DNA of 64,000 bases from Streptomyces rapamycinicus NRRL 5491. GTDB lineage: Bacteria; Actinomycetota; Actinomycetes; Streptomycetales; Streptomycetaceae. The DNA is taken from NCBI RefSeq assembly GCF_024298965.1, contig NZ_CP085193.1, positions 1,860,001 through 1,924,000 of the forward strand, given 5' to 3'. A model generated the notes under the pieces. The model was not told where the DNA came from, made no database searches, and saw only the letters and a list, made by a program, of their open reading frames with translations. Made by a program: the position numbers and the translations under genes. Below, piece by piece: positions 1-64,000 of this stretch (position 1 is its first letter; the number at the start of each line of letters is the position of its first letter).

Positions 1-2
1 TG

Positions 3-2669
3 GGCTCGGTGCGCCGGCTGCTGGAACCGGGCCTGGCGGCGCGGGCGGAGGGCAGCCGGCTGGTGCGCAGCTCCGGCGGCTACCGGCTGAACGCCGACCC
101 GGACGCGCTGGATCTGCTGCGCTTCCGGCACCTGAGCGAATCGGCCCGGCGCACCGCCGCCGAGGGGGAGCCGGAGCGGGGGGCCGAGCTCTTCGCCCGG
201 GCGCTCGCCCTATGGCAGGGGCCGACCGCCACCGGAGTCCCCTCAGACATCCAGACCCATCCTGTCTTCTCCGGTGTCGACCGTGAACTTCTGGCCATCG
301 CGAAGGAGGCCGCCACCACGGCGCTCGCCTCCGGGGTCCCGGAGCAACTGCCCACCGTGCTGCAGCAGTTCGCCGCCCACCACGCGCTGGACGAGACCCT
401 CCAGGCCCAGCTGATCCGGGTGCTCGCCACCACCGGGCGGCGGGCCGAGGCGCTGGAGGTCTTCTCCTCGGCGCGGGACCGGCTGGCGGACCAGCTCGGT
501 GTGGCGCCGGGCCCGGAGTTGCGCGCCGCCCACCGCGAGGTGGTGCCCCGGTCGACCCCGGCCCCCGCCGAGCCGGTCCAGCCCACCCCTCCGGCGACGC
601 CGCCCGCCCCGGCGGTCCGCCCGGCCCAACTGCCGCCCGATCTGCCCGCGTTCAGCGGACGCCACGGCGAACTCGCCGGTATCCACGCGCTGCTGCCCGA
701 GGGCGCCGGGATCGCCCCACCGGCCCCGCTGGTGATCAGCGCGATCGACGGGATGGCCGGGATCGGCAAGACCGCGCTGGCCGTGCACTGGGCGCACCGG
801 ATCGCCCACCGCTTCCCGGACGGACAGCTCTACGCCAATCTGCGCGGCTTCGATCCGACCGGTTCGATGATGTCGCCGAACGAGGCGCTGCGCGGATTCC
901 TCCACGCTCTGGGGACCCCGCCGAGCCGGGTGCCCACGGGTCTGGACGCCAAGACCGCGCTGTACCGCAGTCTGCTGGCGGGGCGGCGGATGCTGGTCCT
1001 GCTGGACAATGTGGTGGACTCGCAGCACGTACGCCCGCTGCTGCCCGGCTCCCCCGGCTGTCTGACCATCGTCACCAGCCGCAATCAGCTGCACGGTCTG
1101 ATAGCGAGCGAGGGGGCCCGTCCTCTTACTCTGGGGCCGCTGTCCCCGGCCGAGTCCCATGAGGCGCTCGTCCGGCGGCTGGGTACGGACCGGGTCGCCG
1201 CGGAGCCGCAGGCGGTGGCGACCATCATCCGGCTGTGCGGGCGGCTGCCGCTCGCGCTGGCGGTGGTGGCCGCCCGCGCCGCGACCCGTCCCTCCTTTCC
1301 CCTTTCTTCTGTCGCCGCCGAGTTGCGCGAGAGCCAGGGCAACCTCGACGCGTTCGCGGGCGCCGATCCGAGCACCGACGCGCGGAGCGTCTTCTCCTGG
1401 TCCTACCGGGCGCTGGAGCCGGAGGCCGCCCGGCTGTTCCGGCTGCTCGCCCTGCACCCCGGGCCCGAGGTCTCCACCGCGGCGGCCGCGAGCCTGGCCG
1501 GGCTGCCGCTCCGGGTCACCCGGGCCCTGCTGGCCGCGCTCACCCGAGCCCATCTGCTGATGGAGCCCGACCCGGGCCGCTACACCTTCCACGATCTGCT
1601 GCGGGCGTACGCCATGGAGCTGGTCCAGGACCATGAGGCGGAGGAGATCCGCCAGGACGCCCGGCACCGGATGTTCGACCACTATCTGCACACCGCGCGC
1701 ACCGCCGCCACGCGGCTCGCCCCGCACCGGACCGAACCGCTGCCGGTGTCCCCGGCCCGGCCCGACGCGGCGCCCGAGCACCTCGGCGGCCAGGAGCGCG
1801 CCGAGGCATGGCTCTCGGCCGAGCGCCGCGTACTGCTGTCGGTCGTCGAGCACGCGCGGGACCACGGATTCCCGGCCCACGCCTGGCAGTTGGCCGTGAC
1901 ACTGGAGCTCTTCCTGGACCGGTGCGGCCACTGGCAGGAGCAGACCGCCGTCCAGCGCACCGCGCTGGGGGCGGCCCGCGCTCTGTCCGACCGGCTCGGT
2001 CAGGCGCACGGCCACCGCACCCTGGGCTTCGCCGAGGGACGGCTGGGCCGGTACGAGGAGGCGTACGGCCATCTGGAGCGGGCGCTGGAGCTGTTCACGG
2101 AGCTCGGCGAGCGGGCCGGGCAGTCCCGCACCCTGCGCGCCCTGGCCTTCCTGGCCAACTGTCAGGGCCGCTACCAGGAGGCGCTGGACCACTACCGGCC
2201 CGCGCTCGGCCACTATGTCGCCCTGGACCACATCAGCGGACAGGCCAGCGTGCTCAACGAGATCGGCTGGACCCATATCCTGCTCGGTGAGTACGAACAC
2301 GCCCTGGCCCGTTGCCGGGAGGCCGTCGAACTGCACCGGCGGATCGGCGACGCGTCCGGCGAGGCCGCCGCGCTGGACAGCCTGGGGTACGCGTACCACC
2401 ACCTCGGACGGTACGAGCAGGCCCTCACCTCGTACGGCCGGGCGCTCGCCGTCTACCGCGAGATCAGCGACCGGTATCTGGAGGCCGACACCCTGCACCA
2501 CCAGGGGGACACCCGGTTGGCCCAGGGCGATGTGGCCACCGCCCTCACCGACTGGCGGCGGGCCCTGGAAATCCTCCAGGAGCTGAACCACCCCGATGCC
2601 CGGGTCCTCGACGGCAAACTGGGGCAGTACCGGCAGTCGCCGCATCCGGCCTCGGCTCTGAGCGGATGA
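3..2669 (+). CDS. AfsR/SARP-like regulator with BTAD, NB-ARC and TPR domains (5' partial)
   Basis: The reading frame is open from the window edge, and the first visible residues match the end of a winged-helix DNA-binding domain, so the true start lies upstream. Counting from the first possible start at 9: a BTAD (bacterial transcriptional activator) domain at about 25-180, a Pro-rich linker, an NB-ARC/STAND ATPase with Walker A GMAGIGKT near 250 and a Walker B-like LVLLDN near 330, then TPR repeats at about 650-865 (repeated LGRYEEA/GRYEQA helices). This is the AfsR architecture: an ATP-dependent activator of secondary metabolism or development, usually controlled by phosphorylation and partner binding. 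The BTAD and ATPase assignments are secure. Its targets cannot be read from the window; they may lie to the left. Confidence 0.9.
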   Translation, partial: GSVRRLLEPGLAARAEGSRLVRSSGGYRLNADPDALDLLRFRHLSESARRTAAEGEPERGAELFARALALWQGPTATGVPSDIQTHPVFSGVDRELLAIAKEAATTALASGVPEQLPTVLQQFAAHHALDETLQAQLIRVLATTGRRAEALEVFSSARDRLADQLGVAPGPELRAAHREVVPRSTPAPAEPVQPTPPATPPAPAVRPAQLPPDLPAFSGRHGELAGIHALLPEGAGIAPPAPLVISAIDGMAGIGKTALAVHWAHRIAHRFPDGQLYANLRGFDPTGSMMSPNEALRGFLHALGTPPSRVPTGLDAKTALYRSLLAGRRMLVLLDNVVDSQHVRPLLPGSPGCLTIVTSRNQLHGLIASEGARPLTLGPLSPAESHEALVRRLGTDRVAAEPQAVATIIRLCGRLPLALAVVAARAATRPSFPLSSVAAELRESQGNLDAFAGADPSTDARSVFSWSYRALEPEAARLFRLLALHPGPEVSTAAAASLAGLPLRVTRALLAALTRAHLLMEPDPGRYTFHDLLRAYAMELVQDHEAEEIRQDARHRMFDHYLHTARTAATRLAPHRTEPLPVSPARPDAAPEHLGGQERAEAWLSAERRVLLSVVEHARDHGFPAHAWQLAVTLELFLDRCGHWQEQTAVQRTALGAARALSDRLGQAHGHRTLGFAEGRLGRYEEAYGHLERALELFTELGERAGQSRTLRALAFLANCQGRYQEALDHYRPALGHYVALDHISGQASVLNEIGWTHILLGEYEHALARCREAVELHRRIGDASGEAAALDSLGYAYHHLGRYEQALTSYGRALAVYREISDRYLEADTLHHQGDTRLAQGDVATALTDWRRALEILQELNHPDARVLDGKLGQYRQSPHPASALSG

Positions 2670-2979
2670 CGGGGCCTGGTGGGCGTGGTCTTCCGCGCTG
2701 TCGCATTCACGGCGGGGCGCCTCCGGGTCGTCGGGACGGTGTGCGGCCGGGCCGCCAGGGCGCGGCCGTGCACCGGGTTCTCCCTGCCGTACGTACGGGC
2801 CCGGTGAGTTGCTCAACCGGGTGGGAAAAATCTTTGTGAGCGCCCTCCGGAGGCGGGTCGCGCAGGGTACCAGCAGGTAATGATCTCTGTCCCGGCTTTA
2901 TTCACTAGTGATGAGGTCTCCACGACCGAGCCACACGAGGTACTAGCGTCCGGTGTCACTCCGAACCAAGGAGGGCGCT
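2670..2979. other. intergenic region upstream of the DUF4142-DUF1996-sigma operon
   Basis: About 310 bases with no convincing gene; base composition is lower in GC around 2830-2950. A perfect 10-bp palindrome TCACTAGTGA lies at 2902-2911, about 70 bases before the next gene, and is a possible operator or promoter element. I could not place a convincing -35/-10 pair. Confidence 0.4.
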
Positions 2980-3621
2980 GTGCCATCAGCAAACCTCACC
3001 AGATCCATCGCCTCCAGCCGTACCATCGGCACCGGTCTCATCATCGGGGCGCTCGCCGTCACCCTGGCGGCGATCCTCATTCCGGTGTCGTTGTTCGGTG
3101 AGAGCAGCGTGGCCCTGCCGCGCAATGGCGTCACGGACGACGGCGGTGGGACGGTCAGCACCCAGTACGGGCCGCTCACGGCCACTGACCGGGACTTTGT
3201 CCGCAAAGTCAGGCTCGCCGGAACGTGGGAGCTTCCCGCCGGGCAGCTAGCCGAGGAGCGCGGCAGCCGGGAGGCCGTGAAGACCGCCGGTGAGCACCTC
3301 CTCGAAGGACACACCGAGCTCAACCGCCGGTCCGAGGAGGTCGGGCGGGCACTCGGAATCCAGGTGCCCAATCAGCCCAACGCACAGCAGCAGGGCTGGC
3401 TCAACGAGATGACCAACGCCGGTAGCAGCGCGGAGTTTGAGCGAGTGTTCGCGAACCGGTTGCGCGCCGCCCACGGCAAGGTGTTCAACCTTATTGCGCA
3501 AGTGCGAGCCGAGAGCCGCAACTCCATGGTCAGATCTCTGGCCACCAGGGCCAATGCCATCGTTCTCGACCACATCACGGTCCTCGAGGACACCGGGCTC
3601 GTCGACTTCGACGCCCTCTAA
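2980..3621 (+). CDS. DUF4142 family exported/membrane-anchored protein
   Basis: A 213-residue protein from the GTG at 2980. That start is favoured because AAGGAGG at 2968-2974 sits 5 bases before it; the in-frame GTG at 2953 has no ribosome site. A hydrophobic segment at about 17-38 (IGALAVTLAAILIPVSLF) is a signal anchor. The remainder is helical and matches DUF4142, a ferritin-like four-helix fold: TATDRDFVRKV, a Glu-rich middle with the characteristic HxEL-type stretch (GHTELNRR), and a C-terminal HITVLED. The family is extracytoplasmic and its activity is unknown. It is the first gene of an apparent operon with a DUF1996 protein and an ECF sigma factor, which suggests an envelope or spore-surface role (inference). 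Confidence 0.8.
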   Translation: MPSANLTRSIASSRTIGTGLIIGALAVTLAAILIPVSLFGESSVALPRNGVTDDGGGTVSTQYGPLTATDRDFVRKVRLAGTWELPAGQLAEERGSREAVKTAGEHLLEGHTELNRRSEEVGRALGIQVPNQPNAQQQGWLNEMTNAGSSAEFERVFANRLRAAHGKVFNLIAQVRAESRNSMVRSLATRANAIVLDHITVLEDTGLVDFDAL

Positions 3622-3641
3622 CGACTAAGTGAAGTGATCTC

Positions 3642-5150
3642 ATGAGGCAACAGACCCACAAACGCGGGCGGTTCACTAACAAGACCGTCGCCATCGTCGC
3701 CGCGCTGGCGCTCGGCGGCGGTGGGGCCGCGATCATCGCCGCCAACGCGTCCGCCCACGGCGACAAGAGCGGCTCAGAGCAGAACAACACCGTGGCCGCG
3801 AAGGCGGGGACGATCCAGTGCCCCGACGTGGGGCAGCAGCTGAGTGACGTGCCGTCGAAGGCCCAGCCCGAGGTCGACAAGAACCTGGCCGAGCTGGACA
3901 ACCAGGTGGCCAAGGCGTACCAGCAGATGAACCAGCAGCAGGGTTCGAACGACGCCGTGCTCTCCAAGCTCAACGACGACCGCTCCCAGACGCTGAACAA
4001 CATCGGCTCGGCCATGGGCGGCGACAACTCCCAGCTGCAGGGCATGGCCAACTGCAAGTGGCAGGAGGTCGCCAACCAGGCCGGCCAGGGCCAGGACGGT
4101 CAACAGCAGGGCGGCCAACAGCAGGGCGGCGACCAGCAAGGTGGTCAGCAGCAAGGCGGCGACCAGCAAGGTGGTCAGCAGGGCGGCGACCAGCAAGGTG
4201 GCGACCAGCAGGGCGGCGAGGGCGCCAACGAGGTGCCCGGCAACGCCGGCGGCCAGGCCGGCAACGGCCCGTCGCAGGACGACTTCGTCGACATCACCAA
4301 GGTGCAGCCGAACGTCCAGCAGCCGCCGGAGGCCCAGGGGAACGGCTCCAGCGGCACCTTCTCCTCGGAGTGCGGCGTCGGCGACCCCCAGCTGCGCAAC
4401 AGTGACAACGTCATCGTCGCGCCCGGTGTCGGCAACGGCGCCCACCACACCCACGACTACGTGGGCAACGACAAGAACGACGCCTTCGCCAACAACCAGA
4501 CCTTCGAGCAGGGCGGCACCTCCTGCGAGAACCAGGACGACAAGTCGACCTACTACTGGCCCGTGGTCCGTGCCCAGGACGGCAAGGACGAGGCGGACGC
4601 CAACGAGCTCGGCGGCGGCCAGGAGGGCAACGTCGGCACGATCCTGACCCCCAAGAGCTCCAAGATCGAGTTCAAGGGCAACGCACAGAGCAAGGTCACG
4701 GCGATGCCGAAGTTCCTGCGCATCATCACCGGTGACGCCAAGGCGTTCACCAACGGCGACAAGAACGCCAACGCCTCCTGGAGCTGCACCGGCTTCGAGG
4801 ACCGTCAGCTGACCGACAAGTACCCGCTCTGCCCCGAGGGCAGCTCGGTCACCCGGACCTTCGACTTCCAGAGCTGCTGGGACGGCCAGAACATCGACAG
4901 CGCCAACCACCGTGACCACGTGGCGTTCGCGGGCGAGGACGGCTCCTGCCCCAACGGCTTCAAGGCCATCCCCCAGCTGGTGAACACCATCACCTACGAC
5001 GTGCCGGCCAACACCCCGTTCGCCGTCGACGGCTTCCCCGAGCAGTTGCACAAGCCCATCACGGACCACGACGACTTCATCAACGTGATGTCGGAGGACC
5101 TGATGAACGAGGCGGTGGACTGCATCAACAGCGGCAAGCAGTGCGGCTGA
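3642..5150 (+). CDS. DUF1996 domain secreted protein with Gln/Gly-rich repeat linker
   Basis: 502 residues. The N-terminus is a signal peptide (KRGRF, then [18 protein letters not shown], then a likely ANASA cleavage site). Residues about 45-145 are helical and polar. Residues about 153-195 are a tandem [10 protein letters not shown] repeat. From about 225 onward it matches DUF1996, a domain of secreted fungal and actinomycete proteins of unknown activity, with several Cys (SSECGVG, TSCENQ, WSCTGF, QSCWDG) and the His-rich [11 protein letters not shown]. It may be wall-associated or a lytic/carbohydrate-binding protein (inference). It lies 20 bases after the DUF4142 gene, and its stop overlaps the next start as TGATG, so it is translationally coupled to the sigma factor. 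Confidence 0.85.
4101..4218 (+). repeat. in-frame degenerate repeat encoding (D)QQ(Q)GG units
   Basis: Short tandem units of 12-18 bases (cagcagggcggc / cagcaaggtggt with gac inserted) encode a run of QQGG, QQQGG and DQQGG. Synonymous changes (ggcggc against ggtggt) alternate along the array, as expected from slippage and unequal exchange. It forms a hydrophilic flexible linker between the two halves of the DUF1996 protein. Confidence 0.85.
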
Positions 5151-6085
5151 TGGAACACACTCACCAGGCGCGCGTCGGCCGGAAGGCCGGCGCGCGCCGC
5201 GCTGTCACCGGACACTTACGCCAGGCCGCGGACGACGAGGCGGCCGCCGAACCTCCGGCGGTGGAGCATCCGGACACCGAGGGGTTCCCGGGACCGGAAC
5301 ATACCGACCGACCGGTCCGTCCCCCCTCGGACCACGAGCTCACCCGGCGGCTGGTCGAGGGCTACCGGTCGGGCAGCAGCAGCCCGGCCGCGGCCGACCT
5401 GCTCTACCGCCGCCACCACCCGGCGACCCTTCGCTACGCCCGGACCTGCTGCCGTGACCCCCATGACGCCGAGGACCTGGCCTCCGAGGCGTTCTTCCGC
5501 ACCTTCCAGGCCGTTCGCGCCGGGGGCGGTCCGCGGGGTCCCTGGCGGCCGTATCTGCTCACCGTGGTACGCCATACGGCGATGGAGTGGAGCGCCGGGG
5601 AGCGCCGGGTGCTGCTCACCGCCGACTTCGAGTCCTGGCGGCAGCACGCGCCCACGGCCGACCCCCAGCAGCATCTGGTGGCCCGGGAGGACCGCCGGCT
5701 GCTCATCCGCAGCTTCCGGGGACTCCCCGAGCGCTGGCAGACCGTGCTGTGGCTGACCCTCGTCGAGGAGGAACCCCCGCACCGGGCGGCCATGGTCCTG
5801 GGCATCTCCCCCAGCGGGGTGACCTCGCTGGCCTTCCGGGCCCGGGAAGGGCTGCGGGAGTCATATCTGCGGGCCCATCTGGAGTCGGCGCGCGACGACC
5901 GGTGCCGGCACTACAGCGGCCAGCTCGGCGCCTCGGTGCGCCGCGGCGGGGGGCGCGGCCGGGCGCTGGCGCGCCATCTCGCCGAATGCGCCTTCTGCTC
6001 CCACGCCTACCGCGAACTCCTCGGTCTCAACGCCGCGATGCGCACGGCCCCGCGTACGGCGGCGCCCGCCGGGGCCAGGGGCTGA
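5150..6085 (+). CDS. ECF-type RNA polymerase sigma factor with C-terminal zinc-finger (anti-sigma-like) tail
   Basis: 311 residues from the ATG at 5150, which shares bases with the previous stop (TGATG, coupled translation). Sigma region 2 is at about 75-140 (LYRRHHPATLRYARTCC, DAEDLASEAFFRTF). Region 4 is at about 185-240 (LPERWQTVLWLTLVEE, HRAAMVLGISPSGV, FRAREGLRE). The tail at about 250-305 has CRHY...HLAECAFCSHAYREL, which resembles the HxxxCxxC zinc-binding motif of ZAS anti-sigma domains. No separate anti-sigma gene follows, so the fused tail may regulate the factor itself (inference). It directs transcription of an unknown regulon, plausibly including the two secreted proteins upstream. 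Confidence 0.88.
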   Translation: MEHTHQARVGRKAGARRAVTGHLRQAADDEAAAEPPAVEHPDTEGFPGPEHTDRPVRPPSDHELTRRLVEGYRSGSSSPAAADLLYRRHHPATLRYARTCCRDPHDAEDLASEAFFRTFQAVRAGGGPRGPWRPYLLTVVRHTAMEWSAGERRVLLTADFESWRQHAPTADPQQHLVAREDRRLLIRSFRGLPERWQTVLWLTLVEEEPPHRAAMVLGISPSGVTSLAFRAREGLRESYLRAHLESARDDRCRHYSGQLGASVRRGGGRGRALARHLAECAFCSHAYRELLGLNAAMRTAPRTAAPAGARG

Positions 6086-6103
6086 ACCACCCCGCTCCGG
6101 CGG

Positions 6104-6131
6104 CCCCGGCGGGCTCCCCGAGCCGCCGGGG
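6104..6131 (+). terminator. imperfect GC hairpin after the sigma factor gene
   Basis: CCCCGGCgGGC pairs with GCCGCCGGGG across a TCCCCGA loop, with one bulge. It lies 20 bases past the sigma gene stop and has no T tract, as is common in Streptomyces. Confidence 0.5.
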
Positions 6132-6139
6132 GCAGCGAA

Positions 6140-6171
6140 AACCGCCGACCGCGTGGGTGCGGCCGGCGGTT
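6140..6171. terminator. strong hairpin between convergent genes
   Basis: AACCGCCGACCGC at 6140-6152 pairs with GCGGCCGGCGGTT at 6159-6171 around a 6-base loop: 13 positions with one mismatch. A run of A on one side makes it usable from both directions. It sits between the ECF sigma gene (plus strand) and the PucR-type gene (minus strand). Confidence 0.65.
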
Positions 6172-6196
6172 CGCCTCCTGTCGGCATGAGTTCTGG

Positions 6197-7366
6197 TCAG
6201 AGTCCGTTGACGCGCGCCTCCCTGGCGATGCCCAGTGGCCGGACACCGGGGGGTGCGCCGGTACGGGTCCGGCGGCTCACCCGGGACGCGTGCCGCCGTA
6301 TCCGGTCAACCTGCGCCATCAGCCTGCGGCCGCGCAGCGCCATCTCCAGCTCGAAGCGTATTCGGGGGTCCCGGAGGCCGGGCCCGAAGAGCTTCTCGAT
6401 CTGGCGCAGCCGGTAGCGCACGGTCTGCGGATGCACCTTGAGGGCCTTGGCCGCCTCGGGCGCGCCACCGCCCTCGAGCCAGGCCAGCAGCGTCATCTGC
6501 AGGCGCTCGCTCTGCCGGGGGGTCAGCCCGACCAGCGGCTTGAGCCACCGGGCGGCCAGCGCCCGGACCAGCGACTCGTCCTGAAGGAGCAGCAGCATCG
6601 ACAGATGGTCGTCGACGAAGAGCACCCGGGCCTCGGGGCCGGAGCGGGCGGGCGCCAGGGTCAGCAGGCGCCGGGCCCAACGCACCGAGGAGGAGGCGTC
6701 GTTGAGCGGCACCACATGGCCCACGGCCGCGGTACGGCCGCGCAGCGCGGTCTCCAGCGCCGCCCGGGTGCCGGGCTCGGCCGGAGTGGGTTCCCGCTCC
6801 GGGTCCTTCTCGCCCTCCTGGGCAGCGGCGGTGCCGGTGTCCGGGGTGGGCCCCGGGTCCGCGTCCGGGTCGGGGATCAGCAGGCACAGCTCGTCGCCGA
6901 CCGCGCCGATGAGGGTGTCTCCCAACACGGCGGCCAGCTGCGGGGCCTCGCCCGGGGTGGGCAGGGCGATGGCCTGCACCGTCTCGGGAAGCGGCCAGCG
7001 GGCGGCCCGGGAGAGCTCCACCAGGGTGCGCTCGGAGACCGCCACCTCGCCGATGAGGGCCTCGAACAGATCGCGCCGGGCCCGCTCGGGCGGCACCTCG
7101 GCCAGTGCCTCCTCACCGGAGGCGGCGCCCGGTTCGCCCGCGCCGTCCTCGCCCGCCTTGCGGTGGCCGAGTGCGGTCAGGAGAGCCTGCTCGACTCCCC
7201 ATCGGACCTTGTCTCGCTCAGAGTCCTCCAGGAGTTCGGCGAATCCCGGGATTCTGTGCCGAAGGTTCTCAACCACCTCGTCGGCCAGGGACGGGAGTTC
7301 ATTGCGCAGCACGCGGGTCCACTCGCCACGGGGGCGGGACCAGATGCGGTTCACGAGTTCGCCCAT
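6197..7366 (-). CDS. PucR-family (CdaR-like) helix-turn-helix transcriptional regulator
   Basis: 389 residues from the ATG at 7366, chosen because GAGG lies 5 bases upstream. In-frame ATG 7369 and GTG 7441 are alternatives (389-414 residues). The C-terminus carries the PucR HTH (HTH_30): LTPRQSERLQMTLLAWLEGG, then APEAAKALKVHPQTVRYRL and QIEKLFGPGLRD. The middle part resembles the GGDEF-like/PucR effector half. The protein is cytosolic; its ligand is unknown. It is divergent from the redox module at 7713-11933 and could regulate it (inference from position only). An acidic stretch at about 180-205 (DPDADPGPTPDTG) is probably a linker. Confidence 0.85.
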   Translation of the reverse strand: MGELVNRIWSRPRGEWTRVLRNELPSLADEVVENLRHRIPGFAELLEDSERDKVRWGVEQALLTALGHRKAGEDGAGEPGAASGEEALAEVPPERARRDLFEALIGEVAVSERTLVELSRAARWPLPETVQAIALPTPGEAPQLAAVLGDTLIGAVGDELCLLIPDPDADPGPTPDTGTAAAQEGEKDPEREPTPAEPGTRAALETALRGRTAAVGHVVPLNDASSSVRWARRLLTLAPARSGPEARVLFVDDHLSMLLLLQDESLVRALAARWLKPLVGLTPRQSERLQMTLLAWLEGGGAPEAAKALKVHPQTVRYRLRQIEKLFGPGLRDPRIRFELEMALRGRRLMAQVDRIRRHASRVSRRTRTGAPPGVRPLGIAREARVNGL

Positions 7367-7712
7367 CATTACCTCGTTCTTGCCGGGGGGAGACCTGGCC
7401 GTTGGGGGGTCGGTCAGGTCCGTGGAGGTTGCCTCCGTCACCGGTTCGTCCAGTACCGGTCAGGGAGTCGAGGGTCCTCCGCTACGTCATAGAGGACCCC
7501 GCCCCCTCCCGGTCCCGGCACTTTGCCGGTTCTTTGCCATTGAGACGACAGTGGATCAGCCGGGAACGGTGTGGGCACGGTTCGTCCACTAGAAGTTGTC
7601 ACGTTACGACAAATCTTATGGAGATCAGGTGTACTTCCGAGAAGCTGCTGCCCCCAAGACGACTTTGACGTATCTCGTCACCCGCGCGAATCCGCGCGAT
7701 CGGGAGGCTCCA
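7367..7712. promoter_or_regulatory. divergent intergenic region with an 8-bp perfect inverted repeat
   Basis: 346 bases between the PucR-type gene and the redox module. GGGTCCTC at 7472-7479 and GAGGACCC at 7492-7499 form a perfect 8-bp inverted repeat with a 12-base spacer, suitable as a regulator-binding site for either gene. The direct repeat CTTTGCCGGTT/CTTTGCC near 7521-7540 and a lower-GC patch around 7590-7640 (gttacgacaaatcttatgg) may hold the promoter for the plus-strand operon. Confidence 0.45.
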
Positions 7713-8612
7713 ATGTCCATGTCCCAAACGCCGCTCCCCTCCTCGCAGGGGCGTCACGGGGGACGCCGAGCTCGTGGCGGACGACGAGCCGCTCGCCGGA
7801 CCCAGCAGCGTGATCCATCCGGACTGGGATGGCCACGCCATATCCGGATCTATGCCGTCGTCGGCTCCATCGCACTGTCCTTGTACGTGACATGGAGCGC
7901 CGGCGCGTTCTCGAAGATGTTCGTGTTCCTCGACTTCGGCGCGGGTGTGCTCGCGCTGGTCTGTCTCACTTCGGCGGTGCTGTGGGGGCTCGCCGCGACC
8001 GACCAGATGATCCTGCACACCAAGCAGCGGCTGCTGGCCCAGGCCATCCACCGGGCGGCCGCGGTAGCCGGACTGCTCTTCCTGGCCGTTCACATCTGGG
8101 TCAAGGTCGCGGAGAGCCACACCAACACCGCGTCCATCGCGATACCGTTCGCTGACGCAAATCAGCCGGTGCTGATCGGGCTCGGCACCATCGCCGGCTA
8201 TCTCTTCGTGATCGCCGCGGTGACCGGTGCGGCCCGCAGCTCGTTCGCCTCCAGGGGCAACTCCCGCTGGCGCTACCGCTGGTGGCGGGCGCTGCATGTG
8301 GGTGCCTACCCCGCGTGGTGCGCCGCGCTGATCCACGGTCTGAAGGCGGGACGCGCCGCCAAGATCTGGGCGACCTACGGTTACATCGCGGCGCTCGCCG
8401 GGGTGGCCATCGCGCTGTGGCTGCGGCTGGTGCAGCGGCGGCGCCAGGACATCGACCGGGCGGACGGCATCGAGGTCAGGAACCCTCCGGCCCGCAGCAT
8501 GCAGGAGGGCCGGACCGGACGGTCCGATCCCACCGTGCCGCGCCCCCGTTCGGCCGAGCCCGGCCGGTATGACAGCCAGCCGCTCGGTGCCTCTCGTGGG
8601 TGGGACCGGTGA
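7713..8612 (+). CDS. multi-pass membrane protein, ferric reductase-like/haem-binding transmembrane domain
   Basis: 299 residues from the ATG at 7713 (GGGAGG at 7702-7707, 5 bases away). A longer in-frame start at 7596 lacks a ribosome site. After a very basic N-terminus (GGRRARGGRRAARR) there are about six hydrophobic helices, e.g. IYAVVGSIALSLYV, GAGVLALVCLTSAVLWGL, GLLFLAVHIWV, GYLFVIAAVTGA and YIAALAGVAIALWL. Paired histidines in helices (AIHRAAAV and AVHIW; then ALHVG and ALIHGLK) fit bis-haem ligation as in ferric-reductase-like and cytochrome b561-like proteins. Its stop overlaps the next start (GTGA), so it is coupled to the NuoF-ferredoxin protein. It probably passes electrons across the membrane (inference). 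Confidence 0.75.
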   Translation: MSMSQTPLPSSQGRHGGRRARGGRRAARRTQQRDPSGLGWPRHIRIYAVVGSIALSLYVTWSAGAFSKMFVFLDFGAGVLALVCLTSAVLWGLAATDQMILHTKQRLLAQAIHRAAAVAGLLFLAVHIWVKVAESHTNTASIAIPFADANQPVLIGLGTIAGYLFVIAAVTGAARSSFASRGNSRWRYRWWRALHVGAYPAWCAALIHGLKAGRAAKIWATYGYIAALAGVAIALWLRLVQRRRQDIDRADGIEVRNPPARSMQEGRTGRSDPTVPRPRSAEPGRYDSQPLGASRGWDR

Positions 8613-10123
8613 TCACGACCAAACCCAGGCTCGCCTGTGTCGATCCGCCCCGGCTGCTGGCCGGGCTCGACGAGGTGTACCGGCTCGACCGCGTCGGCCA
8701 TCTGACCGTCCATGGCACCATGCCGGCCCTCCGGGCGGACGAACTCGTGGCGCTCGCGGAGAACATCGATCTGCGCGGGCGCGGCGGCGCCGGTTTCCCC
8801 TTCGCCAAGAAGGTCCAGGCCGTCGTGGAGTCGGCCGGCCGGCGCGAGGGCCGCTGCACCGTGGTGGTCAACGGCAGTGAGGGCGAGCCCAGTTGCCTCA
8901 AGGACACCGCGCTGCTGCTGCACACCCCGCATCTGGTGATCGACGGCGCCGTGCTGGCCGCCGAGGCACTCGGCGCCGAGGAGGTGGCCATCGCGGTGCA
9001 CCGCCAGGACGTCGAGGAGTCCGTGGCCGCCGCGATCGCCGAACGCGGCCCCAGTGGCGTCCCGGTGGGGGTGAGCCGCACCCCGGACCGGTTCGTGGCC
9101 GGTGAGGGCGGCGCGGTCATCAACGGCATCAGCGGCGCCCCGGCCATCCCCAACGGCCGGAAGATCCGGACCAGCGACAGCGGGCTCAGCGGGCTGCCCA
9201 CCCTGCTGTCCAACACCGAGACCTTCGCCCAGCTCGCGGTGGCCGCGCGGATGGGCGCCCTGCCGTACCGCTCGGTGGGGCTGCCCACCGAACCGGGCAC
9301 CACGCTGCTCACGGTCGGTGGCAAGTACGTGATGGAGACACCCACCGGGGTGCCGCTGACCTACGTCCTGGAGCTGTGCGGCCTCACCCCCGGACAGGCG
9401 GTGCTGGTGGGCGGCTACCACGGCAAGTGGCTGGACCCCAAGAGCATCAACGCCGCCACCATCTCCCGGGAGTCCATGAAGAAGTACGGCGCCCGGCTGG
9501 GCGCGGGTGCGGTGCTGCCCATCCCCGAGAACACCTGCCCGCTCGGCGAGACCGCGCGGATCGCGCGCTGGCTGGCCGCCGAGACGGCCGGTCAGTGCGG
9601 GCCCTGCTTCATCGGGCTGCCCGCGCTCGCGGACGCCATCGGCCAGGTGGAGCGCGGCGGCGGCCGGTCCTCGATCGACAATGTGCGCGCCTACGTCAAC
9701 TCGGTGAAGAAGCGCGGGGCCTGCAGCCATCCCGATGGCACCGCCGGTTTCGTGACCACCGCGCTGGACGCGTTCCCCGAGGAGTTCGAGGCGCATGCGC
9801 TCGGGGCCGGCTGCGGACGGCCCACGATGGGGGTGCTGCCGCTGCCGGAGGACGCCCTGCCGCTCGCCCTGCCGCCCGCCCCGCTGAACCCCGCGGTGCG
9901 CGACGAGCGCCGCCAGCGAGGGCCGACGGAGAAGCTCCTGGTGGACTGGTCGCTGTGCCAGGGCCATGGGCTGTGCGCGGACATCCTGCCGCCCGAGGTG
10001 CTGACGCTCGGGATCGACGGCTATCCGTCCTCGGCCACCATGGAAGTGCCCCGGCAACTGCGGGCGCAGGCGGTCCGCGCGGTCCGCCGCTGCCCCGCCC
10101 TGGCGCTGCGCATCGAGGAGTAG
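8609..10123 (+). CDS. NuoF-like flavoprotein fused to a C-terminal ferredoxin
   Basis: 504 residues from the GTG at 8609 (GTGA overlap with the upstream stop). The N-terminal part matches complex I subunit NuoF: FMN/NADH glycine-rich loop GRGGAGFP at 57-64, NGSEGEPSCLKD, an SLBB-like middle, then the iron-sulfur region. The usual ESCGxCxPC reads ETAGQCGPC: the first cysteine is Ala, while two cysteines and a distal one (RGACSHP) remain. The last 60 residues are a small ferredoxin (CQGHGLC and a distal CP), of the single-cluster [3Fe-4S] type found with actinomycete P450s. It probably moves electrons from NAD(P)H via flavin and Fe-S centres to the membrane haem protein upstream (inference). 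It is not part of a nuo operon. Confidence 0.85.
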   Translation: MITTKPRLACVDPPRLLAGLDEVYRLDRVGHLTVHGTMPALRADELVALAENIDLRGRGGAGFPFAKKVQAVVESAGRREGRCTVVVNGSEGEPSCLKDTALLLHTPHLVIDGAVLAAEALGAEEVAIAVHRQDVEESVAAAIAERGPSGVPVGVSRTPDRFVAGEGGAVINGISGAPAIPNGRKIRTSDSGLSGLPTLLSNTETFAQLAVAARMGALPYRSVGLPTEPGTTLLTVGGKYVMETPTGVPLTYVLELCGLTPGQAVLVGGYHGKWLDPKSINAATISRESMKKYGARLGAGAVLPIPENTCPLGETARIARWLAAETAGQCGPCFIGLPALADAIGQVERGGGRSSIDNVRAYVNSVKKRGACSHPDGTAGFVTTALDAFPEEFEAHALGAGCGRPTMGVLPLPEDALPLALPPAPLNPAVRDERRQRGPTEKLLVDWSLCQGHGLCADILPPEVLTLGIDGYPSSATMEVPRQLRAQAVRAVRRCPALALRIEE

Positions 10124-10153
10124 GGGGACGATCCAGCCGCACCACCGACACCG

Positions 10154-10178
10154 CGACGGCCGTGAGGAACGGCCGTCG
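10154..10178 (+). terminator. hairpin terminator after the NuoF-ferredoxin gene
   Basis: CGACGGCCGT at 10154-10163 and ACGGCCGTCG at 10169-10178 form a perfect 10-bp stem with a 5-base loop (GAGGA), 30 bases past the stop codon. There is no T tract, typical for this genus. Confidence 0.7.
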
Positions 10179-10201
10179 ACTGCTGTGTGCTCAGCGATCC
10201 G

Positions 10202-10230
10202 GCGAATTTTGCGTCCGGTGACAAATTCGC
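10202..10230. promoter_or_regulatory. AT-rich inverted repeat upstream of a lipoprotein gene
   Basis: GCGAATTT at 10202-10209 and AAATTCGC at 10223-10230 are a perfect 8-bp inverted repeat with a 13-base spacer, about 90 bases before the lipoprotein start. Its low GC content stands out, and it is a good candidate operator or promoter element. Confidence 0.5.
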
Positions 10231-10320
10231 AAGCCGCTGAACGCCGGTCCGCACGGGCTCCGTATGGACCGGCGTCGGCGCAATCACCGCCGGACCGATC
10301 GAGATTGCAGAGGAATGGCC

Positions 10321-11301
10321 ATGGAGAAGCGGCGTCACATCGCATTCGCCGGGGTGTCGGTAGCGATGGTTCTGCTGACGGCGGCTTGCGGCAGCAGCAA
10401 GGACAACAGCGCGGGCAGCGCCAATGTGCAGCCGGCGGGTGGCAGCCAGACCGTGGGTGCGGGGGCCTCCGCGTCGGCGGGCGCGGGGGCCGCGGCCGGT
10501 ACCGGCGGCGGGTACGAGGCGGGCGGTGACACCGGGGCCGGCGCGGGCGGCGAGGCCGAGCGCACCGGTCCGGCGAAGCAGCTGGCGGTCAAGGAGGACG
10601 CCAAGCTGGGCAAGTTCGTCACCGACAGCAAGGGCTGGACGCTCTACCGGTTCGACGAGGACACCCCCAAGCCGGCCAAGTCCAACTGCAACGACGACTG
10701 CGCCACCAAGTGGCCCGCGGTGCCCGCTGACGACGCCGCGGCCACCACCGGTATCGAGTCCGGCAAGCTGGGCTCGGTCACCCGCGCCGACGGCACCAAG
10801 CAGCTGACGCTGGCGGGCTGGCCGGTCTACCGCTTCGCGGGCGACAACAAGCCCGGTGACACCAAGGGCCAGGGCGTGGGCGGCACCTGGAACGCGCTGG
10901 CGCCCGACGGCAAGCCGGCCGGCAAGACGGCGGCCGCGGACGACAGCCTCCAGCTGATGGTCAACAACAACGCCGAGCTGGGCAAGATCATCGTGGACGG
11001 CAAGGGCATGACCGTCTACCGGTTCAACAAGGACAGCGCCTGGCCGATGAAGACCGGCTGCCTCGGTGCCTGCCTGGACACCTGGAAGCCCGTCAAGGCC
11101 GTGGACACCACCAAGGTCGCCGGGCTCGACGCGGCGAAGGTCACCTCCTTCAAGCGCCCCGACGGCACCAAGCAGGCGGCGTTCGACTGCTGGCTGCTGT
11201 ACACCTTCACCGGGGACAAGAAGCCCGGTGACATCAACGGCCAGGGCGTGAAGGGCACCTGGTTCGCGGTCACCGACAAGGGCAAGAAGGCGGGCCAGTA
11301 A
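10321..11301 (+). CDS. lipoprotein with two COG4315-type secreted repeats
   Basis: 326 residues from the ATG at 10321 (AGAGGA at 10309-10314, 6 bases away; a second ATG at 10315 is too close). The signal sequence ends in LTAAC, a lipobox, so the protein is anchored outside the membrane. A Gly/Ala-rich linker follows to about 85. There are two tandem copies of the actinomycete secreted repeat: LGKFVTDSKGWTLYRFDEDT with NCNDDCATKWPAV, ending YRFAGDNKPGD; then LGKIIVDGKGMTVYRFNKDS with GCLGACLDTWKPV, ending YTFTGDKKPGD. Each copy has a conserved Cys pair. The function is unknown. Position after the haem protein and NuoF-ferredoxin suggests an extracytoplasmic redox partner (inference). Confidence 0.85.
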   Translation: MEKRRHIAFAGVSVAMVLLTAACGSSKDNSAGSANVQPAGGSQTVGAGASASAGAGAAAGTGGGYEAGGDTGAGAGGEAERTGPAKQLAVKEDAKLGKFVTDSKGWTLYRFDEDTPKPAKSNCNDDCATKWPAVPADDAAATTGIESGKLGSVTRADGTKQLTLAGWPVYRFAGDNKPGDTKGQGVGGTWNALAPDGKPAGKTAAADDSLQLMVNNNAELGKIIVDGKGMTVYRFNKDSAWPMKTGCLGACLDTWKPVKAVDTTKVAGLDAAKVTSFKRPDGTKQAAFDCWLLYTFTGDKKPGDINGQGVKGTWFAVTDKGKKAGQ

Positions 11302-11393
11302 GGGAGACAACCACTACTTTTGGTCCACCGCGGCGGGTGGCCCGAGGCGTCAGAGCCCGGGCCGCCCCGCCGGATTTTCTACGGGAGGTTGTT

Positions 11394-11933
11394 GTGTCAC
11401 TCGCTCTCCGTGCCACCGCGGTCGGCGCGGCCCTGCTGTTCCTGGCCGGCTGCGGTGGAGGCGATCGGGCACATGGCTCCGGCCACGAGCAGAAGAAGGT
11501 GTCCCCCGCCACCAAGGAGTTCGCCCAGCCCGGGAAGCCCGCGCCGCTGACGAAGATCGCCGACGCCATCGGGTGCAAGGCCACGATCATCACCGAGGCG
11601 GAGGAGCTGCGTCAGGGCTCCTGCGGGTCCGGTCAGAAGCGGTTCACGATGGTCACCTTCGCCACCGACAAGGGCCAGCACGACTGGCTGACCACGTCGA
11701 AGGACTACGGAGGCATGTACCTGGTCGGCAAGCGCTGGTCGGTCACCGGCCTGTCCATGGGCTCACTGGAGCCCCTGCGCGAGAAGATCGGCGGATCGCT
11801 CGAGAAGGGGATGTCCATGTCCCACGGCGGGTCCCGGGGCGGGACCAAGACCGGGGGCGGCATGGACGGGATGGACGGCATGGAGGGCATGGACGGCTCG
11901 GCGAGCCATGCGGGTCACGACGGGAAGAAGTGA
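11394..11933 (+). CDS. small lipoprotein with Met/His-rich tail
   Basis: 179 residues from the GTG at 11394 (ACGGGAGG at 11381-11388, 5 bases away). A lipobox follows a short signal (LLFLAGC). The mature part has two cysteines (IGCKATI, GSCGSGQ) and an unassigned alpha/beta-like sequence. It ends in GGMDGMDGMEGMDG and SHAGHDGKK, a Met- and His-rich tail of the kind that can bind copper or other metals. The gene follows the COG4315 lipoprotein by 92 bases on the same strand and probably shares its transcript. I do not recognise the family. A metal-binding or redox accessory role is an inference. Confidence 0.7.
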   Translation: MSLALRATAVGAALLFLAGCGGGDRAHGSGHEQKKVSPATKEFAQPGKPAPLTKIADAIGCKATIITEAEELRQGSCGSGQKRFTMVTFATDKGQHDWLTTSKDYGGMYLVGKRWSVTGLSMGSLEPLREKIGGSLEKGMSMSHGGSRGGTKTGGGMDGMDGMEGMDGSASHAGHDGKK

Positions 11934-11978
11934 CCCGCGGCGCCCGCCGGCCAGGGCGGTGAGCGTGGTTTGCGCCCC

Positions 11979-12656
11979 TCAGGCCGCCCGGGAGTCCGCC
12001 CACTTGACCAGGTCCGGGTCGGCGAGGGTGGAGACCCACACATCGACCGGCGGGGGCTCGTCCACGGGCTTCCGCGGGCCCACGCCGAGCACTCTCAGCC
12101 CGGCGCGCGAGGCGGACAGAAACCCGCAGTGGGAGTCCTCCACCGCGAGGGCGTCCTCGGGAGCCGCCCCGCACAGCCGGGCGGCCTCCAGGTAGACGTC
12201 GGGGTACGGTTTGGGCCGCACGTCCCCCTCGGGGACCAGCACATGGCCGAAGTACCGCAGCAGCCCGGCCTTGGCGAGCCCGTCCTCGACGACGTCCCGC
12301 GGGCAGTTGCTGGCCACGGCCAGCGGTGCGAAGGCGGCCGCCTTCGCGACCAGTTGGGGCGCCCCCGGCATGGTGACCGGGTCGTCGGCCACCAGCCGGC
12401 GGAAGGCGTCCAGGAGTTGCCCGGTCATTTCGTCGGCGAGTTCGGGGCGACCGGCGAATTCGGCCAGCATTCGGCCGCATTCGGTGTAGTGGAGCCCCTT
12501 CGTGCGCCGTGCGAACTCCTCGTCGGGGGCGGTTCCATGGCTTCTGAGGACCACTTCGCGCGCCTCCACCCAGTGTCGTTCGGAATCCATCAGGGTGCCG
12601 TCACAGTCGAAGACGATGGCGGCTGGGGTCCATCCGAGAAACTTTTCGGCTGTCAT
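11979..12656 (-). CDS. HAD-IA family phosphatase (MmfP/beta-phosphoglucomutase-like)
   Basis: 225 residues. Motif I FDCDGTLMDS at 15-24 holds the two catalytic Asp; motif II Ser/Asn is in VASNCPRD; the motif III Lys is in RPKPYPD; motif IV is AVEDSHCG. It is a cytosolic phosphohydrolase of subfamily IA with an alpha-helical cap. It lies 273 bases downstream of the AfsA-like gene on the same strand. In methylenomycin-furan synthesis, an AfsA homologue (MmfL) works with a HAD phosphatase (MmfP) that removes the phosphate left from dihydroxyacetone phosphate. A matching role here is a reasonable inference, but general sugar-phosphate phosphatase activity is equally consistent with the sequence. 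Confidence 0.85.
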   Translation of the reverse strand: MTAEKFLGWTPAAIVFDCDGTLMDSERHWVEAREVVLRSHGTAPDEEFARRTKGLHYTECGRMLAEFAGRPELADEMTGQLLDAFRRLVADDPVTMPGAPQLVAKAAAFAPLAVASNCPRDVVEDGLAKAGLLRYFGHVLVPEGDVRPKPYPDVYLEAARLCGAAPEDALAVEDSHCGFLSASRAGLRVLGVGPRKPVDEPPPVDVWVSTLADPDLVKWADSRAA

Positions 12657-12805
12657 CTGTCTGCCGTTCCATGGGAGGTGGAGGAATCGGCGCAGGGGAT
12701 GCCTGTACCTGCGGGAGCCGCGCGGTGGAAAACGTCCTGGCGGCTCGTGAGGGCGCTGGGCGCCGACCGCTGTCGTCGTACAGGCCGTGGGGTTCGCCTG
12801 CCCGA

Positions 12806-12830
12806 AACATAACGATCACTACGTTAGTTT
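12806..12830. promoter_or_regulatory. ARE-like inverted repeat upstream of the HAD phosphatase
   Basis: AACATAACG at 12806-12814 and CGTTAGTTT at 12822-12830 match as inverted repeats at 7 of 9 positions across 7 bases. The element is AT-rich in a GC-rich setting, about 150 bases upstream of the HAD gene start. It resembles the loosely conserved autoregulatory elements bound by gamma-butyrolactone receptors. The assignment is a guess supported by the receptor gene 1.1 kb away. Confidence 0.45.
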
Positions 12831-12872
12831 GATGACCTGCAGTAAGCAAGAGGCTACTCAGTGTCGGCGTTT

Positions 12873-12928
12873 TGTTCGTCGTTCAGCCTGTTCGTCGTCA
12901 TATTGTTCGTCGCACGGCGTGTTCGCCG
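12873..12928. repeat. four phased direct repeats TGTTCGTCG
   Basis: Copies at 12873-12881, 12889-12897, 12904-12912 and 12920-12928 (the last reads TGTTCGCCG) start 15-16 bases apart. They lie just past the stop of the AfsA-like gene and before the HAD gene promoter region. Regular spacing of about one and a half helical turns suggests a protein-binding array or local slippage duplication. Confidence 0.6.
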
Positions 12929-12929
12929 C

Positions 12930-13862
12930 TCAGAGGTACTGGAGCACGCCGACCGCCGTGCAGATACCGGCCTGGCGCAGCCGGAAGACACACGTCCGGC
13001 CGTGGGAGGTGCACTCGACCACGGCCGGCGGATACGACTCGGTGAAGCGGATCGCCTTCATCCGGCAGGCGACGGGCCGGGTCAGCGCCCCGCCGGTGGC
13101 CAGCGCCGCGGCCTGCCGGGCGCCCTCCAGCAGCACCAGGCCCGGCATATGGTCGCTCCAGTGGTCGAAGAAGAACGGATGGCGGGGGTCGGCGGGGTCG
13201 AGGTAGACCACTCCCCCGTCCCGCACCACCAGGACGTCCCGGGCCGCCGGAACGGCCAGTTGCGCAGGTGAGGGCCGTACGGCGGCACGCAATCTGCGGC
13301 GCGCGGTGTGCCCGTGGACGGCGGCCCGGGTCTCCGCGTAGGTCGTGCCGTCGAGGAAGCGCGCGGTGCCCCCGGCCCATGCGAAGAGCTTGCCGCCCGC
13401 CGACAGCACCACATCCAGCCGCATCCCGGTGACGAAGCGTCCGCAGGGGCTGGTGCGGACGTCGGTGACGGCGGCCAGGCAGGTGATGTCGGAGGCCCCG
13501 TACGGCGCCCGGGGCTCGGTCTCGGGGTCCAGCCGGTAGGAGATGTCCCGGATCAGGAAGTGCGCCCCCGCGGGCACCGCGTAGTACCGCGTGGGGATGT
13601 AGATCCCCAGCTCGCGCAGGGTTTCCGCGATCATCAGCGGATGATGGCGGCCGTCTCCGCCGTGCGGGAAGGTGGGGTGGGACCTCGGCCACTGGGCCGC
13701 GGCCTCGAACCGGTTGTCACCGTGCGTACGCACATCGGTGAGCAGCACCTCGGCCACCGAGACCCGGTGCACCGCCTCCCGCGCCACCGTGCGGGACCAG
13801 CTGAGCGGCCGCCCGGCGGGACCGGACGGCTCCGAAAGGCCATGAGCCTCACGAACGATCAC
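12930..13862 (-). CDS. AfsA/ScbA-family signal (gamma-butyrolactone or related) synthase
   Basis: 310 residues from the GTG at 13862. Two AfsA hot-dog repeats are visible. The first, about residues 30-150, has VHRVSVAEVLLTDV, a DGRHHPLMIAETLRELGIYI segment and FLIRDISYRLDPE. The second, about 190-300, has VYLDPADPRHPFFFDHWSDH followed by MPGLVLLEGARQAA. The family condenses a beta-ketoacyl thioester with dihydroxyacetone phosphate, the first committed step to gamma-butyrolactone, butenolide or furan signals. It is divergent from a TetR receptor 105 bases away, the classic synthase/receptor layout. No Shine-Dalgarno sequence precedes the GTG, and a TATTTT-like -10 lies just upstream, so a leaderless message is possible. 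Confidence 0.9.
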   Translation of the reverse strand: MIVREAHGLSEPSGPAGRPLSWSRTVAREAVHRVSVAEVLLTDVRTHGDNRFEAAAQWPRSHPTFPHGGDGRHHPLMIAETLRELGIYIPTRYYAVPAGAHFLIRDISYRLDPETEPRAPYGASDITCLAAVTDVRTSPCGRFVTGMRLDVVLSAGGKLFAWAGGTARFLDGTTYAETRAAVHGHTARRRLRAAVRPSPAQLAVPAARDVLVVRDGGVVYLDPADPRHPFFFDHWSDHMPGLVLLEGARQAAALATGGALTRPVACRMKAIRFTESYPPAVVECTSHGRTCVFRLRQAGICTAVGVLQYL

Positions 13863-13865
13863 CTT

Positions 13866-13884
13866 AAAATACTAATAATGTTTG
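13866..13884. promoter_or_regulatory. ARE-like AT-rich imperfect palindrome between synthase and receptor genes
   Basis: AAAATACTAATAATGTTTG at 13866-13884 is a degenerate inverted repeat (AAAATACT against the complement of AATGTTTG, about 5 of 8 matching). Read on the minus strand it begins CAAACATTA, sharing AAACAT with the site at 12806-12830. It lies directly before the AfsA-like start and about 85 bases before the receptor start, where receptor-binding sites are usually found. Confidence 0.5.
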
Positions 13885-13967
13885 ACCTGTCTCGCCTCAT
13901 CACCATCTCAGGCCGAAAGTCCGCTAAGTTCTCCCCGTCACATCCGACGGGGAAGGACGGCGAACAC

Positions 13968-14609
13968 GTGCAAGAACGGGCCGAACAAACACGCCGATCC
14001 CTTCTGGAGGCCGCAGCGTTCCTTTTCGACGAGCGGGGATACGCGGGAACGAGCATCAGCGACATCACCTCCCGGTCCGGCCACACCAGCGGCGCGATCT
14101 ATTTCCACTACACGAGCAAGGAACGGCTCGCCCTCGCCGTGGTGGAGGAGCACTTCGCCACCTGGCCCCCGCTGATCGAACGCTTCGCCACCCTCGACAC
14201 GCCGCCCCTGGAGCAACTCGTCCGGCTCAGCTTCGCGGTGGCCCGCGCCTTCCGCGACGACATCGTGGTGCGGGCCGGAGCCCGGCTGTGGGCCGAGCGC
14301 ACCCTGATCGAGGCACCCATGCCGCCGCCCTTCGTGGGGTGGATCGACGCGGTGGGGGAGCTGATGGAGAAGGCGCGCGCCGAGGGCGATCTGGCCACGC
14401 ATGTCGACCCGCTGCCCGCCGCCCGGACCGTCGTGTGCGCCTTCTTCGGGCTGCACACCGTCTCCGAGGCGCTCGACGGGCGGCGGCTGGTCGAGGACCG
14501 GCTGGCCGATCTGTGGACCCTGCTGCTGCCCTCGCTCCAGGCCCGGCCCGGGGACACGCCGGGGCTGCTGGCGCTCGCCCGTGGCGACGCCGCGCCGCCG
14601 TCAGAGTGA
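13968..14609 (+). CDS. TetR-family gamma-butyrolactone receptor-like repressor (ScbR/ArpA type)
   Basis: 213 residues from the GTG at 13968 (GGAAGGA at 13951-13957, 10 bases away). The frame is open far upstream, but that part is antisense to the synthase gene. The HTH is at about 10-55: RRSLLEAAAFLFDERGYAG, SISDITSRSGHTSGAIYFHY and TSKERLALAVVEEH. The phrase GAIYFHYTSKE is characteristic of this receptor class. The ligand domain holds a buried Trp-containing segment (RLWAERTLIE). It is expected to repress the synthase and its own gene until the signal binds. Its 3' end overlaps the convergent SDR gene by 9 bases. Confidence 0.88.
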   Translation: MQERAEQTRRSLLEAAAFLFDERGYAGTSISDITSRSGHTSGAIYFHYTSKERLALAVVEEHFATWPPLIERFATLDTPPLEQLVRLSFAVARAFRDDIVVRAGARLWAERTLIEAPMPPPFVGWIDAVGELMEKARAEGDLATHVDPLPAARTVVCAFFGLHTVSEALDGRRLVEDRLADLWTLLLPSLQARPGDTPGLLALARGDAAPPSE

Positions 14610-15284
14610 GGCGCCCGCGCACATCACCAGCGTCTGGCCGGTGACCGCGCCGCCCTCCGGGCCCAGCAGGAACGAGGTCAGCCCCGCCACCTCCTCCGCG
14701 CGGACCAGCCGCCCCAGCGGTGGCATCACGGGCGGGGTGCGGCTGCGGCCGGGGTCCCGCAGCATGGGGGTGTCCGTCGGCCCGGGCGCCACCACGTTGA
14801 CCGTGACCGCCCTTGGCGCCAGCTCGGCCGCCCAGGACCGGGCCAGCGCGGGCAGCGCCGCCTTGGTGGCCGCGTACTGGCTCTTGCCGGGGACACCCGT
14901 CATCGTCCGGCTGCCCACCAGCACCACCCGGCCACCGTCCGCGACCCGGTCCACCAGCGTGTCCACCAGGACGCCCGCCGCCTGCACATGGATCCGCCAC
15001 ATGAGGGATCCGTCCTCGGGGTCGAGCTCCCCCAGCCGCGCCGAGCGCTGAACGCCCGCCGCGTGCACGATCGCGTCCACCCCGGACACCGGGGCCAGCA
15101 CCTCGGGGAGGCCCTCCGGCCGGGACAGATCGGCCGGAATCCAGTGCAGCCGCGTCACCGCGTGCGCGGGGGCCGTACGGCTGAGCCCGGTGATCCGCCA
15201 CCCCTCGTCCAGCAGCCGGGCGGCGATCGCGGCGCCGATACCGGAGCTGACACCGGTGACCACGGCGTGCCGGGACTCAGCCAT
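14601..15284 (-). CDS. short-chain dehydrogenase/reductase
   Basis: 227 residues. NAD(P)-binding TGVSSGIGAAIAARL at 10-24, NAG-equivalent VHAAGVQRS, catalytic Ser in VLVGSRTM, and YAATKAA (YxxxK). The C-terminus GGAVTGQTLVMCAGASL is typical of classical SDRs. It is the last gene of the leftward operon. Its ATG overlaps the end of the sialidase-like gene (ATGGCTGA), so it is translationally coupled. By position it could act in the sugar-acid catabolic route, or reduce a signal precursor in the manner of BarS1/ScbB, because it abuts the receptor gene. The operon argument favours the first. Confidence 0.88.
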   Translation of the reverse strand: MAESRHAVVTGVSSGIGAAIAARLLDEGWRITGLSRTAPAHAVTRLHWIPADLSRPEGLPEVLAPVSGVDAIVHAAGVQRSARLGELDPEDGSLMWRIHVQAAGVLVDTLVDRVADGGRVVLVGSRTMTGVPGKSQYAATKAALPALARSWAAELAPRAVTVNVVAPGPTDTPMLRDPGRSRTPPVMPPLGRLVRAEEVAGLTSFLLGPEGGAVTGQTLVMCAGASL

Positions 15285-16482
15285 CGGCCGCCCAATCCGG
15301 TGTGACGCGGACGTACTTGATGGCCTGGCGGTGGTAGGTGTACGCGATGTGCAACGTGCCGTCGGGGCCCTGCCGGATGGTGGGGTAGGACAGCTCGCGG
15401 TTGAGCCGGTCGCGTGAGTTGTTGGTCAGGCAGTGGCCGTCGCCGGTGTCCAGATCGCGCCGTACCGGCCAGGTCAGGCCGTGGTCGGAGGACAGCGCGA
15501 GGGTCATCGGGGCGCGGGGCGCGCCCCAGAAGGCGCCGGGCGCGGAGTCGTCCGGCGTGGCGGCCGGGGCCGGTGTCTCTCCGGTCTGCCCCTCATCGTC
15601 GATCTCGTCGTAGAGGGACACCCGGCGGGCCGTGGCGTCCGCGCGGCTGCTGTGGTTGTAGACCAGCGCGAGCCGTCCGTCGGCGAGCGGGACGTACTGC
15701 ACGGAGGAGTTGTTGTTGGGCAGTTCGGTGCGGACCGGCTCGCTCCAGGTCTCCCCGCCGTCGGTGCTGTGCGAGCGGTACACCGCGTCCGCCCAGCGGC
15801 TGCGGAAGAGGGCCAGCAGGGTGGTGTCCGGCAGTTGGTGGACGTTCATGTGCACACAGCCGGTCGAGCCCGGCACCGGCCGCTCGCGCCAGGTGCGCCC
15901 CTGGTCGTCACTGATCATCACCGCGCTGGTGTCGCGGTCGCCGACCCATTTGACACCGGGTGTGGCCACGCAGTGGAACACCGGCAACAGCCACCGCCCG
16001 GAGTCCAGGACGGCCACCGGCTGACGGATGAACACCCCGCCCGCCTCCGTGGCCGGGAACAGCGTACGCGGCGCGCCCCAGGTGACACCCGCGTCGGCGG
16101 ACACCCGCAGCCGGACCTCGGCGGTGTCCTGATCGCCCGCCCGCTGGGCGGTGTACAGCAACCACAGCTCCCCGTCGGGGGTCGGGAACAGCAGCGGGTT
16201 CTGCTCCGAGCGGGTGTCGTCGTCCGAGAGCCGGACCGGCTCGGTCCAGGTGCCGGCCCCCGGGGCGAGCCGCGAGAACCACACGGAGATGTCCGGCACG
16301 CCCTCCTGCGTGCCCCCGAACCACACACATCCGAGGTCCCCTCCGGGCAGCACGGTGAGGTTGGCGGCATGGTTCTGCACGGCGGGCGCGGGCAAGAACG
16401 CCTCCCGCAGCCCCGGGTCCCCCGGGCGCGCCCGAAGCCGCCCGTCCGTCAGCGGTATCGCGGTGTCATCGTCGGCGGTCAT
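15277..16482 (-). CDS. cytosolic BNR-repeat (sialidase-like, BNR_2) protein
   Basis: 401 residues from the ATG at 16482, with GAGGAG 10 bases upstream; the TTG at 16500 lies on that ribosome site. Four Asp-box motifs (SxDxGxTW) are visible: SADAGVTW, SDDQGRTW, STDGGETW and SSDHGLTW, the hallmark of six-bladed sialidase propellers. NHAANLTVLPGGDLGCVWFGG and VWFSR at the start match the BNR_2 family, which holds exo-sialidases and related glycosidases or lyases. There is no signal peptide, so the substrate must enter the cell first, consistent with the transporter in the same operon. Catalytic identity within the family cannot be decided from motifs alone. Confidence 0.85.
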   Translation of the reverse strand: MTADDDTAIPLTDGRLRARPGDPGLREAFLPAPAVQNHAANLTVLPGGDLGCVWFGGTQEGVPDISVWFSRLAPGAGTWTEPVRLSDDDTRSEQNPLLFPTPDGELWLLYTAQRAGDQDTAEVRLRVSADAGVTWGAPRTLFPATEAGGVFIRQPVAVLDSGRWLLPVFHCVATPGVKWVGDRDTSAVMISDDQGRTWRERPVPGSTGCVHMNVHQLPDTTLLALFRSRWADAVYRSHSTDGGETWSEPVRTELPNNNSSVQYVPLADGRLALVYNHSSRADATARRVSLYDEIDDEGQTGETPAPAATPDDSAPGAFWGAPRAPMTLALSSDHGLTWPVRRDLDTGDGHCLTNNSRDRLNRELSYPTIRQGPDGTLHIAYTYHRQAIKYVRVTPDWAADG

Positions 16483-16545
16483 GTTCGCCGGGCTCCTCAA
16501 GGTTGTGGTGATACGGGTTCGGGGGGTGCGGAAGAACCCACGGAC

Positions 16546-17565
16546 CTACCGGTTGTACGCGGGCATCGGCCCCCGTAGCCGCGCCCCCACCTCGTCGCAC
16601 GCCGCCGCCACCTCCGCCGGGAGCGGCCCCGCCGCCGCGGCGGCCAGGTTGGCGCGGAGGTGCTCCACACGGGAGCCGCCGAGCAGCAGCGCGTCCACCC
16701 CGTCCCGCCCGAGCAGCCAGCGCAGCGAGAGGTCGACCAGCGGGATGCCCGCCTCCTCGGCGATCCGCGACAGGCTCCGTACGCCCTCGAAGAGCCCGGC
16801 GTCCCAGTAGCGCCGCCGGTACATCTCCGCCACCCGCGAGTCGCCGAAGCGCCCCGACTCCGGCTGCTCCTCAAAGGCATGACGGCCCGTCAGCAGGCCG
16901 CCGCCCAGCGGGTTGTAGACCATGGTGCGCAGCCCGCTGGTGGCCGCGTACTCCCGGTACTCCTCCTCGATCCGCCGTGCCAGCAGGTTGTACAGCTGCT
17001 GGGCCACCACCGGGCGCGGCGCGCCGACCCGGTCGGCGGTGTGGGTGACCTCGGCGATCTGCCAGGCGGCGTAGTTGGAGACGCCGAGTGCGAGGATCTT
17101 GCCCTCGGTGACGAACTCGGCGACCGTGCCGAGGGTCTCCTCCAGCGGCGTCGCCCGGTCGGGCTGGTGCAGATAGAACAGGTCGACACGGTCGGTGCCC
17201 AGGCGGCGCAGGCTGCCCTCGAGGGCCGCGCGCATCCCGCGCGCGGACAGCGGTGAGTGGCCGCCGGCGTCGGGGTGCGGCATACCGGCCTTGGTGGCGA
17301 GCACTATCCGGTCGCGGCGGCCGGGCAGCAGCTCGGCCAGGATCGTCTCGGTGGTGCCGCCCGCGTAGGCGTTCGCGGTGTCCACCCCCGTCACCCCGGC
17401 GTCCAGCGCGGTGTCCAGCATCGCGGCGGCGCCCGCCCGGTCCACCGTGTCACCGAAGGTCATGGTGCCGAGCACCAGCCGCGAGAGCCGCACCGGGACG
17501 CCCGGCAGGGCGACCCCTCCGGGAGACGCCTGGCTGGTGGTGTGGGTGTGCGCATGCGCGTTCAC
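16546..17565 (-). CDS. aldo/keto reductase
   Basis: 339 residues from the GTG at 17565. AGGAG lies 7 bases upstream and the GTG overlaps the stop of the ATPase gene as GTGA. AKR hallmarks: [27 protein letters not shown] (catalytic Asp/Tyr), VLATKAG (Lys), [10 protein letters not shown] (His), [10 protein letters not shown], and the cofactor loop ending [15 protein letters not shown]. It is an NADPH-dependent oxidoreductase acting on sugar aldehydes or ketones, close to the YajO/Tas-type AKRs. It sits between transporter ATPases and the sialidase-like gene, so it is likely a catabolic enzyme of the same pathway. Confidence 0.9.
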
Positions 17566-18491
17566 TGCGTCGCTCCTGGTTCCTGGCCGGCCCCGACGGG
17601 TGCCTGGTCGGCCGCGACGGGTGCCTGGTCGGCCGCGACGGGTGCCTGGTCGGCCGCGACGGGTGCCTGGTCGGCCGCGATCGCGGACACGAGGGCGCGC
17701 GGTTTGCGTCCCCGCATGGTCGTCGGGTCGAGCGCCGCCCGTCGCAGCGCCCGGGTGTAGGGCTCGACGGGCGCGGAGAGCACCGTTCCGGTGGGCCCGG
17801 ATTCGATGATCCGCCCGGCGCGCATCACCACCACCTCGGAGCTGATCTCGCGGACCACGCCGAGGTTGTGGGAGATGACGATGTAGGCGAGCCCCCGTTC
17901 GGTCTGGAGCTCCCGCAGCAGCTGGAGCACCTGGGCCTGTACGGAGACGTCCAGCGCGGAGGTGGCCTCGTCGCACACCAGCAGCTCGGGGCCGCTGGCC
18001 AGGGCGCGGGCGATGCCGATCCGCTGCCGCTGGCCGCCGGAGAACTCGGCCGGGCGGCGCTGGAGCGCACCGGCGGGCAGCCCGACCTGGTCGATGAGGG
18101 CGGCGGCGCGGCGGGCGCGTTCGGCCCCGGAGCGCATGCCGTTCAGCCGCAGCGGTTCGGCCACGATCTCCTCGGCCGTCAGATGCGGGTCCAGGGAGCC
18201 GTACGGATCCTGGAAGACCATCTGCACCCGCTTGCGCAGCGGACGCAGCCGCCGTTCGGGCAGGCCCGCGATGTCGGTTCCGTCGAGCAGGATCCGGCCC
18301 CGGGTGGGGCGCAGCAGCCGGACGATGGAGCGTGCGATGGTGGACTTGCCGCAGCCGGACTCGCCGACGACGCCGAGCGCGCCGCCGGGCGGGACGGCGA
18401 AGCTGACGCCGTCCACCGCGCGGAAGACACCGCCGGCGACCGGGTATTCGACCACCAGGTCCTCGACGGCCAGCAGGGGTGTGGGGGTCAC
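17562..18491 (-). CDS. oligopeptide/dipeptide-type ABC transporter ATP-binding protein (DppF/OppF-like) with repeat tail
   Basis: 309 residues. Walker [10 protein letters not shown] at about 38-46, Q-loop [12 protein letters not shown], signature [15 protein letters not shown], Walker [15 protein letters not shown] and the switch His in VISHNLG. The OppF-type C-terminal region ([24 protein letters not shown]) marks the peptide/nickel subfamily. The last 40 residues are an unusual APVAADQ heptad repeat, absent from typical family members. Its GTG overlaps the upstream stop. It energises uptake together with the partner ATPase, two permeases and a family-5 binding protein. Confidence 0.9.
17595..17678 (-). 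repeat. four tandem 21-bp repeats inside the ABC ATPase gene
   Basis: The unit gacgggtgcctggtcggccgc occurs four times without change (17595-17615, 17616-17636, 17637-17657, 17658-17678). On the minus strand it encodes the heptad APVAADQ in frame, so copy number can vary without breaking the gene. Identity between copies implies recent expansion. Confidence 0.9.
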
Positions 18492-19348
18492 AGCGCCTCC
18501 TCGGTGACGGCGGCCGCGGGGGTCTCGTCCCAGGGGCCCAGGGTGGGCACGGCGGCGAGCAGATCGCGGGTGTACCGCTCGCGGGGGTGGTCCACGATCT
18601 GTTCCACCGGCCCCGACTCCACGAAACGGCCGTCGCGCATGACGTGGATGCGGTCGGAGACCAGCCGGGCCACCCCCAGGTCGTGGGTGATCATCAGGAT
18701 GCCGATGCCGGTGCGCTCCTGCAGCTCCATCAGCAGGTCCAGGACGCCCGCCTGGACGGTGACGTCGAGCGCCGAGGTCGGCTCGTCGGCCACCAGCAGC
18801 CGGGGCTCGGCGGCCAGGGCGATGGCGATGAGGACGCGCTGGAGCATGCCGCCGGAGAACTGGTGCGGGTAGGCGCCCCAGCGGGTCTCGGGGCGGGGGA
18901 TCCGCACCCGGCCGAGCAGTTCGACGCCCTTGGCACGGGCGTCGGCGCGGGACATCCCCGGGTGGCGCAGCCGGAGTGCCTCGCCCAGCTGTCGGCCGAT
19001 GGTGTGCACCGGGCTGAGCGCGGTCATCGGGTCCTGGGGGATCAGGGACACCCCGCGGCCGCGGATCCGCCCGGCGGCGGTGGCGTCGGCGATGACGTCG
19101 GCGCCGAAGATCCGGGCCGTTCCGGAGAGGACGGCGAGCCCTTCGGGCAGCAGCCGCAGCAGCCCCATCGCGGTGGTGGACTTGCCGGAGCCGGACTCGC
19201 CGATGATGGTGACCGTCTCGCCGGGGCCGATGGTGAAGCCGACCCCGTCGACCGCGCGCACCACACCGCGGTCGGTGATCAGCTCGATCTGCAGGTCCTC
19301 GACCTCCAGCAGCGGGGTGTTCGTCGGATCGCTCGTGGTGTCGCTCAT
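18488..19348 (-). CDS. oligopeptide/dipeptide-type ABC transporter ATP-binding protein (DppD/OppD-like)
   Basis: 286 residues from the ATG at 19348, which overlaps the permease stop as ATGA; the frame extends further upstream but only as antisense shadow. Walker [11 protein letters not shown]-loop [12 protein letters not shown], signature [15 protein letters not shown], Walker [14 protein letters not shown] and MITHDLGVA. The tail [18 protein letters not shown] is the OppD-type extension. It forms the ATPase heterodimer with the following gene. Confidence 0.92.
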
Positions 19349-20274
19349 CGGGAGCCCTCCGTCGTACGCCGTCGGGTGCGGTCGCGCAGTCCGTCGCCCA
19401 GCAGGTTGACCCCGACCACCAGCAGCACGATGACGAGGCCGGGCAGGGTCACCAGCCACCAGGAGGTGGTGATGTAGTCCTGGCCGTCGGAGATGATCCG
19501 GCCCCAGGTGGCGAACGGCCGCTGGGGGCCCGCGCCGAGGTAGCTGAGCGCGCTCTCCAGCAGCACCGCCTGGGCGAGCAGCAGCAGGACCACGAGCGAT
19601 GCCTGGCGGACGATGTTGGGGATGACATGGCGGGCCAGGATGGCGATCCGGGGCAGCCCCAGCACCTGCGCGGCGGCCACATACGGCTTCTCCCGCTCGA
19701 CCAGCACCAGGGACCGGGTCAGCCGGGCCACCTCGGGCCACTGGGCGATGGCGATGACGCAGGTGATGACGGTGACGGAGGGGCCGAAGAGGGCCACGAC
19801 GAGCAGCAGCATCATCAGCAGCGGCAGCGACATCTGGGCCTCCAGCAGCCGGGAGACGACGGCGTCCACCCAGCGGCCGTAGTACCCGGCGGCCGCGCCC
19901 GCGACGATGCCGATGAGACCGGAGACGACGACGGCGAGCACCCCGACCGTCAGGGACACCTGGCCGCCGTGCAGCACCCGGGAGAGCACATCGCGGCCGA
20001 GCTGGTCGGTGCCGAAGAGATGGCCGTCGGTCAGCGGGGCGAGCCGGCGCCGGGAGAGGTCCTGGTCGCCCGCGCCGGGCAGGGGCAGCACCTGGGCGAG
20101 TGCCACCGGCACCACGACCAGCAGGGTGCACACCGCGCCCGTCCACAGCTTGAGGCTCGCGCTGCGGCGGCGCCGGGTGGCGGTGGCGCGGGCCAGATCC
20201 CTGGCGGTGACCGCGCTGGGGCGGGTCCCGGGGCCGGCCTTCGCGGGGGCCGGGGGTTCGAGGGCGCCTTGCAT
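19345..20274 (-). CDS. ABC transporter permease (DppC/OppC-like)
   Basis: 309 residues. An N-terminal cytosolic stretch precedes the first helix (LWTGAVCTLLVVVPVAL). The periplasmic-side motif HLFGTDQLGRDVLSRVLHG is diagnostic of DppC/OppC permeases. Five or six helices follow, with the EAA loop ARLTRSLVLVEREKPYVAAA and GLPRIAILARHVIPN contacting the ATPases. It lies 1 base after the DppB-like gene and overlaps the next gene by 4. Confidence 0.92.
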   Translation of the reverse strand: MQGALEPPAPAKAGPGTRPSAVTARDLARATATRRRRSASLKLWTGAVCTLLVVVPVALAQVLPLPGAGDQDLSRRRLAPLTDGHLFGTDQLGRDVLSRVLHGGQVSLTVGVLAVVVSGLIGIVAGAAAGYYGRWVDAVVSRLLEAQMSLPLLMMLLLVVALFGPSVTVITCVIAIAQWPEVARLTRSLVLVEREKPYVAAAQVLGLPRIAILARHVIPNIVRQASLVVLLLLAQAVLLESALSYLGAGPQRPFATWGRIISDGQDYITTSWWLVTLPGLVIVLLVVGVNLLGDGLRDRTRRRTTEGSR

Positions 20275-20275
20275 C

Positions 20276-21205
20276 TCAGGCCGCCTTTCCCAGGCGTACC
20301 CGCGGGTCGAGCAGCGGGTACGCCAGGTCGATGAGGAGTTGGACGAGGACCGCCAGCGCGGCGGTGACCAGCACGGTCGCCTGGATCAGCGGATAGTCGC
20401 GGGTCTCCAGGGCGCGGACGACCAGCGAGCCGACCCCGGGCCAGCCGAACACCACCTCGACCACCACGACACCGTTGAGCATCGCGGCGAACCGGGTGCC
20501 GAGCGCGGTGAGCACCGGGATGGCGGAGTTGCCCATGGCGTAGCGCCAGGTCAGTACGCGGTTCGAGACCCCGCGGGAACGGGCGACGGTGACGTACGGC
20601 GAGGCGAGGGCCGCCACCATCTCCCGGCGGACCAGCCGGGAGATCAGCGCCATCTGGAGGATCGCCACGGTGACGGTGGGCAGGATCAGTCCGCCCCAGG
20701 TGGTGAAGCCGGATGCGGGCAGCACCGGGACGGCCACGGCGAAGAGGGTCAGCAGCATCACGCCGATCCAGAAGTCCGGCATGGACTGCCCGGCGATGGT
20801 CAGCACATTGGCGCCCAGCTCCCGCTTGGTGTCGGCGCGGCGGGCCATCCACACGCCGAGCGGCACGGCCACCACGGTGGTGAGGGCGATCGCGGAGAGG
20901 GAGAGGGTGATGGTGTACGGCACCCGGTCCAGCACCACGTCCAGGGCGGGCGCGTGGAAGGAGTAGCTGGTGCCGAGGTCGCCGGTGAACAGATCGCGCA
21001 GGAAGAGCCCGTACTGGGTGAGCAGTCCGCGGTCCAGGCCGAACTGCTCCCGGATCCGGGCGAGGTCCGCGCTGGAGGGGTTGGGCCCGGCCAGGGCGGC
21101 GGCGGGGTCGCCCGGGGCCATGCGGACCAGGACGAAGACGGTGGAGAGGGTCAGGAAGACGGTCAGGACGCTCTGGCCCAGGCGGCGTATCAGATAGCGC
21201 GGCAC
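20276..21205 (-). CDS. ABC transporter permease (DppB/OppB-like)
   Basis: 309 residues from the GTG at 21205, 3 bases past the binding-protein stop. It starts MPRYLIRRLGQSVLTVFLTL, then LVRMAPGDPAAALAG, both typical of DppB/OppB/NikB permeases. Six helices are visible. The EAA-type loop SPYVTVARSRGVSNRVLTWR and NSAIPVLTALG lie in the second half, followed by VVVVEVVFGWPGVGSLVV. It forms the translocation pore with the DppC-like protein. Confidence 0.92.
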   Translation of the reverse strand: MPRYLIRRLGQSVLTVFLTLSTVFVLVRMAPGDPAAALAGPNPSSADLARIREQFGLDRGLLTQYGLFLRDLFTGDLGTSYSFHAPALDVVLDRVPYTITLSLSAIALTTVVAVPLGVWMARRADTKRELGANVLTIAGQSMPDFWIGVMLLTLFAVAVPVLPASGFTTWGGLILPTVTVAILQMALISRLVRREMVAALASPYVTVARSRGVSNRVLTWRYAMGNSAIPVLTALGTRFAAMLNGVVVVEVVFGWPGVGSLVVRALETRDYPLIQATVLVTAALAVLVQLLIDLAYPLLDPRVRLGKAA

Positions 21206-21208
21206 GGC

Positions 21209-22783
21209 TCAGCCCTCCAGACGCACGGCGGCGAGGTCGTAGGAGTTGAGCTGGAGCAGGCCCACATCGCGCACCCGGGTGCGGCGGGCCAGCACCACAT
21301 CGGGGACGAACGCCCACAGGCAGGGGCGGGTGTCCCAAATCTGCTTCTGGACGGCGGCGAGCCGCTCGTTCCGCGTCTTCTCGTCGGTCTCGGCGGAGGC
21401 GTCGGCCAGCCGGGTGGCGATCCGGGGGAAGACATAGCCCTGGTAGGTGTCCCGGCTCCGCTCCTTCTCCGGCGTGCCGCCGTACATGCCCTGGAGGCTG
21501 GTGGAGGCGTGGCCGGTGGGGACGGAGAAGCCGTTGCCGAGGACGTCCCAGTCGCCGCGGCGGCCCTGCCGCCACTGCTGGATGTCGCCGCCCGGTTCGA
21601 ACTGCTGGAGGCTGGCGCGGACGCCGGCCCCGCGCAGCATCTCCAGCACGGCCTCCATCACCGAGGTGTCCGCGGGGAACTCGCCCGACTCCCAGATGAT
21701 CTTCACCTTGAGATCGCTCGCGCCCAGCGCGGCGAGGCGCTTGCGGGCCTCGCCGGGGTCGTGGACGTAACGCCCGGTGCGTACGGCCCCCTTGAGGGCG
21801 AGCGGGACGACGCCCTCGGCCTGCTGGGCCGAGTCGGTGAGCACATCGCGCACCAGGGCCTCGCCGTCGATGGCGTAGCTGAGCGCCTCGCGCACCCGGG
21901 CGTCGGCCAGCGGATGTCCGCGTGGCTTGCGGAAGTTGAAGAACAGCTGGTTGACGCGGGTGCCCGAGGTGCGGTCCAGGCGCACCCCCGGCAGGCCCTT
22001 GAGCTGCTCGGCGGAGTCGGGGGTGATCGTGTCGATGACGTCCAGCTCACCGCTGCGCACGGCGACGACACGGCTGGACTCCTCGGGCACGAAGCGCACC
22101 CGGACCCGGTCCACGGTGGGGCGGCGGCCCCAGTACCGGGGGTTGACGGCGAGGGTGTACTCGCCGGTGCCGGAGTTGGCCGAGGTGACCACGTACGGGC
22201 CGGAGCCCGCCCCGCCGGACAGCTCCTCGGGCCGGTTCCCGGCGGCCGGGCTGATCAGGATGTTGGCCATCAGCTGGTCGAGGATGGGCACCGGGCGCTT
22301 GGTGTGCAGCCGGAAGGTGCGCTCGTCGACCGGCTCGACGGTGGGCATCTCGGGGAAGAGGCCGACGATGAACGAGCCGTTGACGCCCGCGTACATCTTC
22401 AGCGCGGTCGAGACGTCCTTGACGGTGACCGGAGTTCCGTCGGAGTAGCGGACCCCCTCACGGAGCCGCACCGTCCAGGCGGTGGGCTCGGTCATCTCGA
22501 AGCGGTCGGCGAGCACGAGTTCGGGGCGGAGCCCCTTGCCGATCCGGGTCAGCGCCTGGCGCACCGCGCGCTGCACCGTCACCGCCGCGTCGAACTGGTT
22601 GAGCTTGTTGTCCAGGCTGACCAGCGAGCGGTTCAGCCCGAGACTGATGGCGCCGGGCCCGGGGGCGCCGGTGGGCCCCGCGCACCCGGTGAGCGGGGCG
22701 AGGGCCATACCTGCTGAGGCGCCTGCTCCGAGGCGCAGCACGGACCGGCGGCTGAGGGCCGGAGCGTAGGGGATACGGGTCAT
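21209..22783 (-). CDS. family-5 extracellular solute-binding lipoprotein (DppA/OppA-like)
   Basis: 524 residues from the ATG at 22783, with GAGAGG 7 bases upstream. The signal carries a Tat-like RRSVLRLGAG and ends in a lipobox (APLTGC). The mature protein has SBP_bac_5 features: AWTVRLREGVRYSDGTPVTV, the LSYAIDGEAL-type helix and a conserved C-terminal lobe. It captures the transported solute outside the cell. Family 5 proteins bind peptides, nickel, opines, oligosaccharides and even sialic acid, so the genes downstream are a better guide to substrate than the family. It is the first gene of the operon; the promoter is in the divergent region to its right. Confidence 0.92.
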   Translation of the reverse strand: MTRIPYAPALSRRSVLRLGAGASAGMALAPLTGCAGPTGAPGPGAISLGLNRSLVSLDNKLNQFDAAVTVQRAVRQALTRIGKGLRPELVLADRFEMTEPTAWTVRLREGVRYSDGTPVTVKDVSTALKMYAGVNGSFIVGLFPEMPTVEPVDERTFRLHTKRPVPILDQLMANILISPAAGNRPEELSGGAGSGPYVVTSANSGTGEYTLAVNPRYWGRRPTVDRVRVRFVPEESSRVVAVRSGELDVIDTITPDSAEQLKGLPGVRLDRTSGTRVNQLFFNFRKPRGHPLADARVREALSYAIDGEALVRDVLTDSAQQAEGVVPLALKGAVRTGRYVHDPGEARKRLAALGASDLKVKIIWESGEFPADTSVMEAVLEMLRGAGVRASLQQFEPGGDIQQWRQGRRGDWDVLGNGFSVPTGHASTSLQGMYGGTPEKERSRDTYQGYVFPRIATRLADASAETDEKTRNERLAAVQKQIWDTRPCLWAFVPDVVLARRTRVRDVGLLQLNSYDLAAVRLEG

Positions 22784-23029
22784 CGTTGACCTCTCGGCGT
22801 TCCTGAGGCGAGCGACGTTCTGTGCGAGCTACCGGCTCGTTCGACTCGTGCGGCGCCCGGATGGGGGCCGTACGGGTCGAAGTGTCGCGGCGGTCACCGT
22901 GACATGGCTGCGCGCTTTACGCAATACTTCTCGCGCAGTTCGCGCAACGTATGTCATCATCGGGGCCACGGAGACGATGCCCACGGCGTGGGGCCGCTCC
23001 GCCTGTCATGGTCATTCGAGGAGGTACCG
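22784..23029. promoter_or_regulatory. divergent promoter region between transporter and kinase operons
   Basis: 246 bases. Three similar short sequences, ACGCAA at 22919-22924, CGCGCA at 22932-22937 and CGCGCA at 22941-22946, sit in the middle as direct repeats and could be half-sites for the DeoR-type regulator encoded at 25700-26494 (inference). GAGGAGG at 23018-23024 is the ribosome site for the kinase. No clear -35/-10 was assigned. Confidence 0.4.
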
Positions 23030-24607
23030 GTGGACATGACACCCAGCCGGAGACTGCTGGCCATCGCGGATGACCTGTCGGGCGCCGCGGAGGTGGCGGC
23101 CGCGGTTTGCTCGCGCACAACACGCAGTCGGGTACTGCTCTTCGGGGGGCCGGGCGCCGTCGGCATGGCAACGGCCCTTCGCCCCCGCCATGCCGGCGAG
23201 GCGACCGTCCTGGACCTGGACTCCCGCTACCGCCCGGCGGCGGAGGCGGCGGAGGCGGTCCGCGGGGCGCTGCGGATGTCCTGGCCGGACGGGGGCGGCC
23301 AGGACGCCGTGGCCGCCCCGGGCCCCTCGGACACCCTGGAAGCGCTGGACACCTTCGTCCTGAAGAAGATCGACTCGCTGCTGCGGGGCAATGTCGCCGC
23401 CGAGATCGCCGCACTCGCGGAGGGCGGTGCGGGGGTGGTGCTCGCCCCGGCACTGCCGATCGCCGGGCGCGTGGTGCGCTCGGGGGTGGTCCACATCGGC
23501 GGAGTGCCGCTCCACGAGGGCGACGCATGGCGCGCCGAGGCCGTCCCCCCGCCCGCCTCGGTGGCCCAGGCGCTGGGCGGCCTGCCCACCGCCCCGATCC
23601 CGCTCGCGACCGTACGGTCCTCCCGCCCCACCCTGCTCACCGCCCTGCGCGCGGCCGCGACGGCGGGACGGGTGGCCATCTGCGACGCGGAGACGGACGC
23701 GGATCTCGACGCGATCGTCGAGGCATCACTCGCGGACGGCCCCGGAATGCGACTGGTCGGCTCGGGCGGCCTGGCCCTGGCCCTGGGCCGCCACCTGACG
23801 ACGGCCTCCCCGGCCACGGGGGCGCGGGCCGCACCGGGCACTGGGAGCCCGGCCGCCGCGGGCCCGGCCGCCCCTGGCGCCACGGGCTCGGCCGTCCCTG
23901 GCGCCACGGGCTCGGTTGCCACCGCCGTCGGGGGCCCGGCCGTCTCGGACAGCTGGGGCCGGGGCGCCGCCGACGCCACCCGGGCTGCGGTCCTCGCGTC
24001 GGCGGCCGGAACGGCCGCGTCCTCGGCGCAGACCGGGCGGCCGGTGCTGGTCGTCGTGGGTACGGCCGAGCCTGCCGCCGTTGAACAGGTGCGGCGGCTG
24101 GTCGAGGACGGGGCCAGCCACCACCCGCTTCCGCTTGCGGCGCTGTTGGCGGACGGGTCCCCGGTACGGCTGCCCGCGCTGACCGCCGCCGTCACCGTCG
24201 TCTCCCTCAGCGCCTCGCCCGAATCTCCGGGCCCGGCACCCGCGTACGAGGCGGTGGCCCTCCCCTCCCCCCGACCGGCGCCATCCTCCGTCGGCGGAGC
24301 CGAGCCGGTCTCCGGGCGGCGGCTGGTGCTCGGGCTTGCCCGGGCCGTCGGCGCGGCCGTCGCCGCGCACGACGGGGCCGTCGACCTCGTGCTGACCGGC
24401 GGTGAGACGGCGCGCCGGGTGCTGGACGCCCTGGCGGTGGCCGAGCTCGACCCGGTCGGCCAGGTGCACCACGGCGCCGTCCATCTCCGCACGCCCGACG
24501 GGCGATCCGTCGTTACCCGACCGGGCAGCTTCGGCGATCCCGACTCCCTGCGCCACATCGTCCGGGCACTGCGCCCCCACTCGACCGAACGGAAGGTCAC
24601 CTCATGA
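23030..24607 (+). CDS. four-carbon acid sugar kinase (DUF1537; DtnK/OtnK-like)
   Basis: 525 residues from the GTG at 23030 (GAGGAGG 5 bases upstream); an ATG at 23036 is also possible. The N-terminal substrate domain begins RRLLAIADDLSGAAEVAAAV (IADDLTGA signature) and includes FVLKKIDSLLRGN and LAPALPIAGRVV. The C-terminal nucleotide domain includes VDLVLTGGETARRVLDAL. The family phosphorylates D-threonate, L-threonate or D-erythronate at C4. Between the domains, at about 260-340, is an Ala/Gly/Pro-rich insertion that is likely unstructured. The stop overlaps the pdxA2 start (ATGA). The DUF1537-PdxA2 pair is the signature of D-threonate use, giving D-threonate 4-phosphate and then dihydroxyacetone phosphate plus CO2. 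Confidence 0.88.
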   Translation: MDMTPSRRLLAIADDLSGAAEVAAAVCSRTTRSRVLLFGGPGAVGMATALRPRHAGEATVLDLDSRYRPAAEAAEAVRGALRMSWPDGGGQDAVAAPGPSDTLEALDTFVLKKIDSLLRGNVAAEIAALAEGGAGVVLAPALPIAGRVVRSGVVHIGGVPLHEGDAWRAEAVPPPASVAQALGGLPTAPIPLATVRSSRPTLLTALRAAATAGRVAICDAETDADLDAIVEASLADGPGMRLVGSGGLALALGRHLTTASPATGARAAPGTGSPAAAGPAAPGATGSAVPGATGSVATAVGGPAVSDSWGRGAADATRAAVLASAAGTAASSAQTGRPVLVVVGTAEPAAVEQVRRLVEDGASHHPLPLAALLADGSPVRLPALTAAVTVVSLSASPESPGPAPAYEAVALPSPRPAPSSVGGAEPVSGRRLVLGLARAVGAAVAAHDGAVDLVLTGGETARRVLDALAVAELDPVGQVHHGAVHLRTPDGRSVVTRPGSFGDPDSLRHIVRALRPHSTERKVTS

Positions 24608-25659
24608 ACTCCTCCCCCCACCTCGCCCCCACCGGGGCCGCTGGTGCGGACACCGGTCCCGCCCCGCTCCCGCTGATCGCGGTCACCATGGGCGACGGCT
24701 CCGGCATCGGACCCGAGGTGGTCGTCCCCGCGCTGCTCGACCCGGACACCCTGCGGCGCTGCCGTCCGGTGGTCGTCGGGGACGCGGAGCGGCTGCGGGA
24801 GGCCGCCCGGCTGCGCGACATCGCGTGCGAGGTCGTCACCGTGGCCGCGCCCGGCGAGGCGGTGTTCAGCCCGGGCCGGATCAACGTCATCGACCTCGGG
24901 CTGCTCCCCGCCGATCTGCCCTGGGGCCGACTCTCCCCCATCGCCGGGGACGCGGCGTACCAGTACATACGGACCGCCGCCGAACTGGCCATGAACGGTG
25001 AGGTGCAAGGCATCTGCACCGCGCCGCTCAACAAGAAGGCGCTGCACGCGGGCGGCCATGTCTTCCCCGGCCACACCGAGCTGCTGGCCCATCTCACCGG
25101 GGTCGAGGAGGTGTCGATGATGCTGGCCACCCCCACGGTGAAAGTCATCCACGTCACCACCCACATCGGGCTCATCGACGCGGTGCGGAGGATCGAGCCC
25201 GGCCTGGTCGAGCGCACCGTGCGCCGCGGCCATGAGGCGATGGTCCGCGCCGGCACCCCGGAGCCGGTCATCGGGGTGTGCGGGATCAATCCGCACGCCG
25301 GTGAGAACGGGCTGTTCGGCTACGGCGAGGAGGAGGAGAAGATCGTGCCCGCGCTGGAGGTGCTGCGCGCGGACGGCATCGACGCCCGCGGCCCACTCCC
25401 CGCCGACACCGCCTTCTTCCTGGCCGGGCGCGGGGACTACGACCTGATCGTGGCGATGTATCACGACCAGGGGCACGGCCCGGTCAAGGTGCTGGGCCTG
25501 GAGGCCGGGGTCAACCTGACCGTCGGTCTGCCCGTCATCCGCACCTCCGTCGACCACGGCACCGCCTTCGACATCGCGGGTACGGGCACGGCCGACGCCG
25601 GTAGCATGATCGAGGCGCTGCGGCAGGCCGCCGAGATGTCGCCGTCCCCCGCCCGCTGA
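24604..25659 (+). CDS. pdxA2: PdxA2-type 4-phospho-D-threonate (4-hydroxythreonine-4-phosphate) dehydrogenase
   Basis: 351 residues, coupled to the kinase by ATGA. VTMGDGSGIGPEV at about 28-40 is the PdxA signature. CTAPLNKKALHAGG and FPGHTELLA carry metal-site residues, and MYHDQGHGPVKVLG supplies further histidines. DHGTAFDIAGTGTAD near the end completes the active site. PdxA proper serves vitamin B6 synthesis; the PdxA2 branch linked to DUF1537 kinases oxidises and decarboxylates phospho-threonate or erythronate to dihydroxyacetone phosphate. Gene context places this one in PdxA2. Confidence 0.88.
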   Translation: MNSSPHLAPTGAAGADTGPAPLPLIAVTMGDGSGIGPEVVVPALLDPDTLRRCRPVVVGDAERLREAARLRDIACEVVTVAAPGEAVFSPGRINVIDLGLLPADLPWGRLSPIAGDAAYQYIRTAAELAMNGEVQGICTAPLNKKALHAGGHVFPGHTELLAHLTGVEEVSMMLATPTVKVIHVTTHIGLIDAVRRIEPGLVERTVRRGHEAMVRAGTPEPVIGVCGINPHAGENGLFGYGEEEEKIVPALEVLRADGIDARGPLPADTAFFLAGRGDYDLIVAMYHDQGHGPVKVLGLEAGVNLTVGLPVIRTSVDHGTAFDIAGTGTADAGSMIEALRQAAEMSPSPAR

Positions 25660-25699
25660 CGCGGGGAGCCACGTTGAGGAACGCGAGGCCGAGTCCACG

Positions 25700-26494
25700 G
25701 TGAAGAACGCGAAAGACATGCCGGTGAACGGAGCGCGGGCCCGGCGCGACCGGATCGTCCACCTGGCCACGACCACGGGCCTGACCAGCGTGGAGGAGCT
25801 GTCCCGCACCTTCGGGGTCACCGCCTCCACCATCCGCCGCGACCTCGCCCAGCTCACCGCGGACGGTCGGCTGGCGCGGACGTACGGCGGGGCGATGGCC
25901 CTGGTGGCCCACCCGGAGGCGTCACTGCGCCAGCGCACGGGCGAGGCGTTCGAGGCCAAGCGGGCCATCGCGCTCTGGGCGGCGTCGACGGTGCGCGCCG
26001 GGGAGACGGTGCTGCTCGACGCCGGTTCGACCGTCGGCGCCCTCGCGCATGAACTGCGCACCGCCGAGGGGCTCACGGTCGCCACGACCGGGCTCACCGC
26101 GCTGCAGGAGCTCGCCGATGTGGAGACCGTGCAGGTGGAATGTATCGGCGGTACGCTCCGTCCGCTGAGCCAGAGCTTCCTCGGCCCGCTCGCCGAGGCC
26201 GCCCTGGAGCGCATGACCTTCGACCGGGTCTTCCTGGGCGCCGACGGGGTGACGGCCGAACACGGCATCTGCGAGGCGGATCTGCGCCAGACCCGTCTGA
26301 AGGAGCTGATGGCCCGCCGAGCGGAGGCGGTGTACGTCCTGGCCCATTCGGCGAAGATCGGCCGCCGCCCCTTCCACACCTGGGTGCGGCTGCCGCCCGG
26401 CTGGACACTGGTGACCGACGCCGACGCGGACCCCGGGGAGATCCGGGCACTGCGCGCCCAGGGGGTCGAGGTCACGATCGTCGGGGACGAGTAG
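25700..26494 (+). CDS. DeoR/GlpR-family transcriptional regulator
   Basis: 264 residues from the GTG at 25700, with an upstream GAGG about 10 bases away; ATG 25718 is an alternative. The HTH is at about 16-70: RRDRIVHLATTTGLTSVEEL, then FGVTASTIRRDLAQL, ending GRLARTYGG. The DeoRC sensor domain has LLDAGSTVGALAHEL, VATTGLTAL, CIGGTLRPLSQSFLG and FLGADGVTAEHGI. These regulators bind phosphorylated sugars and usually repress the adjoining catabolic genes. It is the last gene of the kinase operon and the obvious candidate to control both divergent operons. Confidence 0.9.
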   Translation: MKNAKDMPVNGARARRDRIVHLATTTGLTSVEELSRTFGVTASTIRRDLAQLTADGRLARTYGGAMALVAHPEASLRQRTGEAFEAKRAIALWAASTVRAGETVLLDAGSTVGALAHELRTAEGLTVATTGLTALQELADVETVQVECIGGTLRPLSQSFLGPLAEAALERMTFDRVFLGADGVTAEHGICEADLRQTRLKELMARRAEAVYVLAHSAKIGRRPFHTWVRLPPGWTLVTDADADPGEIRALRAQGVEVTIVGDE

Positions 26495-26557
26495 CCGCCG
26501 CCTGCCCGGGCCGCGTACCCATCGCGCGTGAGCCGCGCACATCATGCGCGATCCGCG

Positions 26558-26583
26558 CACCCGTCGTACGTACGATGTGGGTG
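26558..26583. promoter_or_regulatory. palindromic hairpin around TCGTACGTACGA
   Basis: A perfect 12-bp palindrome TCGTACGTACGA at 26564-26575 is extended by CACCC on the left and GGGTG on the right (26558-26583), with small bulges. It lies 64 bases past the deoR-type stop and about 145 bases before the proline-rich gene. It could be a terminator for the first or an operator for the second. The surrounding 26495-26728 shows no gene. Confidence 0.45.
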
Positions 26584-26728
26584 AGCGATGGTCCGGATTT
26601 TCGCGATCCGGATCAGGCAGACGTCGCATGCCGACAGCGACCGCCGAGACCATGCGTATATCCCGGGGGACCGGGGCACCCGCCCCCGGAGTGACGTGGC
26701 CACCAGCCCAAGAGCTTTGGAGGACACC

Positions 26729-27022
26729 GTGGCACGGCAGACCGACCCGACCCCCATCCACCCGACGCTGCGAGATCCCGGGCCGCCGTCTCCGACCCCG
26801 TCGCCCGGTCCGGGCGGACCCGAACCGGGTCCCGCGCCGGGCCCCGTGCCCGGACCGCCCCCGGGTCCGCCGCCCGATCCGATTCCCTCCCCTCCGCCCG
26901 AGCCGCCGCCGAATCCCACGCCCGGCCCGCCACCGGACCCGTCCCCCGACCCGGTGCCCAAGCCGCCGGGCCCGGATCCGGTCCCGGACCCCTCACCGGC
27001 GCCCGGCCCCTTGACCCGGTGA
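26729..27022 (+). CDS. very small proline-rich protein (PxPxP repeats)
   Basis: 97 residues from the GTG at 26729 (TTTGGAGG ending at 26723, 5 bases away). The frame continues upstream without a better start. After about 20 ordinary residues the protein is nearly all Pro, Gly, Asp, Ser and Glu in a PGP/PPP/PDP pattern, ending PAPGPLTR. There is no transmembrane segment or signal peptide. It would form an extended polyproline helix. The function is not known. Its existence rests on the ribosome site and on third positions being G or C throughout; the opposite strand also gives a long Gly-rich frame, so it could be spurious. Confidence 0.5.
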   Translation: MARQTDPTPIHPTLRDPGPPSPTPSPGPGGPEPGPAPGPVPGPPPGPPPDPIPSPPPEPPPNPTPGPPPDPSPDPVPKPPGPDPVPDPSPAPGPLTR

Positions 27023-27111
27023 GCCGGTTGACCGGGTGACCCCGTTGACCGGGTGACCCCGTTGACCCGGTAAGCCCGTTGACCCGGTAAGCCCGTTGAC
27101 CCGGTGAACTC
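27010..27111 (+). repeat. six tandem 17-bp repeats
   Basis: The unit GTTGACCCGGTAAGCCC recurs exactly every 17 bases, starting at 27010, 27027, 27044, 27061, 27078 and 27095. Pairs 2-3 and 4-5 are identical to each other. The array covers the stop codon of the proline-rich gene and ends at the hairpin CCGGTGAACTCACCGG (27101-27116, 7-bp arms). It lies about 100 bases before the next gene. Confidence 0.9.
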
Positions 27112-27209
27112 ACCGGCTCGGTGAGCGCCCGGGTGGCGTAACAGCGGTGGGTGCCGCGGCGGCCGGGGTGAGATCGTCGGACGGAACCGGACCGGCAAAG
27201 GAGAAGCAG

Positions 27210-28178
27210 ATGGCCACCACCGCTCCGGCCCGCCCCGTCCTCGAACCCGCCGCCGCGGCGTTCGCCGAGGCCACCGCCAAACCGCCGTATCCGTACCAGA
27301 TGACGCCCGCCGAGGGCCGTCGCACGCTCGACGAGGTGCAGTCGGGCGAGGTGCCCAAACCCGAGGTGGACGAGGAGTGGATCAGCGTCGGGGGCGTCCC
27401 GGCGGGCGGTGTCAGGGCGCGGATCGTGCGCCCTCCGAAGGCCGTCGGCACCCTCCCGGCGATCCTCTACATCCACGGCGCGGGCTGGGTGTTCGGCAAC
27501 GCCCACACCCATGACCGGCTGGTCCGGGAGCTGGCGGTCCGGGTGGGCGCCGCGGTCGTCTTCCCCGAGTACGACCTCTCCCCCGAGGCCCACTACCCGG
27601 TGGCGGTGGAGCAGAGTTACGCGGTGGGCCAGTGGATCGTGGCCCACGGCGAGGGCGCGGGGCTCGACACCTCCCGGATCGCGGTGGCCGGGGACTCGGT
27701 GGGCGGCAACATGGCCATCGCCCTCACCCTGCTCGCCAAGGAGCGCGGCGATCTGCCGCTGGTGCGGCAGGTGCTCTTCTACCCGGTGACCGACGCCGCC
27801 TTCGACACCGGCTCCTACGAGCAGTTCGCCGAGGGTTACTTCCTCACCCGTGAGGCGATGAAGTGGTTCTGGGACCAGTACACCACCGACCCGGTGCGGC
27901 GCTCCGAGATCACCGCCTCCCCGCTGCGCGCCACCCCCGACCAGCTCGCCGGGCTGCCGCCCGCCCTGGTCATCACCGGCGAGGCGGATGTGCTGCGCGA
28001 CGAGGGCGAGGCGTACGCGGCCAGACTGCGGGAGGCCGGGGTGCCGGTCACCGCCCTGCGGATGCAGGGGATCATCCATGACTTCCTGATGCTGGACGCG
28101 CTGCGCGACACCCGGGCCGCACGGGCGGCGCTCACCCTTGCCGTGGACACCCTGCGGGACTCACTGGGCACCGCCTGA
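27210..28178 (+). CDS. alpha/beta hydrolase, hormone-sensitive lipase family
   Basis: 322 residues from the ATG at 27210 (AAAGGAG at 27197-27203). The oxyanion motif reads YIHGAGWVFG (HGAG for the usual HGGG). The nucleophile elbow is VAGDSVGGNMA (Ser), the acid is in ITGEADVLRDE, and the His is in QGIIHDFLML. It is a cytosolic carboxylesterase acting on short acyl esters. It overlaps the convergent DNA-repair gene by 18 bases. The A replacing the middle Gly of HGGG is a mild oddity. Confidence 0.9.
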   Translation: MATTAPARPVLEPAAAAFAEATAKPPYPYQMTPAEGRRTLDEVQSGEVPKPEVDEEWISVGGVPAGGVRARIVRPPKAVGTLPAILYIHGAGWVFGNAHTHDRLVRELAVRVGAAVVFPEYDLSPEAHYPVAVEQSYAVGQWIVAHGEGAGLDTSRIAVAGDSVGGNMAIALTLLAKERGDLPLVRQVLFYPVTDAAFDTGSYEQFAEGYFLTREAMKWFWDQYTTDPVRRSEITASPLRATPDQLAGLPPALVITGEADVLRDEGEAYAARLREAGVPVTALRMQGIIHDFLMLDALRDTRAARAALTLAVDTLRDSLGTA

Positions 28179-28751
28179 CTTCTTCGCCTGCCGCTTGAGC
28201 TCCTGCTTGTGGGCGCGGACCTTGTCCAGCGACTCGGGCCCGGTGATGTCGGCCACCGAGCGATACGCGCCCTCCTCGCCGTACGCCCCGGCCGCCTCGC
28301 GCCAGCCCTCCGGCCGCACCCCCATCCGCTTGCCCAGCAGCGCCAGGAAGATCTGCGCCTTCTGCTTGCCGAAGCCGGGCAGCTCGTTCAGCCGCCGGAG
28401 CAGCTCCTGGCCGGAGGGGGCATCGCGCCACAGGGCGGTCGGATCGCCCCCGTAGTGCTCGGCCAGATACCGGCACAGCAGCTGGACGCGCCCCGCCATC
28501 GAGCCCGGGTAGCGATGCACGGCGGGCTTCTCCGACAGCAGCGCGGCGAACCCCTCGGGGTCGTGGGCGGCGATCTCCTGGGCGTCCAGGTCGTCCCTGC
28601 CCAGGCGCCGCGCGATGGTGTACGGACCGGAGAACGCCCATTCCATGGGCACCTGCTGATCGAGCAGCATCCCGATCATCAGGGCCAGCGGGTCGCGCTC
28701 GAGCAGGGCGTCCGCCTCGGGCTGCTGGGCGAGACGAAGGCGTGCGTTCAT
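28161..28751 (-). CDS. HhH-GPD family base-excision repair-type protein
   Basis: 196 residues from the ATG at 28751. A hairpin-helix-hairpin LNELPGFGKQKAQIFLALLG and a HhH-GPD fold (LALMIGMLLDQQVPMEWAF, the conserved LxxxLLDQQ-type start) are seen. The usual catalytic Lys/Asp of MutY/Nth enzymes is not obvious, in keeping with the uncharacterised actinobacterial branch of the family. There are no Fe-S cysteines. The C-terminus is basic (RAHKQELKRQAKK). Probably a DNA-binding repair or structure-recognition protein. Confidence 0.8.
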   Translation of the reverse strand: MNARLRLAQQPEADALLERDPLALMIGMLLDQQVPMEWAFSGPYTIARRLGRDDLDAQEIAAHDPEGFAALLSEKPAVHRYPGSMAGRVQLLCRYLAEHYGGDPTALWRDAPSGQELLRRLNELPGFGKQKAQIFLALLGKRMGVRPEGWREAAGAYGEEGAYRSVADITGPESLDKVRAHKQELKRQAKKSGGAQ

Positions 28752-28912
28752 CCCGTGTGGATACCCCGCCACGACCCGAACGAAGCAGCTGAAAACCGCA
28801 TACCACCCAAAGGCGCTCACACCATCACCAATTTGGTCGAATTGCGAGGTGTTAGGGCCCATGCGAATCTGGTGGCGACCGCCGTGACATCGGACCACGG
28901 AGGCGAGTGACC

Positions 28913-29698
28913 ATGTCAGCAACCGCGACTCGCCAACGACGCCATGACGACACTCCCGACACCGGCGGTGCCTTCCTGCGTCTGTCCCGGCTCCCGTCCG
29001 GGCCCGAACGCGACGCGCTGCGCGAGGCGATCATCTGCGCCTGGCTGCCCGTCGCCAAACGCCTGGCGCTGCGCTTCCGCAACAAGGGCGAGAACATGGA
29101 GGATCTCACCCAGGTCGCGTCGCTGGCCCTGGTGAAGGCCGTCGACCGCTACGACCCCGACCTCGGCCACGCCTTCCCCTCCTATGCGATCCCCGTCATC
29201 ACGGGCGAGCTCAAGCGCCACTTCCGCGACTATCTGTGGACCCTGCACATCCCCCGCAACATCCAGGAGGTCCGCTCCCGCACCCGCTCCGCGCGCGACG
29301 CGCTGGAGCAGGAGCTCGGCGGGCGCACCCCCACCATCCACGAGATCTGCCTGCGCACCGGTATGCCCCAGGAGGATGTGAAGGCCGGCCTGGAGGCCAG
29401 CGCCTCGTGCACCCCGCTCTCCCTCAACGCCGCCGTACAGGGCGCCGAGGAGCGGCTGCTCGCCGAGACGGTGGGCGCGGACGACGCCGCGATCGAACGC
29501 GTCGTCAACCGCGAGGCGCTGCGGGTGCTGATCGCCGAACTGTCGGAGCAGGACCGTTACGTGCTCTATCTGAGGTTCTTCGCGGGGCTTTCGCAGAGCC
29601 AGATCGGTGAGATCCTGGGCTTCTCCCAAATGCACATATCCCGCAGGCTCTCCCGGCTCTACAGCGAGCTGCGGCAAGGGCTCATGGCCTACGCCTAG
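28913..29698 (+). CDS. SigB/SigF/SigG-family RNA polymerase sigma factor
   Basis: 261 residues from the ATG at 28913 (GGAGG at 28899-28903, 9 bases away); a GTG at 28907 is 3 bases from the same site. Region 2 has LRFRNKGENMEDLTQVASLA, LVKAVDRYDPDLGHAFPSYA and a WTLHIPRNIQEV stretch. Region 3 is at about 130-175 (RTPTIHEICLRTGM), and region 4 has LSEQDRYVLYLRFFAGLSQ and FSQMHISRRLSRL. This is the stress/differentiation sigma family usually held by anti-sigma HATPase proteins; no partner gene is adjacent. Orphan anti-sigma candidates elsewhere in the window include the HATPase protein at 44168-44740. Confidence 0.92.
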   Translation: MSATATRQRRHDDTPDTGGAFLRLSRLPSGPERDALREAIICAWLPVAKRLALRFRNKGENMEDLTQVASLALVKAVDRYDPDLGHAFPSYAIPVITGELKRHFRDYLWTLHIPRNIQEVRSRTRSARDALEQELGGRTPTIHEICLRTGMPQEDVKAGLEASASCTPLSLNAAVQGAEERLLAETVGADDAAIERVVNREALRVLIAELSEQDRYVLYLRFFAGLSQSQIGEILGFSQMHISRRLSRLYSELRQGLMAYA

Positions 29699-29788
29699 CG
29701 ACGGCGGCAGCGACAGCCCGCCGCCCGGCGGCGGCCCGTCCGCCCAGCCGCGGCACCAGCCCGCGCAACCCCCGGCAGGAGGTGGCCG

Positions 29789-30457
29789 ATGCGCTCCGAG
29801 ACCGCCCGTATCGCCGCGGACGACGCCATGCTCGTGGGCGATCTGGCCCTTCCCGAGCAGCCCATCGGCGTCGTCGCGTTCGCCCACGGCAGCGGCAGCT
29901 CCCGGCACAGCCCGCGCAACCGCGCGGTGGCCCGGGTGCTGCAGGACGCGGATCTGGCCACCCTGCTGTTCGATCTGCTCACCGAGGCCGAGGAGCGGGT
30001 GGACGCGATCACCGCCGAACTGCGCTTCGACATCCCGCTGCTGGGCCGCCGGCTGGGGGCCGCGGTGAACTGGCTCGACGGGCACCCGGCCACCTCCGGG
30101 CTGCCGGTGGGGCTGTTCGGCGCCAGTACGGGCGCGGCGGCGGCACTGACGGCCGCCGCGGAGCGGCCGGAGCGGGTGGCGGCCGTGGTCTCCCGCGGCG
30201 GGCGGCCCGATCTCGCGGGCGGCGCGCTGAACCGGGTGCGGGCGCCGGTACTGCTCATCGTGGGCGGTGACGACCACGAGGTGCTGCGGCTCAATCAGCA
30301 GGCGGCCGCCATGCTCGCCGCCCCGCAGGAGATGCATGTGGTGCCCGGGGCGAGCCATCTGTTCGAGGAGCCCGGCACCCTGGAGCAGGCCGCCGAGGCG
30401 GCGCGCGACTGGTTCGCACGGATGGCCAAGCGCCCGGCCCGGGGCGGCAAGCGCTGA
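29789..30457 (+). CDS. dienelactone hydrolase-like alpha/beta hydrolase
   Basis: 222 residues (AGGAGG 6 bases before the ATG). It begins with an immunoglobulin-like strand set (ARIAADDAMLVGDLALPEQP), then VAFAHGSGSSRHSPRNR (oxyanion loop), the nucleophile elbow VGLFGASTGAAAAL (Ser), the Asp in LIVGGDDHEVL, and the His in VVPGASHLFEE. This is the DLH family often found alone or fused to phosphoribosyltransferase-like domains in actinobacteria; its substrate is unknown. It follows the sigma gene by 90 bases and may be cotranscribed. Confidence 0.85.
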   Translation: MRSETARIAADDAMLVGDLALPEQPIGVVAFAHGSGSSRHSPRNRAVARVLQDADLATLLFDLLTEAEERVDAITAELRFDIPLLGRRLGAAVNWLDGHPATSGLPVGLFGASTGAAAALTAAAERPERVAAVVSRGGRPDLAGGALNRVRAPVLLIVGGDDHEVLRLNQQAAAMLAAPQEMHVVPGASHLFEEPGTLEQAAEAARDWFARMAKRPARGGKR

Positions 30458-30480
30458 CGCGCGTGGCGCGGCTGGGGGGA

Positions 30481-30647
30481 CGCCTGCGGCGGGCTGTTCC
30501 CCTACCCGCCCCTTCCCGCAACTGGGGCTCCGCCCCAGACCCCGCTCCTCAAGCGCCGGAGGGGCTGATTTCAGCCCCTCCGGGGTCCAGGAACGGAGCC
30601 TCTGGTAACGGGAAGGGGCGGGTAGGGGAACAGCCCACCGGCAGGCG
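30481..30647. repeat. intergenic inverted-repeat element, copy A
   Basis: 167 bases. Arms of about 40 bases begin CGCCTGC and pair with a terminal GCAGGCG. They continue GGGCTGTTCCCC/GGGGAACAGCCC and CTACCCGCCCCTTCCCG with its complement. The core carries GGGGCTCCGCCCCAGACCCC, CGCCGGAGGGGC, GATTTCAG and GGGGTCCAGGAACGGAGCC. Related copies occur at 33850-34012 and 58631-58903. It sits between a plus-strand hydrolase gene and a convergent ligase gene, where it could act as a bidirectional terminator. Confidence 0.85.
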
Positions 30648-30657
30648 TCAAGCGCGG

Positions 30658-31731
30658 CTACGGATCCGGGGCGAGCCCCAGCACCTGCCGCAGATCGTAG
30701 GAGACCGGCTCCTCCAGCTGGTCGTAGGTGCACTGCACCGGCTCCCGGTCCGGCCGCCAGCGCCGGAATCGGGCGGTGTGCCGGAAGCGGCGGCTCTGCA
30801 TGTGGTCGTAGGCCACCTCGCACACCCGCTCCGGGCGCAGCGGCACCCACGACAGGTCCTTGACCCCGGTCCAGCGGCTGGGCGCGCCCGGCATCCGGCC
30901 CTGGGCATGGGCCTCCTCGCGCGCCCAGTCGGCCCATGGGTGGCCCTCGACGGTCGCCATGCGCAGCGGCTCCAGCTCGGCCATCAGCTCCTGGCGGCGG
31001 CGTGCGGTGAAGGCGGCGCTGACGCCCACGTGCTGGAGGCGGCCGGTGTCGTCGTACAGGCCGAGCAGCAGGGAGCCGATGCCCTGGCCGGACTTGTGGA
31101 CGCGGTAGCCGGCCACCACACAGTCCGCCGTGCGCTCGTGCTTGACCTTGACCATCACGCGTTCACCGGGGCGGTAGCGGAGCTCGGGGCTCTTGGCCAC
31201 GACGCCGTCGAGCCCCGCCCCCTCGTAGCTCTCGAACCACTGCCTGGCCACCTCGAGATCGTCGGTGCAGGGGGCCAGGTGCACCGGGTCCTCGGCGTGG
31301 CGCAGCGCCTCGGTGAGGGCCGCGCGGCGCTCGCGCTGCGGGGTGTCCAGCAGCGAGGCGTCGCCGAGGGCGAGGAGGTCGAAGGCGACAAAGCTGGCCG
31401 GGGTGTGCTCCGCCAGCATCCGCACCCGGGAGTCGGCGGGGTGGATCCGCTCCAGCAGGGCGTCGAAGTCCAGCCGCCCCTCCCGCACGATGACGATCTC
31501 GCCGTCCAGGACGCAGCGCGGCGGGAGGTTGGCGAGCAGCGCCTCGGCCAGTTCGGGGAAGTAGCGGGTGAGCGGCTTGGTGGTGCGGCTGCCGATCTCG
31601 ATCTCGTCCCCGTCGCGGAAGACGACGGCCCGGAAGCCGTCCCATTTGCCCTCGTAGACCATCCCGGGCGGGATGGTGGCCACGGCCTTGGCCAGCATCG
31701 GCTCGACGGGAGGCATCACCGGAAGGTCCAT
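30658..31731 (-). CDS. ATP-dependent DNA ligase (LigC/LigD ligase-domain type)
   Basis: 357 residues from the ATG at 31731; AGGAG lies about 14 bases upstream, a long spacing, but no other start is in frame nearby. The nucleotidyl-transferase motif I is YEGKWDGFRAV (Lys AMP acceptor). Motif III region FVAFDLLALG, IV GLDGVVAKS and V VMVKVKHERTADCVV are all present; a C-terminal OB-fold domain follows from about 210. It seals DNA nicks, with a probable role in non-homologous end joining or gap repair. It is divergent from the LigD polymerase gene at 31810, so the two functions of LigD are split. Confidence 0.92.
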   Translation of the reverse strand: MDLPVMPPVEPMLAKAVATIPPGMVYEGKWDGFRAVVFRDGDEIEIGSRTTKPLTRYFPELAEALLANLPPRCVLDGEIVIVREGRLDFDALLERIHPADSRVRMLAEHTPASFVAFDLLALGDASLLDTPQRERRAALTEALRHAEDPVHLAPCTDDLEVARQWFESYEGAGLDGVVAKSPELRYRPGERVMVKVKHERTADCVVAGYRVHKSGQGIGSLLLGLYDDTGRLQHVGVSAAFTARRRQELMAELEPLRMATVEGHPWADWAREEAHAQGRMPGAPSRWTGVKDLSWVPLRPERVCEVAYDHMQSRRFRHTARFRRWRPDREPVQCTYDQLEEPVSYDLRQVLGLAPDP

Positions 31732-31809
31732 GACGTCCGATTGTGCTCCTGTGGCGGGCCGGGCGCCCGCCGGGAGGCGGCCCCGGGCGGGCGGGCCTAG
31801 CGTGTCCGT

Positions 31810-32814
31810 ATGGGAGAGTCGGTGGAGCTCACGGTCGGCGGTCGCACGGTGCGGGTGACCAACCCCGGGAAGGTGTACTTCCCGGAGCGCGGGTTCACCA
31901 AGCTGGACCTCGCCCGCTACTACCTGGCGGTCGGCGAGGGCGCGCTGCGGGCGCTGCGGGACCGGCCGACGACGCTGGAGCGCTATCCGGACGGGGTGGA
32001 CGGGGAGTCGTTCTTCCAGAAGCGGGCCCCGAAGAACCTCCCGGAGTGGATTCCGACCGGCCGGATCTCCTTCCCCAGCGGGCGGCACGCGGACGAGATC
32101 TGCCCCACCGAGACGGCCGCCGTGGTGTGGGCGGCGAACCTGGGCAGCCTGACCTTCCATCCGTGGCCGGTGCGGCGCGGGGACACCGAACACCCCGATG
32201 AGCTGCGGATCGACCTCGACCCGCAGCCGGGCACCGACTACCAGGACGCGGTGCGGGCGGCGGGGGAACTGCGCGAGGTGCTGGACGAGCTGGGGCTGCG
32301 CGGATGGCCCAAGACCTCGGGCGGCCGGGGGCTGCACGTCTTCGTCCCGATCGCGCCGGAGTGGACCTTCACCCAGGTGCGGCGGTCCGCGATCGCGATC
32401 GCGCGGGAGCTGGAGCGGCGGGCTCCGGAGCGGGTGACCACCAAGTGGTGGAAGGAGGAGCGCGGCGAGAAGATCTTCGTGGACTACAACCAGACGGCCC
32501 GCGACCGCACCATCGCCAGCGCCTATTCGGTGCGCCCCCGCCCCCACGCCCCGGTCTCCGCGCCGCTGCGCTGGGAGGAGGTCCCCGACGCCCGGCCGCG
32601 CGACTTCGACCTGGCCACCATGCCGGTGCGCTACCGCGAGCTGGGCGATGTGCACGCGGACATGGACGAGCACACCTTCCGCCTGGAGGCCGTGCTGGAG
32701 CTGGCCGCGCGGGACGAGCGGGAGCACGGTCTGGGCGACCTCCCGTATCCGCCGGAGCATCCGAAGGTGAAGGGCGAACCGAAGCGGGTGCAGCCGAGCC
32801 GCGCCAAGAAGTGA
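31810..32814 (+). CDS. LigD-type polymerase/primase domain protein (NHEJ)
   Basis: 334 residues. The archaeo-eukaryotic primase fold has LRIDLDPQPG (the DxD metal site), TSGGRGLHVFVPI (SxRGxH), and the third Asp region FVDYNQTARDRTIA followed by YSVRPRPHAPVSAPL, all as in the LigD polymerase domain. The start KVYFPERGFTKLDLARYY and ERYPDGVDGESFFQKRAP are also diagnostic. It fills gaps and adds ribonucleotides at double-strand breaks, working with Ku and a ligase. No Ku gene is in the window. No ribosome site precedes the ATG, so translation may be leaderless. Confidence 0.92.
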   Translation: MGESVELTVGGRTVRVTNPGKVYFPERGFTKLDLARYYLAVGEGALRALRDRPTTLERYPDGVDGESFFQKRAPKNLPEWIPTGRISFPSGRHADEICPTETAAVVWAANLGSLTFHPWPVRRGDTEHPDELRIDLDPQPGTDYQDAVRAAGELREVLDELGLRGWPKTSGGRGLHVFVPIAPEWTFTQVRRSAIAIARELERRAPERVTTKWWKEERGEKIFVDYNQTARDRTIASAYSVRPRPHAPVSAPLRWEEVPDARPRDFDLATMPVRYRELGDVHADMDEHTFRLEAVLELAARDEREHGLGDLPYPPEHPKVKGEPKRVQPSRAKK

Positions 32815-32848
32815 TGGCCGGATCCTTGGCGGCTGCGAGAATCGCGCC

Positions 32849-33934
32849 ATGTCCGTCTTCACTCACCCCGGCCGCCATCGGGTGGCGGTGCTGGTCCGCC
32901 ACGGCCTGCTGCCGTTCGAGCTGGGCATCGCGCACCGGCTGTTCGGCCGGGCCGTATCGGCCGCGGGCGACCCGCTGTACGAGGTGGTGACCTGCGCGCT
33001 GGTCCCCGGTGAGGTGCGTACGGACTCCGACGTCACGATGAACGTCGCACATGGCCCGGAGGCGCTGGCCGAGGCCGACACCGTGCTCGTCCCGGCCGCC
33101 AACGAACCGGACGCGCCACAGACCGAGGGCAGGCTGGGCGCCGAGCTCACCGGCGCCTTCGCCCGGATCCGCCCCGGCGCCCGGATCGCCTCGATCTGCA
33201 CGGGGGCGTTCGTCCTGGCGGCCGCGGGGCTGCTGGACGGCCGCCGGGCGACCACCCACTGGCAGGAGGCCGACCGGTTCCGGGAGCTGTTCCCGGCCGT
33301 CGCGCTCGACCCGGACGTCCTCTACGCGGACGAGGGCGAGGTGCTGACCTCGGCCGGGGACGCCGCCGGTATCGATCTGATCCTGCACATCATCCGGCGC
33401 GACCACGGCGCGGCGGTGGCGGGCGAGGTGGCCCGCGCCTCGGTGGTGGCGCCCCATCGCGACGGCGGCCAGGCGCAGTTCATCCGGCGGCCGGTGCCGG
33501 AGCGGCGCGGCGGCTCCACGGGAGCGGCCCGCGCCTGGGCGCTGACCAGGCTCGACCGTCCGCTGACCCTGCGGGAGCTGGCCGAACGGGAGTCGATGAG
33601 CGTACGGACCTTCTCCCGGCGGTTCCGGGACGAGGTGGGGATGACCCCGGTGCAGTGGCTGACCCAACGGCGCCTCGAGCGCGCCCGGCAGCTGCTGGAG
33701 GAGAGCGATCTGCCGGTGGACCGGATCGCGGCGGACGCGGGGTTCGGCACCGCCGCCTCGCTGCGGCAGCATCTGCACACCGCCCTCGGGGTGTCACCGA
33801 GCGCCTACCGCGCCACGTTCCGCGGCACCGCCACCCGCCACCAGGCGGCGTCCGGCGGATCAGTCCCCTCCCCGCCCCTTCCCTCAACTGGGGCTCCGCC
33901 CCAGACCCCGCTCCTCAAGCGCCGGAGGGGCTGA
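32849..33934 (+). CDS. GlxA-family AraC-type transcriptional regulator (DJ-1/PfpI domain plus HTH)
   Basis: 361 residues. The N-terminal DJ-1/PfpI-like domain (about 5-190) starts RVAVLVRHGLLPFELGI and contains RIASICTGAFVLAAAGLLDG with the nucleophile-position Cys. The C-terminal AraC HTH pair is at about 230-325: RPLTLRELAERESMSVRTFS, RRFRDEVGMTPVQWL, VDRIAADAGFGTAASLRQHL. No ribosome site precedes the ATG; a leaderless message is possible. The last 25 or so residues (SVPSPPLPSTGAPPQTPLLK) are encoded by the adjacent inverted-repeat element, so the original stop has been lost or replaced. Confidence 0.88.
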   Translation: MSVFTHPGRHRVAVLVRHGLLPFELGIAHRLFGRAVSAAGDPLYEVVTCALVPGEVRTDSDVTMNVAHGPEALAEADTVLVPAANEPDAPQTEGRLGAELTGAFARIRPGARIASICTGAFVLAAAGLLDGRRATTHWQEADRFRELFPAVALDPDVLYADEGEVLTSAGDAAGIDLILHIIRRDHGAAVAGEVARASVVAPHRDGGQAQFIRRPVPERRGGSTGAARAWALTRLDRPLTLRELAERESMSVRTFSRRFRDEVGMTPVQWLTQRRLERARQLLEESDLPVDRIAADAGFGTAASLRQHLHTALGVSPSAYRATFRGTATRHQAASGGSVPSPPLPSTGAPPQTPLLKRRRG

Positions 33935-34012
33935 TTTCAGCCCGTCCGGGGTCCAGGAACGGAGCCTCTGGTAACGGGAAGGGGCGGGTAGGGGACTGAT
34001 CCGCCGCAGGCG
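33850..34012. repeat. intergenic inverted-repeat element, copy B
   Basis: About 163 bases with the same core as the copy at 30481-30647 (GGGGCTCCGCCCCAGACCCC, CGCCGGAGGGGCTGATTTCAG and GTCCAGGAACGGAGCCTCTGG identical). The terminal arms differ: GGCGGATCAGTCCCC on the left and GGGGACTGATCCGCC on the right. The left end lies inside the GlxA-family coding frame and supplies its stop codon; the right end stops about 20 bases before the convergent asparaginase gene. Confidence 0.85.
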
Positions 34013-34033
34013 TCAGAACCGGGCGGACACCCC

Positions 34034-35158
34034 CTAACGGCGGGCCGTGAACTCGCCGGTGCCGAAGGTGTGGAACCAGCTCTGGATCCGGTGCTCGTTG
34101 TGGCTGGTGGCGAGCGAGAGGAGCAGCAGCAGCCGGGCCTTCTGCGGGGTCAGATCCTGGGCGCCGATGACGCCGCGCACATCGGGGTCGTAGACCGCGC
34201 CGGAGCCGGTGCGGGAGGCGGAGACCATGACCACCCCGTTCTTGACGGCGTCGTCCCGGGCCTCGGTCATGGCCGGGGAGAGACCGCCGGCCCCGGTGCC
34301 CGCCGTGACGATCCCGGCCGCCCCGGCGTCGGCGAACGCCTTGATGGCCTGGGGTCCGGCGCCCTGGTAGCTGTAGGCGATGTCGACCTTCGGCAGTGGC
34401 CGCCGGGCGATCCGGTCGAGGTTGAACGGGGTCTTCCAGCCGGGCTTGCCGCACTGCTCGACGCGGGCGGGCGCGCGGTTGACGCGGATGTGGTTCTGGT
34501 CGATGACGCCGAGCTCTCCGCTGCTGCCGCTGCTGAAGGCGTTCAGCCGCAGGGTGTCGGACTTGCGCACCTCGCGGGCGGCGTGGATCTGGTCGTTGAG
34601 CATCACCACCGTGCCGAAGCAGGTGGTCCGGCCGCTGGCGGCGAGGTGGATGGCGTTGTAGAGGTTGGCCGGGGCGTCGGAGCCGATCACCGTCCAGGGC
34701 CGCATGGCGCCCGTGAGCACCACCGGCTTGTCGCTGCGGACGGTCAGGTCCAGCCAGTACGCGAACTCCTCCATGGTGTCGGTGCCGGTGGTGACCACGA
34801 CCCCGTCGTTGAACTTCAGGGCGTGGTCGACGGCGGCGGTGAGGCGGCGGTATTCGGGGATCGTGTAGTTGTTGGAGTCCTTGTTGCCGAACTGCTGGGT
34901 GGTCACGTCGGCGATCCGGTTCACCTCGGGTCCGAGGTCGTTCACCAGCCGGGAGACGGGGAGCTTGCCCGCCTGGTAGTCGTCGAAGGACACCTTGGTC
35001 CTGCTGACGCCGGCGATGGTGCCCCCGGTGCCGATGACGGCGACCTTGGGGGTGGGCCTGGGGATCGGCTCCGCGGCACCGGCGAGGGTGGTCGTGGTCC
35101 CCAGGGCGAGGGCCATCAGAGTGATCAATACGCCGGAGCGGCGGGCGAGCTGAGCCAT
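34034..35158 (-). CDS. secreted type II L-asparaginase
   Basis: 374 residues. The signal peptide (GVLITLMALALGTTTTLAGA, cleavage near AGA-AE) exports the enzyme. Catalytic motifs: IGTGGTIAG (nucleophile Thr) and VVTTGTDTMEEFAYW (Thr-Asp pair), followed by VVLTGAMRPW. It hydrolyses L-asparagine, and often glutamine, to ammonia outside the membrane for nitrogen supply. It lies alone between the repeat element and the SpoIIE-type phosphatase. Confidence 0.93.
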   Translation of the reverse strand: MAQLARRSGVLITLMALALGTTTTLAGAAEPIPRPTPKVAVIGTGGTIAGVSRTKVSFDDYQAGKLPVSRLVNDLGPEVNRIADVTTQQFGNKDSNNYTIPEYRRLTAAVDHALKFNDGVVVTTGTDTMEEFAYWLDLTVRSDKPVVLTGAMRPWTVIGSDAPANLYNAIHLAASGRTTCFGTVVMLNDQIHAAREVRKSDTLRLNAFSSGSSGELGVIDQNHIRVNRAPARVEQCGKPGWKTPFNLDRIARRPLPKVDIAYSYQGAGPQAIKAFADAGAAGIVTAGTGAGGLSPAMTEARDDAVKNGVVMVSASRTGSGAVYDPDVRGVIGAQDLTPQKARLLLLLSLATSHNEHRIQSWFHTFGTGEFTARR

Positions 35159-35225
35159 GGGGACGTCATCTCATCGATGGAGTGCGTGACGGGTCGGCCC
35201 TTCTTCAGCCACTTTCCACAGTTCT

Positions 35226-37334
35226 TCAGCCACTTTCCACGGTAACCACGGACTCCTCCGGCAGGCGCGGGCGGCGCAGCCGGGCCAGCAGCAGGGCCAC
35301 GTCGTCGTCCGGCGCCCCGTGCAGCGCGGCCAGCACCTGGTCGCAGATCCGCTCCAGCGGGCCCTGGTGGCGGCGCAGCAGCTGGACCAGGGTGTGCAGC
35401 CCCACGTCGAGGGACTGGTGGCGCTTCTCCACCAGGCCGTCGGTGAACAGGGCCAGCAGCGCCCCCTCGGCCAGTTCCCGCTCCACCGAGGCGAAGGGGA
35501 CGCCGCCGACGCCGAGCGGGGCGCCGGTGGGGATGTCGATGAGTTCGGCGTCGCCGCCGGGGTGCACCAGCACCGGCGGCAGATGGCCGGCGGTGGACAT
35601 CTCGCACCGCCCGGTGCGCGGATCGCAGACCGCGTAGAGACAGGTGGCGATGGACTCCCCCAGGCTGGGCGTGATCTCGTCGAGATGGCACAGCACCTGG
35701 GCCGGGGGCAGTCCGAGCCGGGAGAAGGCCCGGGTGGCGGTGCGCAGCTGGCCCATGATCGCCGCGGCGTGGATGCCCTTGCCCATGACATCGCCGACCA
35801 CCAGCCCGACGTTGCCGTCCGGGAGGGGCAGCACATCGAACCAGTCGCCCCCGGCGGCGCTGACCGCGGGCAGGTACCGGGAGGCGATCTCCAGTCCGTC
35901 CAGGTCGCGCGGCTGCTGGGAGAGCAGGCTGCGCTGGAGGGTGAGCGCGGCGTCGCGTTCGCGGGCGTAGAGCCGGGCGTTGTCGATGCACAGGGCGGCG
36001 CGGATGGCCAGTTCGCAGGCGAGGGTGAGGTCCTCCTCGTCGAACGGCCTGGGGTTGATGGTGCGGTGCAGGCTGAGGGTGCCGAGTACACTGCCGCGGG
36101 CGATCAGCGGGGCGGCGATGTACGAGTGCACTCCCTCGCGCAGCAGCACCCTGGCGGCGGCGTCGTCCCGGGCGATCCGCCGTACGTCCTTCTCCGTCAC
36201 GTGCGGCACCAGCAGCGGCCGGGCCTCGCGGACGCACTGGGTGATCAGCCGGGTGGGTTCGTAGCGGGCGATCTCGCCGACCGGGTCCGCGGCGTGGACG
36301 GCGTCGGTGGGATACCCGGCGGCGACTGCGAGCGCCCGGAAGCGGGCGGAGCCGTCGGCCCACACCCGGGGCGTCGCCTCGCGGTGCACCACGGAGTCCA
36401 GGACGTCGACGGCCGCGAGGTCGGCGAGCCGGGGCACGGTCACATCGGCGAGTTCCTGGGCGGTCTGGCGCAGGTCCAGCGTGGTGCCGATGCGGACGCT
36501 CGCGTCGGCGATCATGGCCAGCCGCTCCCGCGCCTCGGCGATCTCGCTGGTCTCCCGGTGGCGCCGGGAGATGTCCATGATGGAGACGGCGATGCCCAGG
36601 ATCCGGCCGCTGGGGTCCTCCAGCCGGTAGTACGACTCCGACCAGGCGTGGTCATGGTCGGGGTCGGCGGGGGTCCGGCCGACGCTCTGCTGGTCCAGCA
36701 GCGGTTCACCGGACTCCAGCACCTGCCGCATCGCGCCCTCTATGCCCTCGACGTCGAGCCCCGGCAGCACCTCCCCGAGGCGGTGGCCGCGCACCCGGGA
36801 CTCGGTGATCGAGTTCATCTGCTGGAGGGCCGGGTTGGCGAGCAGCCAGCGCAACTCGGTGTCGAACACCGCGAGTCCCACGGGCGACTGTTTGATCAGG
36901 AAGCCGGAGACGGCCAGGTCGGTCTCCAGCCGCCGTACGGTCCCCTCGTCGGCGGCCAGGCCGAGGGCGTAGCCCTCGCCGTGGGCGTCGCGCAGGCCCA
37001 TGGTGCGGAACTCCACCTCGAGGGTGGAGCCGTCCGGGCGGCGGACCGGGAAGACACCGGCCCAGGTGTCGCCCGCCCGTACCCGTGCGAAGAGCTCCAC
37101 GGCCGCCCGGCGGTCCTTCGGGTGGACCAGCAGCTTGTCCGCGCGGCGGCCCAGCGCCTCGGCCGCCCGGTAACCGAACAGTTGTTCAGCCTCGGGGCTC
37201 CAGAGGGCGATCCGCCCCTCGACGTCCAGGGCCACGGCGGCGACCCGCAGCAGGTCGAGCACCCCTCCCGGGCCGGTCGCCATGCTGCTGATCGCCGCCT
37301 CTTCCTCCTGGTCCACACGGTCATGCGTCGTCAT
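35226..37334 (-). CDS. PAS-PAS-GAF-SpoIIE (PP2C) protein phosphatase
   Basis: 702 residues from the ATG at 37334 (GAGG 7 bases upstream). PAS 1 at about 28-140 (VAAVALDVEGRIALWSPEAE), PAS 2 at about 145-265 (GLAVFDTELRWLLANPALQ), GAF at about 285-450 (MIADASVRIGTTLDL, GTLSLHRTINPRPFDEEDL), and PP2C/SpoIIE at about 470-700 (LPAVSAAGGDWFDVLPLPDG with the metal Asp, VVGDVMGKGIHAAAIMGQLR, LFTDGLVE). It dephosphorylates an anti-anti-sigma factor, releasing a SigB-family sigma factor in response to small signals or light/redox sensed by PAS and GAF. The partners are not adjacent, though a SigB-family gene lies at 28913. Confidence 0.93.
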   Translation of the reverse strand: MTTHDRVDQEEEAAISSMATGPGGVLDLLRVAAVALDVEGRIALWSPEAEQLFGYRAAEALGRRADKLLVHPKDRRAAVELFARVRAGDTWAGVFPVRRPDGSTLEVEFRTMGLRDAHGEGYALGLAADEGTVRRLETDLAVSGFLIKQSPVGLAVFDTELRWLLANPALQQMNSITESRVRGHRLGEVLPGLDVEGIEGAMRQVLESGEPLLDQQSVGRTPADPDHDHAWSESYYRLEDPSGRILGIAVSIMDISRRHRETSEIAEARERLAMIADASVRIGTTLDLRQTAQELADVTVPRLADLAAVDVLDSVVHREATPRVWADGSARFRALAVAAGYPTDAVHAADPVGEIARYEPTRLITQCVREARPLLVPHVTEKDVRRIARDDAAARVLLREGVHSYIAAPLIARGSVLGTLSLHRTINPRPFDEEDLTLACELAIRAALCIDNARLYARERDAALTLQRSLLSQQPRDLDGLEIASRYLPAVSAAGGDWFDVLPLPDGNVGLVVGDVMGKGIHAAAIMGQLRTATRAFSRLGLPPAQVLCHLDEITPSLGESIATCLYAVCDPRTGRCEMSTAGHLPPVLVHPGGDAELIDIPTGAPLGVGGVPFASVERELAEGALLALFTDGLVEKRHQSLDVGLHTLVQLLRRHQGPLERICDQVLAALHGAPDDDVALLLARLRRPRLPEESVVTVESG

Positions 37335-37433
37335 ACCGGCACCTCACCGGCTCGCCGTGCCCTCCTACTGTCATACCTCGCCCGGCGGGCCGCCGCACAC
37401 GGATATGACATGGGCACGGTCTCAGATCCCGGT

Positions 37434-38288
37434 TCAGATGGTGAAGGGCCGCTGCCGGGCGAAAGCGGAGTTCAGCGCACCCGCCTGGAAGAGGTTGGGC
37501 GTCTGGTCGGGCGGCATCCGCTTGACGATCTCCCGGTGCAGCCCGCGGTAGTTGCCCGCGAAGGCACCGCCCCGCCAGACCTCCAGCAGGGTACCGGTGA
37601 ACAGCCCGTTGACGATCCCGTCGGCCGAGGTCTGATTGTCCTGGCAGCCGGAGATCTGCAGCACACTGGCGTCGATCTTGGCGAGGTCCTTGGCGGTACG
37701 GGTGTTCTGGATCCGGTCGTAGGCGTCGCGGTCACGCCGGTAGACGGCGGCCTGCACGGACTGGGGCATGGCCCGGATCCTGCGGCCGACCTCCTGGGGG
37801 TCGGCGGTGCTGAAGCGCCGGTCGAGCTCCTGGGGACTGAGCATCTCGGGCAGCCGCCGGGCGACGGTGCCGCTGTGGCAGCTGTCGGAGAGCAGCCAGA
37901 TCCGCACCCCCTTGGCGAACTTCCCGAACAGCTCGAAGAGCTCGTCGTCGACCAACTGCCGGTCGTACAGCACCCAGGTCTCGTCGAGGCGGTCGCCGGT
38001 CTCGTCGTGGTTGAGGTCGGGCACCTGGCCGCCGTGGCCCGAGTAGGTGAGGAAGAGGATGTCCCCCTCGGCCAGCCGCCCGGCCGCGGCCTCCAGGGTG
38101 GCGGTGACGGTCTCCGCGGTGGCGGCCTGGCTCAGCAGCGGGCCGGTCACATCGAACCCCGCGGCGTCGGCGAGCCCGGCCATGTCCACGGCGTCCTGCT
38201 CACAGGCGCCCAGCTCACCGCTCCAGCCGTCGTACGCGGCGGGGTCGACCTGATTGAGTCCGATGTGGACGGAGAGGCCGATGGACAT
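37434..38288 (-). CDS. caspase-family (metacaspase-like, peptidase C14) protein
   Basis: 284 residues from the ATG at 38288 (AAGGAG about 5 bases upstream); the frame extends further but only as noise. The caspase p20 fold is clear: LSVHIGLNQVD, ELGACEQDAVDMAGLA, DILFLTYSGHGGQ with catalytic His85, and WLLSDSCHSGT with catalytic Cys137. A second subunit-like part (QISGCQDNQTSADG, ALNSAF) completes it. It likely cleaves after Arg/Lys in the cytosol. It has no fused sensor domain and follows the phosphatase gene's promoter side on the same strand. Its role could be programmed cell death, development or defence. Confidence 0.9.
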   Translation of the reverse strand: MSIGLSVHIGLNQVDPAAYDGWSGELGACEQDAVDMAGLADAAGFDVTGPLLSQAATAETVTATLEAAAGRLAEGDILFLTYSGHGGQVPDLNHDETGDRLDETWVLYDRQLVDDELFELFGKFAKGVRIWLLSDSCHSGTVARRLPEMLSPQELDRRFSTADPQEVGRRIRAMPQSVQAAVYRRDRDAYDRIQNTRTAKDLAKIDASVLQISGCQDNQTSADGIVNGLFTGTLLEVWRGGAFAGNYRGLHREIVKRMPPDQTPNLFQAGALNSAFARQRPFTI

Positions 38289-38430
38289 GGGGGCTCCTTG
38301 GGTCGAGGACGTGCGGCGGCTCACCATCGCTCGTCCTAAGCGATGATGCGGGCCCGCGACCCGCCATGCCCTGTTCTCCGGCCCCATCCGGAGGAGGCAC
38401 CCCGCACGCACTCGGCGGGCGGTCCGGCCG

Positions 38431-39042
38431 TCAGGCCCCGCGCGGCCGGGCGCCCAGGGCCCGCAGCGCCATATCGGCGGCGCGCTCGAAGTAGCCGGGC
38501 TCCAGGGGCGCGCCACGGGCCGAGACCCGCCAGTAGACCAGCCCGCCGAGCAGATCGAGCGCCAGCTCGCGGTCGAGGTCCGGCGACAGCTCACCGCGCT
38601 CCACCGCCCGGTCCAGCGCATCGGTCATCCGGGCGCGCCGCGGCTCGCCGATGCAGCGGGCGAGGGCCTGACTCAGCTCCTGGTCGCGCTGGGCCTCGGC
38701 GATCAGATCCGGCAGGATGCGGGAGAACCGCGGATGGGTCAGCCAGTCGGCCACCGCGCGCAGCCCGGCCAGCACATCGCCGCGCAGGGACCCGGTGTCG
38801 GGCAGTTCGACCAGGGCGACGCTCAGCTCGGACACGACCGCGATGACCATCCGCTGCTTCGACGGCCACCGCCGGTACAGGGCGCTCTTGCCCACCCCGG
38901 CCCGTTTGGCCACCGCCTCCATCGACAACCGGCCGTAGCCCTGCTCGGCGAGCTCGTCGAGGACGGCTTCGGAGATGGCCGCGGTCTTGTCCGCGCGCAG
39001 GGTGGCGGCGCCGCTCGGGGGGCGCCGGGTGGGCTCCGGCAT
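38431..39042 (-). CDS. TetR/AcrR-family transcriptional regulator
   Basis: 203 residues. HTH at about 20-65: AISEAVLDELAEQGYGRLSM, VAKRAGVGKSALYRRWPSKQ. The C-terminal part matches TetR_C_11-type (LPDTGSLRGDVLAGLRAV). It is divergent from the NTF2-like/NmrA pair, with two strong palindromes in the space between, so it very likely represses that pair and itself. Confidence 0.92.
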   Translation of the reverse strand: MPEPTRRPPSGAATLRADKTAAISEAVLDELAEQGYGRLSMEAVAKRAGVGKSALYRRWPSKQRMVIAVVSELSVALVELPDTGSLRGDVLAGLRAVADWLTHPRFSRILPDLIAEAQRDQELSQALARCIGEPRRARMTDALDRAVERGELSPDLDRELALDLLGGLVYWRVSARGAPLEPGYFERAADMALRALGARPRGA

Positions 39043-39061
39043 GACCCCGAGGTTAGCAGAT

Positions 39062-39119
39062 GGACAGGACGGTACCGTCTCGTCCTATGCTGTACGGACG
39101 GGACGGTACCGTCCCGTCC
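39062..39119. promoter_or_regulatory. two 24-bp palindromic operators of the divergent TetR regulator
   Basis: Site 2 at 39096-39119 is a perfect 24-bp palindrome centred on GGACGGTACCGTCC and extended by GGACG/CGTCC. Site 1 at 39062-39085 has the same core and ends with two changes (GGACA on the left, TCGTCC on the right). The centres are 34 bases apart, so the sites lie on similar helix faces. They lie between divergent start codons at 39042 and 39153, the expected place for an autoregulating TetR protein. Confidence 0.85.
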
Positions 39120-39152
39120 TGCTGATTCCCGTTGATTGAGGAGAGGTACGTC

Positions 39153-39575
39153 ATGGACGACCGCGTCAAGGTGTTCGAGCGGGCGAAGGAGCTGCTGCTC
39201 GGCCACGACATGATGGGATTCGCGGATCTGTGGGCCGTCGACGGCACCATGGTGTTCCCCTTCGCCCCGCCCGGCCGGCCGCGCCTGTTGGAGGGGCGCG
39301 AGGCCGTGCGCGAATACGTGCGGGACTACACCGACCACATCGACCTGCGTGCCGTCGCACACGAGGTCGTCCATCTCACCGAGGACCCCGGCGTGCTGAT
39401 CGTGGAGTTCTCGATGGACGCCGTGGCCGTCGGAACCGGCCGCCCGCTCCGCCCCGGCTACGTCGCCGTCATCACCGTCCGCGACGGTGAGATCGCCTCG
39501 TACCGCGACTACTGGAATCCTCTGATGCTCGACGAGATGAGCTTCGGTTCCGAGGAGGGCCGGACCCATGGCTGA
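39153..39575 (+). CDS. NTF2-like/SnoaL-type small protein
   Basis: 140 residues from the ATG at 39153 (GAGGAGAGG at 39138-39146, 6 bases away). The cone-shaped SnoaL/NTF2 fold is suggested by FERAKELLLGHDMMGFADLW, DGTMVFPFAPPGRP, EGREAVREYVRDY and the closing VAVITVRDGEIASYRDYWNP. Such proteins are small-molecule isomerases or binding proteins. The stop overlaps the next start (ATGGCTGA), so it is coupled to the NmrA-like reductase. Confidence 0.85.
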   Translation: MDDRVKVFERAKELLLGHDMMGFADLWAVDGTMVFPFAPPGRPRLLEGREAVREYVRDYTDHIDLRAVAHEVVHLTEDPGVLIVEFSMDAVAVGTGRPLRPGYVAVITVRDGEIASYRDYWNPLMLDEMSFGSEEGRTHG

Positions 39576-40440
39576 ACCCACCGTTCTGGTCCTCGGCGCC
39601 ACCGGGAACACCGGCTCCAAGGTGCTGCGGATGGTGCGCGCGGAGGGCGCGCGGGCGCTGGCCGCCACCCGGCGGCCCGAGGCCGCGGCCGCGGCGGGCG
39701 TGGCCGGCGCCGTACGGTTCGACTGGCACGACCCCGACGGCCACCCGGCGGCGCTGCGCGGCGTGGACCGGCTCTATCTCGTCGCACCCCTGGGGGTGGC
39801 CGAGCCGCTGCCCGTGGTCGAGCCGTTCCTGAAGACCGCGGTCGCCCAGGGCGTACGGCGGGCGGTGCTGCTGAGCTCGTCCGCGGTCGACGAGGCGGAC
39901 ACCGGACTCGGCGCGCTGCACACGCTGGTGCGGCGGACCGTGCCCGAGTGGGCGGTACTGCGGCCCTCGTGGTTCATGCAGAACTTCACCGGTGACCTTC
40001 CGGCGGCCCAGGCCATCCGCGGCGACGGCGAGATCGTCACCGCCACCGGGAACGGCAGGGTGGCCTTCGTCGACGCGACGGACATCGCCGCCGTCGCCAC
40101 CCGGGCCCTGCTGGACGACCGTCCGCACAACACGGACCACGTCATCACCGGCCCGGAGGCGCTCGGTTACCCGGAGGCGGCGCGCATCGTGGCGGAGGTC
40201 TCCGGACGGCCGGTCCGCCATGTCGCGGTGGGGGCCGGGGAGTTGACCGAGAGGCTGAAGGCGACAGGGCTGCCGCCGGAGTACGCCGCGTTCCTCGCCG
40301 GGCTCGACGAGGACATCCGGCACGGCGCGGAGGACCGTACGACGGACACCGTCGAGCGGGTCACCGGGCGCGCTCCCCGCTCCTTCCGCGCCTTCGCCGA
40401 GGCGCACCGCGCCGCGTTCGCCCCGCCGTCGGCGGCCTAG
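39568..40440 (+). CDS. NmrA/NAD(P)H-binding family oxidoreductase
   Basis: 290 residues. The Rossmann motif VLVLGATGNTGSKVLRM is at the start. VLRPSWFMQNFTGDL and the DATDIAAVATRALLDD segment are typical of the NmrA/azoreductase-like branch (atypical SDRs lacking the full YxxxK dyad). It likely reduces a quinone or nitro compound, or acts as a redox sensor. It is repressed with its partner by the divergent TetR protein (inference). Confidence 0.9.
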   Translation: MAEPTVLVLGATGNTGSKVLRMVRAEGARALAATRRPEAAAAAGVAGAVRFDWHDPDGHPAALRGVDRLYLVAPLGVAEPLPVVEPFLKTAVAQGVRRAVLLSSSAVDEADTGLGALHTLVRRTVPEWAVLRPSWFMQNFTGDLPAAQAIRGDGEIVTATGNGRVAFVDATDIAAVATRALLDDRPHNTDHVITGPEALGYPEAARIVAEVSGRPVRHVAVGAGELTERLKATGLPPEYAAFLAGLDEDIRHGAEDRTTDTVERVTGRAPRSFRAFAEAHRAAFAPPSAA

Positions 40441-40447
40441 ACCCCGG

Positions 40448-40480
40448 TCCGGGTAGGGGAAAAATCCGCCGGACGCCCTG
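40448..40480. repeat. solo right-end remnant of the inverted-repeat element family
   Basis: The sequence around GGGTAGGGGAAAAATCCGCC and GGACGCCC matches the right end of the copy at 58631-58903 (GGGGAGGGGAAAGACCCGCC, GGACACCC). No left arm is found, so this is a fragment. Confidence 0.6.
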
Positions 40481-40492
40481 GAGCGGCCGGGC

Positions 40493-40732
40493 TCAGCGGG
40501 CGGCGAAGGCCAGGAAGTCCGCCCAGGCGGTGGCGGCTATGTGGAGGCGGGGGCCGTCGGGGTTCTTGGAGTCCCGTATGTGGACGGCGGTGGGGGTGGT
40601 GGCGACCTCGACGCAGTCGCCGCCGCCCGCGTCGCTGTGGCGGGACTTGTGCCAGTCGAGAGCGATCTCGACGCACTCGCCGCCGCCCGAGTCGCTGTAG
40701 CTGCTCTTGAACCACAACAGGTCGTCGCTCAT
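40493..40732 (-). CDS. DUF397 protein with a duplicated N-terminal half
   Basis: 79 residues. DUF397 hallmark LLWFKSSYSDSGGGECVEIA is followed directly by a second copy, LDWHKSRHSDAGGGDCVEVA, then VHIRDSKNPDGPRLHIAATA and a WADFLAF end. Ordinary members have one copy and about 60-70 residues. The start overlaps the upstream XRE gene's stop (ATGA). DUF397 proteins are small partners of XRE-DUF5753 regulators in Streptomyces development and antibiotic control; the pair may work like a toxin-antitoxin or regulator/co-factor couple. Confidence 0.92.
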   Translation of the reverse strand: MSDDLLWFKSSYSDSGGGECVEIALDWHKSRHSDAGGGDCVEVATTPTAVHIRDSKNPDGPRLHIAATAWADFLAFAAR

Positions 40733-41550
40733 CTCTCACCCATCAACTGCTCGATGAAGCTCACGGATTCGTCTGGCCTGAGTGCCTGAGTCCGGATCAT
40801 CGCATAGCGGCGAGTGAGTGCAGCCACCTTGTCCGGCCTGGATACCAAGATGCTCTCGCCGTGGCTTTCCGTGTAGACCAGGGAAGTGTCCTCAGGAGTC
40901 TCGATCACCGTGAACGGACCGCGCAGACCGGCATGCTCGGCCTGATTCATTGGCATGACCTGGATACTCACACCGGGGCGGGCTGCGCACTCGACGAGGT
41001 GCTCGTACTGGCGGCTCATGACTTCCGGGCCGCCAATTTGCCGCCGTAGCGCAGCCTCTTCGAGGATGACGTGGATCAGTGCCCTCGGCTTTCGCTCGAA
41101 GATCGCCTTGCGGTCTAGGCGACCTTGCACGAGCTGTTCGAACTCTGCATCTTCGAAAGGCGGGTAGTTGCACGCGAGGAGCGCCCGGATGTAGCCCTCT
41201 GTCTGCAGAAGTCCATGGATCACCTGGGTGCAGTACGACGCGATGCTCAGGGCTTCCTGCTCAAGCTGAACGAAGCCCTGGAAGTACACCGGGTAGCGCT
41301 CAAGCCGCAAGTACTTGATCGCAGAACGAAGCAACCCGCCCGCGTCCAGTGCCTTCTCGGCCGCGTCGATGAACTCGTCCGTCGGCGGCTTCGCGCATGT
41401 CTCCACGGCGCTCACCGCCGACCCGGTGTAGTTCATCAGCGCACCCAACTCGTCCTGGGTGAACCCCGCCCGCTCGCGCAGAAGCCGCAGGACAGCGGCG
41501 AAGTACTGCACGGTCGGCGGAGCGGAGTCCTTCTTCTTCGACTGGGCCAC
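40729..41550 (-). CDS. XRE-family regulator with DUF5753 domain
   Basis: 273 residues from the GTG at 41550, with GAGGGGG about 9 bases upstream; the frame also allows GTG 41559 and TTG 41583. HTH at about 15-65: LRLLRERAGFTQDELGALMN and SAVSAVETCAKPP. The DUF5753 domain follows (YPVYFQGFVQLEQEALSIAS, then VIHGLLQTEGYIRALL, DRKAIFERKPRALIHVILEE, VSIQVMPMNQAEHAGLRGPF). It is translationally coupled to the DUF397 partner. This family controls differentiation and secondary metabolism. Confidence 0.93.
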   Translation of the reverse strand: MAQSKKKDSAPPTVQYFAAVLRLLRERAGFTQDELGALMNYTGSAVSAVETCAKPPTDEFIDAAEKALDAGGLLRSAIKYLRLERYPVYFQGFVQLEQEALSIASYCTQVIHGLLQTEGYIRALLACNYPPFEDAEFEQLVQGRLDRKAIFERKPRALIHVILEEAALRRQIGGPEVMSRQYEHLVECAARPGVSIQVMPMNQAEHAGLRGPFTVIETPEDTSLVYTESHGESILVSRPDKVAALTRRYAMIRTQALRPDESVSFIEQLMGER

Positions 41551-41799
41551 GCGGGCCACCCCCTCAACAGCTCCCAACGCCAATCAACCCGCGTTCGACC
41601 AGAGTTGCCGGTCGCCGCAGTTGACGCTCTGTTACTGGTGAAGGTAGCCGCCTGCACTGACAGTGGGAGCATGAACGCGGAAAGTCACGACGTAAACCCG
41701 CTCCATGGCTGGAAGCAGAGCTCGGCGGCCCTGGTCGGGCGTCCGGGAGCGCATCGTCGGCAAAACGGGCTGGGCCCGAATCCGCGCGTAGCGGTCGCC
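41551..41799. other. intergenic region left of the giant hairpin, with a promoter-like sequence and a short truncated frame
   Basis: About 250 bases. TTGACG at 41621-41626 and TAGCCG at 41645-41650 form a plausible plus-strand -35/-10 pair (18-base spacing). An ATG at 41671 with GGGAG just before opens a frame (MNAESHDVNPLHGWKQ) that runs without stop into the hairpin element and ends there at 42009. It looks more like a disrupted or never-functional frame than an intact gene. Confidence 0.35.
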
Positions 41800-42208
41800 G
41801 GTTGGGCGCGGCGCCGTCTCGCGCCTTCGGCGCAATTGAGCATGGGTTGGGGGTGCCGGGGCGGGGGCCACGTCGCCGGCCGCCGGGCAAGTGGGGGCGG
41901 GGCGAGTGGCGGCATCCAGGCTCGCGGGTCGGGTCGATCCGGACTGCGGGCCGGACGATGTGGCCCCTCCGGGTACCTCTCTCAAAAACACTTGATCTGG
42001 CGCAACTAGTAAGCCAAGCAATTTCCAGAGGGGTAACCCACCCCCGGCAGAGTCGTCCGGCATCGGCCCAAGCCCCCGAGTGCGGAAGCCGCCACCGGGC
42101 CCGACCTCCCACCGACCCGGCGGCCGGCGACGCGGCCCCCGCCCCCCACCTGCCGCCCCCATGCTCAAATGCGCCGAAGGCGCGAAACGGCGCCGCAGAC
42201 AACCAACG
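41800..42208. repeat. 410-bp near-palindromic element (two ~145-base arms around a 112-base centre)
   Basis: The left arm 41800-41943 and right arm 42056-42208 are inverted copies. The outer 39 bases (41809-41847 against 42158-42196) match at 37 positions; the remainder matches less well, with small gaps. Within the arms sit GCGCCTTCGGCGC, GTCGCCGGCCGCCGGG and GGGGGC. The centre (41944-42055) is AT-richer and contains its own weaker pairings (GGCCCCTC with GAGGGG; TGGC with GCCA). It is directly upstream of the MFS gene. It could be a MITE-like element or a structured transcript. Confidence 0.8.
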
Positions 42209-42303
42209 ACAAGCGACAAACGGCCCCGACGCTCACTCCAGGACATGCCGCAGATCTCACGGCCCCCTGGACCGCCTCGGCCGCGACGCGCGAACGTACG
42301 GCG

Positions 42304-43479
42304 ATGCGCGCCTATGCGGAACTGATGCGTCATGGATCGGCTCGGCGGCTGATGCTCGCCTCCACCACCGGAAAGCTGGGCTTCGCGGTCTTCCCCCTGG
42401 CGACCGTCCTGCTCGGGCACGGCTCGTCGGGCTCGTTCCTGGACGCGGGGATCGTGGCCGGGGCCTGGAGCGTGGGCGGCACCGTGACGGCGCCGCTCCG
42501 GGGCAGGCTGGTGGACCGTCATGGGCAACAGTGGCCCATGGGGGCGATGGCCGTGCTCACCGCGCTCGCCGTGGCCGGTCTGGTGACGGCCACGGCGACC
42601 ACACAGCTGGTGCTCTCCGGCGCCCTCGCCGGGGCGAGCGCGCCGCCCATCGTGGCGAGCACACGCTCCCTGTGGGCGCGGGCCGTCCCCCATGACCTGC
42701 TGCGCGGCGCCTACGCGCTCGAAGCAGTCCTCACCGAGGTGACCAAGATCTGTGGCCCGCTCGTCGCGGCAGCGGTGGCCGTACGGTCCCCTCGGCTCGC
42801 CGTGATCGTCGCCGGGGCGCTCCTGGTGGCGGGCTCGTGCCTGGTGATGGCACACCCTCCGGCCCTCTCCGCCCGCGCCGCCTCCGCCCAGGGCACCGGC
42901 AGCCGCGGCGTCCTGGGCTCGCCCGCGCTGCGGCTGCTGCTCCTCACCAACGTCTGCGCCGGAATCTGCCTCGGGGCACTGACGATCGGCCTTCCCGCCC
43001 GGGCCGCCGAAAGTGGTTCGGCGGCGGGCGCGGGCTGGATGTTCGCCTGCCTGGGCCTGGGCAGCGCACTCGCCGGCGCGCGCTTCGGCACCCGCGACCG
43101 CGCGGCCCCGCCCGCCACCGGCTATCTCACCGCCCTCACCTGGCTCGCACTGCTCCTGGCCCTCCTGGCCGCCATATCGGAACCCCCGCTCATGGCGATC
43201 CTCCTCACCCTCGCCGGGGCGGCGTTCGCGCCCATGACGGTCTGCCTGTTCGAGCTGCTGGACGCACACGCGCCCCGTGGCACGGCCGTCGCGTCCATGA
43301 TGTGGATGGTCGCGGGCGAGGAACTCGGCATCGCCGCCGGGACCATGGCCACCGGAGCCCTGGCCCAGCAGGCAGGCGCCTGGCCGACCCTCGCCCTCGC
43401 GGCGGCGGCTTGCGCACTCGGCGCCACGATTACCGCGCTGCGCACCACCGAATTGGCCTGTGACGAACGATCACCGTGA
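42304..43479 (+). CDS. MFS-family transporter
   Basis: 391 residues with about twelve hydrophobic helices (e.g. LGFAVFPLATVLLG, AMAVLTALAVAGLV, LAVIVAGALLVAG, LTALTWLALLLALLA). The loop 2-3 motif reads LRGRLVDRHGQQWPMG, close to the MFS A motif. The start at 42304 is chosen because the frame before it lies in the hairpin; no good ribosome site is present, and MRHG at 42325 is an alternative. Probably a drug or metabolite exporter of the actinobacterial group lacking known substrate. Confidence 0.85.
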   Translation: MRAYAELMRHGSARRLMLASTTGKLGFAVFPLATVLLGHGSSGSFLDAGIVAGAWSVGGTVTAPLRGRLVDRHGQQWPMGAMAVLTALAVAGLVTATATTQLVLSGALAGASAPPIVASTRSLWARAVPHDLLRGAYALEAVLTEVTKICGPLVAAAVAVRSPRLAVIVAGALLVAGSCLVMAHPPALSARAASAQGTGSRGVLGSPALRLLLLTNVCAGICLGALTIGLPARAAESGSAAGAGWMFACLGLGSALAGARFGTRDRAAPPATGYLTALTWLALLLALLAAISEPPLMAILLTLAGAAFAPMTVCLFELLDAHAPRGTAVASMMWMVAGEELGIAAGTMATGALAQQAGAWPTLALAAAACALGATITALRTTELACDERSP

Positions 43480-43486
43480 GGCGAGC

Positions 43487-43650
43487 GAAAAGCCACTCGG
43501 CTCCGGCGGGCCGCGGTGCGCCCCGAAGGGGCGCGGGGGCTGTGTCGAAGTGCGGCTCCGCCGCGCGGCTGTGTCGATACGCGGCTCCGCCGCGTGGGAC
43601 CAGCCACGACGGCGCCGCAGACGATCGACGGCACCTCGCGGCACTTCCCG
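43487..43650. repeat. intergenic palindromic repeats of a common Streptomyces type
   Basis: A series of short hairpins between convergent genes: GCGCCCCGAAGGGGCGC, GCGGCTCCGCCGCGCGG and GCGGCTCCGCCGCGTGG, linked by TGTGTCGA and followed by a GACCAGCCACGACGG stretch. The same GCGGCTCCGCCGCGTGG hairpin occurs in the element at 58631-58903. Likely a REP-like or terminator function. Confidence 0.65.
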
Positions 43651-43658
43651 CGGACCGC

Positions 43659-44141
43659 CTAGCGGAACAGCACACCCGGGAGGCCGGGGCGGTCGATGGC
43701 CTCCTGGAGGGCGGCGCGCAGGGTGTGGCTGCCGGTGAGGGGGCCGCCGGGCCGGATCAGCCAGACATGGCCCTGCCGTACGCAGCCGGGCCTGGGGCAG
43801 CGCAGCACCCGGCCCGGGCCCGCGGCGGCCACCGTGCGGCGGCGGGCGTAGGCCGTCCCGGCCAGCCAGACCTTCCACTCGGCCGCGGATCCGGGCGGCA
43901 CGAGGAAGGAGAGCACATGGCTGGCGGTGGCCAGCATCACCGGCCCCGCCGCGTCGCGCCGCTGCAGCGCCTGGATCACCGCGGTCCCGATGTCGTCGCA
44001 CATCCGCACCAGGTCGAAGACCGGGCCCACCGGCAGATCGGCGAGGCCGGTGCCGCTCGCCCACTGGAGCCGCACCCGGCCGGGGTCGTCGCTCGCGGCC
44101 AGCAGCCATTCGGCCGCGTCGGTCTCCACGGTGACCCGCAT
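43659..44141 (-). CDS. conserved hypothetical protein paired with an HATPase protein
   Basis: 160 residues from the ATG at 44141 (GGGGGAG about 6 bases upstream); the ATG at 44171 overlaps the previous stop (ATGA) and would give 170. No known domain is recognised. Visible: VRLQWASGTGLADLPVGPVF, VMLATASHVLSFLVPPG, and a C-terminal half with VLRCPRPGCVRQGHVWL. Streptomycete genomes often carry such a protein after an anti-sigma-like ATPase. No membrane segment. The function is unknown. Confidence 0.75.
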   Translation of the reverse strand: MRVTVETDAAEWLLAASDDPGRVRLQWASGTGLADLPVGPVFDLVRMCDDIGTAVIQALQRRDAAGPVMLATASHVLSFLVPPGSAAEWKVWLAGTAYARRRTVAAAGPGRVLRCPRPGCVRQGHVWLIRPGGPLTGSHTLRAALQEAIDRPGLPGVLFR

Positions 44142-44167
44142 CCGACGCTCCCCCCGCGCCCCCGCGT

Positions 44168-44740
44168 TCATGAAGTGGCCACCAGCGGCAGGGTGAACCA
44201 CACCTTCTTCCCCCGGACTCCGGGATCGGGCGGCTCGGTGCCCCAGTCGGCCGCCAGGTCGTCGACGATGGCCAGCCCCCGTCCGGACTCCTCGGTGGGC
44301 TCCGGCCTGCGGGCGACCGGGATCACCGGCGAGCCGTCGGCCACCTCCACCCGCAGCTCACGGCCGAAGCGCTCCAGCGAGACGGTGATGGTGACGGTGT
44401 CGGCGGGGCCGGAGCTGCCGTGCTCCACGGCGTTGGCGAACAGTTCGTTGGTGGCGAGGACGACATGGTCCACGATCGCGCCGAGCCGCCAGTCGCGCAG
44501 ATGCCCGGCGACCATCCGGCGCACCGCGGCGGCGCGGTCGGGGAGGGCGGGGAACTCCGCCCGGAAGAGCCGGCGGGTGTCCAGCGGGATCACCGGCCTC
44601 TCCCCTCCGGGGCCGGGGACGGGAATCGCCGCGGCGGCCGGGCCGTCGACCGGCGCGGGTCTCGGCGCGGCGGCCCGCCCGGTAACCGGATCGGTTCGCG
44701 GGCGGTCCGCGGAGACCGCGACGCCACGGCTCGTGGCCAT
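44168..44740 (-). CDS. ATP-binding protein, HATPase_c (anti-sigma/RsbW-like)
   Basis: 190 residues from the ATG at 44740 (GAGGAGGG 7 bases upstream). After a Pro/Ala-rich leader of about 65 residues, the GHKL domain shows the N box VLATNELFANAVEHGSSG, the G1 box RVEVADGSPVIP, and SGRGLAIVDDLAADWG as G2. The KKVWFTLPL end is typical of this RsbW/SpoIIAB-like family. It would phosphorylate an antagonist or hold a sigma factor; a SigB-type factor and a SpoIIE phosphatase lie elsewhere in the window. Confidence 0.9.
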   Translation of the reverse strand: MATSRGVAVSADRPRTDPVTGRAAAPRPAPVDGPAAAAIPVPGPGGERPVIPLDTRRLFRAEFPALPDRAAAVRRMVAGHLRDWRLGAIVDHVVLATNELFANAVEHGSSGPADTVTITVSLERFGRELRVEVADGSPVIPVARRPEPTEESGRGLAIVDDLAADWGTEPPDPGVRGKKVWFTLPLVATS

Positions 44741-44753
44741 CTTCTCGCCCTCC

Positions 44754-45020
44754 TCATCGGCCGACGCCGGCCGGTGCGACAGTCCTGGACAGGATCGGCT
44801 CACGGTGTCGGTCCTCACGGTCCTCATCGGTCTGTGGACTCTGGTGGCATACGGGCACATGGGGTGATTGATGTTCGGGTGAGCGGGTAAGCGCATTCTG
44901 GCGACCGACGGCGTGGCATCTGGGCTGGTGACAGGTGGTGCGCACGCCCCACCCGACCCGCCTGGACCAGCTGCCACGGACGGAGACGGCCCGGTCGCGG
45001 TGAGTGCCGGTTACCGGCAT
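44754..45020 (-). CDS. possible small basic protein (88 residues)
   Basis: The ATG at 45020 has an excellent ribosome site (AAGGAGGA at 45025-45032, about 5 bases away) and the frame ends 13 bases before the HATPase gene, so it could be its leader cistron. The product starts MPVTGTHRDRAVSVRGSWSR and is rich in Arg and His, with three Cys (TCHQPRCHAV, VCHQS). Third codon positions are less G/C-biased than in neighbours, so it may not be real. It resembles nothing I recognise. The rest of 44741-45158 holds no gene. Confidence 0.35.
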   Translation of the reverse strand: MPVTGTHRDRAVSVRGSWSRRVGWGVRTTCHQPRCHAVGRQNALTRSPEHQSPHVPVCHQSPQTDEDREDRHREPILSRTVAPAGVGR

Positions 45021-45158
45021 GGTTCCTCCTTCGAAGGCAGCGCAAAGCGCCATCGGTCGCCGTTCATGTAGACAAACGGTTGGACCGGCCGGTGGGCGAG
45101 AGGGCATGGGGGTTGTCCGGTTGTACGGGCGTAGTGGTTCGGGCTGTACGGTCCGGAC

Positions 45159-45983
45159 GTGGCAAGCGTGAGCGGGGGCCGCGAGGGGCGGCCCGGCCCG
45201 GGGGGACGGTCCGGTGTGGACGGCAAGCGCGTCCTGGTGACCGGGGGCTCCCGGGGGCTGGGTGAACAGATCGTACGGCTCCTGGCCGCCGGCGGGGCGC
45301 GGTTGGCCACGTGCGCGCGGACCCCGGAGCATCTGCGGTCCCTCACGGCGTCCCTGAGCGCCGAGGGGCACGGGGAGCCGTTCACCCGCGCGCTGGACGT
45401 CACCGAGCCGGAGCTGCTGGAGCGGTTCGTGGAGGCGGCGGCGGAACGTTTCAGCGGTCTTGACGGCGTGGTGGCCTGCGCCGGTGGCGCCCGCGGCCGC
45501 GGCATCGAGGACGCCGGTCCCCAGGACTGGTCGCTGACCTGGGAGATGAACGTCGGTCATACGGCCCGGCTGGTGAAGGCCGCGGTGCCGCATCTGCGCC
45601 GGGCGGGCGGCGGCTCCGTGGTGGTGATCGCCTCCATCTCCGGCTGGAAGCCGGGGCCGCAGGCGCAGTACGGGGCGGCCAAGGCCGCCCAGATCCATCT
45701 GGCGGCCTCACTCGCCCGTGAGCTGGGCCCGGACGGGATCCGGGTGAACGCCGTCTCCCCGGGGTCCATGCTGATCCCGGGGAAGCGGTGGGACCGGATG
45801 CGCACCGAAGAGCCCGAGGCCTACGCCCGGTTCACGGCCGAGCTGCCACGCGGTGAACTGGTCACCCCGCGGGAGGTCGCCCAGGTCGTCGCGTTCCTGC
45901 TCTCGGACGCCTCGAGCGGGGTCTCCGGTGCGCATCTGCCCGTGGACCGAGCCCAGAACGCCCCCACGCCGGGAGGCTACTGA
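45159..45983 (+). CDS. short-chain dehydrogenase/reductase
   Basis: 274 residues from the GTG at 45159; no ribosome site is seen, and a GTG at 45168 is possible. Cofactor motif VTGGSRGLGEQIVRLL, ACAGGARG, the Ser in VIASISGWK, and YGAAKAA. It is a classical SDR of the FabG type, cytosolic, NAD(P)-dependent. Substrate not indicated by context; a Gly-rich N-terminal extension of about 20 residues precedes the fold. Confidence 0.88.
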   Translation: MASVSGGREGRPGPGGRSGVDGKRVLVTGGSRGLGEQIVRLLAAGGARLATCARTPEHLRSLTASLSAEGHGEPFTRALDVTEPELLERFVEAAAERFSGLDGVVACAGGARGRGIEDAGPQDWSLTWEMNVGHTARLVKAAVPHLRRAGGGSVVVIASISGWKPGPQAQYGAAKAAQIHLAASLARELGPDGIRVNAVSPGSMLIPGKRWDRMRTEEPEAYARFTAELPRGELVTPREVAQVVAFLLSDASSGVSGAHLPVDRAQNAPTPGGY

Positions 45984-46097
45984 CCCCCCGGCGCTCCCCC
46001 GAGCGGAGGCGCTCCGGACACGCCACCGGCCGCCCACATGGAGCGGCCGGAGCTTGACTCAAGGCACCGGCGGGGCGGGGCCCCGGGGCCGGATGCC

Positions 46098-47501
46098 TCA
46101 GGCGGCCACGCCGAGCACGGTCCGGGAGCGCTGCTCGAACTCCCTGACCATGGGCTCCGCGCGGTGCGGCCGCAGCCGGGTGCGGAAGTCGCGCAGCGCC
46201 TGGATCGAGCGCTCGCTGTGCACCCCGCTGAGCGTGTCGAGTGCCTCGCCCGCGGTGCCCACGGCCTCGTCCAGCCGGCTCTGCTGGAGATAGGCCGTGG
46301 CCAGCACGGATCTGCTGATGGCCTGGCGCCGGCGCCGCTCGGCGTTGGCGCGCACGGATTCGGCGGCGGCGTGCTCGGCGTCCGTGGCATTGCCCAGGTC
46401 GCGGAAGCACAGTGCCGCCTCGGCGGCCAGATAGTGGTGGTCGAGGAAGCGCACCCAGGGCGACTCCTGCTCGGGGCCCTGGCTGGCCTCCAGCTGGGCG
46501 TCGGCCGCGCGCAGCGACTTGGACGCCTCCCGGGGCTGGTTCAGTGCGGCGTAACCACGGGCGGCCATGGCGTGCAGCCGCATCAGCCCGAGCGGGCTTC
46601 CGGCGTGCTTGGCGGTGGCGACACCGACCCGGGCCAACTCGACCCCCGCCTCGGGCTGGCCCAGGTTGGTCGCCAGATGGGACAGGCCGGCCAGGATCTG
46701 ACCGCCCAGGACCCGGTCGCCGCCCTCGGCGCACAGCCGCAGCGCCTGGGTCATATAGCGCTGGGCCAAGCCGTATTCGGCGTTGTCATAGCTGCTCCAG
46801 CCGGCCATCGCGGCCAGCTTGGCGGCCGCGGTGAACAGCTGGCGCCGCTCCTGCGGCGGCGCGCCGCGCTGCTGGAGCATGGGGACGACCTCGGTCGACA
46901 GATAGAGCACGATGCTGGCGCGGACCTGGCCGCCGCCGAAGCGATTGTCCATCTCGTCGAACATGTTGATCGCCGCGTGGACCTGTTCGACGCGGCCGCC
47001 TTCGGCCGCGGGTGCGAGCCGGGCGGTGTCCTGGTTCTCGACCAGCCACAGCAGCCATTCGCGCTGTGGGGTCACCAGCGCGCCGGCGACGAAGGGCACC
47101 GCACCCAGCAGGCTGCGGCGGGATATGTCGGTGGAGCCGAGTTCGGCGAGCGTGTGCAAGGTTTCGCTTACGTCCTCCCGGTAGGCCAGCGCCCGGGCCA
47201 CGACCGGGCGCTGTCGGTCGGAGATGAACCCCAGCTCGGCGGGGCCCACGGGCCTGCCGAGCCGGTGGGAGAGCACGGCGGCGATCAGCTCCGGCGTGGT
47301 GCCGCGCGGCTGTCCGCCTTGCAGCCAGCGGGTGACGGACGCCTTGTCGTAGTTCGACTCGCGCCCCTGCCTACGGCCCAGTTCATTGACCCGCAGGGCC
47401 AATGAGGCGTAGGAGCACCCGGATTCCTTCAGAGCGGCGGCCAACGCGCCGTTGGTCACGGCGCATTGGCGCCCGCTCACCGGCTGTGCGTGATGCGTCA
47501 C
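46098..47501 (-). CDS. NsdA-like regulator with N-terminal XRE-type domain and TPRs
   Basis: 467 residues from the GTG at 47501 (uncertain; GTG near 47456 and others are in frame). The first 80 residues include LALRVNELGRRQGRESNYDK and SVTRWLQGGQPRGTTPELIA, an HTH-like unit. The remainder is a helical repeat protein with TPR features (LAAMAGWSSYDNAEYGLAQR, AARGYAALNQPREASKSLRA). NsdA and relatives are negative regulators of sporulation and antibiotic production in Streptomyces. It is divergent from an XRE-DUF5753 gene. Confidence 0.85.
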   Translation of the reverse strand: MTHHAQPVSGRQCAVTNGALAAALKESGCSYASLALRVNELGRRQGRESNYDKASVTRWLQGGQPRGTTPELIAAVLSHRLGRPVGPAELGFISDRQRPVVARALAYREDVSETLHTLAELGSTDISRRSLLGAVPFVAGALVTPQREWLLWLVENQDTARLAPAAEGGRVEQVHAAINMFDEMDNRFGGGQVRASIVLYLSTEVVPMLQQRGAPPQERRQLFTAAAKLAAMAGWSSYDNAEYGLAQRYMTQALRLCAEGGDRVLGGQILAGLSHLATNLGQPEAGVELARVGVATAKHAGSPLGLMRLHAMAARGYAALNQPREASKSLRAADAQLEASQGPEQESPWVRFLDHHYLAAEAALCFRDLGNATDAEHAAAESVRANAERRRRQAISRSVLATAYLQQSRLDEAVGTAGEALDTLSGVHSERSIQALRDFRTRLRPHRAEPMVREFEQRSRTVLGVAA

Positions 47502-47778
47502 CGCGACCGTCCCAGTTTCGGGCCACGGCGGTCTTCGGGATCCCCGTCGCTCGCCGCCCACCGGTCAGCCGGGGGCCTCAACGACGTTGTGGACATAGGT
47601 GGTTGGGAGCCCTCGCCATGGAGGGTGAGATGGGTCACGTGCTCACTATGAGTGGTGAAGCCGTCACCCCGCAACCTTCGTTCTGATAATTTCAAAGCGC
47701 TCCGCTCGCTCTGTCTGTGTCATCCATCGCGTGGCACACTGTGCAGGCATATGACAGCCATTCCTACGGGAGGCGGAC

Positions 47779-48645
47779 GTGAGCGAGGCACGGCCGGCCG
47801 GCGCCGCCCCCACCGTCTTGCGGAGAGTCCTGGGCAAGCGTCTGCGGCATCTGCGCGAGCGGGCGAAGGTGTCGTTCGAGGAAGCCGCGAAGGCCATCGA
47901 GGTCACCCCGTTGACCGTGCGCAGGATGGAAAAGGCGGAAGTCGGCCTCAAGATCCCGTATCTGAAGGAGCTGCTGCGGAACTACGGCGTCCGCGGTCCG
48001 GAGATGGAGGATTTCCTCGCTCTGGCACGCGAGGCCAACCAGCCGGGCTGGTGGCATCAGTTCCGCGATGTGCTTCCGGACTGGTTCAGTGTTTACGTAA
48101 GCCTCGAAAGTGAGGCCACCGTCATTCGCGCGTACGAGCCCCACTACGTCCCCGGGCTGCTCCAGACGGAGGACTACGCACGAGCGGTGTTACGCATGGG
48201 CTTCCCGCGCGACACCGAGGAGGAGCTGGAGCGCCGGATCGCCCTGCGGGTCAAGCGCCAGGGCCTGCTCACCAAGCCGGACGCGCCGACCATCTGGGCC
48301 ATCCTCGACGAGACGGTGCTGCACCGCCCGGTCGGCGGCTCGCGGGTGATGCGCGACCAGATCGACCACCTCATCGACACCTTGGACATCCCCAAGGTCA
48401 GGCTGCAGATCATGCGGTTCGCGGCGGGGCCGCACCCCGGGGCCTTCGGCCCCTTCCACTACTTCCGCTTCGGATTCTCCGAACTGCCGGACGTCGTCTA
48501 CACCGAGAGCCTCACCGGGGCGGTCTATGTGGACAAGCCGGCCGAAGTCGTCGCCTATCTCGAGGTCCTGGACCGGATGGCGGTCCAGGCCGAGCCGATC
48601 GGCGACAGCAGCACCATCCTGGCCGAACTGCGTAAGGAGCACTGA
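47779..48645 (+). CDS. XRE-family regulator with DUF5753 domain
   Basis: 288 residues from the GTG at 47779 (CGGGAGG 5 bases upstream). HTH: LGKRLRHLRERAKVSFEEAA, then VTPLTVRRMEKAEVG. DUF5753 follows with YEPHYVPGLLQTEDYARAVL, TIWAILDETVLHRPVGGSRV, VRLQIMRFAAGPHPGAFGPF and YTESLTGAVYVDKPAE. The palindrome GCACACTGTGC at 47734-47744 lies about 35 bases before the start and is a plausible operator. It is followed 1 base later by a DUF397 gene. Confidence 0.93.
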   Translation: MSEARPAGAAPTVLRRVLGKRLRHLRERAKVSFEEAAKAIEVTPLTVRRMEKAEVGLKIPYLKELLRNYGVRGPEMEDFLALAREANQPGWWHQFRDVLPDWFSVYVSLESEATVIRAYEPHYVPGLLQTEDYARAVLRMGFPRDTEEELERRIALRVKRQGLLTKPDAPTIWAILDETVLHRPVGGSRVMRDQIDHLIDTLDIPKVRLQIMRFAAGPHPGAFGPFHYFRFGFSELPDVVYTESLTGAVYVDKPAEVVAYLEVLDRMAVQAEPIGDSSTILAELRKEH

Positions 48646-48646
48646 G

Positions 48647-48886
48647 ATGCATGACCCCGTCTACACCGGAATGCCGGCCACGGACCTGGGCACGGAGGGC
48701 TGGGAGAAGCCCTGGAGCGGGTCCAACGGCGGCACCTGCATCGAGGCCAAGCGGCTGCCGGACGGGCGGATCGCGCTGCGCCAATCCACCGACCCGGCCG
48801 GGCCCGCGCTGATCTACACCCGCTCGGAGGTGGCGTCCTTCCTGGAGGCGGCGAAGGCCGGCGAGGCGGACTTCCTCATCTCCTAG
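48647..48886 (+). CDS. DUF397 protein
   Basis: 79 residues from the ATG at 48647, 1 base after the XRE stop. The family pattern is KPWSGSNGGTCIEAKRLPDG, then IALRQSTDPAGPALIYTRSE and VASFLEAAKAG. It is the partner of the preceding XRE-DUF5753 regulator. Here only one copy of the motif is present, unlike the protein at 40493-40732. Confidence 0.92.
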   Translation: MHDPVYTGMPATDLGTEGWEKPWSGSNGGTCIEAKRLPDGRIALRQSTDPAGPALIYTRSEVASFLEAAKAGEADFLIS

Positions 48887-49071
48887 AGCGGGCCGCCCAC
48901 CATCGGTTTCCCGAAACTCCCCGAAAACCACTACGCCCGCACAACCGCACAACCCCGCACCGCACTCCCGTCCCCGCCGTCCCGCCACGCACACTGAAGA
49001 CGCCGTGGCGGGCGGCGGTGTCGTCCCCCCTTGCAGATGTGCAGAGCCCATGGGACCGACAGGATGCCGTA

Positions 49072-49674
49072 ATGAACCTCGACCACGCGGTGACACAGCA
49101 CCGCACCCTGATCGTCGAGGGCTGCGACGGAGTCGGCAGGGACGCGCTGCTGACCGGTCTCGCCCGCCGCCACGGCTACACCGTCACCCGCGCCTCCCGC
49201 GACCTTCCCCATGTCGACCCGGTCCGGCCGTACCGCGAACTCCTCCAGCACGACGGGGCCCTCGCGGTCGACGCCGGACTGGTCGGCGAGCTCGTCTACG
49301 GACCGCTGCGCCGTGGCCACTCCAGGGTGACATGGATTCAGGCGTTCGACCTCGCCGAGGCGGTGGCCGAGCGCCACGGCGCCTTCGTCCATGTGACCGC
49401 CCCGGTGCGCGTACTGGAGGACCGGCTGGCCGCCCGCGGCGCCTCGGCGGCGGCCCTCGCGGAGATCGACGCCGCGGTCACCGGCTATGACCACGCCTTT
49501 TCCACCCTCGCCGAGCACGCCCCGGTCCTCACCGTCGAGGAGCGGCCGGTCTCCGGCGGCGGTCCGGACCCGGATCCGGGCCACGGCGAGGCGGCGCCGG
49601 AGCCCCCGGTGGCCTCGTTCGCCCGGCCCTTCCCGCGCATCCGTTCCCCCGTGCCGTTCGCCGAGCAGAGCTGA
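49072..49674 (+). CDS. P-loop kinase-like protein with altered Walker A (deoxynucleoside/thymidylate kinase-like)
   Basis: 200 residues from the ATG at 49072 (AGGA 7 bases upstream); a frame from 49018 exists. The start TLIVEGCDGVGRDALLTGLA resembles the thymidylate-kinase phosphate loop (EGxDGxGKST), but the Lys is Arg (GVGRDAL). DLPHVDPVRPYRELLQHDGA and FDLAEAVAERHGAFVHVTAP could supply other parts of the fold. The last 50 residues are acidic and Pro-rich. It is between the DUF397 gene and a methyltransferase and may form a unit with them. Activity is doubtful because of the missing Lys. Confidence 0.65.
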   Translation: MNLDHAVTQHRTLIVEGCDGVGRDALLTGLARRHGYTVTRASRDLPHVDPVRPYRELLQHDGALAVDAGLVGELVYGPLRRGHSRVTWIQAFDLAEAVAERHGAFVHVTAPVRVLEDRLAARGASAAALAEIDAAVTGYDHAFSTLAEHAPVLTVEERPVSGGGPDPDPGHGEAAPEPPVASFARPFPRIRSPVPFAEQS

Positions 49675-49751
49675 ACTCCCCGGCACCGGCCCTAAGTTGG
49701 TGCCCCGCGAATCGCATCCGCATCGCATCCGCACGGCAGGAGACTGGCGCT

Positions 49752-50564
49752 ATGACAGACGGCTCGTCCACCCCCGACCAGCAGGCCCTCACCAAGATCG
49801 ACACCACGGTGCCGCATTCGGCCCGGATCTGGAACTACTGGATGGGCGGCAAGGACAACTACGAGGTCGACCGGATCGCCGGTGACGAGTACCGGGAGGT
49901 CGCCCCGAACATCGAGACCATGGCCCGTGCCTCGCGCGCGTACCTCATCCGCACCGTCACCCATGTGGCGGGCGAATGCGGGATCCGGCAGTTCCTGGAC
50001 ATCGGCACCGGGCTGCCCACCTACGACAACACCCACCAGGTGGCCCAGCGGGTGGCGCCAGAGGCCCGCATCGTCTACGTGGACAACGACCCCCTGGTGC
50101 TCCGGCACGCCCAGGCACTGCTCACCAGCACCCGCGAGGGGGTGACCGACTACATCGACGCCGATCTGCACGAGCCCGAGCGGATCCTTCAGGCCGCGTC
50201 GAAGACGCTCGACTTCGGCCGGCCCATCGCCCTGATGCTGATGGGCATCCTCGGTCACATCCAGAACTACGACGAGTCGGTGTCGATCGTGCGGCGGCTC
50301 CAGGCCGCCTTACCGTCCGGCAGCTACTTCGTGCACTACGACAGCACCGACACCGACCAGGCGCTCAAGCAGGCCCAGCAGGGCTACGACGACACCGGCG
50401 CCGTGCCGTACGTGCTGCGCAGCGTCGAGCAGATCAGCCGCTTCTACGAGGGCCTGGAGCTGATCGAGCCCGGTATCGTGTCGTGTCCGCTGTGGCGTCC
50501 GGCCCCCTCCGAGACGGACATCGAGACCACCGATGTCCACGGGGGCGTGGCGCGCAAGCCGTGA
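49752..50564 (+). CDS. SAM-dependent methyltransferase (DUF574, SAV2177 type)
   Basis: 270 residues (AGGAGA upstream of the ATG). The family start PHSARIWNYWMGGKDNYEVD is diagnostic, and FLDIGTGLPTYDNTHQVAQ is the SAM site (motif I). VYVDNDPLVLRHAQALL (motif II), a DADLHEP region, and LMLMGILGHI follow. Members are abundant in Streptomyces with XRE-DUF5753 genes and without known substrates. Confidence 0.92.
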   Translation: MTDGSSTPDQQALTKIDTTVPHSARIWNYWMGGKDNYEVDRIAGDEYREVAPNIETMARASRAYLIRTVTHVAGECGIRQFLDIGTGLPTYDNTHQVAQRVAPEARIVYVDNDPLVLRHAQALLTSTREGVTDYIDADLHEPERILQAASKTLDFGRPIALMLMGILGHIQNYDESVSIVRRLQAALPSGSYFVHYDSTDTDQALKQAQQGYDDTGAVPYVLRSVEQISRFYEGLELIEPGIVSCPLWRPAPSETDIETTDVHGGVARKP

Positions 50565-50668
50565 CGGCGGTGACGACCAAACGAATGGTTCGGCCACCGG
50601 GGAGGTAACCCCCGCCCCCGTCGCGTCGTCAGACACGGCGCCGGGAAGCGAGGCGGAGGGACGCGCGG

Positions 50669-51487
50669 GTGTTCGAGGTCGGGGCCTGGAGAGTGCCCAC
50701 CTTCAAGCGGCTGCTGCGGGCGTCGGTCGCCGGTGCCCCCGCCGTCGTACGGCAGCGCCGCGGCCCCCAGGACGAGGCGCCGGGGCGGCCGCGGCACCTG
50801 GCCATCATCATGGACGGCAACGGCCGCTGGGCCGCCCTGCGCGGCCTCTCCCGCACCCGCGGCCATCAGGCGGGGGTGCTCGCGCTGCCACGGGTGGTGG
50901 ACACGGCCCTGGAAGAGGGCATCGAACACCTGTCGCTGTTCTTCTTCTCCACCGAGAACTGGAACCGGCCGCGCGGCGAGGTGGCCGCCCTGATGCGGCT
51001 CACCGCCCAGCTGGCGGATGTCTTCCGCGGCTACGGCGAACGGGGGGTGCGGCTGCGCTGGCTGGGCTCGGAGGCCCGGCTCCCCCGGGCCACGCTGACC
51101 GCACTCCGCCGCGCGGAGGACGACACCCGCGACAACCGCGCCATGACGCTGGCCTTCTGCTTCAACCACGGCGGCCGGGAGGAGATCGCCCGCGCCGCCA
51201 CCTCGCTGGCCCGGGCCTCGGCGGACGGCGCGCTGGACCCCGGGCTCATCGACGAGGCGCTGTTCACCCGCCATCTGCCGCACGCCGATCTGCCGGACAT
51301 CGACATGCTGGTGCGCACCTCCGGGGAGCAGCGCATCTCCAACTTCATGCTCTGGCGGGCGGCCTACGCGGAGCTCTTCTTCGTGGACACCCTGTGGCCC
51401 GACTTCACCGGTGAGGAGCTCCGCGCGCTGCTGGCCGCGTTCGCCTCCCGGAAGCGGCGCTTCGGTGCGGGGGTCGGCCCCGCCTGA
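50669..51487 (+). CDS. cis-isoprenyl diphosphate synthase (UppS family)
   Basis: 272 residues from the GTG at 50669 (GGAGGG at 50655-50660, 8 bases away). The catalytic Asp49 is in HLAIIMDGNGRWAALRGLSR, then EGIEHLSLFFFSTENWNRP, and MLVRTSGEQRISNFMLWRAA. It builds polyprenyl diphosphate carriers for cell-wall or glycan synthesis; the N-terminal 40-residue extension is Arg-rich. Streptomyces usually encode more than one, so this may be a second, non-housekeeping copy. It ends 14 bases before a convergent acyl-CoA dehydrogenase gene. Confidence 0.92.
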   Translation: MFEVGAWRVPTFKRLLRASVAGAPAVVRQRRGPQDEAPGRPRHLAIIMDGNGRWAALRGLSRTRGHQAGVLALPRVVDTALEEGIEHLSLFFFSTENWNRPRGEVAALMRLTAQLADVFRGYGERGVRLRWLGSEARLPRATLTALRRAEDDTRDNRAMTLAFCFNHGGREEIARAATSLARASADGALDPGLIDEALFTRHLPHADLPDIDMLVRTSGEQRISNFMLWRAAYAELFFVDTLWPDFTGEELRALLAAFASRKRRFGAGVGPA

Positions 51488-51501
51488 CGCGCCCGTCTCC
51501 C

Positions 51502-52728
<1,227 letters not shown>

Positions 52729-52745
52729 GACCCCTCCACGTGCTT

Positions 52746-52775
52746 GTTACCTGCGGTAACGGCAGTCTGTTACCG
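52746..52775. promoter_or_regulatory. inverted repeat operator GTTACC-N3-GGTAAC with a third half-site
   Basis: GTTACCTGCGGTAAC at 52746-52760 is a perfect 6-3-6 palindrome; GTTACCG follows at 52769-52775. It lies 17 bases upstream of the acyl-CoA dehydrogenase start and about 150 bases from the divergent TetR start, a likely binding site for that repressor. Confidence 0.75.
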
Positions 52776-52922
52776 CCCAGTAGGCGATGTCAACTCCCCC
52801 GGGCACGCGGGCCCCGCTCCCCCTTCGGGTGTTACGTTGCGCTTCAGCGCGAAGCGCGATCGCGCCGGGAAGCGCGAGGTGCGTAAGGCGCGAGTACGAC
52901 ATCGGGGGCGGGGAGGCAACGC

Positions 52923-53579
52923 ATGCGGACCGGGACCAGCCAGCGGGACGACCAGCGGCAGACGGCCCAGCAGAGGCGCAAGGAGCTGCTGGAGGCCGCG
53001 GACCGGGTGGTGCTGCGCGACGGACCAGAGGCCTCGATGAACGCCATCGCCGCCGAAGCGGGCATCACCAAGCCCATTCTGTACCGCCACTTCGGCGACA
53101 AGGGCGGACTGTACCGCGCCCTCGCCAAGCGCCACACCGACGCCCTGCTCGCCTCGCTGCGCGCGGCCCTGGACGCACCCGCCGACGACCGCAGGCAGCG
53201 CGTGGAGGCCACGCTGGACACCTACCTGGCCGCGATCGAGGCCCGGCCCCAGGTGTACCGCTTCCTGATGCACCCGGCCGACCACGGCCAGCAGGAGGCG
53301 GAGCAGAGCTTCGACGTCGGCCACCACTCCGCGCCGCTGCTGCGGCGGCTCGGCGAGGAGCTGGCCACGGTGATCGCCGAACGGGTGGAGCTGGGCCCCG
53401 GCGGCGACGAGGTGGCCCGGGTCTGGGGCCATGGGATCGTCGGCATGATGCACGCGGCCGGTGACTGGTGGCTGCGCGACCGGCCCTGCGCACGCGGCCA
53501 GTTGGTGCACCATCTCACCGATCTGCTGTGGGGGCGGCTGTCGCTGGCGGACGACCGGGGCGGCGCACCGGGCTTCTGA
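52923..53579 (+). CDS. TetR-family regulator (fatty-acid type)
   Basis: 218 residues from the ATG at 52923 (GGGAGG at 52911-52916). HTH: RRKELLEAADRVVLRDGPEA, MNAIAAEAGITKPILYRHFG and DKGGLYRALAKRH. The ligand domain resembles TetR proteins next to acyl-CoA dehydrogenases (RPQVYRFLMHPADH, GHGIVGMMHAAGDWW). It probably represses the divergent dehydrogenase and is released by an acyl-CoA (inference). Confidence 0.9.
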   Translation: MRTGTSQRDDQRQTAQQRRKELLEAADRVVLRDGPEASMNAIAAEAGITKPILYRHFGDKGGLYRALAKRHTDALLASLRAALDAPADDRRQRVEATLDTYLAAIEARPQVYRFLMHPADHGQQEAEQSFDVGHHSAPLLRRLGEELATVIAERVELGPGGDEVARVWGHGIVGMMHAAGDWWLRDRPCARGQLVHHLTDLLWGRLSLADDRGGAPGF

Positions 53580-53623
53580 GGCCCCGGCAGCTCCCGAGCA
53601 GCGGCTCACGATCCGTCGGCCCC

Positions 53624-54181
53624 CTACTCTCCGGCGCCTGCCGACGGCGCCCAGGGGGCGCGGCGGACCGCCCGCAGCGCCCTGCGCCGCCGCAGCCCGG
53701 TGAGCCGGTCGATGAACAGCCCGCCGTCCAGATGGTCGGACTCATGCTGGAGACAGCGCGCGAAGAAGCCCGTGCCCTCGATCCGCACCGGCTCCCCGGT
53801 CATCGTCACGCCCTCGATCGCCACATGGTCGTAGCGCGGGGTGCCCGCCTCGAGGCCCGGCAGCGACAGACAGCCCTCCGGCCCGCGCACCGTCACCCCG
53901 TCGGCCGCGACCGGCCGGGGGTTGACGACATGCCCCAGATGGCGGTGGTCCTCGTCGTCCGGGCAGTCGAAGACGAAGACCCGCAGCCCCACACCGATCT
54001 GATTGGCCGCGAGGCCCACCCCGTGGGCCGCGTACATCGTGGCGTACATGTCCTCGATCAACAGGGCCAGCTCGGCGTCGAACGCGGTGACCTCCTCGCA
54101 CGGCGCGCGCAGCGCCGGATCGCCGAAGAGCCGCAGGGGCCGCACCGCTCCGCGGCTGCCCGGGATCACGCCATGTCGCAT
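53624..54181 (-). CDS. def: peptide deformylase
   Basis: 185 residues from the ATG at 54181. The three family motifs are present: GVGLAANQIGV at 54-64, EGCLSLPG with the metal Cys104, and LQHESDHLDGG with metal His146 and His150 and the catalytic Glu147. It removes the formyl group from new proteins in the cytosol. Streptomyces often carry several copies. A basic C-terminal tail (LRRRRALRAVRRAPW) is longer than usual. Confidence 0.93.
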   Translation of the reverse strand: MRHGVIPGSRGAVRPLRLFGDPALRAPCEEVTAFDAELALLIEDMYATMYAAHGVGLAANQIGVGLRVFVFDCPDDEDHRHLGHVVNPRPVAADGVTVRGPEGCLSLPGLEAGTPRYDHVAIEGVTMTGEPVRIEGTGFFARCLQHESDHLDGGLFIDRLTGLRRRRALRAVRRAPWAPSAGAGE

Positions 54182-54369
54182 GGCAGCCAAGCCTACGGCG
54201 CCGGTGAGGCGGGCCCCGCGCGCGGCCGGAATTCGGGACCGCCGCCGGATCTCGATAGGCTGCTCTCCGACCGTGGCCTCCCGGCCGGCGACGCGGCGCG
54301 GAGGGGGCATACCACCGGCGCCTCGGGGGGCAGGAGCGGCGCCGGTATGCGAGGAGGATCGAGAAGACG

Positions 54370-55608
54370 ATGGCAGGCAACTCGGAGCCGCTGTCACCGC
54401 GGGCCAAGCTGGCCGTGACGGCGGGCAGGGCCGCGGCGGCGGTGTCGAAGGCCGCGGGCCGCGGCAGCGGATCGGTGATCGGCGGCAAGGTGGCCCTGCG
54501 CCTCGACCCCGATCTGCTCAGCAGGCTGGCGCAGCACCTGGACGTCATCCTGGTGTCGGCGACCAACGGCAAGACCACGACCACCCGGCTCATCGCCGAG
54601 GCGCTGCGGGCGGCCGGCCCGGTCGTCTCCAACGCGCTGGGCGCCAATATGCCGGCCGGTATCACCTCCGCCCTGGCGGGCGGCTCCGATGCCCGCTACG
54701 GCGTCATCGAGGTCGACGAGAAGTACCTCGCCGGGGTGGCGCGCGACACCGAGCCCAAGGCCATCGCGCTCCTCAACCTCTCCCGTGACCAGCTCGACCG
54801 CGCCGCCGAGACCCGGATGCTCGCCGAGAAGTGGCGCGAGGGCCTGACCGGCTCCAAGGCGGTCGTGATCGCCAACGCCGACGACCCGCTGATCGTCTGG
54901 GCCGCCTCCTCCAGCCCCAATGTGGTGTGGGTCGCGGCCGGGCAGGAGTGGAAGGACGACGCCTGGTCCTGCCCGTCCTGCGGCGGTGTGCTGCAGCGCC
55001 CGGGCGACGACTGGGTCTGCGGGGAGTGCGGCTTCCGCCGCCCGGTGCCCAGCTGGGCGCTGAACGGCGACTACGTCCTGGACCCGCACGGCGCCGCCTG
55101 GCCCATCCAGCTCCAGCTCCCCGGCCGCGCCAACAAGGCCAACGCGGCCACCTCGGCCGCCGTCGCCGCCACCTTCGGGGTGCCCCCGCAGGTCGCGCTG
55201 GAGCGGATGTACCAGGTCCAGGCCGTGGCCGGCCGGTATGACGTGGTCACCTTCCAGGAGCGCCAGCTGCGGCTGCTGCTGGCGAAGAACCCGGCCGGCT
55301 GGCTGGAGACCTTCTCGCTGATCGACCCGCCGCCCACCCCGGTGATCCTCTCGGTGAACGCGCGCGGCGCCGACGGCACCGACACCTCCTGGCTGTGGGA
55401 CGTGGACTACACCCGGCTCGCCGGGCACCCGATCTGCGTGATCGGCGACCGCAAGCTGGACCTCGCGGTGCGCCTGGAGGTCGCCGGGCTGGACTTCCGG
55501 GTCTGCGCGGACGTGGACGAGGCGGTACGGATCTCCCCGCCCGGCCGCATCGAGGTGATCGCCAACTACACCGCGTTCCAGGACCTGCGCCGCCGGGTCG
55601 GCAACTGA
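54370..55608 (+). CDS. murT: MurT, Mur-ligase-like subunit of lipid II isoglutaminyl synthase
   Basis: 412 residues. The ATP site is LVSATNGKTTTTRLIAEALR; the central domain has VIEVDEKYLAGVARDTEPKA and LLNLSRDQLDRAAETRMLAE. A zinc ribbon CPSCGG...CGECGF at about 200-222 is specific to MurT. The C-terminal DUF1727 follows. With GatD it amidates D-Glu of lipid II to D-isoGln using glutamine, a step in wall cross-linking in Gram-positive bacteria. The next gene is GatD, 22 bases later. Confidence 0.95.
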   Translation: MAGNSEPLSPRAKLAVTAGRAAAAVSKAAGRGSGSVIGGKVALRLDPDLLSRLAQHLDVILVSATNGKTTTTRLIAEALRAAGPVVSNALGANMPAGITSALAGGSDARYGVIEVDEKYLAGVARDTEPKAIALLNLSRDQLDRAAETRMLAEKWREGLTGSKAVVIANADDPLIVWAASSSPNVVWVAAGQEWKDDAWSCPSCGGVLQRPGDDWVCGECGFRRPVPSWALNGDYVLDPHGAAWPIQLQLPGRANKANAATSAAVAATFGVPPQVALERMYQVQAVAGRYDVVTFQERQLRLLLAKNPAGWLETFSLIDPPPTPVILSVNARGADGTDTSWLWDVDYTRLAGHPICVIGDRKLDLAVRLEVAGLDFRVCADVDEAVRISPPGRIEVIANYTAFQDLRRRVGN

Positions 55609-55630
55609 CCCCCGTACGAGAGGCACGAAG

Positions 55631-56368
55631 ATGCGTAGCACGAGCCAGAACGGCCTGCGTCTGGTGTGGGTCTACCCCGACCTGCTGAGCACGTACGGCG
55701 ACCAGGGCAACACCCTGGTGGTGGAGCGCCGGGCGCGGCAGCGCGGGCTGGAGGTCTCCCGCCTGGACGTCCGCTCCGACCAGCAGATCCCCACCTCCGG
55801 GGACATCTATCTGATCGGCGGTGGCGAGGACCGCCCGCAGCGGCTGGCCGCCGAGCGGCTGATCCGGGACGGCGGGCTGAACCGGGCCGTCGCCAACGGG
55901 GCGATCGTCTTCTCGGTGTGCGCCGGGTACCAGATCCTCGGCCATGAGTTCGTCAACGACCTCGGGCAGCGCCAGCAGGGCCTGGGCCTGCTGGACGTGG
56001 TCAGCACCCGCGGCGAGGGCGCCCGCTGCGTCGGGGACGTGCTGGCCGACATCGACGAGCGGCTGGCGCTGCCCCCGCTGACCGGCTTCGAGAACCACCA
56101 GGGCGTCACCCACCTGGGCCCGACCGCCCGGCCCTTCGCCCGGGTCCGGTTCGGCAACGGAAACGGCGCCGGGGACGGTTTCGAGGGCGCGTACAGCGAC
56201 ACCGTCTTCGGGACGTACATGCACGGCCCGGTGATGGCCCGCAACCCGCACATCGCGGACCACCTGCTGAAGCTGGCCCTCGATGTGAACGCGCTGCCGC
56301 CGGTCAACGACCAGTGGTACGAGGCGCTGCGCAACGAGCGGATCGCGGCGGCGACCCAGCCCGCCTGA
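55631..56368 (+). CDS. gatD: GatD, glutamine amidotransferase subunit of lipid II isoglutaminyl synthase
   Basis: 245 residues (GAGAGG 6 bases before the ATG). Class I amidotransferase motifs: Cys97 in FSVCAGYQILG, oxyanion GGGEDRPQ, and the His in TYMHGPVMARNPHIAD. It supplies ammonia to MurT. Two-gene operon with murT. Confidence 0.95.
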   Translation: MRSTSQNGLRLVWVYPDLLSTYGDQGNTLVVERRARQRGLEVSRLDVRSDQQIPTSGDIYLIGGGEDRPQRLAAERLIRDGGLNRAVANGAIVFSVCAGYQILGHEFVNDLGQRQQGLGLLDVVSTRGEGARCVGDVLADIDERLALPPLTGFENHQGVTHLGPTARPFARVRFGNGNGAGDGFEGAYSDTVFGTYMHGPVMARNPHIADHLLKLALDVNALPPVNDQWYEALRNERIAAATQPA

Positions 56369-56545
56369 GCCGCGCCCCGCTCGCTCGAGCGCAGCTCAGA
56401 CGGCGTTCGAGCGCACAGTGACCGCATGGCGGACATCCGGCCGTCGAGCGCGCCCCCGCCACCCGCCCGCTTGTAGGGTGGCGGGGTCCCGCCGGACGAC
56501 GCGGTCCGGCCGTCGGCCCCCATCTCAGACAGAGGTATGCGTGCC

Positions 56546-57571
56546 ATGCGCATTGGTGTGCTCACGTCCGGCGGCGACTGCCCCGGCCTGAACGCGGTCA
56601 TCAGGTCAGTCGTCCACCGCGCCACCGTCGACCACGGCGATGAGGTGATCGGTTTCCAGGACGGCTGGAAGGGCCTGCTGGAGTGCGACTACCGCAAGCT
56701 GGACCTGGACGCCGTGAGCGGCATCCTGGCCCTCGGCGGCACCATCCTCGGCTCCACCCGGGTGCGCCCGGAGCATCTGCGGGACGGGGTGGAGCGGGCC
56801 AAGGGCCATGTGGCGGAGCTCGGCCTGGACGCGGTCATCCCCATCGGCGGGGAGGGCACGCTGAAGGCCGCCCGGCTGCTCTCGGACGCCGGGCTGCCGA
56901 TCGTCGGCGTGCCCAAGACCATCGACAACGACATCGCCTCGACCGATGTGACCTTCGGCTTCGACACCGCGGTCGGGGTCGCCACCGAGGCCCTGGACCG
57001 GCTCAAGACCACCGCGGAGTCCCATCAGCGAGTGCTGATCGTCGAGGTCATGGGGCGGAACACCGGCTGGATCGCGCTGCACTCGGGCATGGCCGCGGGC
57101 GCCCACGCCATCGTCGTCCCGGAGCGCCCGTTCGACATCGAGGAGCTGGCCGGGACCGTCGGGGCGCGGTTCGAGGCGGGCAAGAAGTTCGCGATCGTGG
57201 TGGTGGCGGAGGGCGCCAAGCCGCGCGAGGGCACGATGGACTACGAGGCCGGCGGCAGGGACGTCTACGGCCACGAGCGCTTCGCGGGCATCGCCCGCCA
57301 CCTCTCCGTGGAGCTCGAGCGGCGGCTCGGCAAGGAGGCGCGGGCGGTCATCCTGGGCCATGTGCAGCGCGGTGGCACCCCGACGGCGTACGACAGGGTG
57401 CTGGCCACCCGCTTCGGCTGGCACGCGGTCGAGGCGGCCCACCGCGGCGAATTCGGCACGATCACGGCGCTGCGCGGCACGGACATCACCCTGGTGCCGC
57501 TGGCGTCGGCCGTGGAGCGGCTGAAGACGGTCCCCGCCGAGCGGTACGCCGAGGCCGAGTGCGTGCTGTGA
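56546..57571 (+). CDS. pfkA: ATP-dependent 6-phosphofructokinase
   Basis: 341 residues from the ATG at 56546 (AGAGG 10 bases upstream; the in-frame ATG at 56537 is too close). It starts MRIGVLTSGGDCPGLNAVIR. PIGGEGTLKAA has Gly where pyrophosphate-dependent enzymes carry Asp, so ATP is the donor. PKTIDNDIASTDVTFGFDTA and EVMGRNTGWIALHSGMA bind fructose 6-phosphate, and GHVQRGGTPTAYDR is the C-terminal motif. Glycolysis, cytosol. Confidence 0.95.
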   Translation: MRIGVLTSGGDCPGLNAVIRSVVHRATVDHGDEVIGFQDGWKGLLECDYRKLDLDAVSGILALGGTILGSTRVRPEHLRDGVERAKGHVAELGLDAVIPIGGEGTLKAARLLSDAGLPIVGVPKTIDNDIASTDVTFGFDTAVGVATEALDRLKTTAESHQRVLIVEVMGRNTGWIALHSGMAAGAHAIVVPERPFDIEELAGTVGARFEAGKKFAIVVVAEGAKPREGTMDYEAGGRDVYGHERFAGIARHLSVELERRLGKEARAVILGHVQRGGTPTAYDRVLATRFGWHAVEAAHRGEFGTITALRGTDITLVPLASAVERLKTVPAERYAEAECVL

Positions 57572-57628
57572 TCGATGCGGTTCTAGGCTGGTGCGAGCAC
57601 ATTTCGTGCGCACTGGGAGGTGTACCGG

Positions 57629-58579
57629 ATGGATCACGGCGGGCACGGCATGATGATGGATCTGCCGCCGTTCACGCTGTCGCGCGGGCTGGAGTTCGGC
57701 GGCGATCCGTTCTTCCTGGTCGGCTGTGTGCTGGCGCTCGGTCTTTACGGCTGGGGCGTCGCGCGGCTGCGGCGGCGCGGCGACGCCTGGCCGGTGGGGC
57801 GCGTGGTCTCCTTCGTGCTCGGGGTGCTGACCATCGCGGTCGCGATGTGCACCAAGCTGAACGACTACGGCATGGTCATGTTCAGCGTCCATATGGTGCA
57901 GCACATGATCATCAGCATGGTCTCGCCGATCCTGCTGCTGCTGGGCGCGCCGGTCACGCTGACCCTGCGGGCCCTCCCGGCGGCCGGGCGCGGCCGCAAG
58001 GGGCCCCGGGAGCTGCTGGTCGCGCTGTTGCACAGCCGCTATATGCGGATCATCACCCACCCGGCGTTCACCATCCCGCTGTTCATCGCGAGCCTGTACG
58101 CGCTGTACTTCACCCCGCTCTTCGACTTCCTGATGGAGAGCAAGGCCGGGCATATCGCGATGATGGTCCACTTCCTCGCGGTGGGCCTGGTCTTCTTCTG
58201 GCCGATCATGGGCGTGGACCCGGGGCCGCACCGGCCCGGCTATGTGATGCGGATGCTGGAGCTGTTCTCGGGCATGCCGTTCCACGCGTTCTTCGGCATC
58301 GCGCTGATGATGGCGTCCGAGCCCATGGTCGGCACGTACCAGCATCCGCCCGCCTCGCTGGGCATCGACGCGCTGTCGGACCAGACCTGGGCGGGCGGTA
58401 TCGCCTGGGCCTTCAGCGAGATCCCGTCGGTGATCGTGCTGGTGGCGCTGGTCTACCAGTGGTACAAGTCCGAGCAGCGCCAGGCGCGGCGCATCGACCG
58501 CACCGCGGACCGGGACGGCGACCAGGAGCTCGCGGCGTACAACGCCTATCTGGCGTCGCTCCAGTCCCGGAGCCAATGA
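57629..58579 (+). CDS. ctaG: cytochrome c oxidase assembly protein (CtaG/Caa3_CtaG type)
   Basis: 316 residues from the ATG at 57629 (GGGAGG 8 bases upstream). A His/Met-rich start (MDHGGHGMMMDLPPF) is followed by about seven helices, including VFSVHMVQHMIISMVSPILL-type residues and AFFGIALMMAS. Caa3_CtaG proteins carry copper to the Cu centre of haem-copper oxidase in the membrane. The C-terminus SLQSRSQ is duplicated just past the stop. Confidence 0.9.
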   Translation: MDHGGHGMMMDLPPFTLSRGLEFGGDPFFLVGCVLALGLYGWGVARLRRRGDAWPVGRVVSFVLGVLTIAVAMCTKLNDYGMVMFSVHMVQHMIISMVSPILLLLGAPVTLTLRALPAAGRGRKGPRELLVALLHSRYMRIITHPAFTIPLFIASLYALYFTPLFDFLMESKAGHIAMMVHFLAVGLVFFWPIMGVDPGPHRPGYVMRMLELFSGMPFHAFFGIALMMASEPMVGTYQHPPASLGIDALSDQTWAGGIAWAFSEIPSVIVLVALVYQWYKSEQRQARRIDRTADRDGDQELAAYNAYLASLQSRSQ

Positions 58580-58600
58580 CCTCGCTCCAGTCCCGGAGCC
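58556..58600 (+). repeat. 19-bp direct repeat spanning the ctaG stop codon
   Basis: TCGCTCCAGTCCCGGAGCC occurs at 58556-58574 and 58582-58600. Both copies are followed by a TGA in the same phase relative to the repeat. The first encodes the last residues of CtaG; the second would encode SLQSRSR. The 26-bp period shows a tandem duplication of the gene end. Confidence 0.85.
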
Positions 58601-58630
58601 GCTGAGTCCGGTCCCGGCAGCCTGCTGAGA

Positions 58631-58903
58631 GGCGTCCGCCGGGTCTTGCCGCCTGCGCGGCGGGCTGTTCCCCTACCCGCCCCTTCCCACGCAGCGTCGA
58701 TTTGCGGCTCCGCCGCGTGGGGGCTCCGCCCCAGACCCCGCTCCTCAATCGCCGGAGGGGCTGATTTCAGCCCGTCAGGGGGCACCTCCCAGCGGTAGCT
58801 GGGGGAGATCGAGGACACGCCCGAAGGGCGTCCGGGGTCCAGGGGCGAAGCCCCATGGTTCGGGAAGGGGCGGGGAGGGGAAAGACCCGCCGGACACCCC
58901 GTA
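58631..58903. repeat. intergenic inverted-repeat element, copy C (compound)
   Basis: About 273 bases. The same core as at 30481 and 33850 is present (GGGGCTCCGCCCCAGACCCC, CGCCGGAGGGGCTGATTTCAG). The outer arms differ again: GTCCGCCGGGTCTT on the left and AAGACCCGCCGGAC on the right. Between arm and core is an added hairpin GCGGCTCCGCCGCGTGGG, and the right half contains the common GGCACCTCCCAGCGGTAGCT repeat, so it is a nested composite. No gene is seen in 58580-58998. Confidence 0.8.
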
Positions 58904-58998
58904 GCGGCCGGGGCCCGGACCGCGAGACCATGGACCCGGGCCCTGGGTGGCCCGGGTCCTGGCGAAGGGGCGTCGGGACCGCCGTGAGGAGGTCGGGG

Positions 58999-59154
58999 AT
59001 GCCCGGTTCCGCGAAGGCGATGACGGTGGCCACGGTAGGGGGTCTGGTGCTGGTGACGGCCTACACCGTGGCTCTGGGGAGCAACGGCTGGCTCTGGTTC
59101 AGCTGGGTGGTGCTCGGACTGCTGACCGTGGGGGTCGTGGTGGCCAGGGGCTGA
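58999..59154 (+). CDS. small two-helix membrane protein
   Basis: 51 residues from the ATG at 58999 (GAGGAGG at 58986-58992, 6 bases away), below the size many annotations keep. MTVATVGGLVLVTAYTVALG and WFSWVVLGLLTVGVVVARG form two transmembrane segments joined by SNGWL. It ends 3 bases before the convergent P450 gene. The function is unknown. Confidence 0.7.
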   Translation: MPGSAKAMTVATVGGLVLVTAYTVALGSNGWLWFSWVVLGLLTVGVVVARG

Positions 59155-59157
59155 TCT

Positions 59158-60654
59158 CTACCGGGCGGAGGGTCCCTTCGGAGCGGATCCCGAGGGCCTG
59201 CCCAGCAGCCACCGCCATAACGCCGCCCACCACGGGACGCGCCCGGGGGCCGCCGCCCCGGGCCCCTCGGTGCCGGACCGTACCGGGGCCGCCGTCGCCT
59301 CGGGCATCGGCGGCATCCGCTGCCGAGGCGGCAGGAGCACCTCGACGGGGAGGTCCATGATGTCCGGCTCGGGGCGCCGGGGCATGAACTCCACCGGCAG
59401 CTCAACGAGATGGCGGGAGATCCAGGACGAGAGCCAGGTCAGCTCGGACTCGTCCACGGCCAGCCGCAGATCGGGCAGGCGCAGCAGCAGGGTGTCGATG
59501 GCGGTGTCCGTGATGGCCCGGCCGATGTCCTGCCCCGGGCATTCGTGGGGACCGCCGCTGAACGCGAGATGGGACCGGTTGCCGTACATGGGCGCGGCGA
59601 TGTCGGGGCGGATGGCCGGGTCGACGTTCCCGGCGGCCAGCCCCAGCAGCAGCATGTCCCCGGCCTTGATCCGCTGACCGCCCAGTTCGGTGTCCCCGGT
59701 GGCCCAGCGGCCGGGGACGACGGTGAGCGGGGGCTCGTTCCACAGCACGTGCTCGATGGCGTCCGGCAGCGTCATATGGCCACCGGCCAGGGACGCGCGG
59801 AAGCGCGGGTCGGTGAGGACCATGCGCAGCGTGTTGGCCATCAGATTGGTGGTGGTCTCGTTGCCGGTGAGCAGCACCAGCCGCAGATGCTGGACCACCT
59901 CCTCCTCGGTGAGGCCGGAGGGGTGGGCCAGCAGCCAGGACGCCAGGTCCTCGCCGGGTTCGGCGCGCCTGCGGTCCACCAGGCCCTTGAGGGTGTCGGT
60001 GACGTACGCGTCGCTGCGCAGGGCCGTCTCGGTGCCCTTCATCAGGTCCCGGGTGGCCTCGACCAGCCGTGGGCCGTACTCGTCGGGCATGCCCAGCAGT
60101 TGGGTGAGGACGAGCATGGGCAGCTGCTGGGCGAAGGCGGTGACCATTTCCGCGCCTCCGTCGGCGCAGAAGTCGTTCACCAGCTGGTGGGTGAAGCGGG
60201 TGACATGGCGGCGGATCCCACGGCGGTCGAAGCGCCCCATGGACTCGGTGAGCGCGGCCCGCAGCCGTTCGTGCTCGTCGCCGTCGGCGAAGGTGCACAT
60301 GGGCTGCCAGCCGACCACCGGCAGCAGGGGCGAGTCGGCGGCGATCCTGCCGTCCTTCCAGGCGTGCCAGTGGCGGGAGTCGCGGGAGAAGCGGGAGGGG
60401 GTGCGGGAGACCTCCAGGTTCTCGCGGTAGCCCAGCAGCAGCCAGGCCGGTATGCCACCGTCGAGCACGATCGGGGCCACCGGGCCGTGCTCGGTGCGCA
60501 GCCGCTCGTACAGCCCCATCGGGTCCTTCTCGTTCTCGGGCCCGAGGAGGTCCACGAGACCGCCGTCCCCGTCGGGGAGCGCGGTGTGGACGGGGCACCG
60601 GGCGGGCGGCGGATCGGCGGGCCCGGTGCCGGTGTCGTCGAGGTGAGGAGTCAC
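59158..60654 (-). CDS. conservon cytochrome P450 lacking the ExxR motif (CYP157-like; CvnE/RarE type)
   Basis: 498 residues from the GTG at 60654, overlapping the CvnD stop (GTGA). Haem-ligand Cys372 is in FSGGPHECPGQDIG, the I-helix has LLTGNETTTN, and FGxGxHxC is read as FSGGPHEC. The K-helix, which should read ExxR, is EHVLW at 301-305, so the otherwise near-invariant Glu/Arg pair is gone. Loss of ExxR is a known feature of CYP157 P450s encoded in Streptomyces conservons, where the P450 is the last gene. The C-terminal 70 residues are Pro-rich with WWAALWRWLLG, possibly membrane-associating. Confidence 0.88.
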   Translation of the reverse strand: MTPHLDDTGTGPADPPPARCPVHTALPDGDGGLVDLLGPENEKDPMGLYERLRTEHGPVAPIVLDGGIPAWLLLGYRENLEVSRTPSRFSRDSRHWHAWKDGRIAADSPLLPVVGWQPMCTFADGDEHERLRAALTESMGRFDRRGIRRHVTRFTHQLVNDFCADGGAEMVTAFAQQLPMLVLTQLLGMPDEYGPRLVEATRDLMKGTETALRSDAYVTDTLKGLVDRRRAEPGEDLASWLLAHPSGLTEEEVVQHLRLVLLTGNETTTNLMANTLRMVLTDPRFRASLAGGHMTLPDAIEHVLWNEPPLTVVPGRWATGDTELGGQRIKAGDMLLLGLAAGNVDPAIRPDIAAPMYGNRSHLAFSGGPHECPGQDIGRAITDTAIDTLLLRLPDLRLAVDESELTWLSSWISRHLVELPVEFMPRRPEPDIMDLPVEVLLPPRQRMPPMPEATAAPVRSGTEGPGAAAPGRVPWWAALWRWLLGRPSGSAPKGPSAR

Positions 60655-61274
60655 GGTGTCTCCGGGGTCACGGTGTGGAGGGATTGCAGATGGCGCACGA
60701 GGGCGAGGAGGGTGTCGCGGCTGGAGGCCCGGTCGCGGGCGTCGCAGTCGATCATCGGTACGGAGTCGGGCAGGTCCATGGCCGCGCGCAGCTCCGCCAT
60801 GGGGTGGACGGGGGCCTCGGGGAACGCGTTGACCGCGACCACGAAGGGCACCCCGCGCTCCTCGAGCCGCCCGACCGCGTCGAAGCTGACCTCCAGACGG
60901 CGGGTGTCGATCAGGACCACGGCGCCCAGGGCGCCCTCGAAGAGGCCGTTCCACAGGAACCAGAACCGCTCCTGGCCGGGGGTGCCGAACAGATAGAGCA
61001 CCAGTTGTTCGTTGAGGCTGATCCGGCCGAAGTCCATCGCGACGGTGGTCTCGGTCTTGCGCTCGATCCCGGCGATGTCGTCGACGCCGACCCCGGCCTG
61101 GGTCATGGTCTCCTCGGTGGTCAGCGGGCGGATCTCGCTCACCGCGCCGACCATGGTGGTCTTGCCGACGCCGAAGCCGCCGACGATCACCACCTTGACG
61201 GCGGCGGCCGCGGAGGCCGGGAGGGTGTCCTCGCTGCGCGGGCCGGCGATTCCCTCAGAGGTTCTGTAGTCCAT
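60651..61274 (-). CDS. cvnD: CvnD-type small GTPase/ATP-GTP-binding protein
   Basis: 207 residues. Walker A GGFGVGKTTMVGAVSEI, the switch-like ETTVAMDFGRI, and FGTPGQERFWFLWNGLF, a Ras-like DxxG replacement that is typical of CvnD; VAVNAFPEA stands for NKxD. It is a molecular switch that cycles on GTP, at the membrane with CvnA-C. It overlaps CvnC by 20 bases and CvnE by 4. Confidence 0.92.
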   Translation of the reverse strand: MDYRTSEGIAGPRSEDTLPASAAAAVKVVIVGGFGVGKTTMVGAVSEIRPLTTEETMTQAGVGVDDIAGIERKTETTVAMDFGRISLNEQLVLYLFGTPGQERFWFLWNGLFEGALGAVVLIDTRRLEVSFDAVGRLEERGVPFVVAVNAFPEAPVHPMAELRAAMDLPDSVPMIDCDARDRASSRDTLLALVRHLQSLHTVTPETP

Positions 61275-61617
61275 GCATCACCGCCTGCAGCAGTTCGGGG
61301 TCGGGCAGCACGGCGGCCGGGACCGGCGCCCTGACCTCCACCCGGTCGTCCCGCAGCAGCCCCGCGAGGAGCACCGTGACGGTGGAGACGGGCAGGACCA
61401 GATACGCGGAGATCTCGGCCACCGAGAGCGGGAACTGGCACATCCTCAGCACGGCGGCGGCCTCGGGGGCCGTCCCCGGCTCCGGTTCGGCGCGCGCCAC
61501 GATGAGGCTGACGAGTTCGACGGGCCGGTGCCGGGGTTCCTGCGGGGCGCGGCCGCGGCTGACCGTGTAGAGCCGCTCGGGGCCGCCCTCGTCCCACGGC
61601 TTGCCGGGCTCGCTCAT
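61255..61617 (-). CDS. cvnC: CvnC-type DUF742 protein
   Basis: 120 residues from the ATG at 61617, overlapping the CvnB stop (ATGA). DUF742 features: LYTVSRGRAPQEPRHRPVEL, RMCQFPLSVAEISAYLVLPV and TVLLAGLLRDDRVEVRAPVP. The DUF742 part is a winged-helix-like domain acting as adaptor between CvnB and CvnD. Confidence 0.92.
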   Translation of the reverse strand: MSEPGKPWDEGGPERLYTVSRGRAPQEPRHRPVELVSLIVARAEPEPGTAPEAAAVLRMCQFPLSVAEISAYLVLPVSTVTVLLAGLLRDDRVEVRAPVPAAVLPDPELLQAVMHGLQNL

Positions 61618-62033
61618 GTCACCCGTCCGTCGACCCGCGGCGGGCTGCTGAGGTGCTCCCCGAGCCGGGCGACGAGATCTCTCATGCACTGGCCCATCAG
61701 CCCGGCGTCCACGCTGTCCTCGGCGAGCACCGCCAGATACGAGCTGGTCCCGGCCGCCATCAGATAGAAGAACCCGCCGTCGACCTCGATGACGACCAGC
61801 CGCATCCGCCCGTCCCCCTCGGGGAACTCGGCGGCGATCGCGCCGGAGAGGCTCTGCAGCCCGGCGCAGGCGGCGGCCAGGCGATCGGCGGTGTCCTTGT
61901 CCGCGCCGACCTGGGCCATGCACAGGCCGTCCGAGGACAGCAGGACCACGTGCCGGGTCTCCGGAACGCTGGACGCCAGGTCCCGGAGCATCCAGTCCAT
62001 GTTGAACCGCGGTTGCGTCACTTGCCTACTCAT
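61614..62033 (-). CDS. cvnB: CvnB-type roadblock/LC7 domain protein
   Basis: 139 residues from the ATG at 62033 (an ATG at the MDWML position, 11 codons later, is possible). Roadblock features: MDWMLRDLASSVPETRHVVL, SSDGLCMAQVGADKDTADRL, GFFYLMAAGTSSYLAVLAED. It acts as a GTPase-regulating scaffold for CvnD. It overlaps the CvnA stop by 8 bases, so the conservon is one coupled transcript. Confidence 0.93.
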   Translation of the reverse strand: MSRQVTQPRFNMDWMLRDLASSVPETRHVVLLSSDGLCMAQVGADKDTADRLAAACAGLQSLSGAIAAEFPEGDGRMRLVVIEVDGGFFYLMAAGTSSYLAVLAEDSVDAGLMGQCMRDLVARLGEHLSSPPRVDGRVT

Positions 62034-63600
62034 CCTTGTCCGACGTGTTCGGGGTGCTTGAGTTGTCCGGGGTGTGGGGGGACTTCCGGGGGCCCGGCTC
62101 CTCCGTGGCGGCGTCCGCGGCCGGGATCGGCTCACCGTTGAGCCCCTTGGTGAAGGCGTCCAGCCAGATCCCCGGCTGTACCGGCTGCCGGGCCGGTTCG
62201 CGGGGCGGGGCGGGCGCCGCGGGGGACGCGGAGTCGCCCCGGAAGGACGAGGGGGCCGGGGCGACCATCGGCATCCGGCGGCGGCGCTGCGGGAGTCCGG
62301 CGCCGTTCTGCCGGAAGCCGGGGCCGGGGCGGCCCTGCGCCACCGGGCCGGTGCGGGTGGGCGACGGCAGCGGCGTGGCCCGCTTGATGGGCTTGGGCGG
62401 GGGGAGTTTGGCCGCGCGGGCGATCGCGCCGCCGGGCGCGGGGGTGGGGCAGATGATGTCCTGCGGTACGACCAGCACCGCGCGCACCCCGCCGTACGCC
62501 GAGGGCCGCAGCGAGATCTGGAACCGGTACCGCACGGCGAGCCTGCCGACCACGGCCAGGCCGAGCCGCGGTGTCTCGCCGAGGTCGTTGAGGTCGAATC
62601 CGGTGGCCGCCTGGAGCAGCACCGCGTCGGTGCGCCGGCGCGCCTCCTCGGACAGGCCCACCCCGGCGTCCTCGATCTCGATCGCGACCCCGGACTGGAC
62701 CTCGATCGCGGTCAGGTGGACCCGGGTCTTGGGCGGCGAGTAGCGGGTGGCGTTGTCCAGCAGTTCGGCGAGGGCGTGGATCAGGGGCTCCACCGAGGGG
62801 CCGACGATGGCGACGTCCGCGACCGAGTGCAGATCCACCCGCTCGTACTCGAGGATGCGGGACATGGCGCCGCGGCAGACGTTGAACAGCGGCACCTCCT
62901 TCTGCCACTGGCGGCCCGGGCGGGAGCCGCCCAGGACCGCGATGGAGTCCGCCAGCCGGCCGATGAGGGCGTTGCCGTGGTCCAGGTGGAGCAGATCCTC
63001 GAAGACGTCCGGGTCGGCGCCGTGCTTGTCCTCCATCTCCCGCATGTCCTGGGCCTGTTGGTGGACGATGGCCTGCACCCGGCGGGCGATGTTGACGAAC
63101 GCCCGCTGGGCCGCGTCCCTCAGGTCCTCCTCGGTCCGCACGGTGTCCAGCACCCACCGCAGCAGCTGCTCGTGGGCGGCGTCGAAGTCCGGGTCGAGAC
63201 GGGGCGCGTAGTCGACGTCCTTCATCGCCTCGTGCACCATGGCGCCGCGCCGCAGCCGGGCCACCGTCGCGGGGAGCACCTCCCGGGTCAGCCGCCGGAT
63301 CTCCGCCTCCTGGGCCGTCAGGCGCTGCCGGAACCCGGCCTCCTGGGCGGAGAGCCGGGTGCGCAGCGTGGTGATCAGCCGGCCGCGGCGCATCGCCTCG
63401 GCCGCCGCGAGGGCCACCGCGAGCGTCGCCGCCACTCCGCACCAGGCGACCGTGGCCCGCGCCCCGGACGGGACCACGGCGACGGCCAGCGCCGCGCAGA
63501 ACGCCATCGCGGCGGGAGGGATGACCCATACGAGCGTGGAGGCGGGCCGTCGGCCTCCGGGTGAGGTGCCGCCTCCGGATGAGGTACCGGCGAAAACCAT
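62026..63600 (-). CDS. cvnA: CvnA-type sensor histidine kinase-like ATPase
   Basis: 524 residues from the ATG at 63600; AAGG ends 6 bases upstream, while the ATG at 63606 is adjacent to it. Two hydrophobic segments at about 20-58 (VWVIPPAAMAFCAALAVAVV; VAWCGVAATLAVALAA), a coiled-coil linker at about 70-110, a dimer/phospho-like helix with LLHLDHGNALIGRLAD instead of the HExxP box, and a GHKL ATPase (ALAELLDNATRYSPP, EIEDAGVGLSEEA, LGLAVVGRLAVRY). A Pro-rich disordered tail closes it. It is the membrane sensor of the conservon; true phosphotransfer to a response regulator is not expected. Confidence 0.92.
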   Translation of the reverse strand: MVFAGTSSGGGTSPGGRRPASTLVWVIPPAAMAFCAALAVAVVPSGARATVAWCGVAATLAVALAAAEAMRRGRLITTLRTRLSAQEAGFRQRLTAQEAEIRRLTREVLPATVARLRRGAMVHEAMKDVDYAPRLDPDFDAAHEQLLRWVLDTVRTEEDLRDAAQRAFVNIARRVQAIVHQQAQDMREMEDKHGADPDVFEDLLHLDHGNALIGRLADSIAVLGGSRPGRQWQKEVPLFNVCRGAMSRILEYERVDLHSVADVAIVGPSVEPLIHALAELLDNATRYSPPKTRVHLTAIEVQSGVAIEIEDAGVGLSEEARRRTDAVLLQAATGFDLNDLGETPRLGLAVVGRLAVRYRFQISLRPSAYGGVRAVLVVPQDIICPTPAPGGAIARAAKLPPPKPIKRATPLPSPTRTGPVAQGRPGPGFRQNGAGLPQRRRRMPMVAPAPSSFRGDSASPAAPAPPREPARQPVQPGIWLDAFTKGLNGEPIPAADAATEEPGPRKSPHTPDNSSTPNTSDKDE

Positions 63601-64000
63601 GGGCATCCTTAAAAACAGCGAAGAGAAAATGAGTGCGAAATGCGGGCGATGAGCCAGCCCGCCATGGGCCCTGGAGCATAGCGGTTTCACCGTCACATGA
63701 ATCGAAGATGCTTTTTTCTTCGGAATGCATCACGGTGAATTCAAAGAGCGTGAAAAAGCGATCATCTGCACTCATTCTTTGACCGTGGATGATCGGCTGA
63801 GGGCGAATCTGCTCATGGCGAAGGAGTCTGGGCAGCGTGGCACTCGGGCCCTTAGCCTTGATCCACCGACGCGGTTCGAAATGATCTCCGGGGGTTTCCC
63901 CGGGCTGTCAGCTGAGTGCGGGCAGGGTGTATCCGCTGGTCTGCCCAGCTCTTCCACGATTCGGTTTCGGTCGGGCCCTGGTGGGCGGGGTGGTCAGTGA
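63601..64000. promoter_or_regulatory. upstream region of the conservon, lower in GC; no gene seen
   Basis: 400 bases with an AT-rich stretch at about 63700-63810 (TTTTTTCTTCGGAATGCATC), out of character with the window. Read on the minus strand, TATGCT near 63672-63680 could be a -10 for the conservon, but I could not find a good -35. A plus-strand frame from 63725 runs off the window end; its residue use looks random, so I do not call it. Confidence 0.4.

Follow-up and report, generated by a model that had tools for sequence, protein, structure and literature searches.

A three-gene AfsA, HAD-IA phosphatase and ScbR/MmfR-type receptor unit of the Streptomycetaceae, with the phosphatase gene as the receptor's apparent sole target

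Comparison of related loci indicates that an AfsA-type synthase, a HAD-IA phosphatase and an ScbR/MmfR-type TetR receptor form an old three-gene unit of the Streptomycetaceae, with the adjoining SDR outside it, and that the receptor appears to switch a single gene, the phosphatase. The four open reading frames lie exactly where the first-pass annotation of the window (the whole 64,000-nucleotide stretch of DNA that was analyzed) had placed them, in both coordinates and strands (Table 1). Its reading of a signal-molecule locus survives in part: an AfsA-type synthase does accompany an ScbR-family receptor, and the HAD phosphatase belongs to the locus, but the MmfP-like route and the part given to the SDR do not stand. 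There was no Rfam match in 11900-15400, and no consensus promoter or terminator in 12600-14000.

Table 1. Features of the locus, in window positions.
Feature	Position	Strand	Basis
HAD-IA phosphatase gene, predicted receptor target	11979-12656	-	profile matches, conserved residues
Conserved 28-bp operator-like site	12803-12830	-	about 145 bp upstream of HAD
AfsA/ScbA-type double-hotdog synthase gene	12930-13862	-	profile matches, motifs in both halves
AfsA-receptor intergenic region	13863-13967	.	conserved within the clade, no site copy detected
ScbR/MmfR-type TetR receptor gene	13968-14609	+	profile matches, MmfR similarity
SDR gene	14601-15284	-	PF13561

We collected 131 HAD loci, comprising 64 triads (AfsA, HAD and receptor) from several genera of the family, 47 pairs (HAD and receptor without a linked AfsA) and 20 HAD-only loci. 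These counts are inflated by kinship, and 128 of the loci are distinct, L022/L245, L024/L127 and L027/L187 being the same records from two collections. Two of the 111 receptor-linked loci are special cases: L182 was reclassified from HAD-only to pair because its receptor sits at the end of a different contig (G020), and in L198, counted as a triad, the receptor is on another contig (G102). Many of the gene starts were set by a home-made ORF caller or by extending alignments. In all 72 Streptomyces loci where one contig carries both HAD and receptor, the two genes are divergent, and triads make up 29 of the 34 HAD loci from other genera, so the grouping is not due to chance.

The synthase matches PF03756 (110 bits) and the ScbA/BarX family NF041195 (258.9 bits, cut-off 200), and has the E/R motifs of both hotdog halves, residues that we take to be catalytic: E80, R83, E246 and R249 are kept at at least 95% in 63 triad sequences and occur also in MmfL. 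The phosphatase matches PF13419 and the HAD-IA model TIGR01509 in profile searches (51.7 bits, cut-off 29.4) and carries the catalytic motifs; residues D17, D19, S116, K149, E173 and D174 are kept at at least 97% in triad and pair relatives, so that active sites look alike with and without a linked AfsA. The suggestion that it resembles MmfP has to be given up. MmfP belongs to HAD-IB (TIGR01490, 126 bits), and the difference in class, together with the absence of a BLASTP match at E <= 1, led us to reject orthology; nor is an MmfH linked. Close relatives of the window phosphatase were found only in Streptomycetaceae (9 of 17 genera), and among 197 genomes sampled from 90 genera of the class only Streptomyces matched it at E <= 1e-35. 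Thus the concern that it might be a general sugar phosphatase of genomes without AfsA holds in one half: confinement to one family means that the enzyme is no general sugar phosphatase, but it does occur without a linked AfsA in the pairs and HAD-only loci.

The site before the phosphatase gene, an inverted repeat TAACG...CGTTA on the minus strand, tracks the receptor. It is present before HAD in 110 of the 111 receptor-bearing loci versus 4 of the 20 without a linked receptor (Fisher p 6e-16, loci counted without correction for kinship). At a score of at least 15 it occurs in 63/64 triads and 47/47 pairs; the top score among 393 shuffled regions was 9.8, and the sole triad under threshold, L262, reached 10.2 in the usual position, only slightly more than that shuffle maximum. 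The matrix was trained on 88 HAD upstream regions of Streptomyces loci, which makes the counts in that genus partly circular; the other genera are independent of the training, and there 28 of 29 triads have the site. Where HAD lies on the opposite side of the receptor, as in Embleya, the site sits with HAD.

Genome scans, which detect only close copies and would miss weaker sites, found a single site in 64 of the 66 genomes searched: in 30/30 AfsA-less pair genomes at up to one mismatch, and in 34/36 triad genomes at up to two (G311 has two sites, G498 none). A reversed-pattern control gave 0 sites in all of these genomes, and in the window's own genome the core pattern occurs once at up to 3 mismatches. 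No copy was detected in the AfsA-receptor gap, where 0 of 63 triads scored above 4 (threshold 15). The best gap scores nevertheless beat 69% of shuffles, versus 50% expected, so a weak, differently shaped site is possible there. The conserved receptor-type site lies in the HAD-AfsA gap, and none was detected between AfsA and the receptor. Two marks of a canonical butyrolactone locus are missing: a receptor site, judged by close copies, in the synthase-receptor intergenic region, and a ketoreductase or butenolide reductase consistently linked to the triad. The usual picture of ScbR-type receptors is that they regulate antibiotic clusters and the promoter of their own synthase; across six genera, the sequence evidence points to a receptor whose operator has a single close copy in each genome, upstream of a single phosphatase gene.

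The receptor itself is a member of the ScbR family (NF041196, 223.9 bits, cut-off 150), with MmfR as its nearest solved relative (E 1.3e-46, 45% identity over 191 aa) and a computed pI of 5.2. Ligand-pocket residues W127, V158 and F161 of AvaR1 correspond to W125, V156 and F159. After near-identical clade members and short sequences had been dropped, all 55 triads and all 46 pairs had the Trp and either V or I at the second position, and the Phe was kept in 55/55 and 45/46, respectively. The lactone-head contacts of AvaR1 (Q64, T162, Q165) are not kept, being F63, F160 and H163 when mapped through MmfR. MmfR also lacks Q64 and T162, and the mismatch therefore bears on ligand type rather than family; MmfR in turn has Y85, Q130 and Y144 where the window receptor has F63, W108 and F122. 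Position 163 is H in 55/55 triads and C in 40/46 pairs, whose receptors also have a more basic pI.

On this comparison AfsA is dispensable: HAD, receptor and site persist in 47 loci that have no linked AfsA, and the retention of the site in every pair argues that the pairs are not simply decaying. The AfsA-less pairs form one clade, which in a tree of HAD alone includes 6 HAD-only rows too. A concatenated tree without an outgroup only separates pairs from triads; when the tree is rooted on MmfR, the clade holding 22 of the pairs drawn comes out from within an unresolved set of 34 triads (one row, L205, is very long), making a single loss of AfsA likely. Some AfsA-family gene lies elsewhere in 37 of the 43 pair genomes of the genus set, going by the matches listed, and no match was found in five pair genomes, G027, G092, G176, G190 and G223 (for G176, G190 and G223, as for G283 and G192, lack of PF03756 is read from absence among the listed matches). 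Among the genes called, no ScbR-type receptor adjoins the second AfsA gene of the window's genome. In 53 triads the AfsA, HAD and TetR distances correlate (r 0.77-0.80, uncorrected for species descent).

Dihydroxyacetone (DHA) kinase genes, identified by PF02733 (DhaK) and PF02734 (DhaL), accompany HAD in 46 of the 131 loci. In the 115 loci with at least 2 kb available beyond HAD, dhaKL lies near it in 45, mostly tail to tail (23/52 triads, 13/43 pairs, 9/20 HAD-only loci); the linkage thus extends to loci with no AfsA or receptor nearby, and over half of HAD loci are without dhaKL nearby. Neither the window nor the flanks of the locus in 14 clade relatives gave a DhaK/L match, and the genome's four DhaK genes are all away from the locus. 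A DhaK tree made by a quick method largely mirrors the HAD grouping, and the linkage might reflect inheritance of the gene order and not a functional tie. As they stand, these frequent neighbors in relatives suggest three-carbon sugar metabolism as well as signaling.

The mmfLHP genes for the methylenomycin furan (S. coelicolor SCP1) likewise place an AfsA-type gene divergent from a receptor, with a HAD-superfamily phosphatase nearby; we represented them by the S. anthocyanicus plasmid cassette L021, which has the same MmfR accession and whose other genes were named by position. They differ in the HAD-IB class of the phosphatase, in having MmfH (mmfH matches at E <= 1e-8 came only from L021 and L028, with none near the window locus or in 16 loci examined); in the window locus, moreover, the conserved site precedes the phosphatase and not the gap between synthase and receptor holds it. 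HdpA of Corynebacterium glutamicum, presumably a HAD member, is described as a dihydroxyacetone phosphate (DHAP) phosphatase, an activity possible for the window enzyme, the comparison being one of activity; we know of no link of HdpA to a receptor or AfsA.

As far as the accessible text of PMC6930871 and PMC12301235 goes, the SabA-SabP-SabD/SabR1 and SrrX-SrrP butenolide systems also combine an AfsA homologue with a phosphatase, but name a dehydrogenase too, and the promoters that SabR1 is described as binding are those of synthase, receptor and regulator genes; the comparison is by description. SbbR/SbbA of S. bingchenggensis, another large-genome Streptomyces, are divergent ScbR- and AfsA-type genes, by description 621 and 888 nt long and 159 bp apart, versus 642 and 933 nt and 105 bp here; PMC5974925 reports that, in addition to milR and its own promoter, SbbR bound 11 of the 72 probes tested, and that no common site was found. 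The orphan receptors CprA and CprB resemble the pair loci in being ScbR-family proteins without a linked AfsA, and the available part of PMC6930871 mentions no HAD link. Among the papers listed by a literature search, with subscription titles mostly outside its reach, none dealt with a HAD-linked or DHA-kinase-linked receptor.

We tentatively favor, at somewhat short of an even chance, an ScbR/MmfR-type repressor that serves a single promoter and there controls a HAD-IA phosphatase of DHA/DHAP metabolism, with AfsA's DHAP-derived product as its likely ligand. AfsA would join a beta-ketoacyl thioester to DHAP; the product, once dephosphorylated, would lift the receptor off 12803-12830 and allow the HAD gene to be expressed. 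HAD would act on a three-carbon phosphate (DHAP itself, or else an ester or butenolide phosphate derived from it), and its role would thus not depend on AfsA alone. Comparison shows the gene set, a conserved site at the HAD promoter, AfsA lost where HAD, receptor and site stay, and HAD-dhaKL linkage in relatives, all of which support this explanation. Against it count the lack of dhaKL at this locus and in over half of the others, the possible weak site in the AfsA-receptor gap and the chance that the linkage is mere synteny. Moreover, having a DHAP phosphatase next to a DHA kinase would set up a futile cycle if the two were not active at different times, and HAD could serve the unlinked AfsA-family gene of most pair genomes. 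The latter fits a strong rival, quite possibly correct, in which HAD is the phosphatase of a dedicated signal pathway: AfsA would make a butenolide phosphate, the receptor would control the signal through the phosphatase step, giving positive feedback, and AfsA-less relatives would use an unlinked AfsA or be decaying. MmfP, SabP and SrrP have been proposed as signal phosphatases, and AfsA homologues are paired with phosphatases in published clusters, though the likeness to MmfP would then be convergence rather than descent; the dominance of triads outside Streptomyces and the correlated distances agree, and dhaKL could supply DHAP. Against it stand the many loci without a linked AfsA, pair HADs with the same active-site residues, the pair genomes with no detectable AfsA, and the site kept in every pair.

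It is improbable that HAD is a repair phosphatase removing by-products of DHA kinase, with the AfsA-receptor pair added later as control: the dhaKL linkage in HAD-only loci and the DhaK tree favor this, but dhaKL is beside HAD in fewer than half of loci. Slightly less probable again is a classical antibiotic-controlling autoregulator, whose receptor would repress many secondary-metabolism genes with HAD a mere neighbor. The families of AfsA and receptor speak for it, and related systems do control antibiotics (PMC5974925 and PMC6930871), but the close site is single in nearly all genomes searched and at the HAD promoter, and neither AfsA nor the receptor was found to have a close copy in front of it.

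The favored explanation has a bolder and unlikely form, in which what AfsA makes would report the DHAP level inside the cell, either instead of acting as a cell-to-cell hormone or before it came to do so: AfsA would turn excess DHAP into ligand, the receptor would release the HAD gene, and HAD would drain triose phosphate, which DHA kinase could recover afterwards. If so, streptomycete hormone signaling would have grown from, or been wired into, triose-phosphate overflow control, and loss of AfsA would make the receptor a sensor of something else, as the more basic pI and the change of H163 to C might reflect. The locus offers a short stretch of DNA as binding site, one candidate enzyme and natural comparisons with and without AfsA, through which both the phosphatase step in the making of butyrolactone-type signals, to our knowledge poorly defined, and the function of orphan receptors become directly testable.

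The SDR had been offered as a fourth member of the locus, with the caution that it is part of a neighboring gene run. Only the caution stands, and its position is incidental: it adjoins the receptor in only part of the violaceusniger-type clade, does not accompany the triad outside that clade, and in distant triads does not neighbor the receptor. Overlapping the receptor's 3' end with its own by 9 bp, it continues a run of genes for a sialidase-like protein, an aldo/keto reductase and an ABC importer.

An ORF check of the window bore out the positions that the first-pass annotation had given to four genes, which Pfam and NCBIfam label as an AfsA/ScbA-type synthase, an ScbR-family receptor, a HAD-IA hydrolase and an SDR. 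The genome is 12.47 Mb in one contig, and in the AfsA search 14 of 16 named loci, with S. iranensis the nearest, are 87-99% identical and belong to the Streptomyces violaceusniger-type clade and relatives of it. In AfsA neighbourhoods from this clade and from more distant genera, the HAD and receptor genes remain beside AfsA. The SDR, which had been counted with some doubt as part of the signal locus, does not belong there: it is not retained with AfsA among relatives and continues a same-strand run encoding a BNR sialidase-like protein, an aldo/keto reductase and an oligopeptide-type ABC importer, apparently a single catabolic operon. In the draft genome of S. violaceusniger NBRC 13459 (L017) the AfsA and HAD matches each fall in two pieces, through sequencing error or decay. 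The strain's own genome has a second AfsA-domain gene (L138; C1, near 863 kb) with 27% identity, surrounded by genes for other enzymes and with no adjoining ScbR-type receptor.

Coordinates of the features discussed, each counted within its own stretch
Feature	Stretch	Position	Strand
NuoF-like, Lipoprotein_15 and Met/Gly-rich protein genes	window	8609-11933	
HAD-IA hydrolase	window	11979-12656	-
Operator-like site	window	12803-12830	-
AfsA-type synthase	window	12930-13862	-
TetR receptor	window	13968-14609	+
SDR	window	14601-15284	-
SDR and catabolic gene run	window	14601-22783	-
Second AfsA-domain gene	L138	7990-8979	
AfsA and HAD matches in pieces	L017	6001-7879	
Locus with AfsA and receptor, HAD absent (site before a glutaminase)	L135	3998-5593	

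The regions upstream of the HAD genes share a 28-bp partly palindromic site. At a score of at least 15 it precedes the HAD gene, always in the same orientation, in 63/64 loci with HAD, AfsA and receptor (triads), in 47/47 loci with HAD and receptor but no linked AfsA (pairs), and in 4/20 HAD loci without a linked receptor; the top score among 393 base-shuffled regions was 9.8. The threshold is passed by 28 of 29 triads from other genera, none of which was in the matrix training set, and in Embleya, where the HAD gene lies past the receptor, the site falls within the receptor-HAD gap. Whole-genome pattern searches, in which reversed patterns gave zero hits, found one site in the window genome (≤ 3 mismatches), one in each of the 30 pair genomes listed, of 44 found (≤ 1 mismatch), and a single site in 34 of 36 triad genomes (≤ 2 mismatches; two in G311, none in G498), the genomes concerned spanning six genera. 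The AfsA-receptor gap held no copy in 63 triads (best score 3.8, the best scores there exceeding 69% of shuffles), and in 46 pairs none turned up in the 200 bp next to the receptor start (best score 9.0). Since nearly every genome searched has a single close site and no copy was found at the AfsA-receptor gap, the receptor seems devoted to the HAD promoter, with weaker or differently shaped sites possible. Co-occurrence suggests that the receptor binds the predicted site, and the comparison supports the HAD as its probable regulated output. By eye, the half-site TATGTTT is similar to TATCTTT, one half of the ARE of AvaR1 as given in part of PMC7347384.

At L135, which has AfsA and receptor genes but lacks HAD, an operator-like site (score 29.5) precedes the gene for a glutaminase carrying EF-hand and ankyrin repeats; it looks as though the receptor there had switched target. 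In two other loci, L250 (genome G410) and L243 (G413), the HAD gene keeps its site, and the roughly 4 kb around it yielded neither receptor nor AfsA; the receptor may lie elsewhere in the genome or have been lost.

The HAD-receptor unit also occurs apart from AfsA. Across 392 Streptomyces-genus genomes, AfsA was found in 33 and HAD in 87 (both E ≤ 1e-40), and the receptor in 79 (E ≤ 1e-50). The 88 HAD loci of the genus comprise 29 complete triads, one triad interrupted by a contig end, 43 divergent HAD-receptor arrangements with AfsA absent from the stretch fetched, and 15 loci without a linked receptor (one cut at a contig end, one with a receptor remnant). Triads make up 29 of 34 HAD loci in other genera of Streptomycetaceae, and among 197 genomes sampled from 90 genera of the class, HAD matches at E ≤ 1e-35 were confined to Streptomyces (5 genomes). 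The pairs form a single clade both in the HAD + receptor tree and in the receptor tree rooted on MmfR. One genome (G136) carries two separate pairs, L163 and L164, each with its own site.

The closest relative of the window receptor with a solved structure is the 6srn/7ky1 sequence; 6SRN is identified as MmfR in part of PMC12442216. Pocket positions were mapped from AvaR1 and MmfR contacts in the literature portions covered. The Trp, Val and Phe lining the alkyl chain are retained (W125, V156, F159), whereas the head-group positions differ: AvaR1 Q64/MmfR Y85 is F63, T162 is F160, and Q165/Q185 is H163. Position 163 is H in 55/55 triads and C in 40/46 pairs. For the computed receptor pI the medians are 5.87 in triads (n = 63, 5.0-9.6) and 8.98 in pairs (n = 46, 5.6-10.6), with overlapping ranges. 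Because the pairs have the higher pI, and pseudo-receptors are basic and true receptors acidic to neutral according to part of PMC5974925, AfsA loss accompanies a pseudo-receptor-like shift, the one clade counting as a single event. From family knowledge, the AfsA product would be the receptor ligand.

The proposal that the HAD is MmfP-like did not hold. MmfP of the SCP1-like mmf cassette L021 is HAD-IB (TIGR01490, 126 bits) and the window protein HAD-IA; BLASTP gave zero match between them at E ≤ 1, and no MmfH homologue is linked to the window locus. MmfP identity is therefore ruled out. Nor can the product be read from the window locus, because published furan and butenolide routes, in the parts covered, also include a dehydrogenase or flavoprotein.

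Triads and pairs alike conserve the HAD catalytic residues, together with D24, E26, H28, W29, R33, G54, H56, C60 and G61 of the cap, at ≥ 97%. With 90% required within each group, a single position tells the two apart (T10 to S10); six positions invariant in pairs vary among triads. This sharing of catalytic and cap residues argues that the substrate was probably unchanged upon AfsA loss. The commonest shared genes beyond HAD encode the dihydroxyacetone kinase subunits DhaK and DhaL (in locus L019, PF02733 346 bits and PF02734 149 bits). They accompany HAD in 46 of 131 loci (23/64 triads, 14/47 pairs, 9/20 HAD-only), or 23/52, 13/43 and 9/20 once 16 loci whose flank is shorter than 2 kb (12 of them triads, 4 pairs) are set aside. 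In 45 loci they lie tail to tail with HAD within 2 kb, and in L193 4-5 kb off on the same strand; a quick-method DhaK tree mostly mirrors the HAD grouping. Since AfsA-type enzymes take DHAP as three-carbon partner (part of PMC7037778), DHAP could be the point where the kinase, AfsA and HAD converge.

In the strongest rival explanation, the HAD is a dedicated signal phosphatase. Clustered phosphatases, like AfsA and ScbR-type receptors, are already known, and AfsA-family genes are widespread, occurring in 340/392 Streptomyces-genus genomes and, by the matches listed, in 37/43 pair genomes. A second search, with NF041195, of eight genomes that had shown no AfsA match was again negative for seven (G027, G092, G176, G190 and G223 with pairs, G008 and G192 HAD-only) and gave a weak, broken match in G283. 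From the dhaKL linkage and the conservation without AfsA, we infer instead that the HAD substrate lies within DHA/DHAP metabolism. A limited literature search, over parts of PMC7037778, PMC12301235, PMC5974925, PMC6930871, PMC10569655, PMC13307308, PMC5625687, PMC7347384 and PMC12442216, returned no unit with a single close operator at a HAD-IA gene, survival of AfsA loss and dhaKL linkage; in the SbbR/SbbA system the sbbR/sbbA intergenic spacing is 159 bp.

In the window and its clade no dhaKL adjoins HAD; the window genome has four DhaK genes at other places, two of which share 63-66% identity with the HAD-linked kind. Convergent to HAD in the window are genes for a NuoF-like product carrying a ferredoxin domain, for a Lipoprotein_15 protein and for a small protein rich in Met and Gly for which Pfam gave no match, and these occupy the place that dhaKL holds in many relatives.
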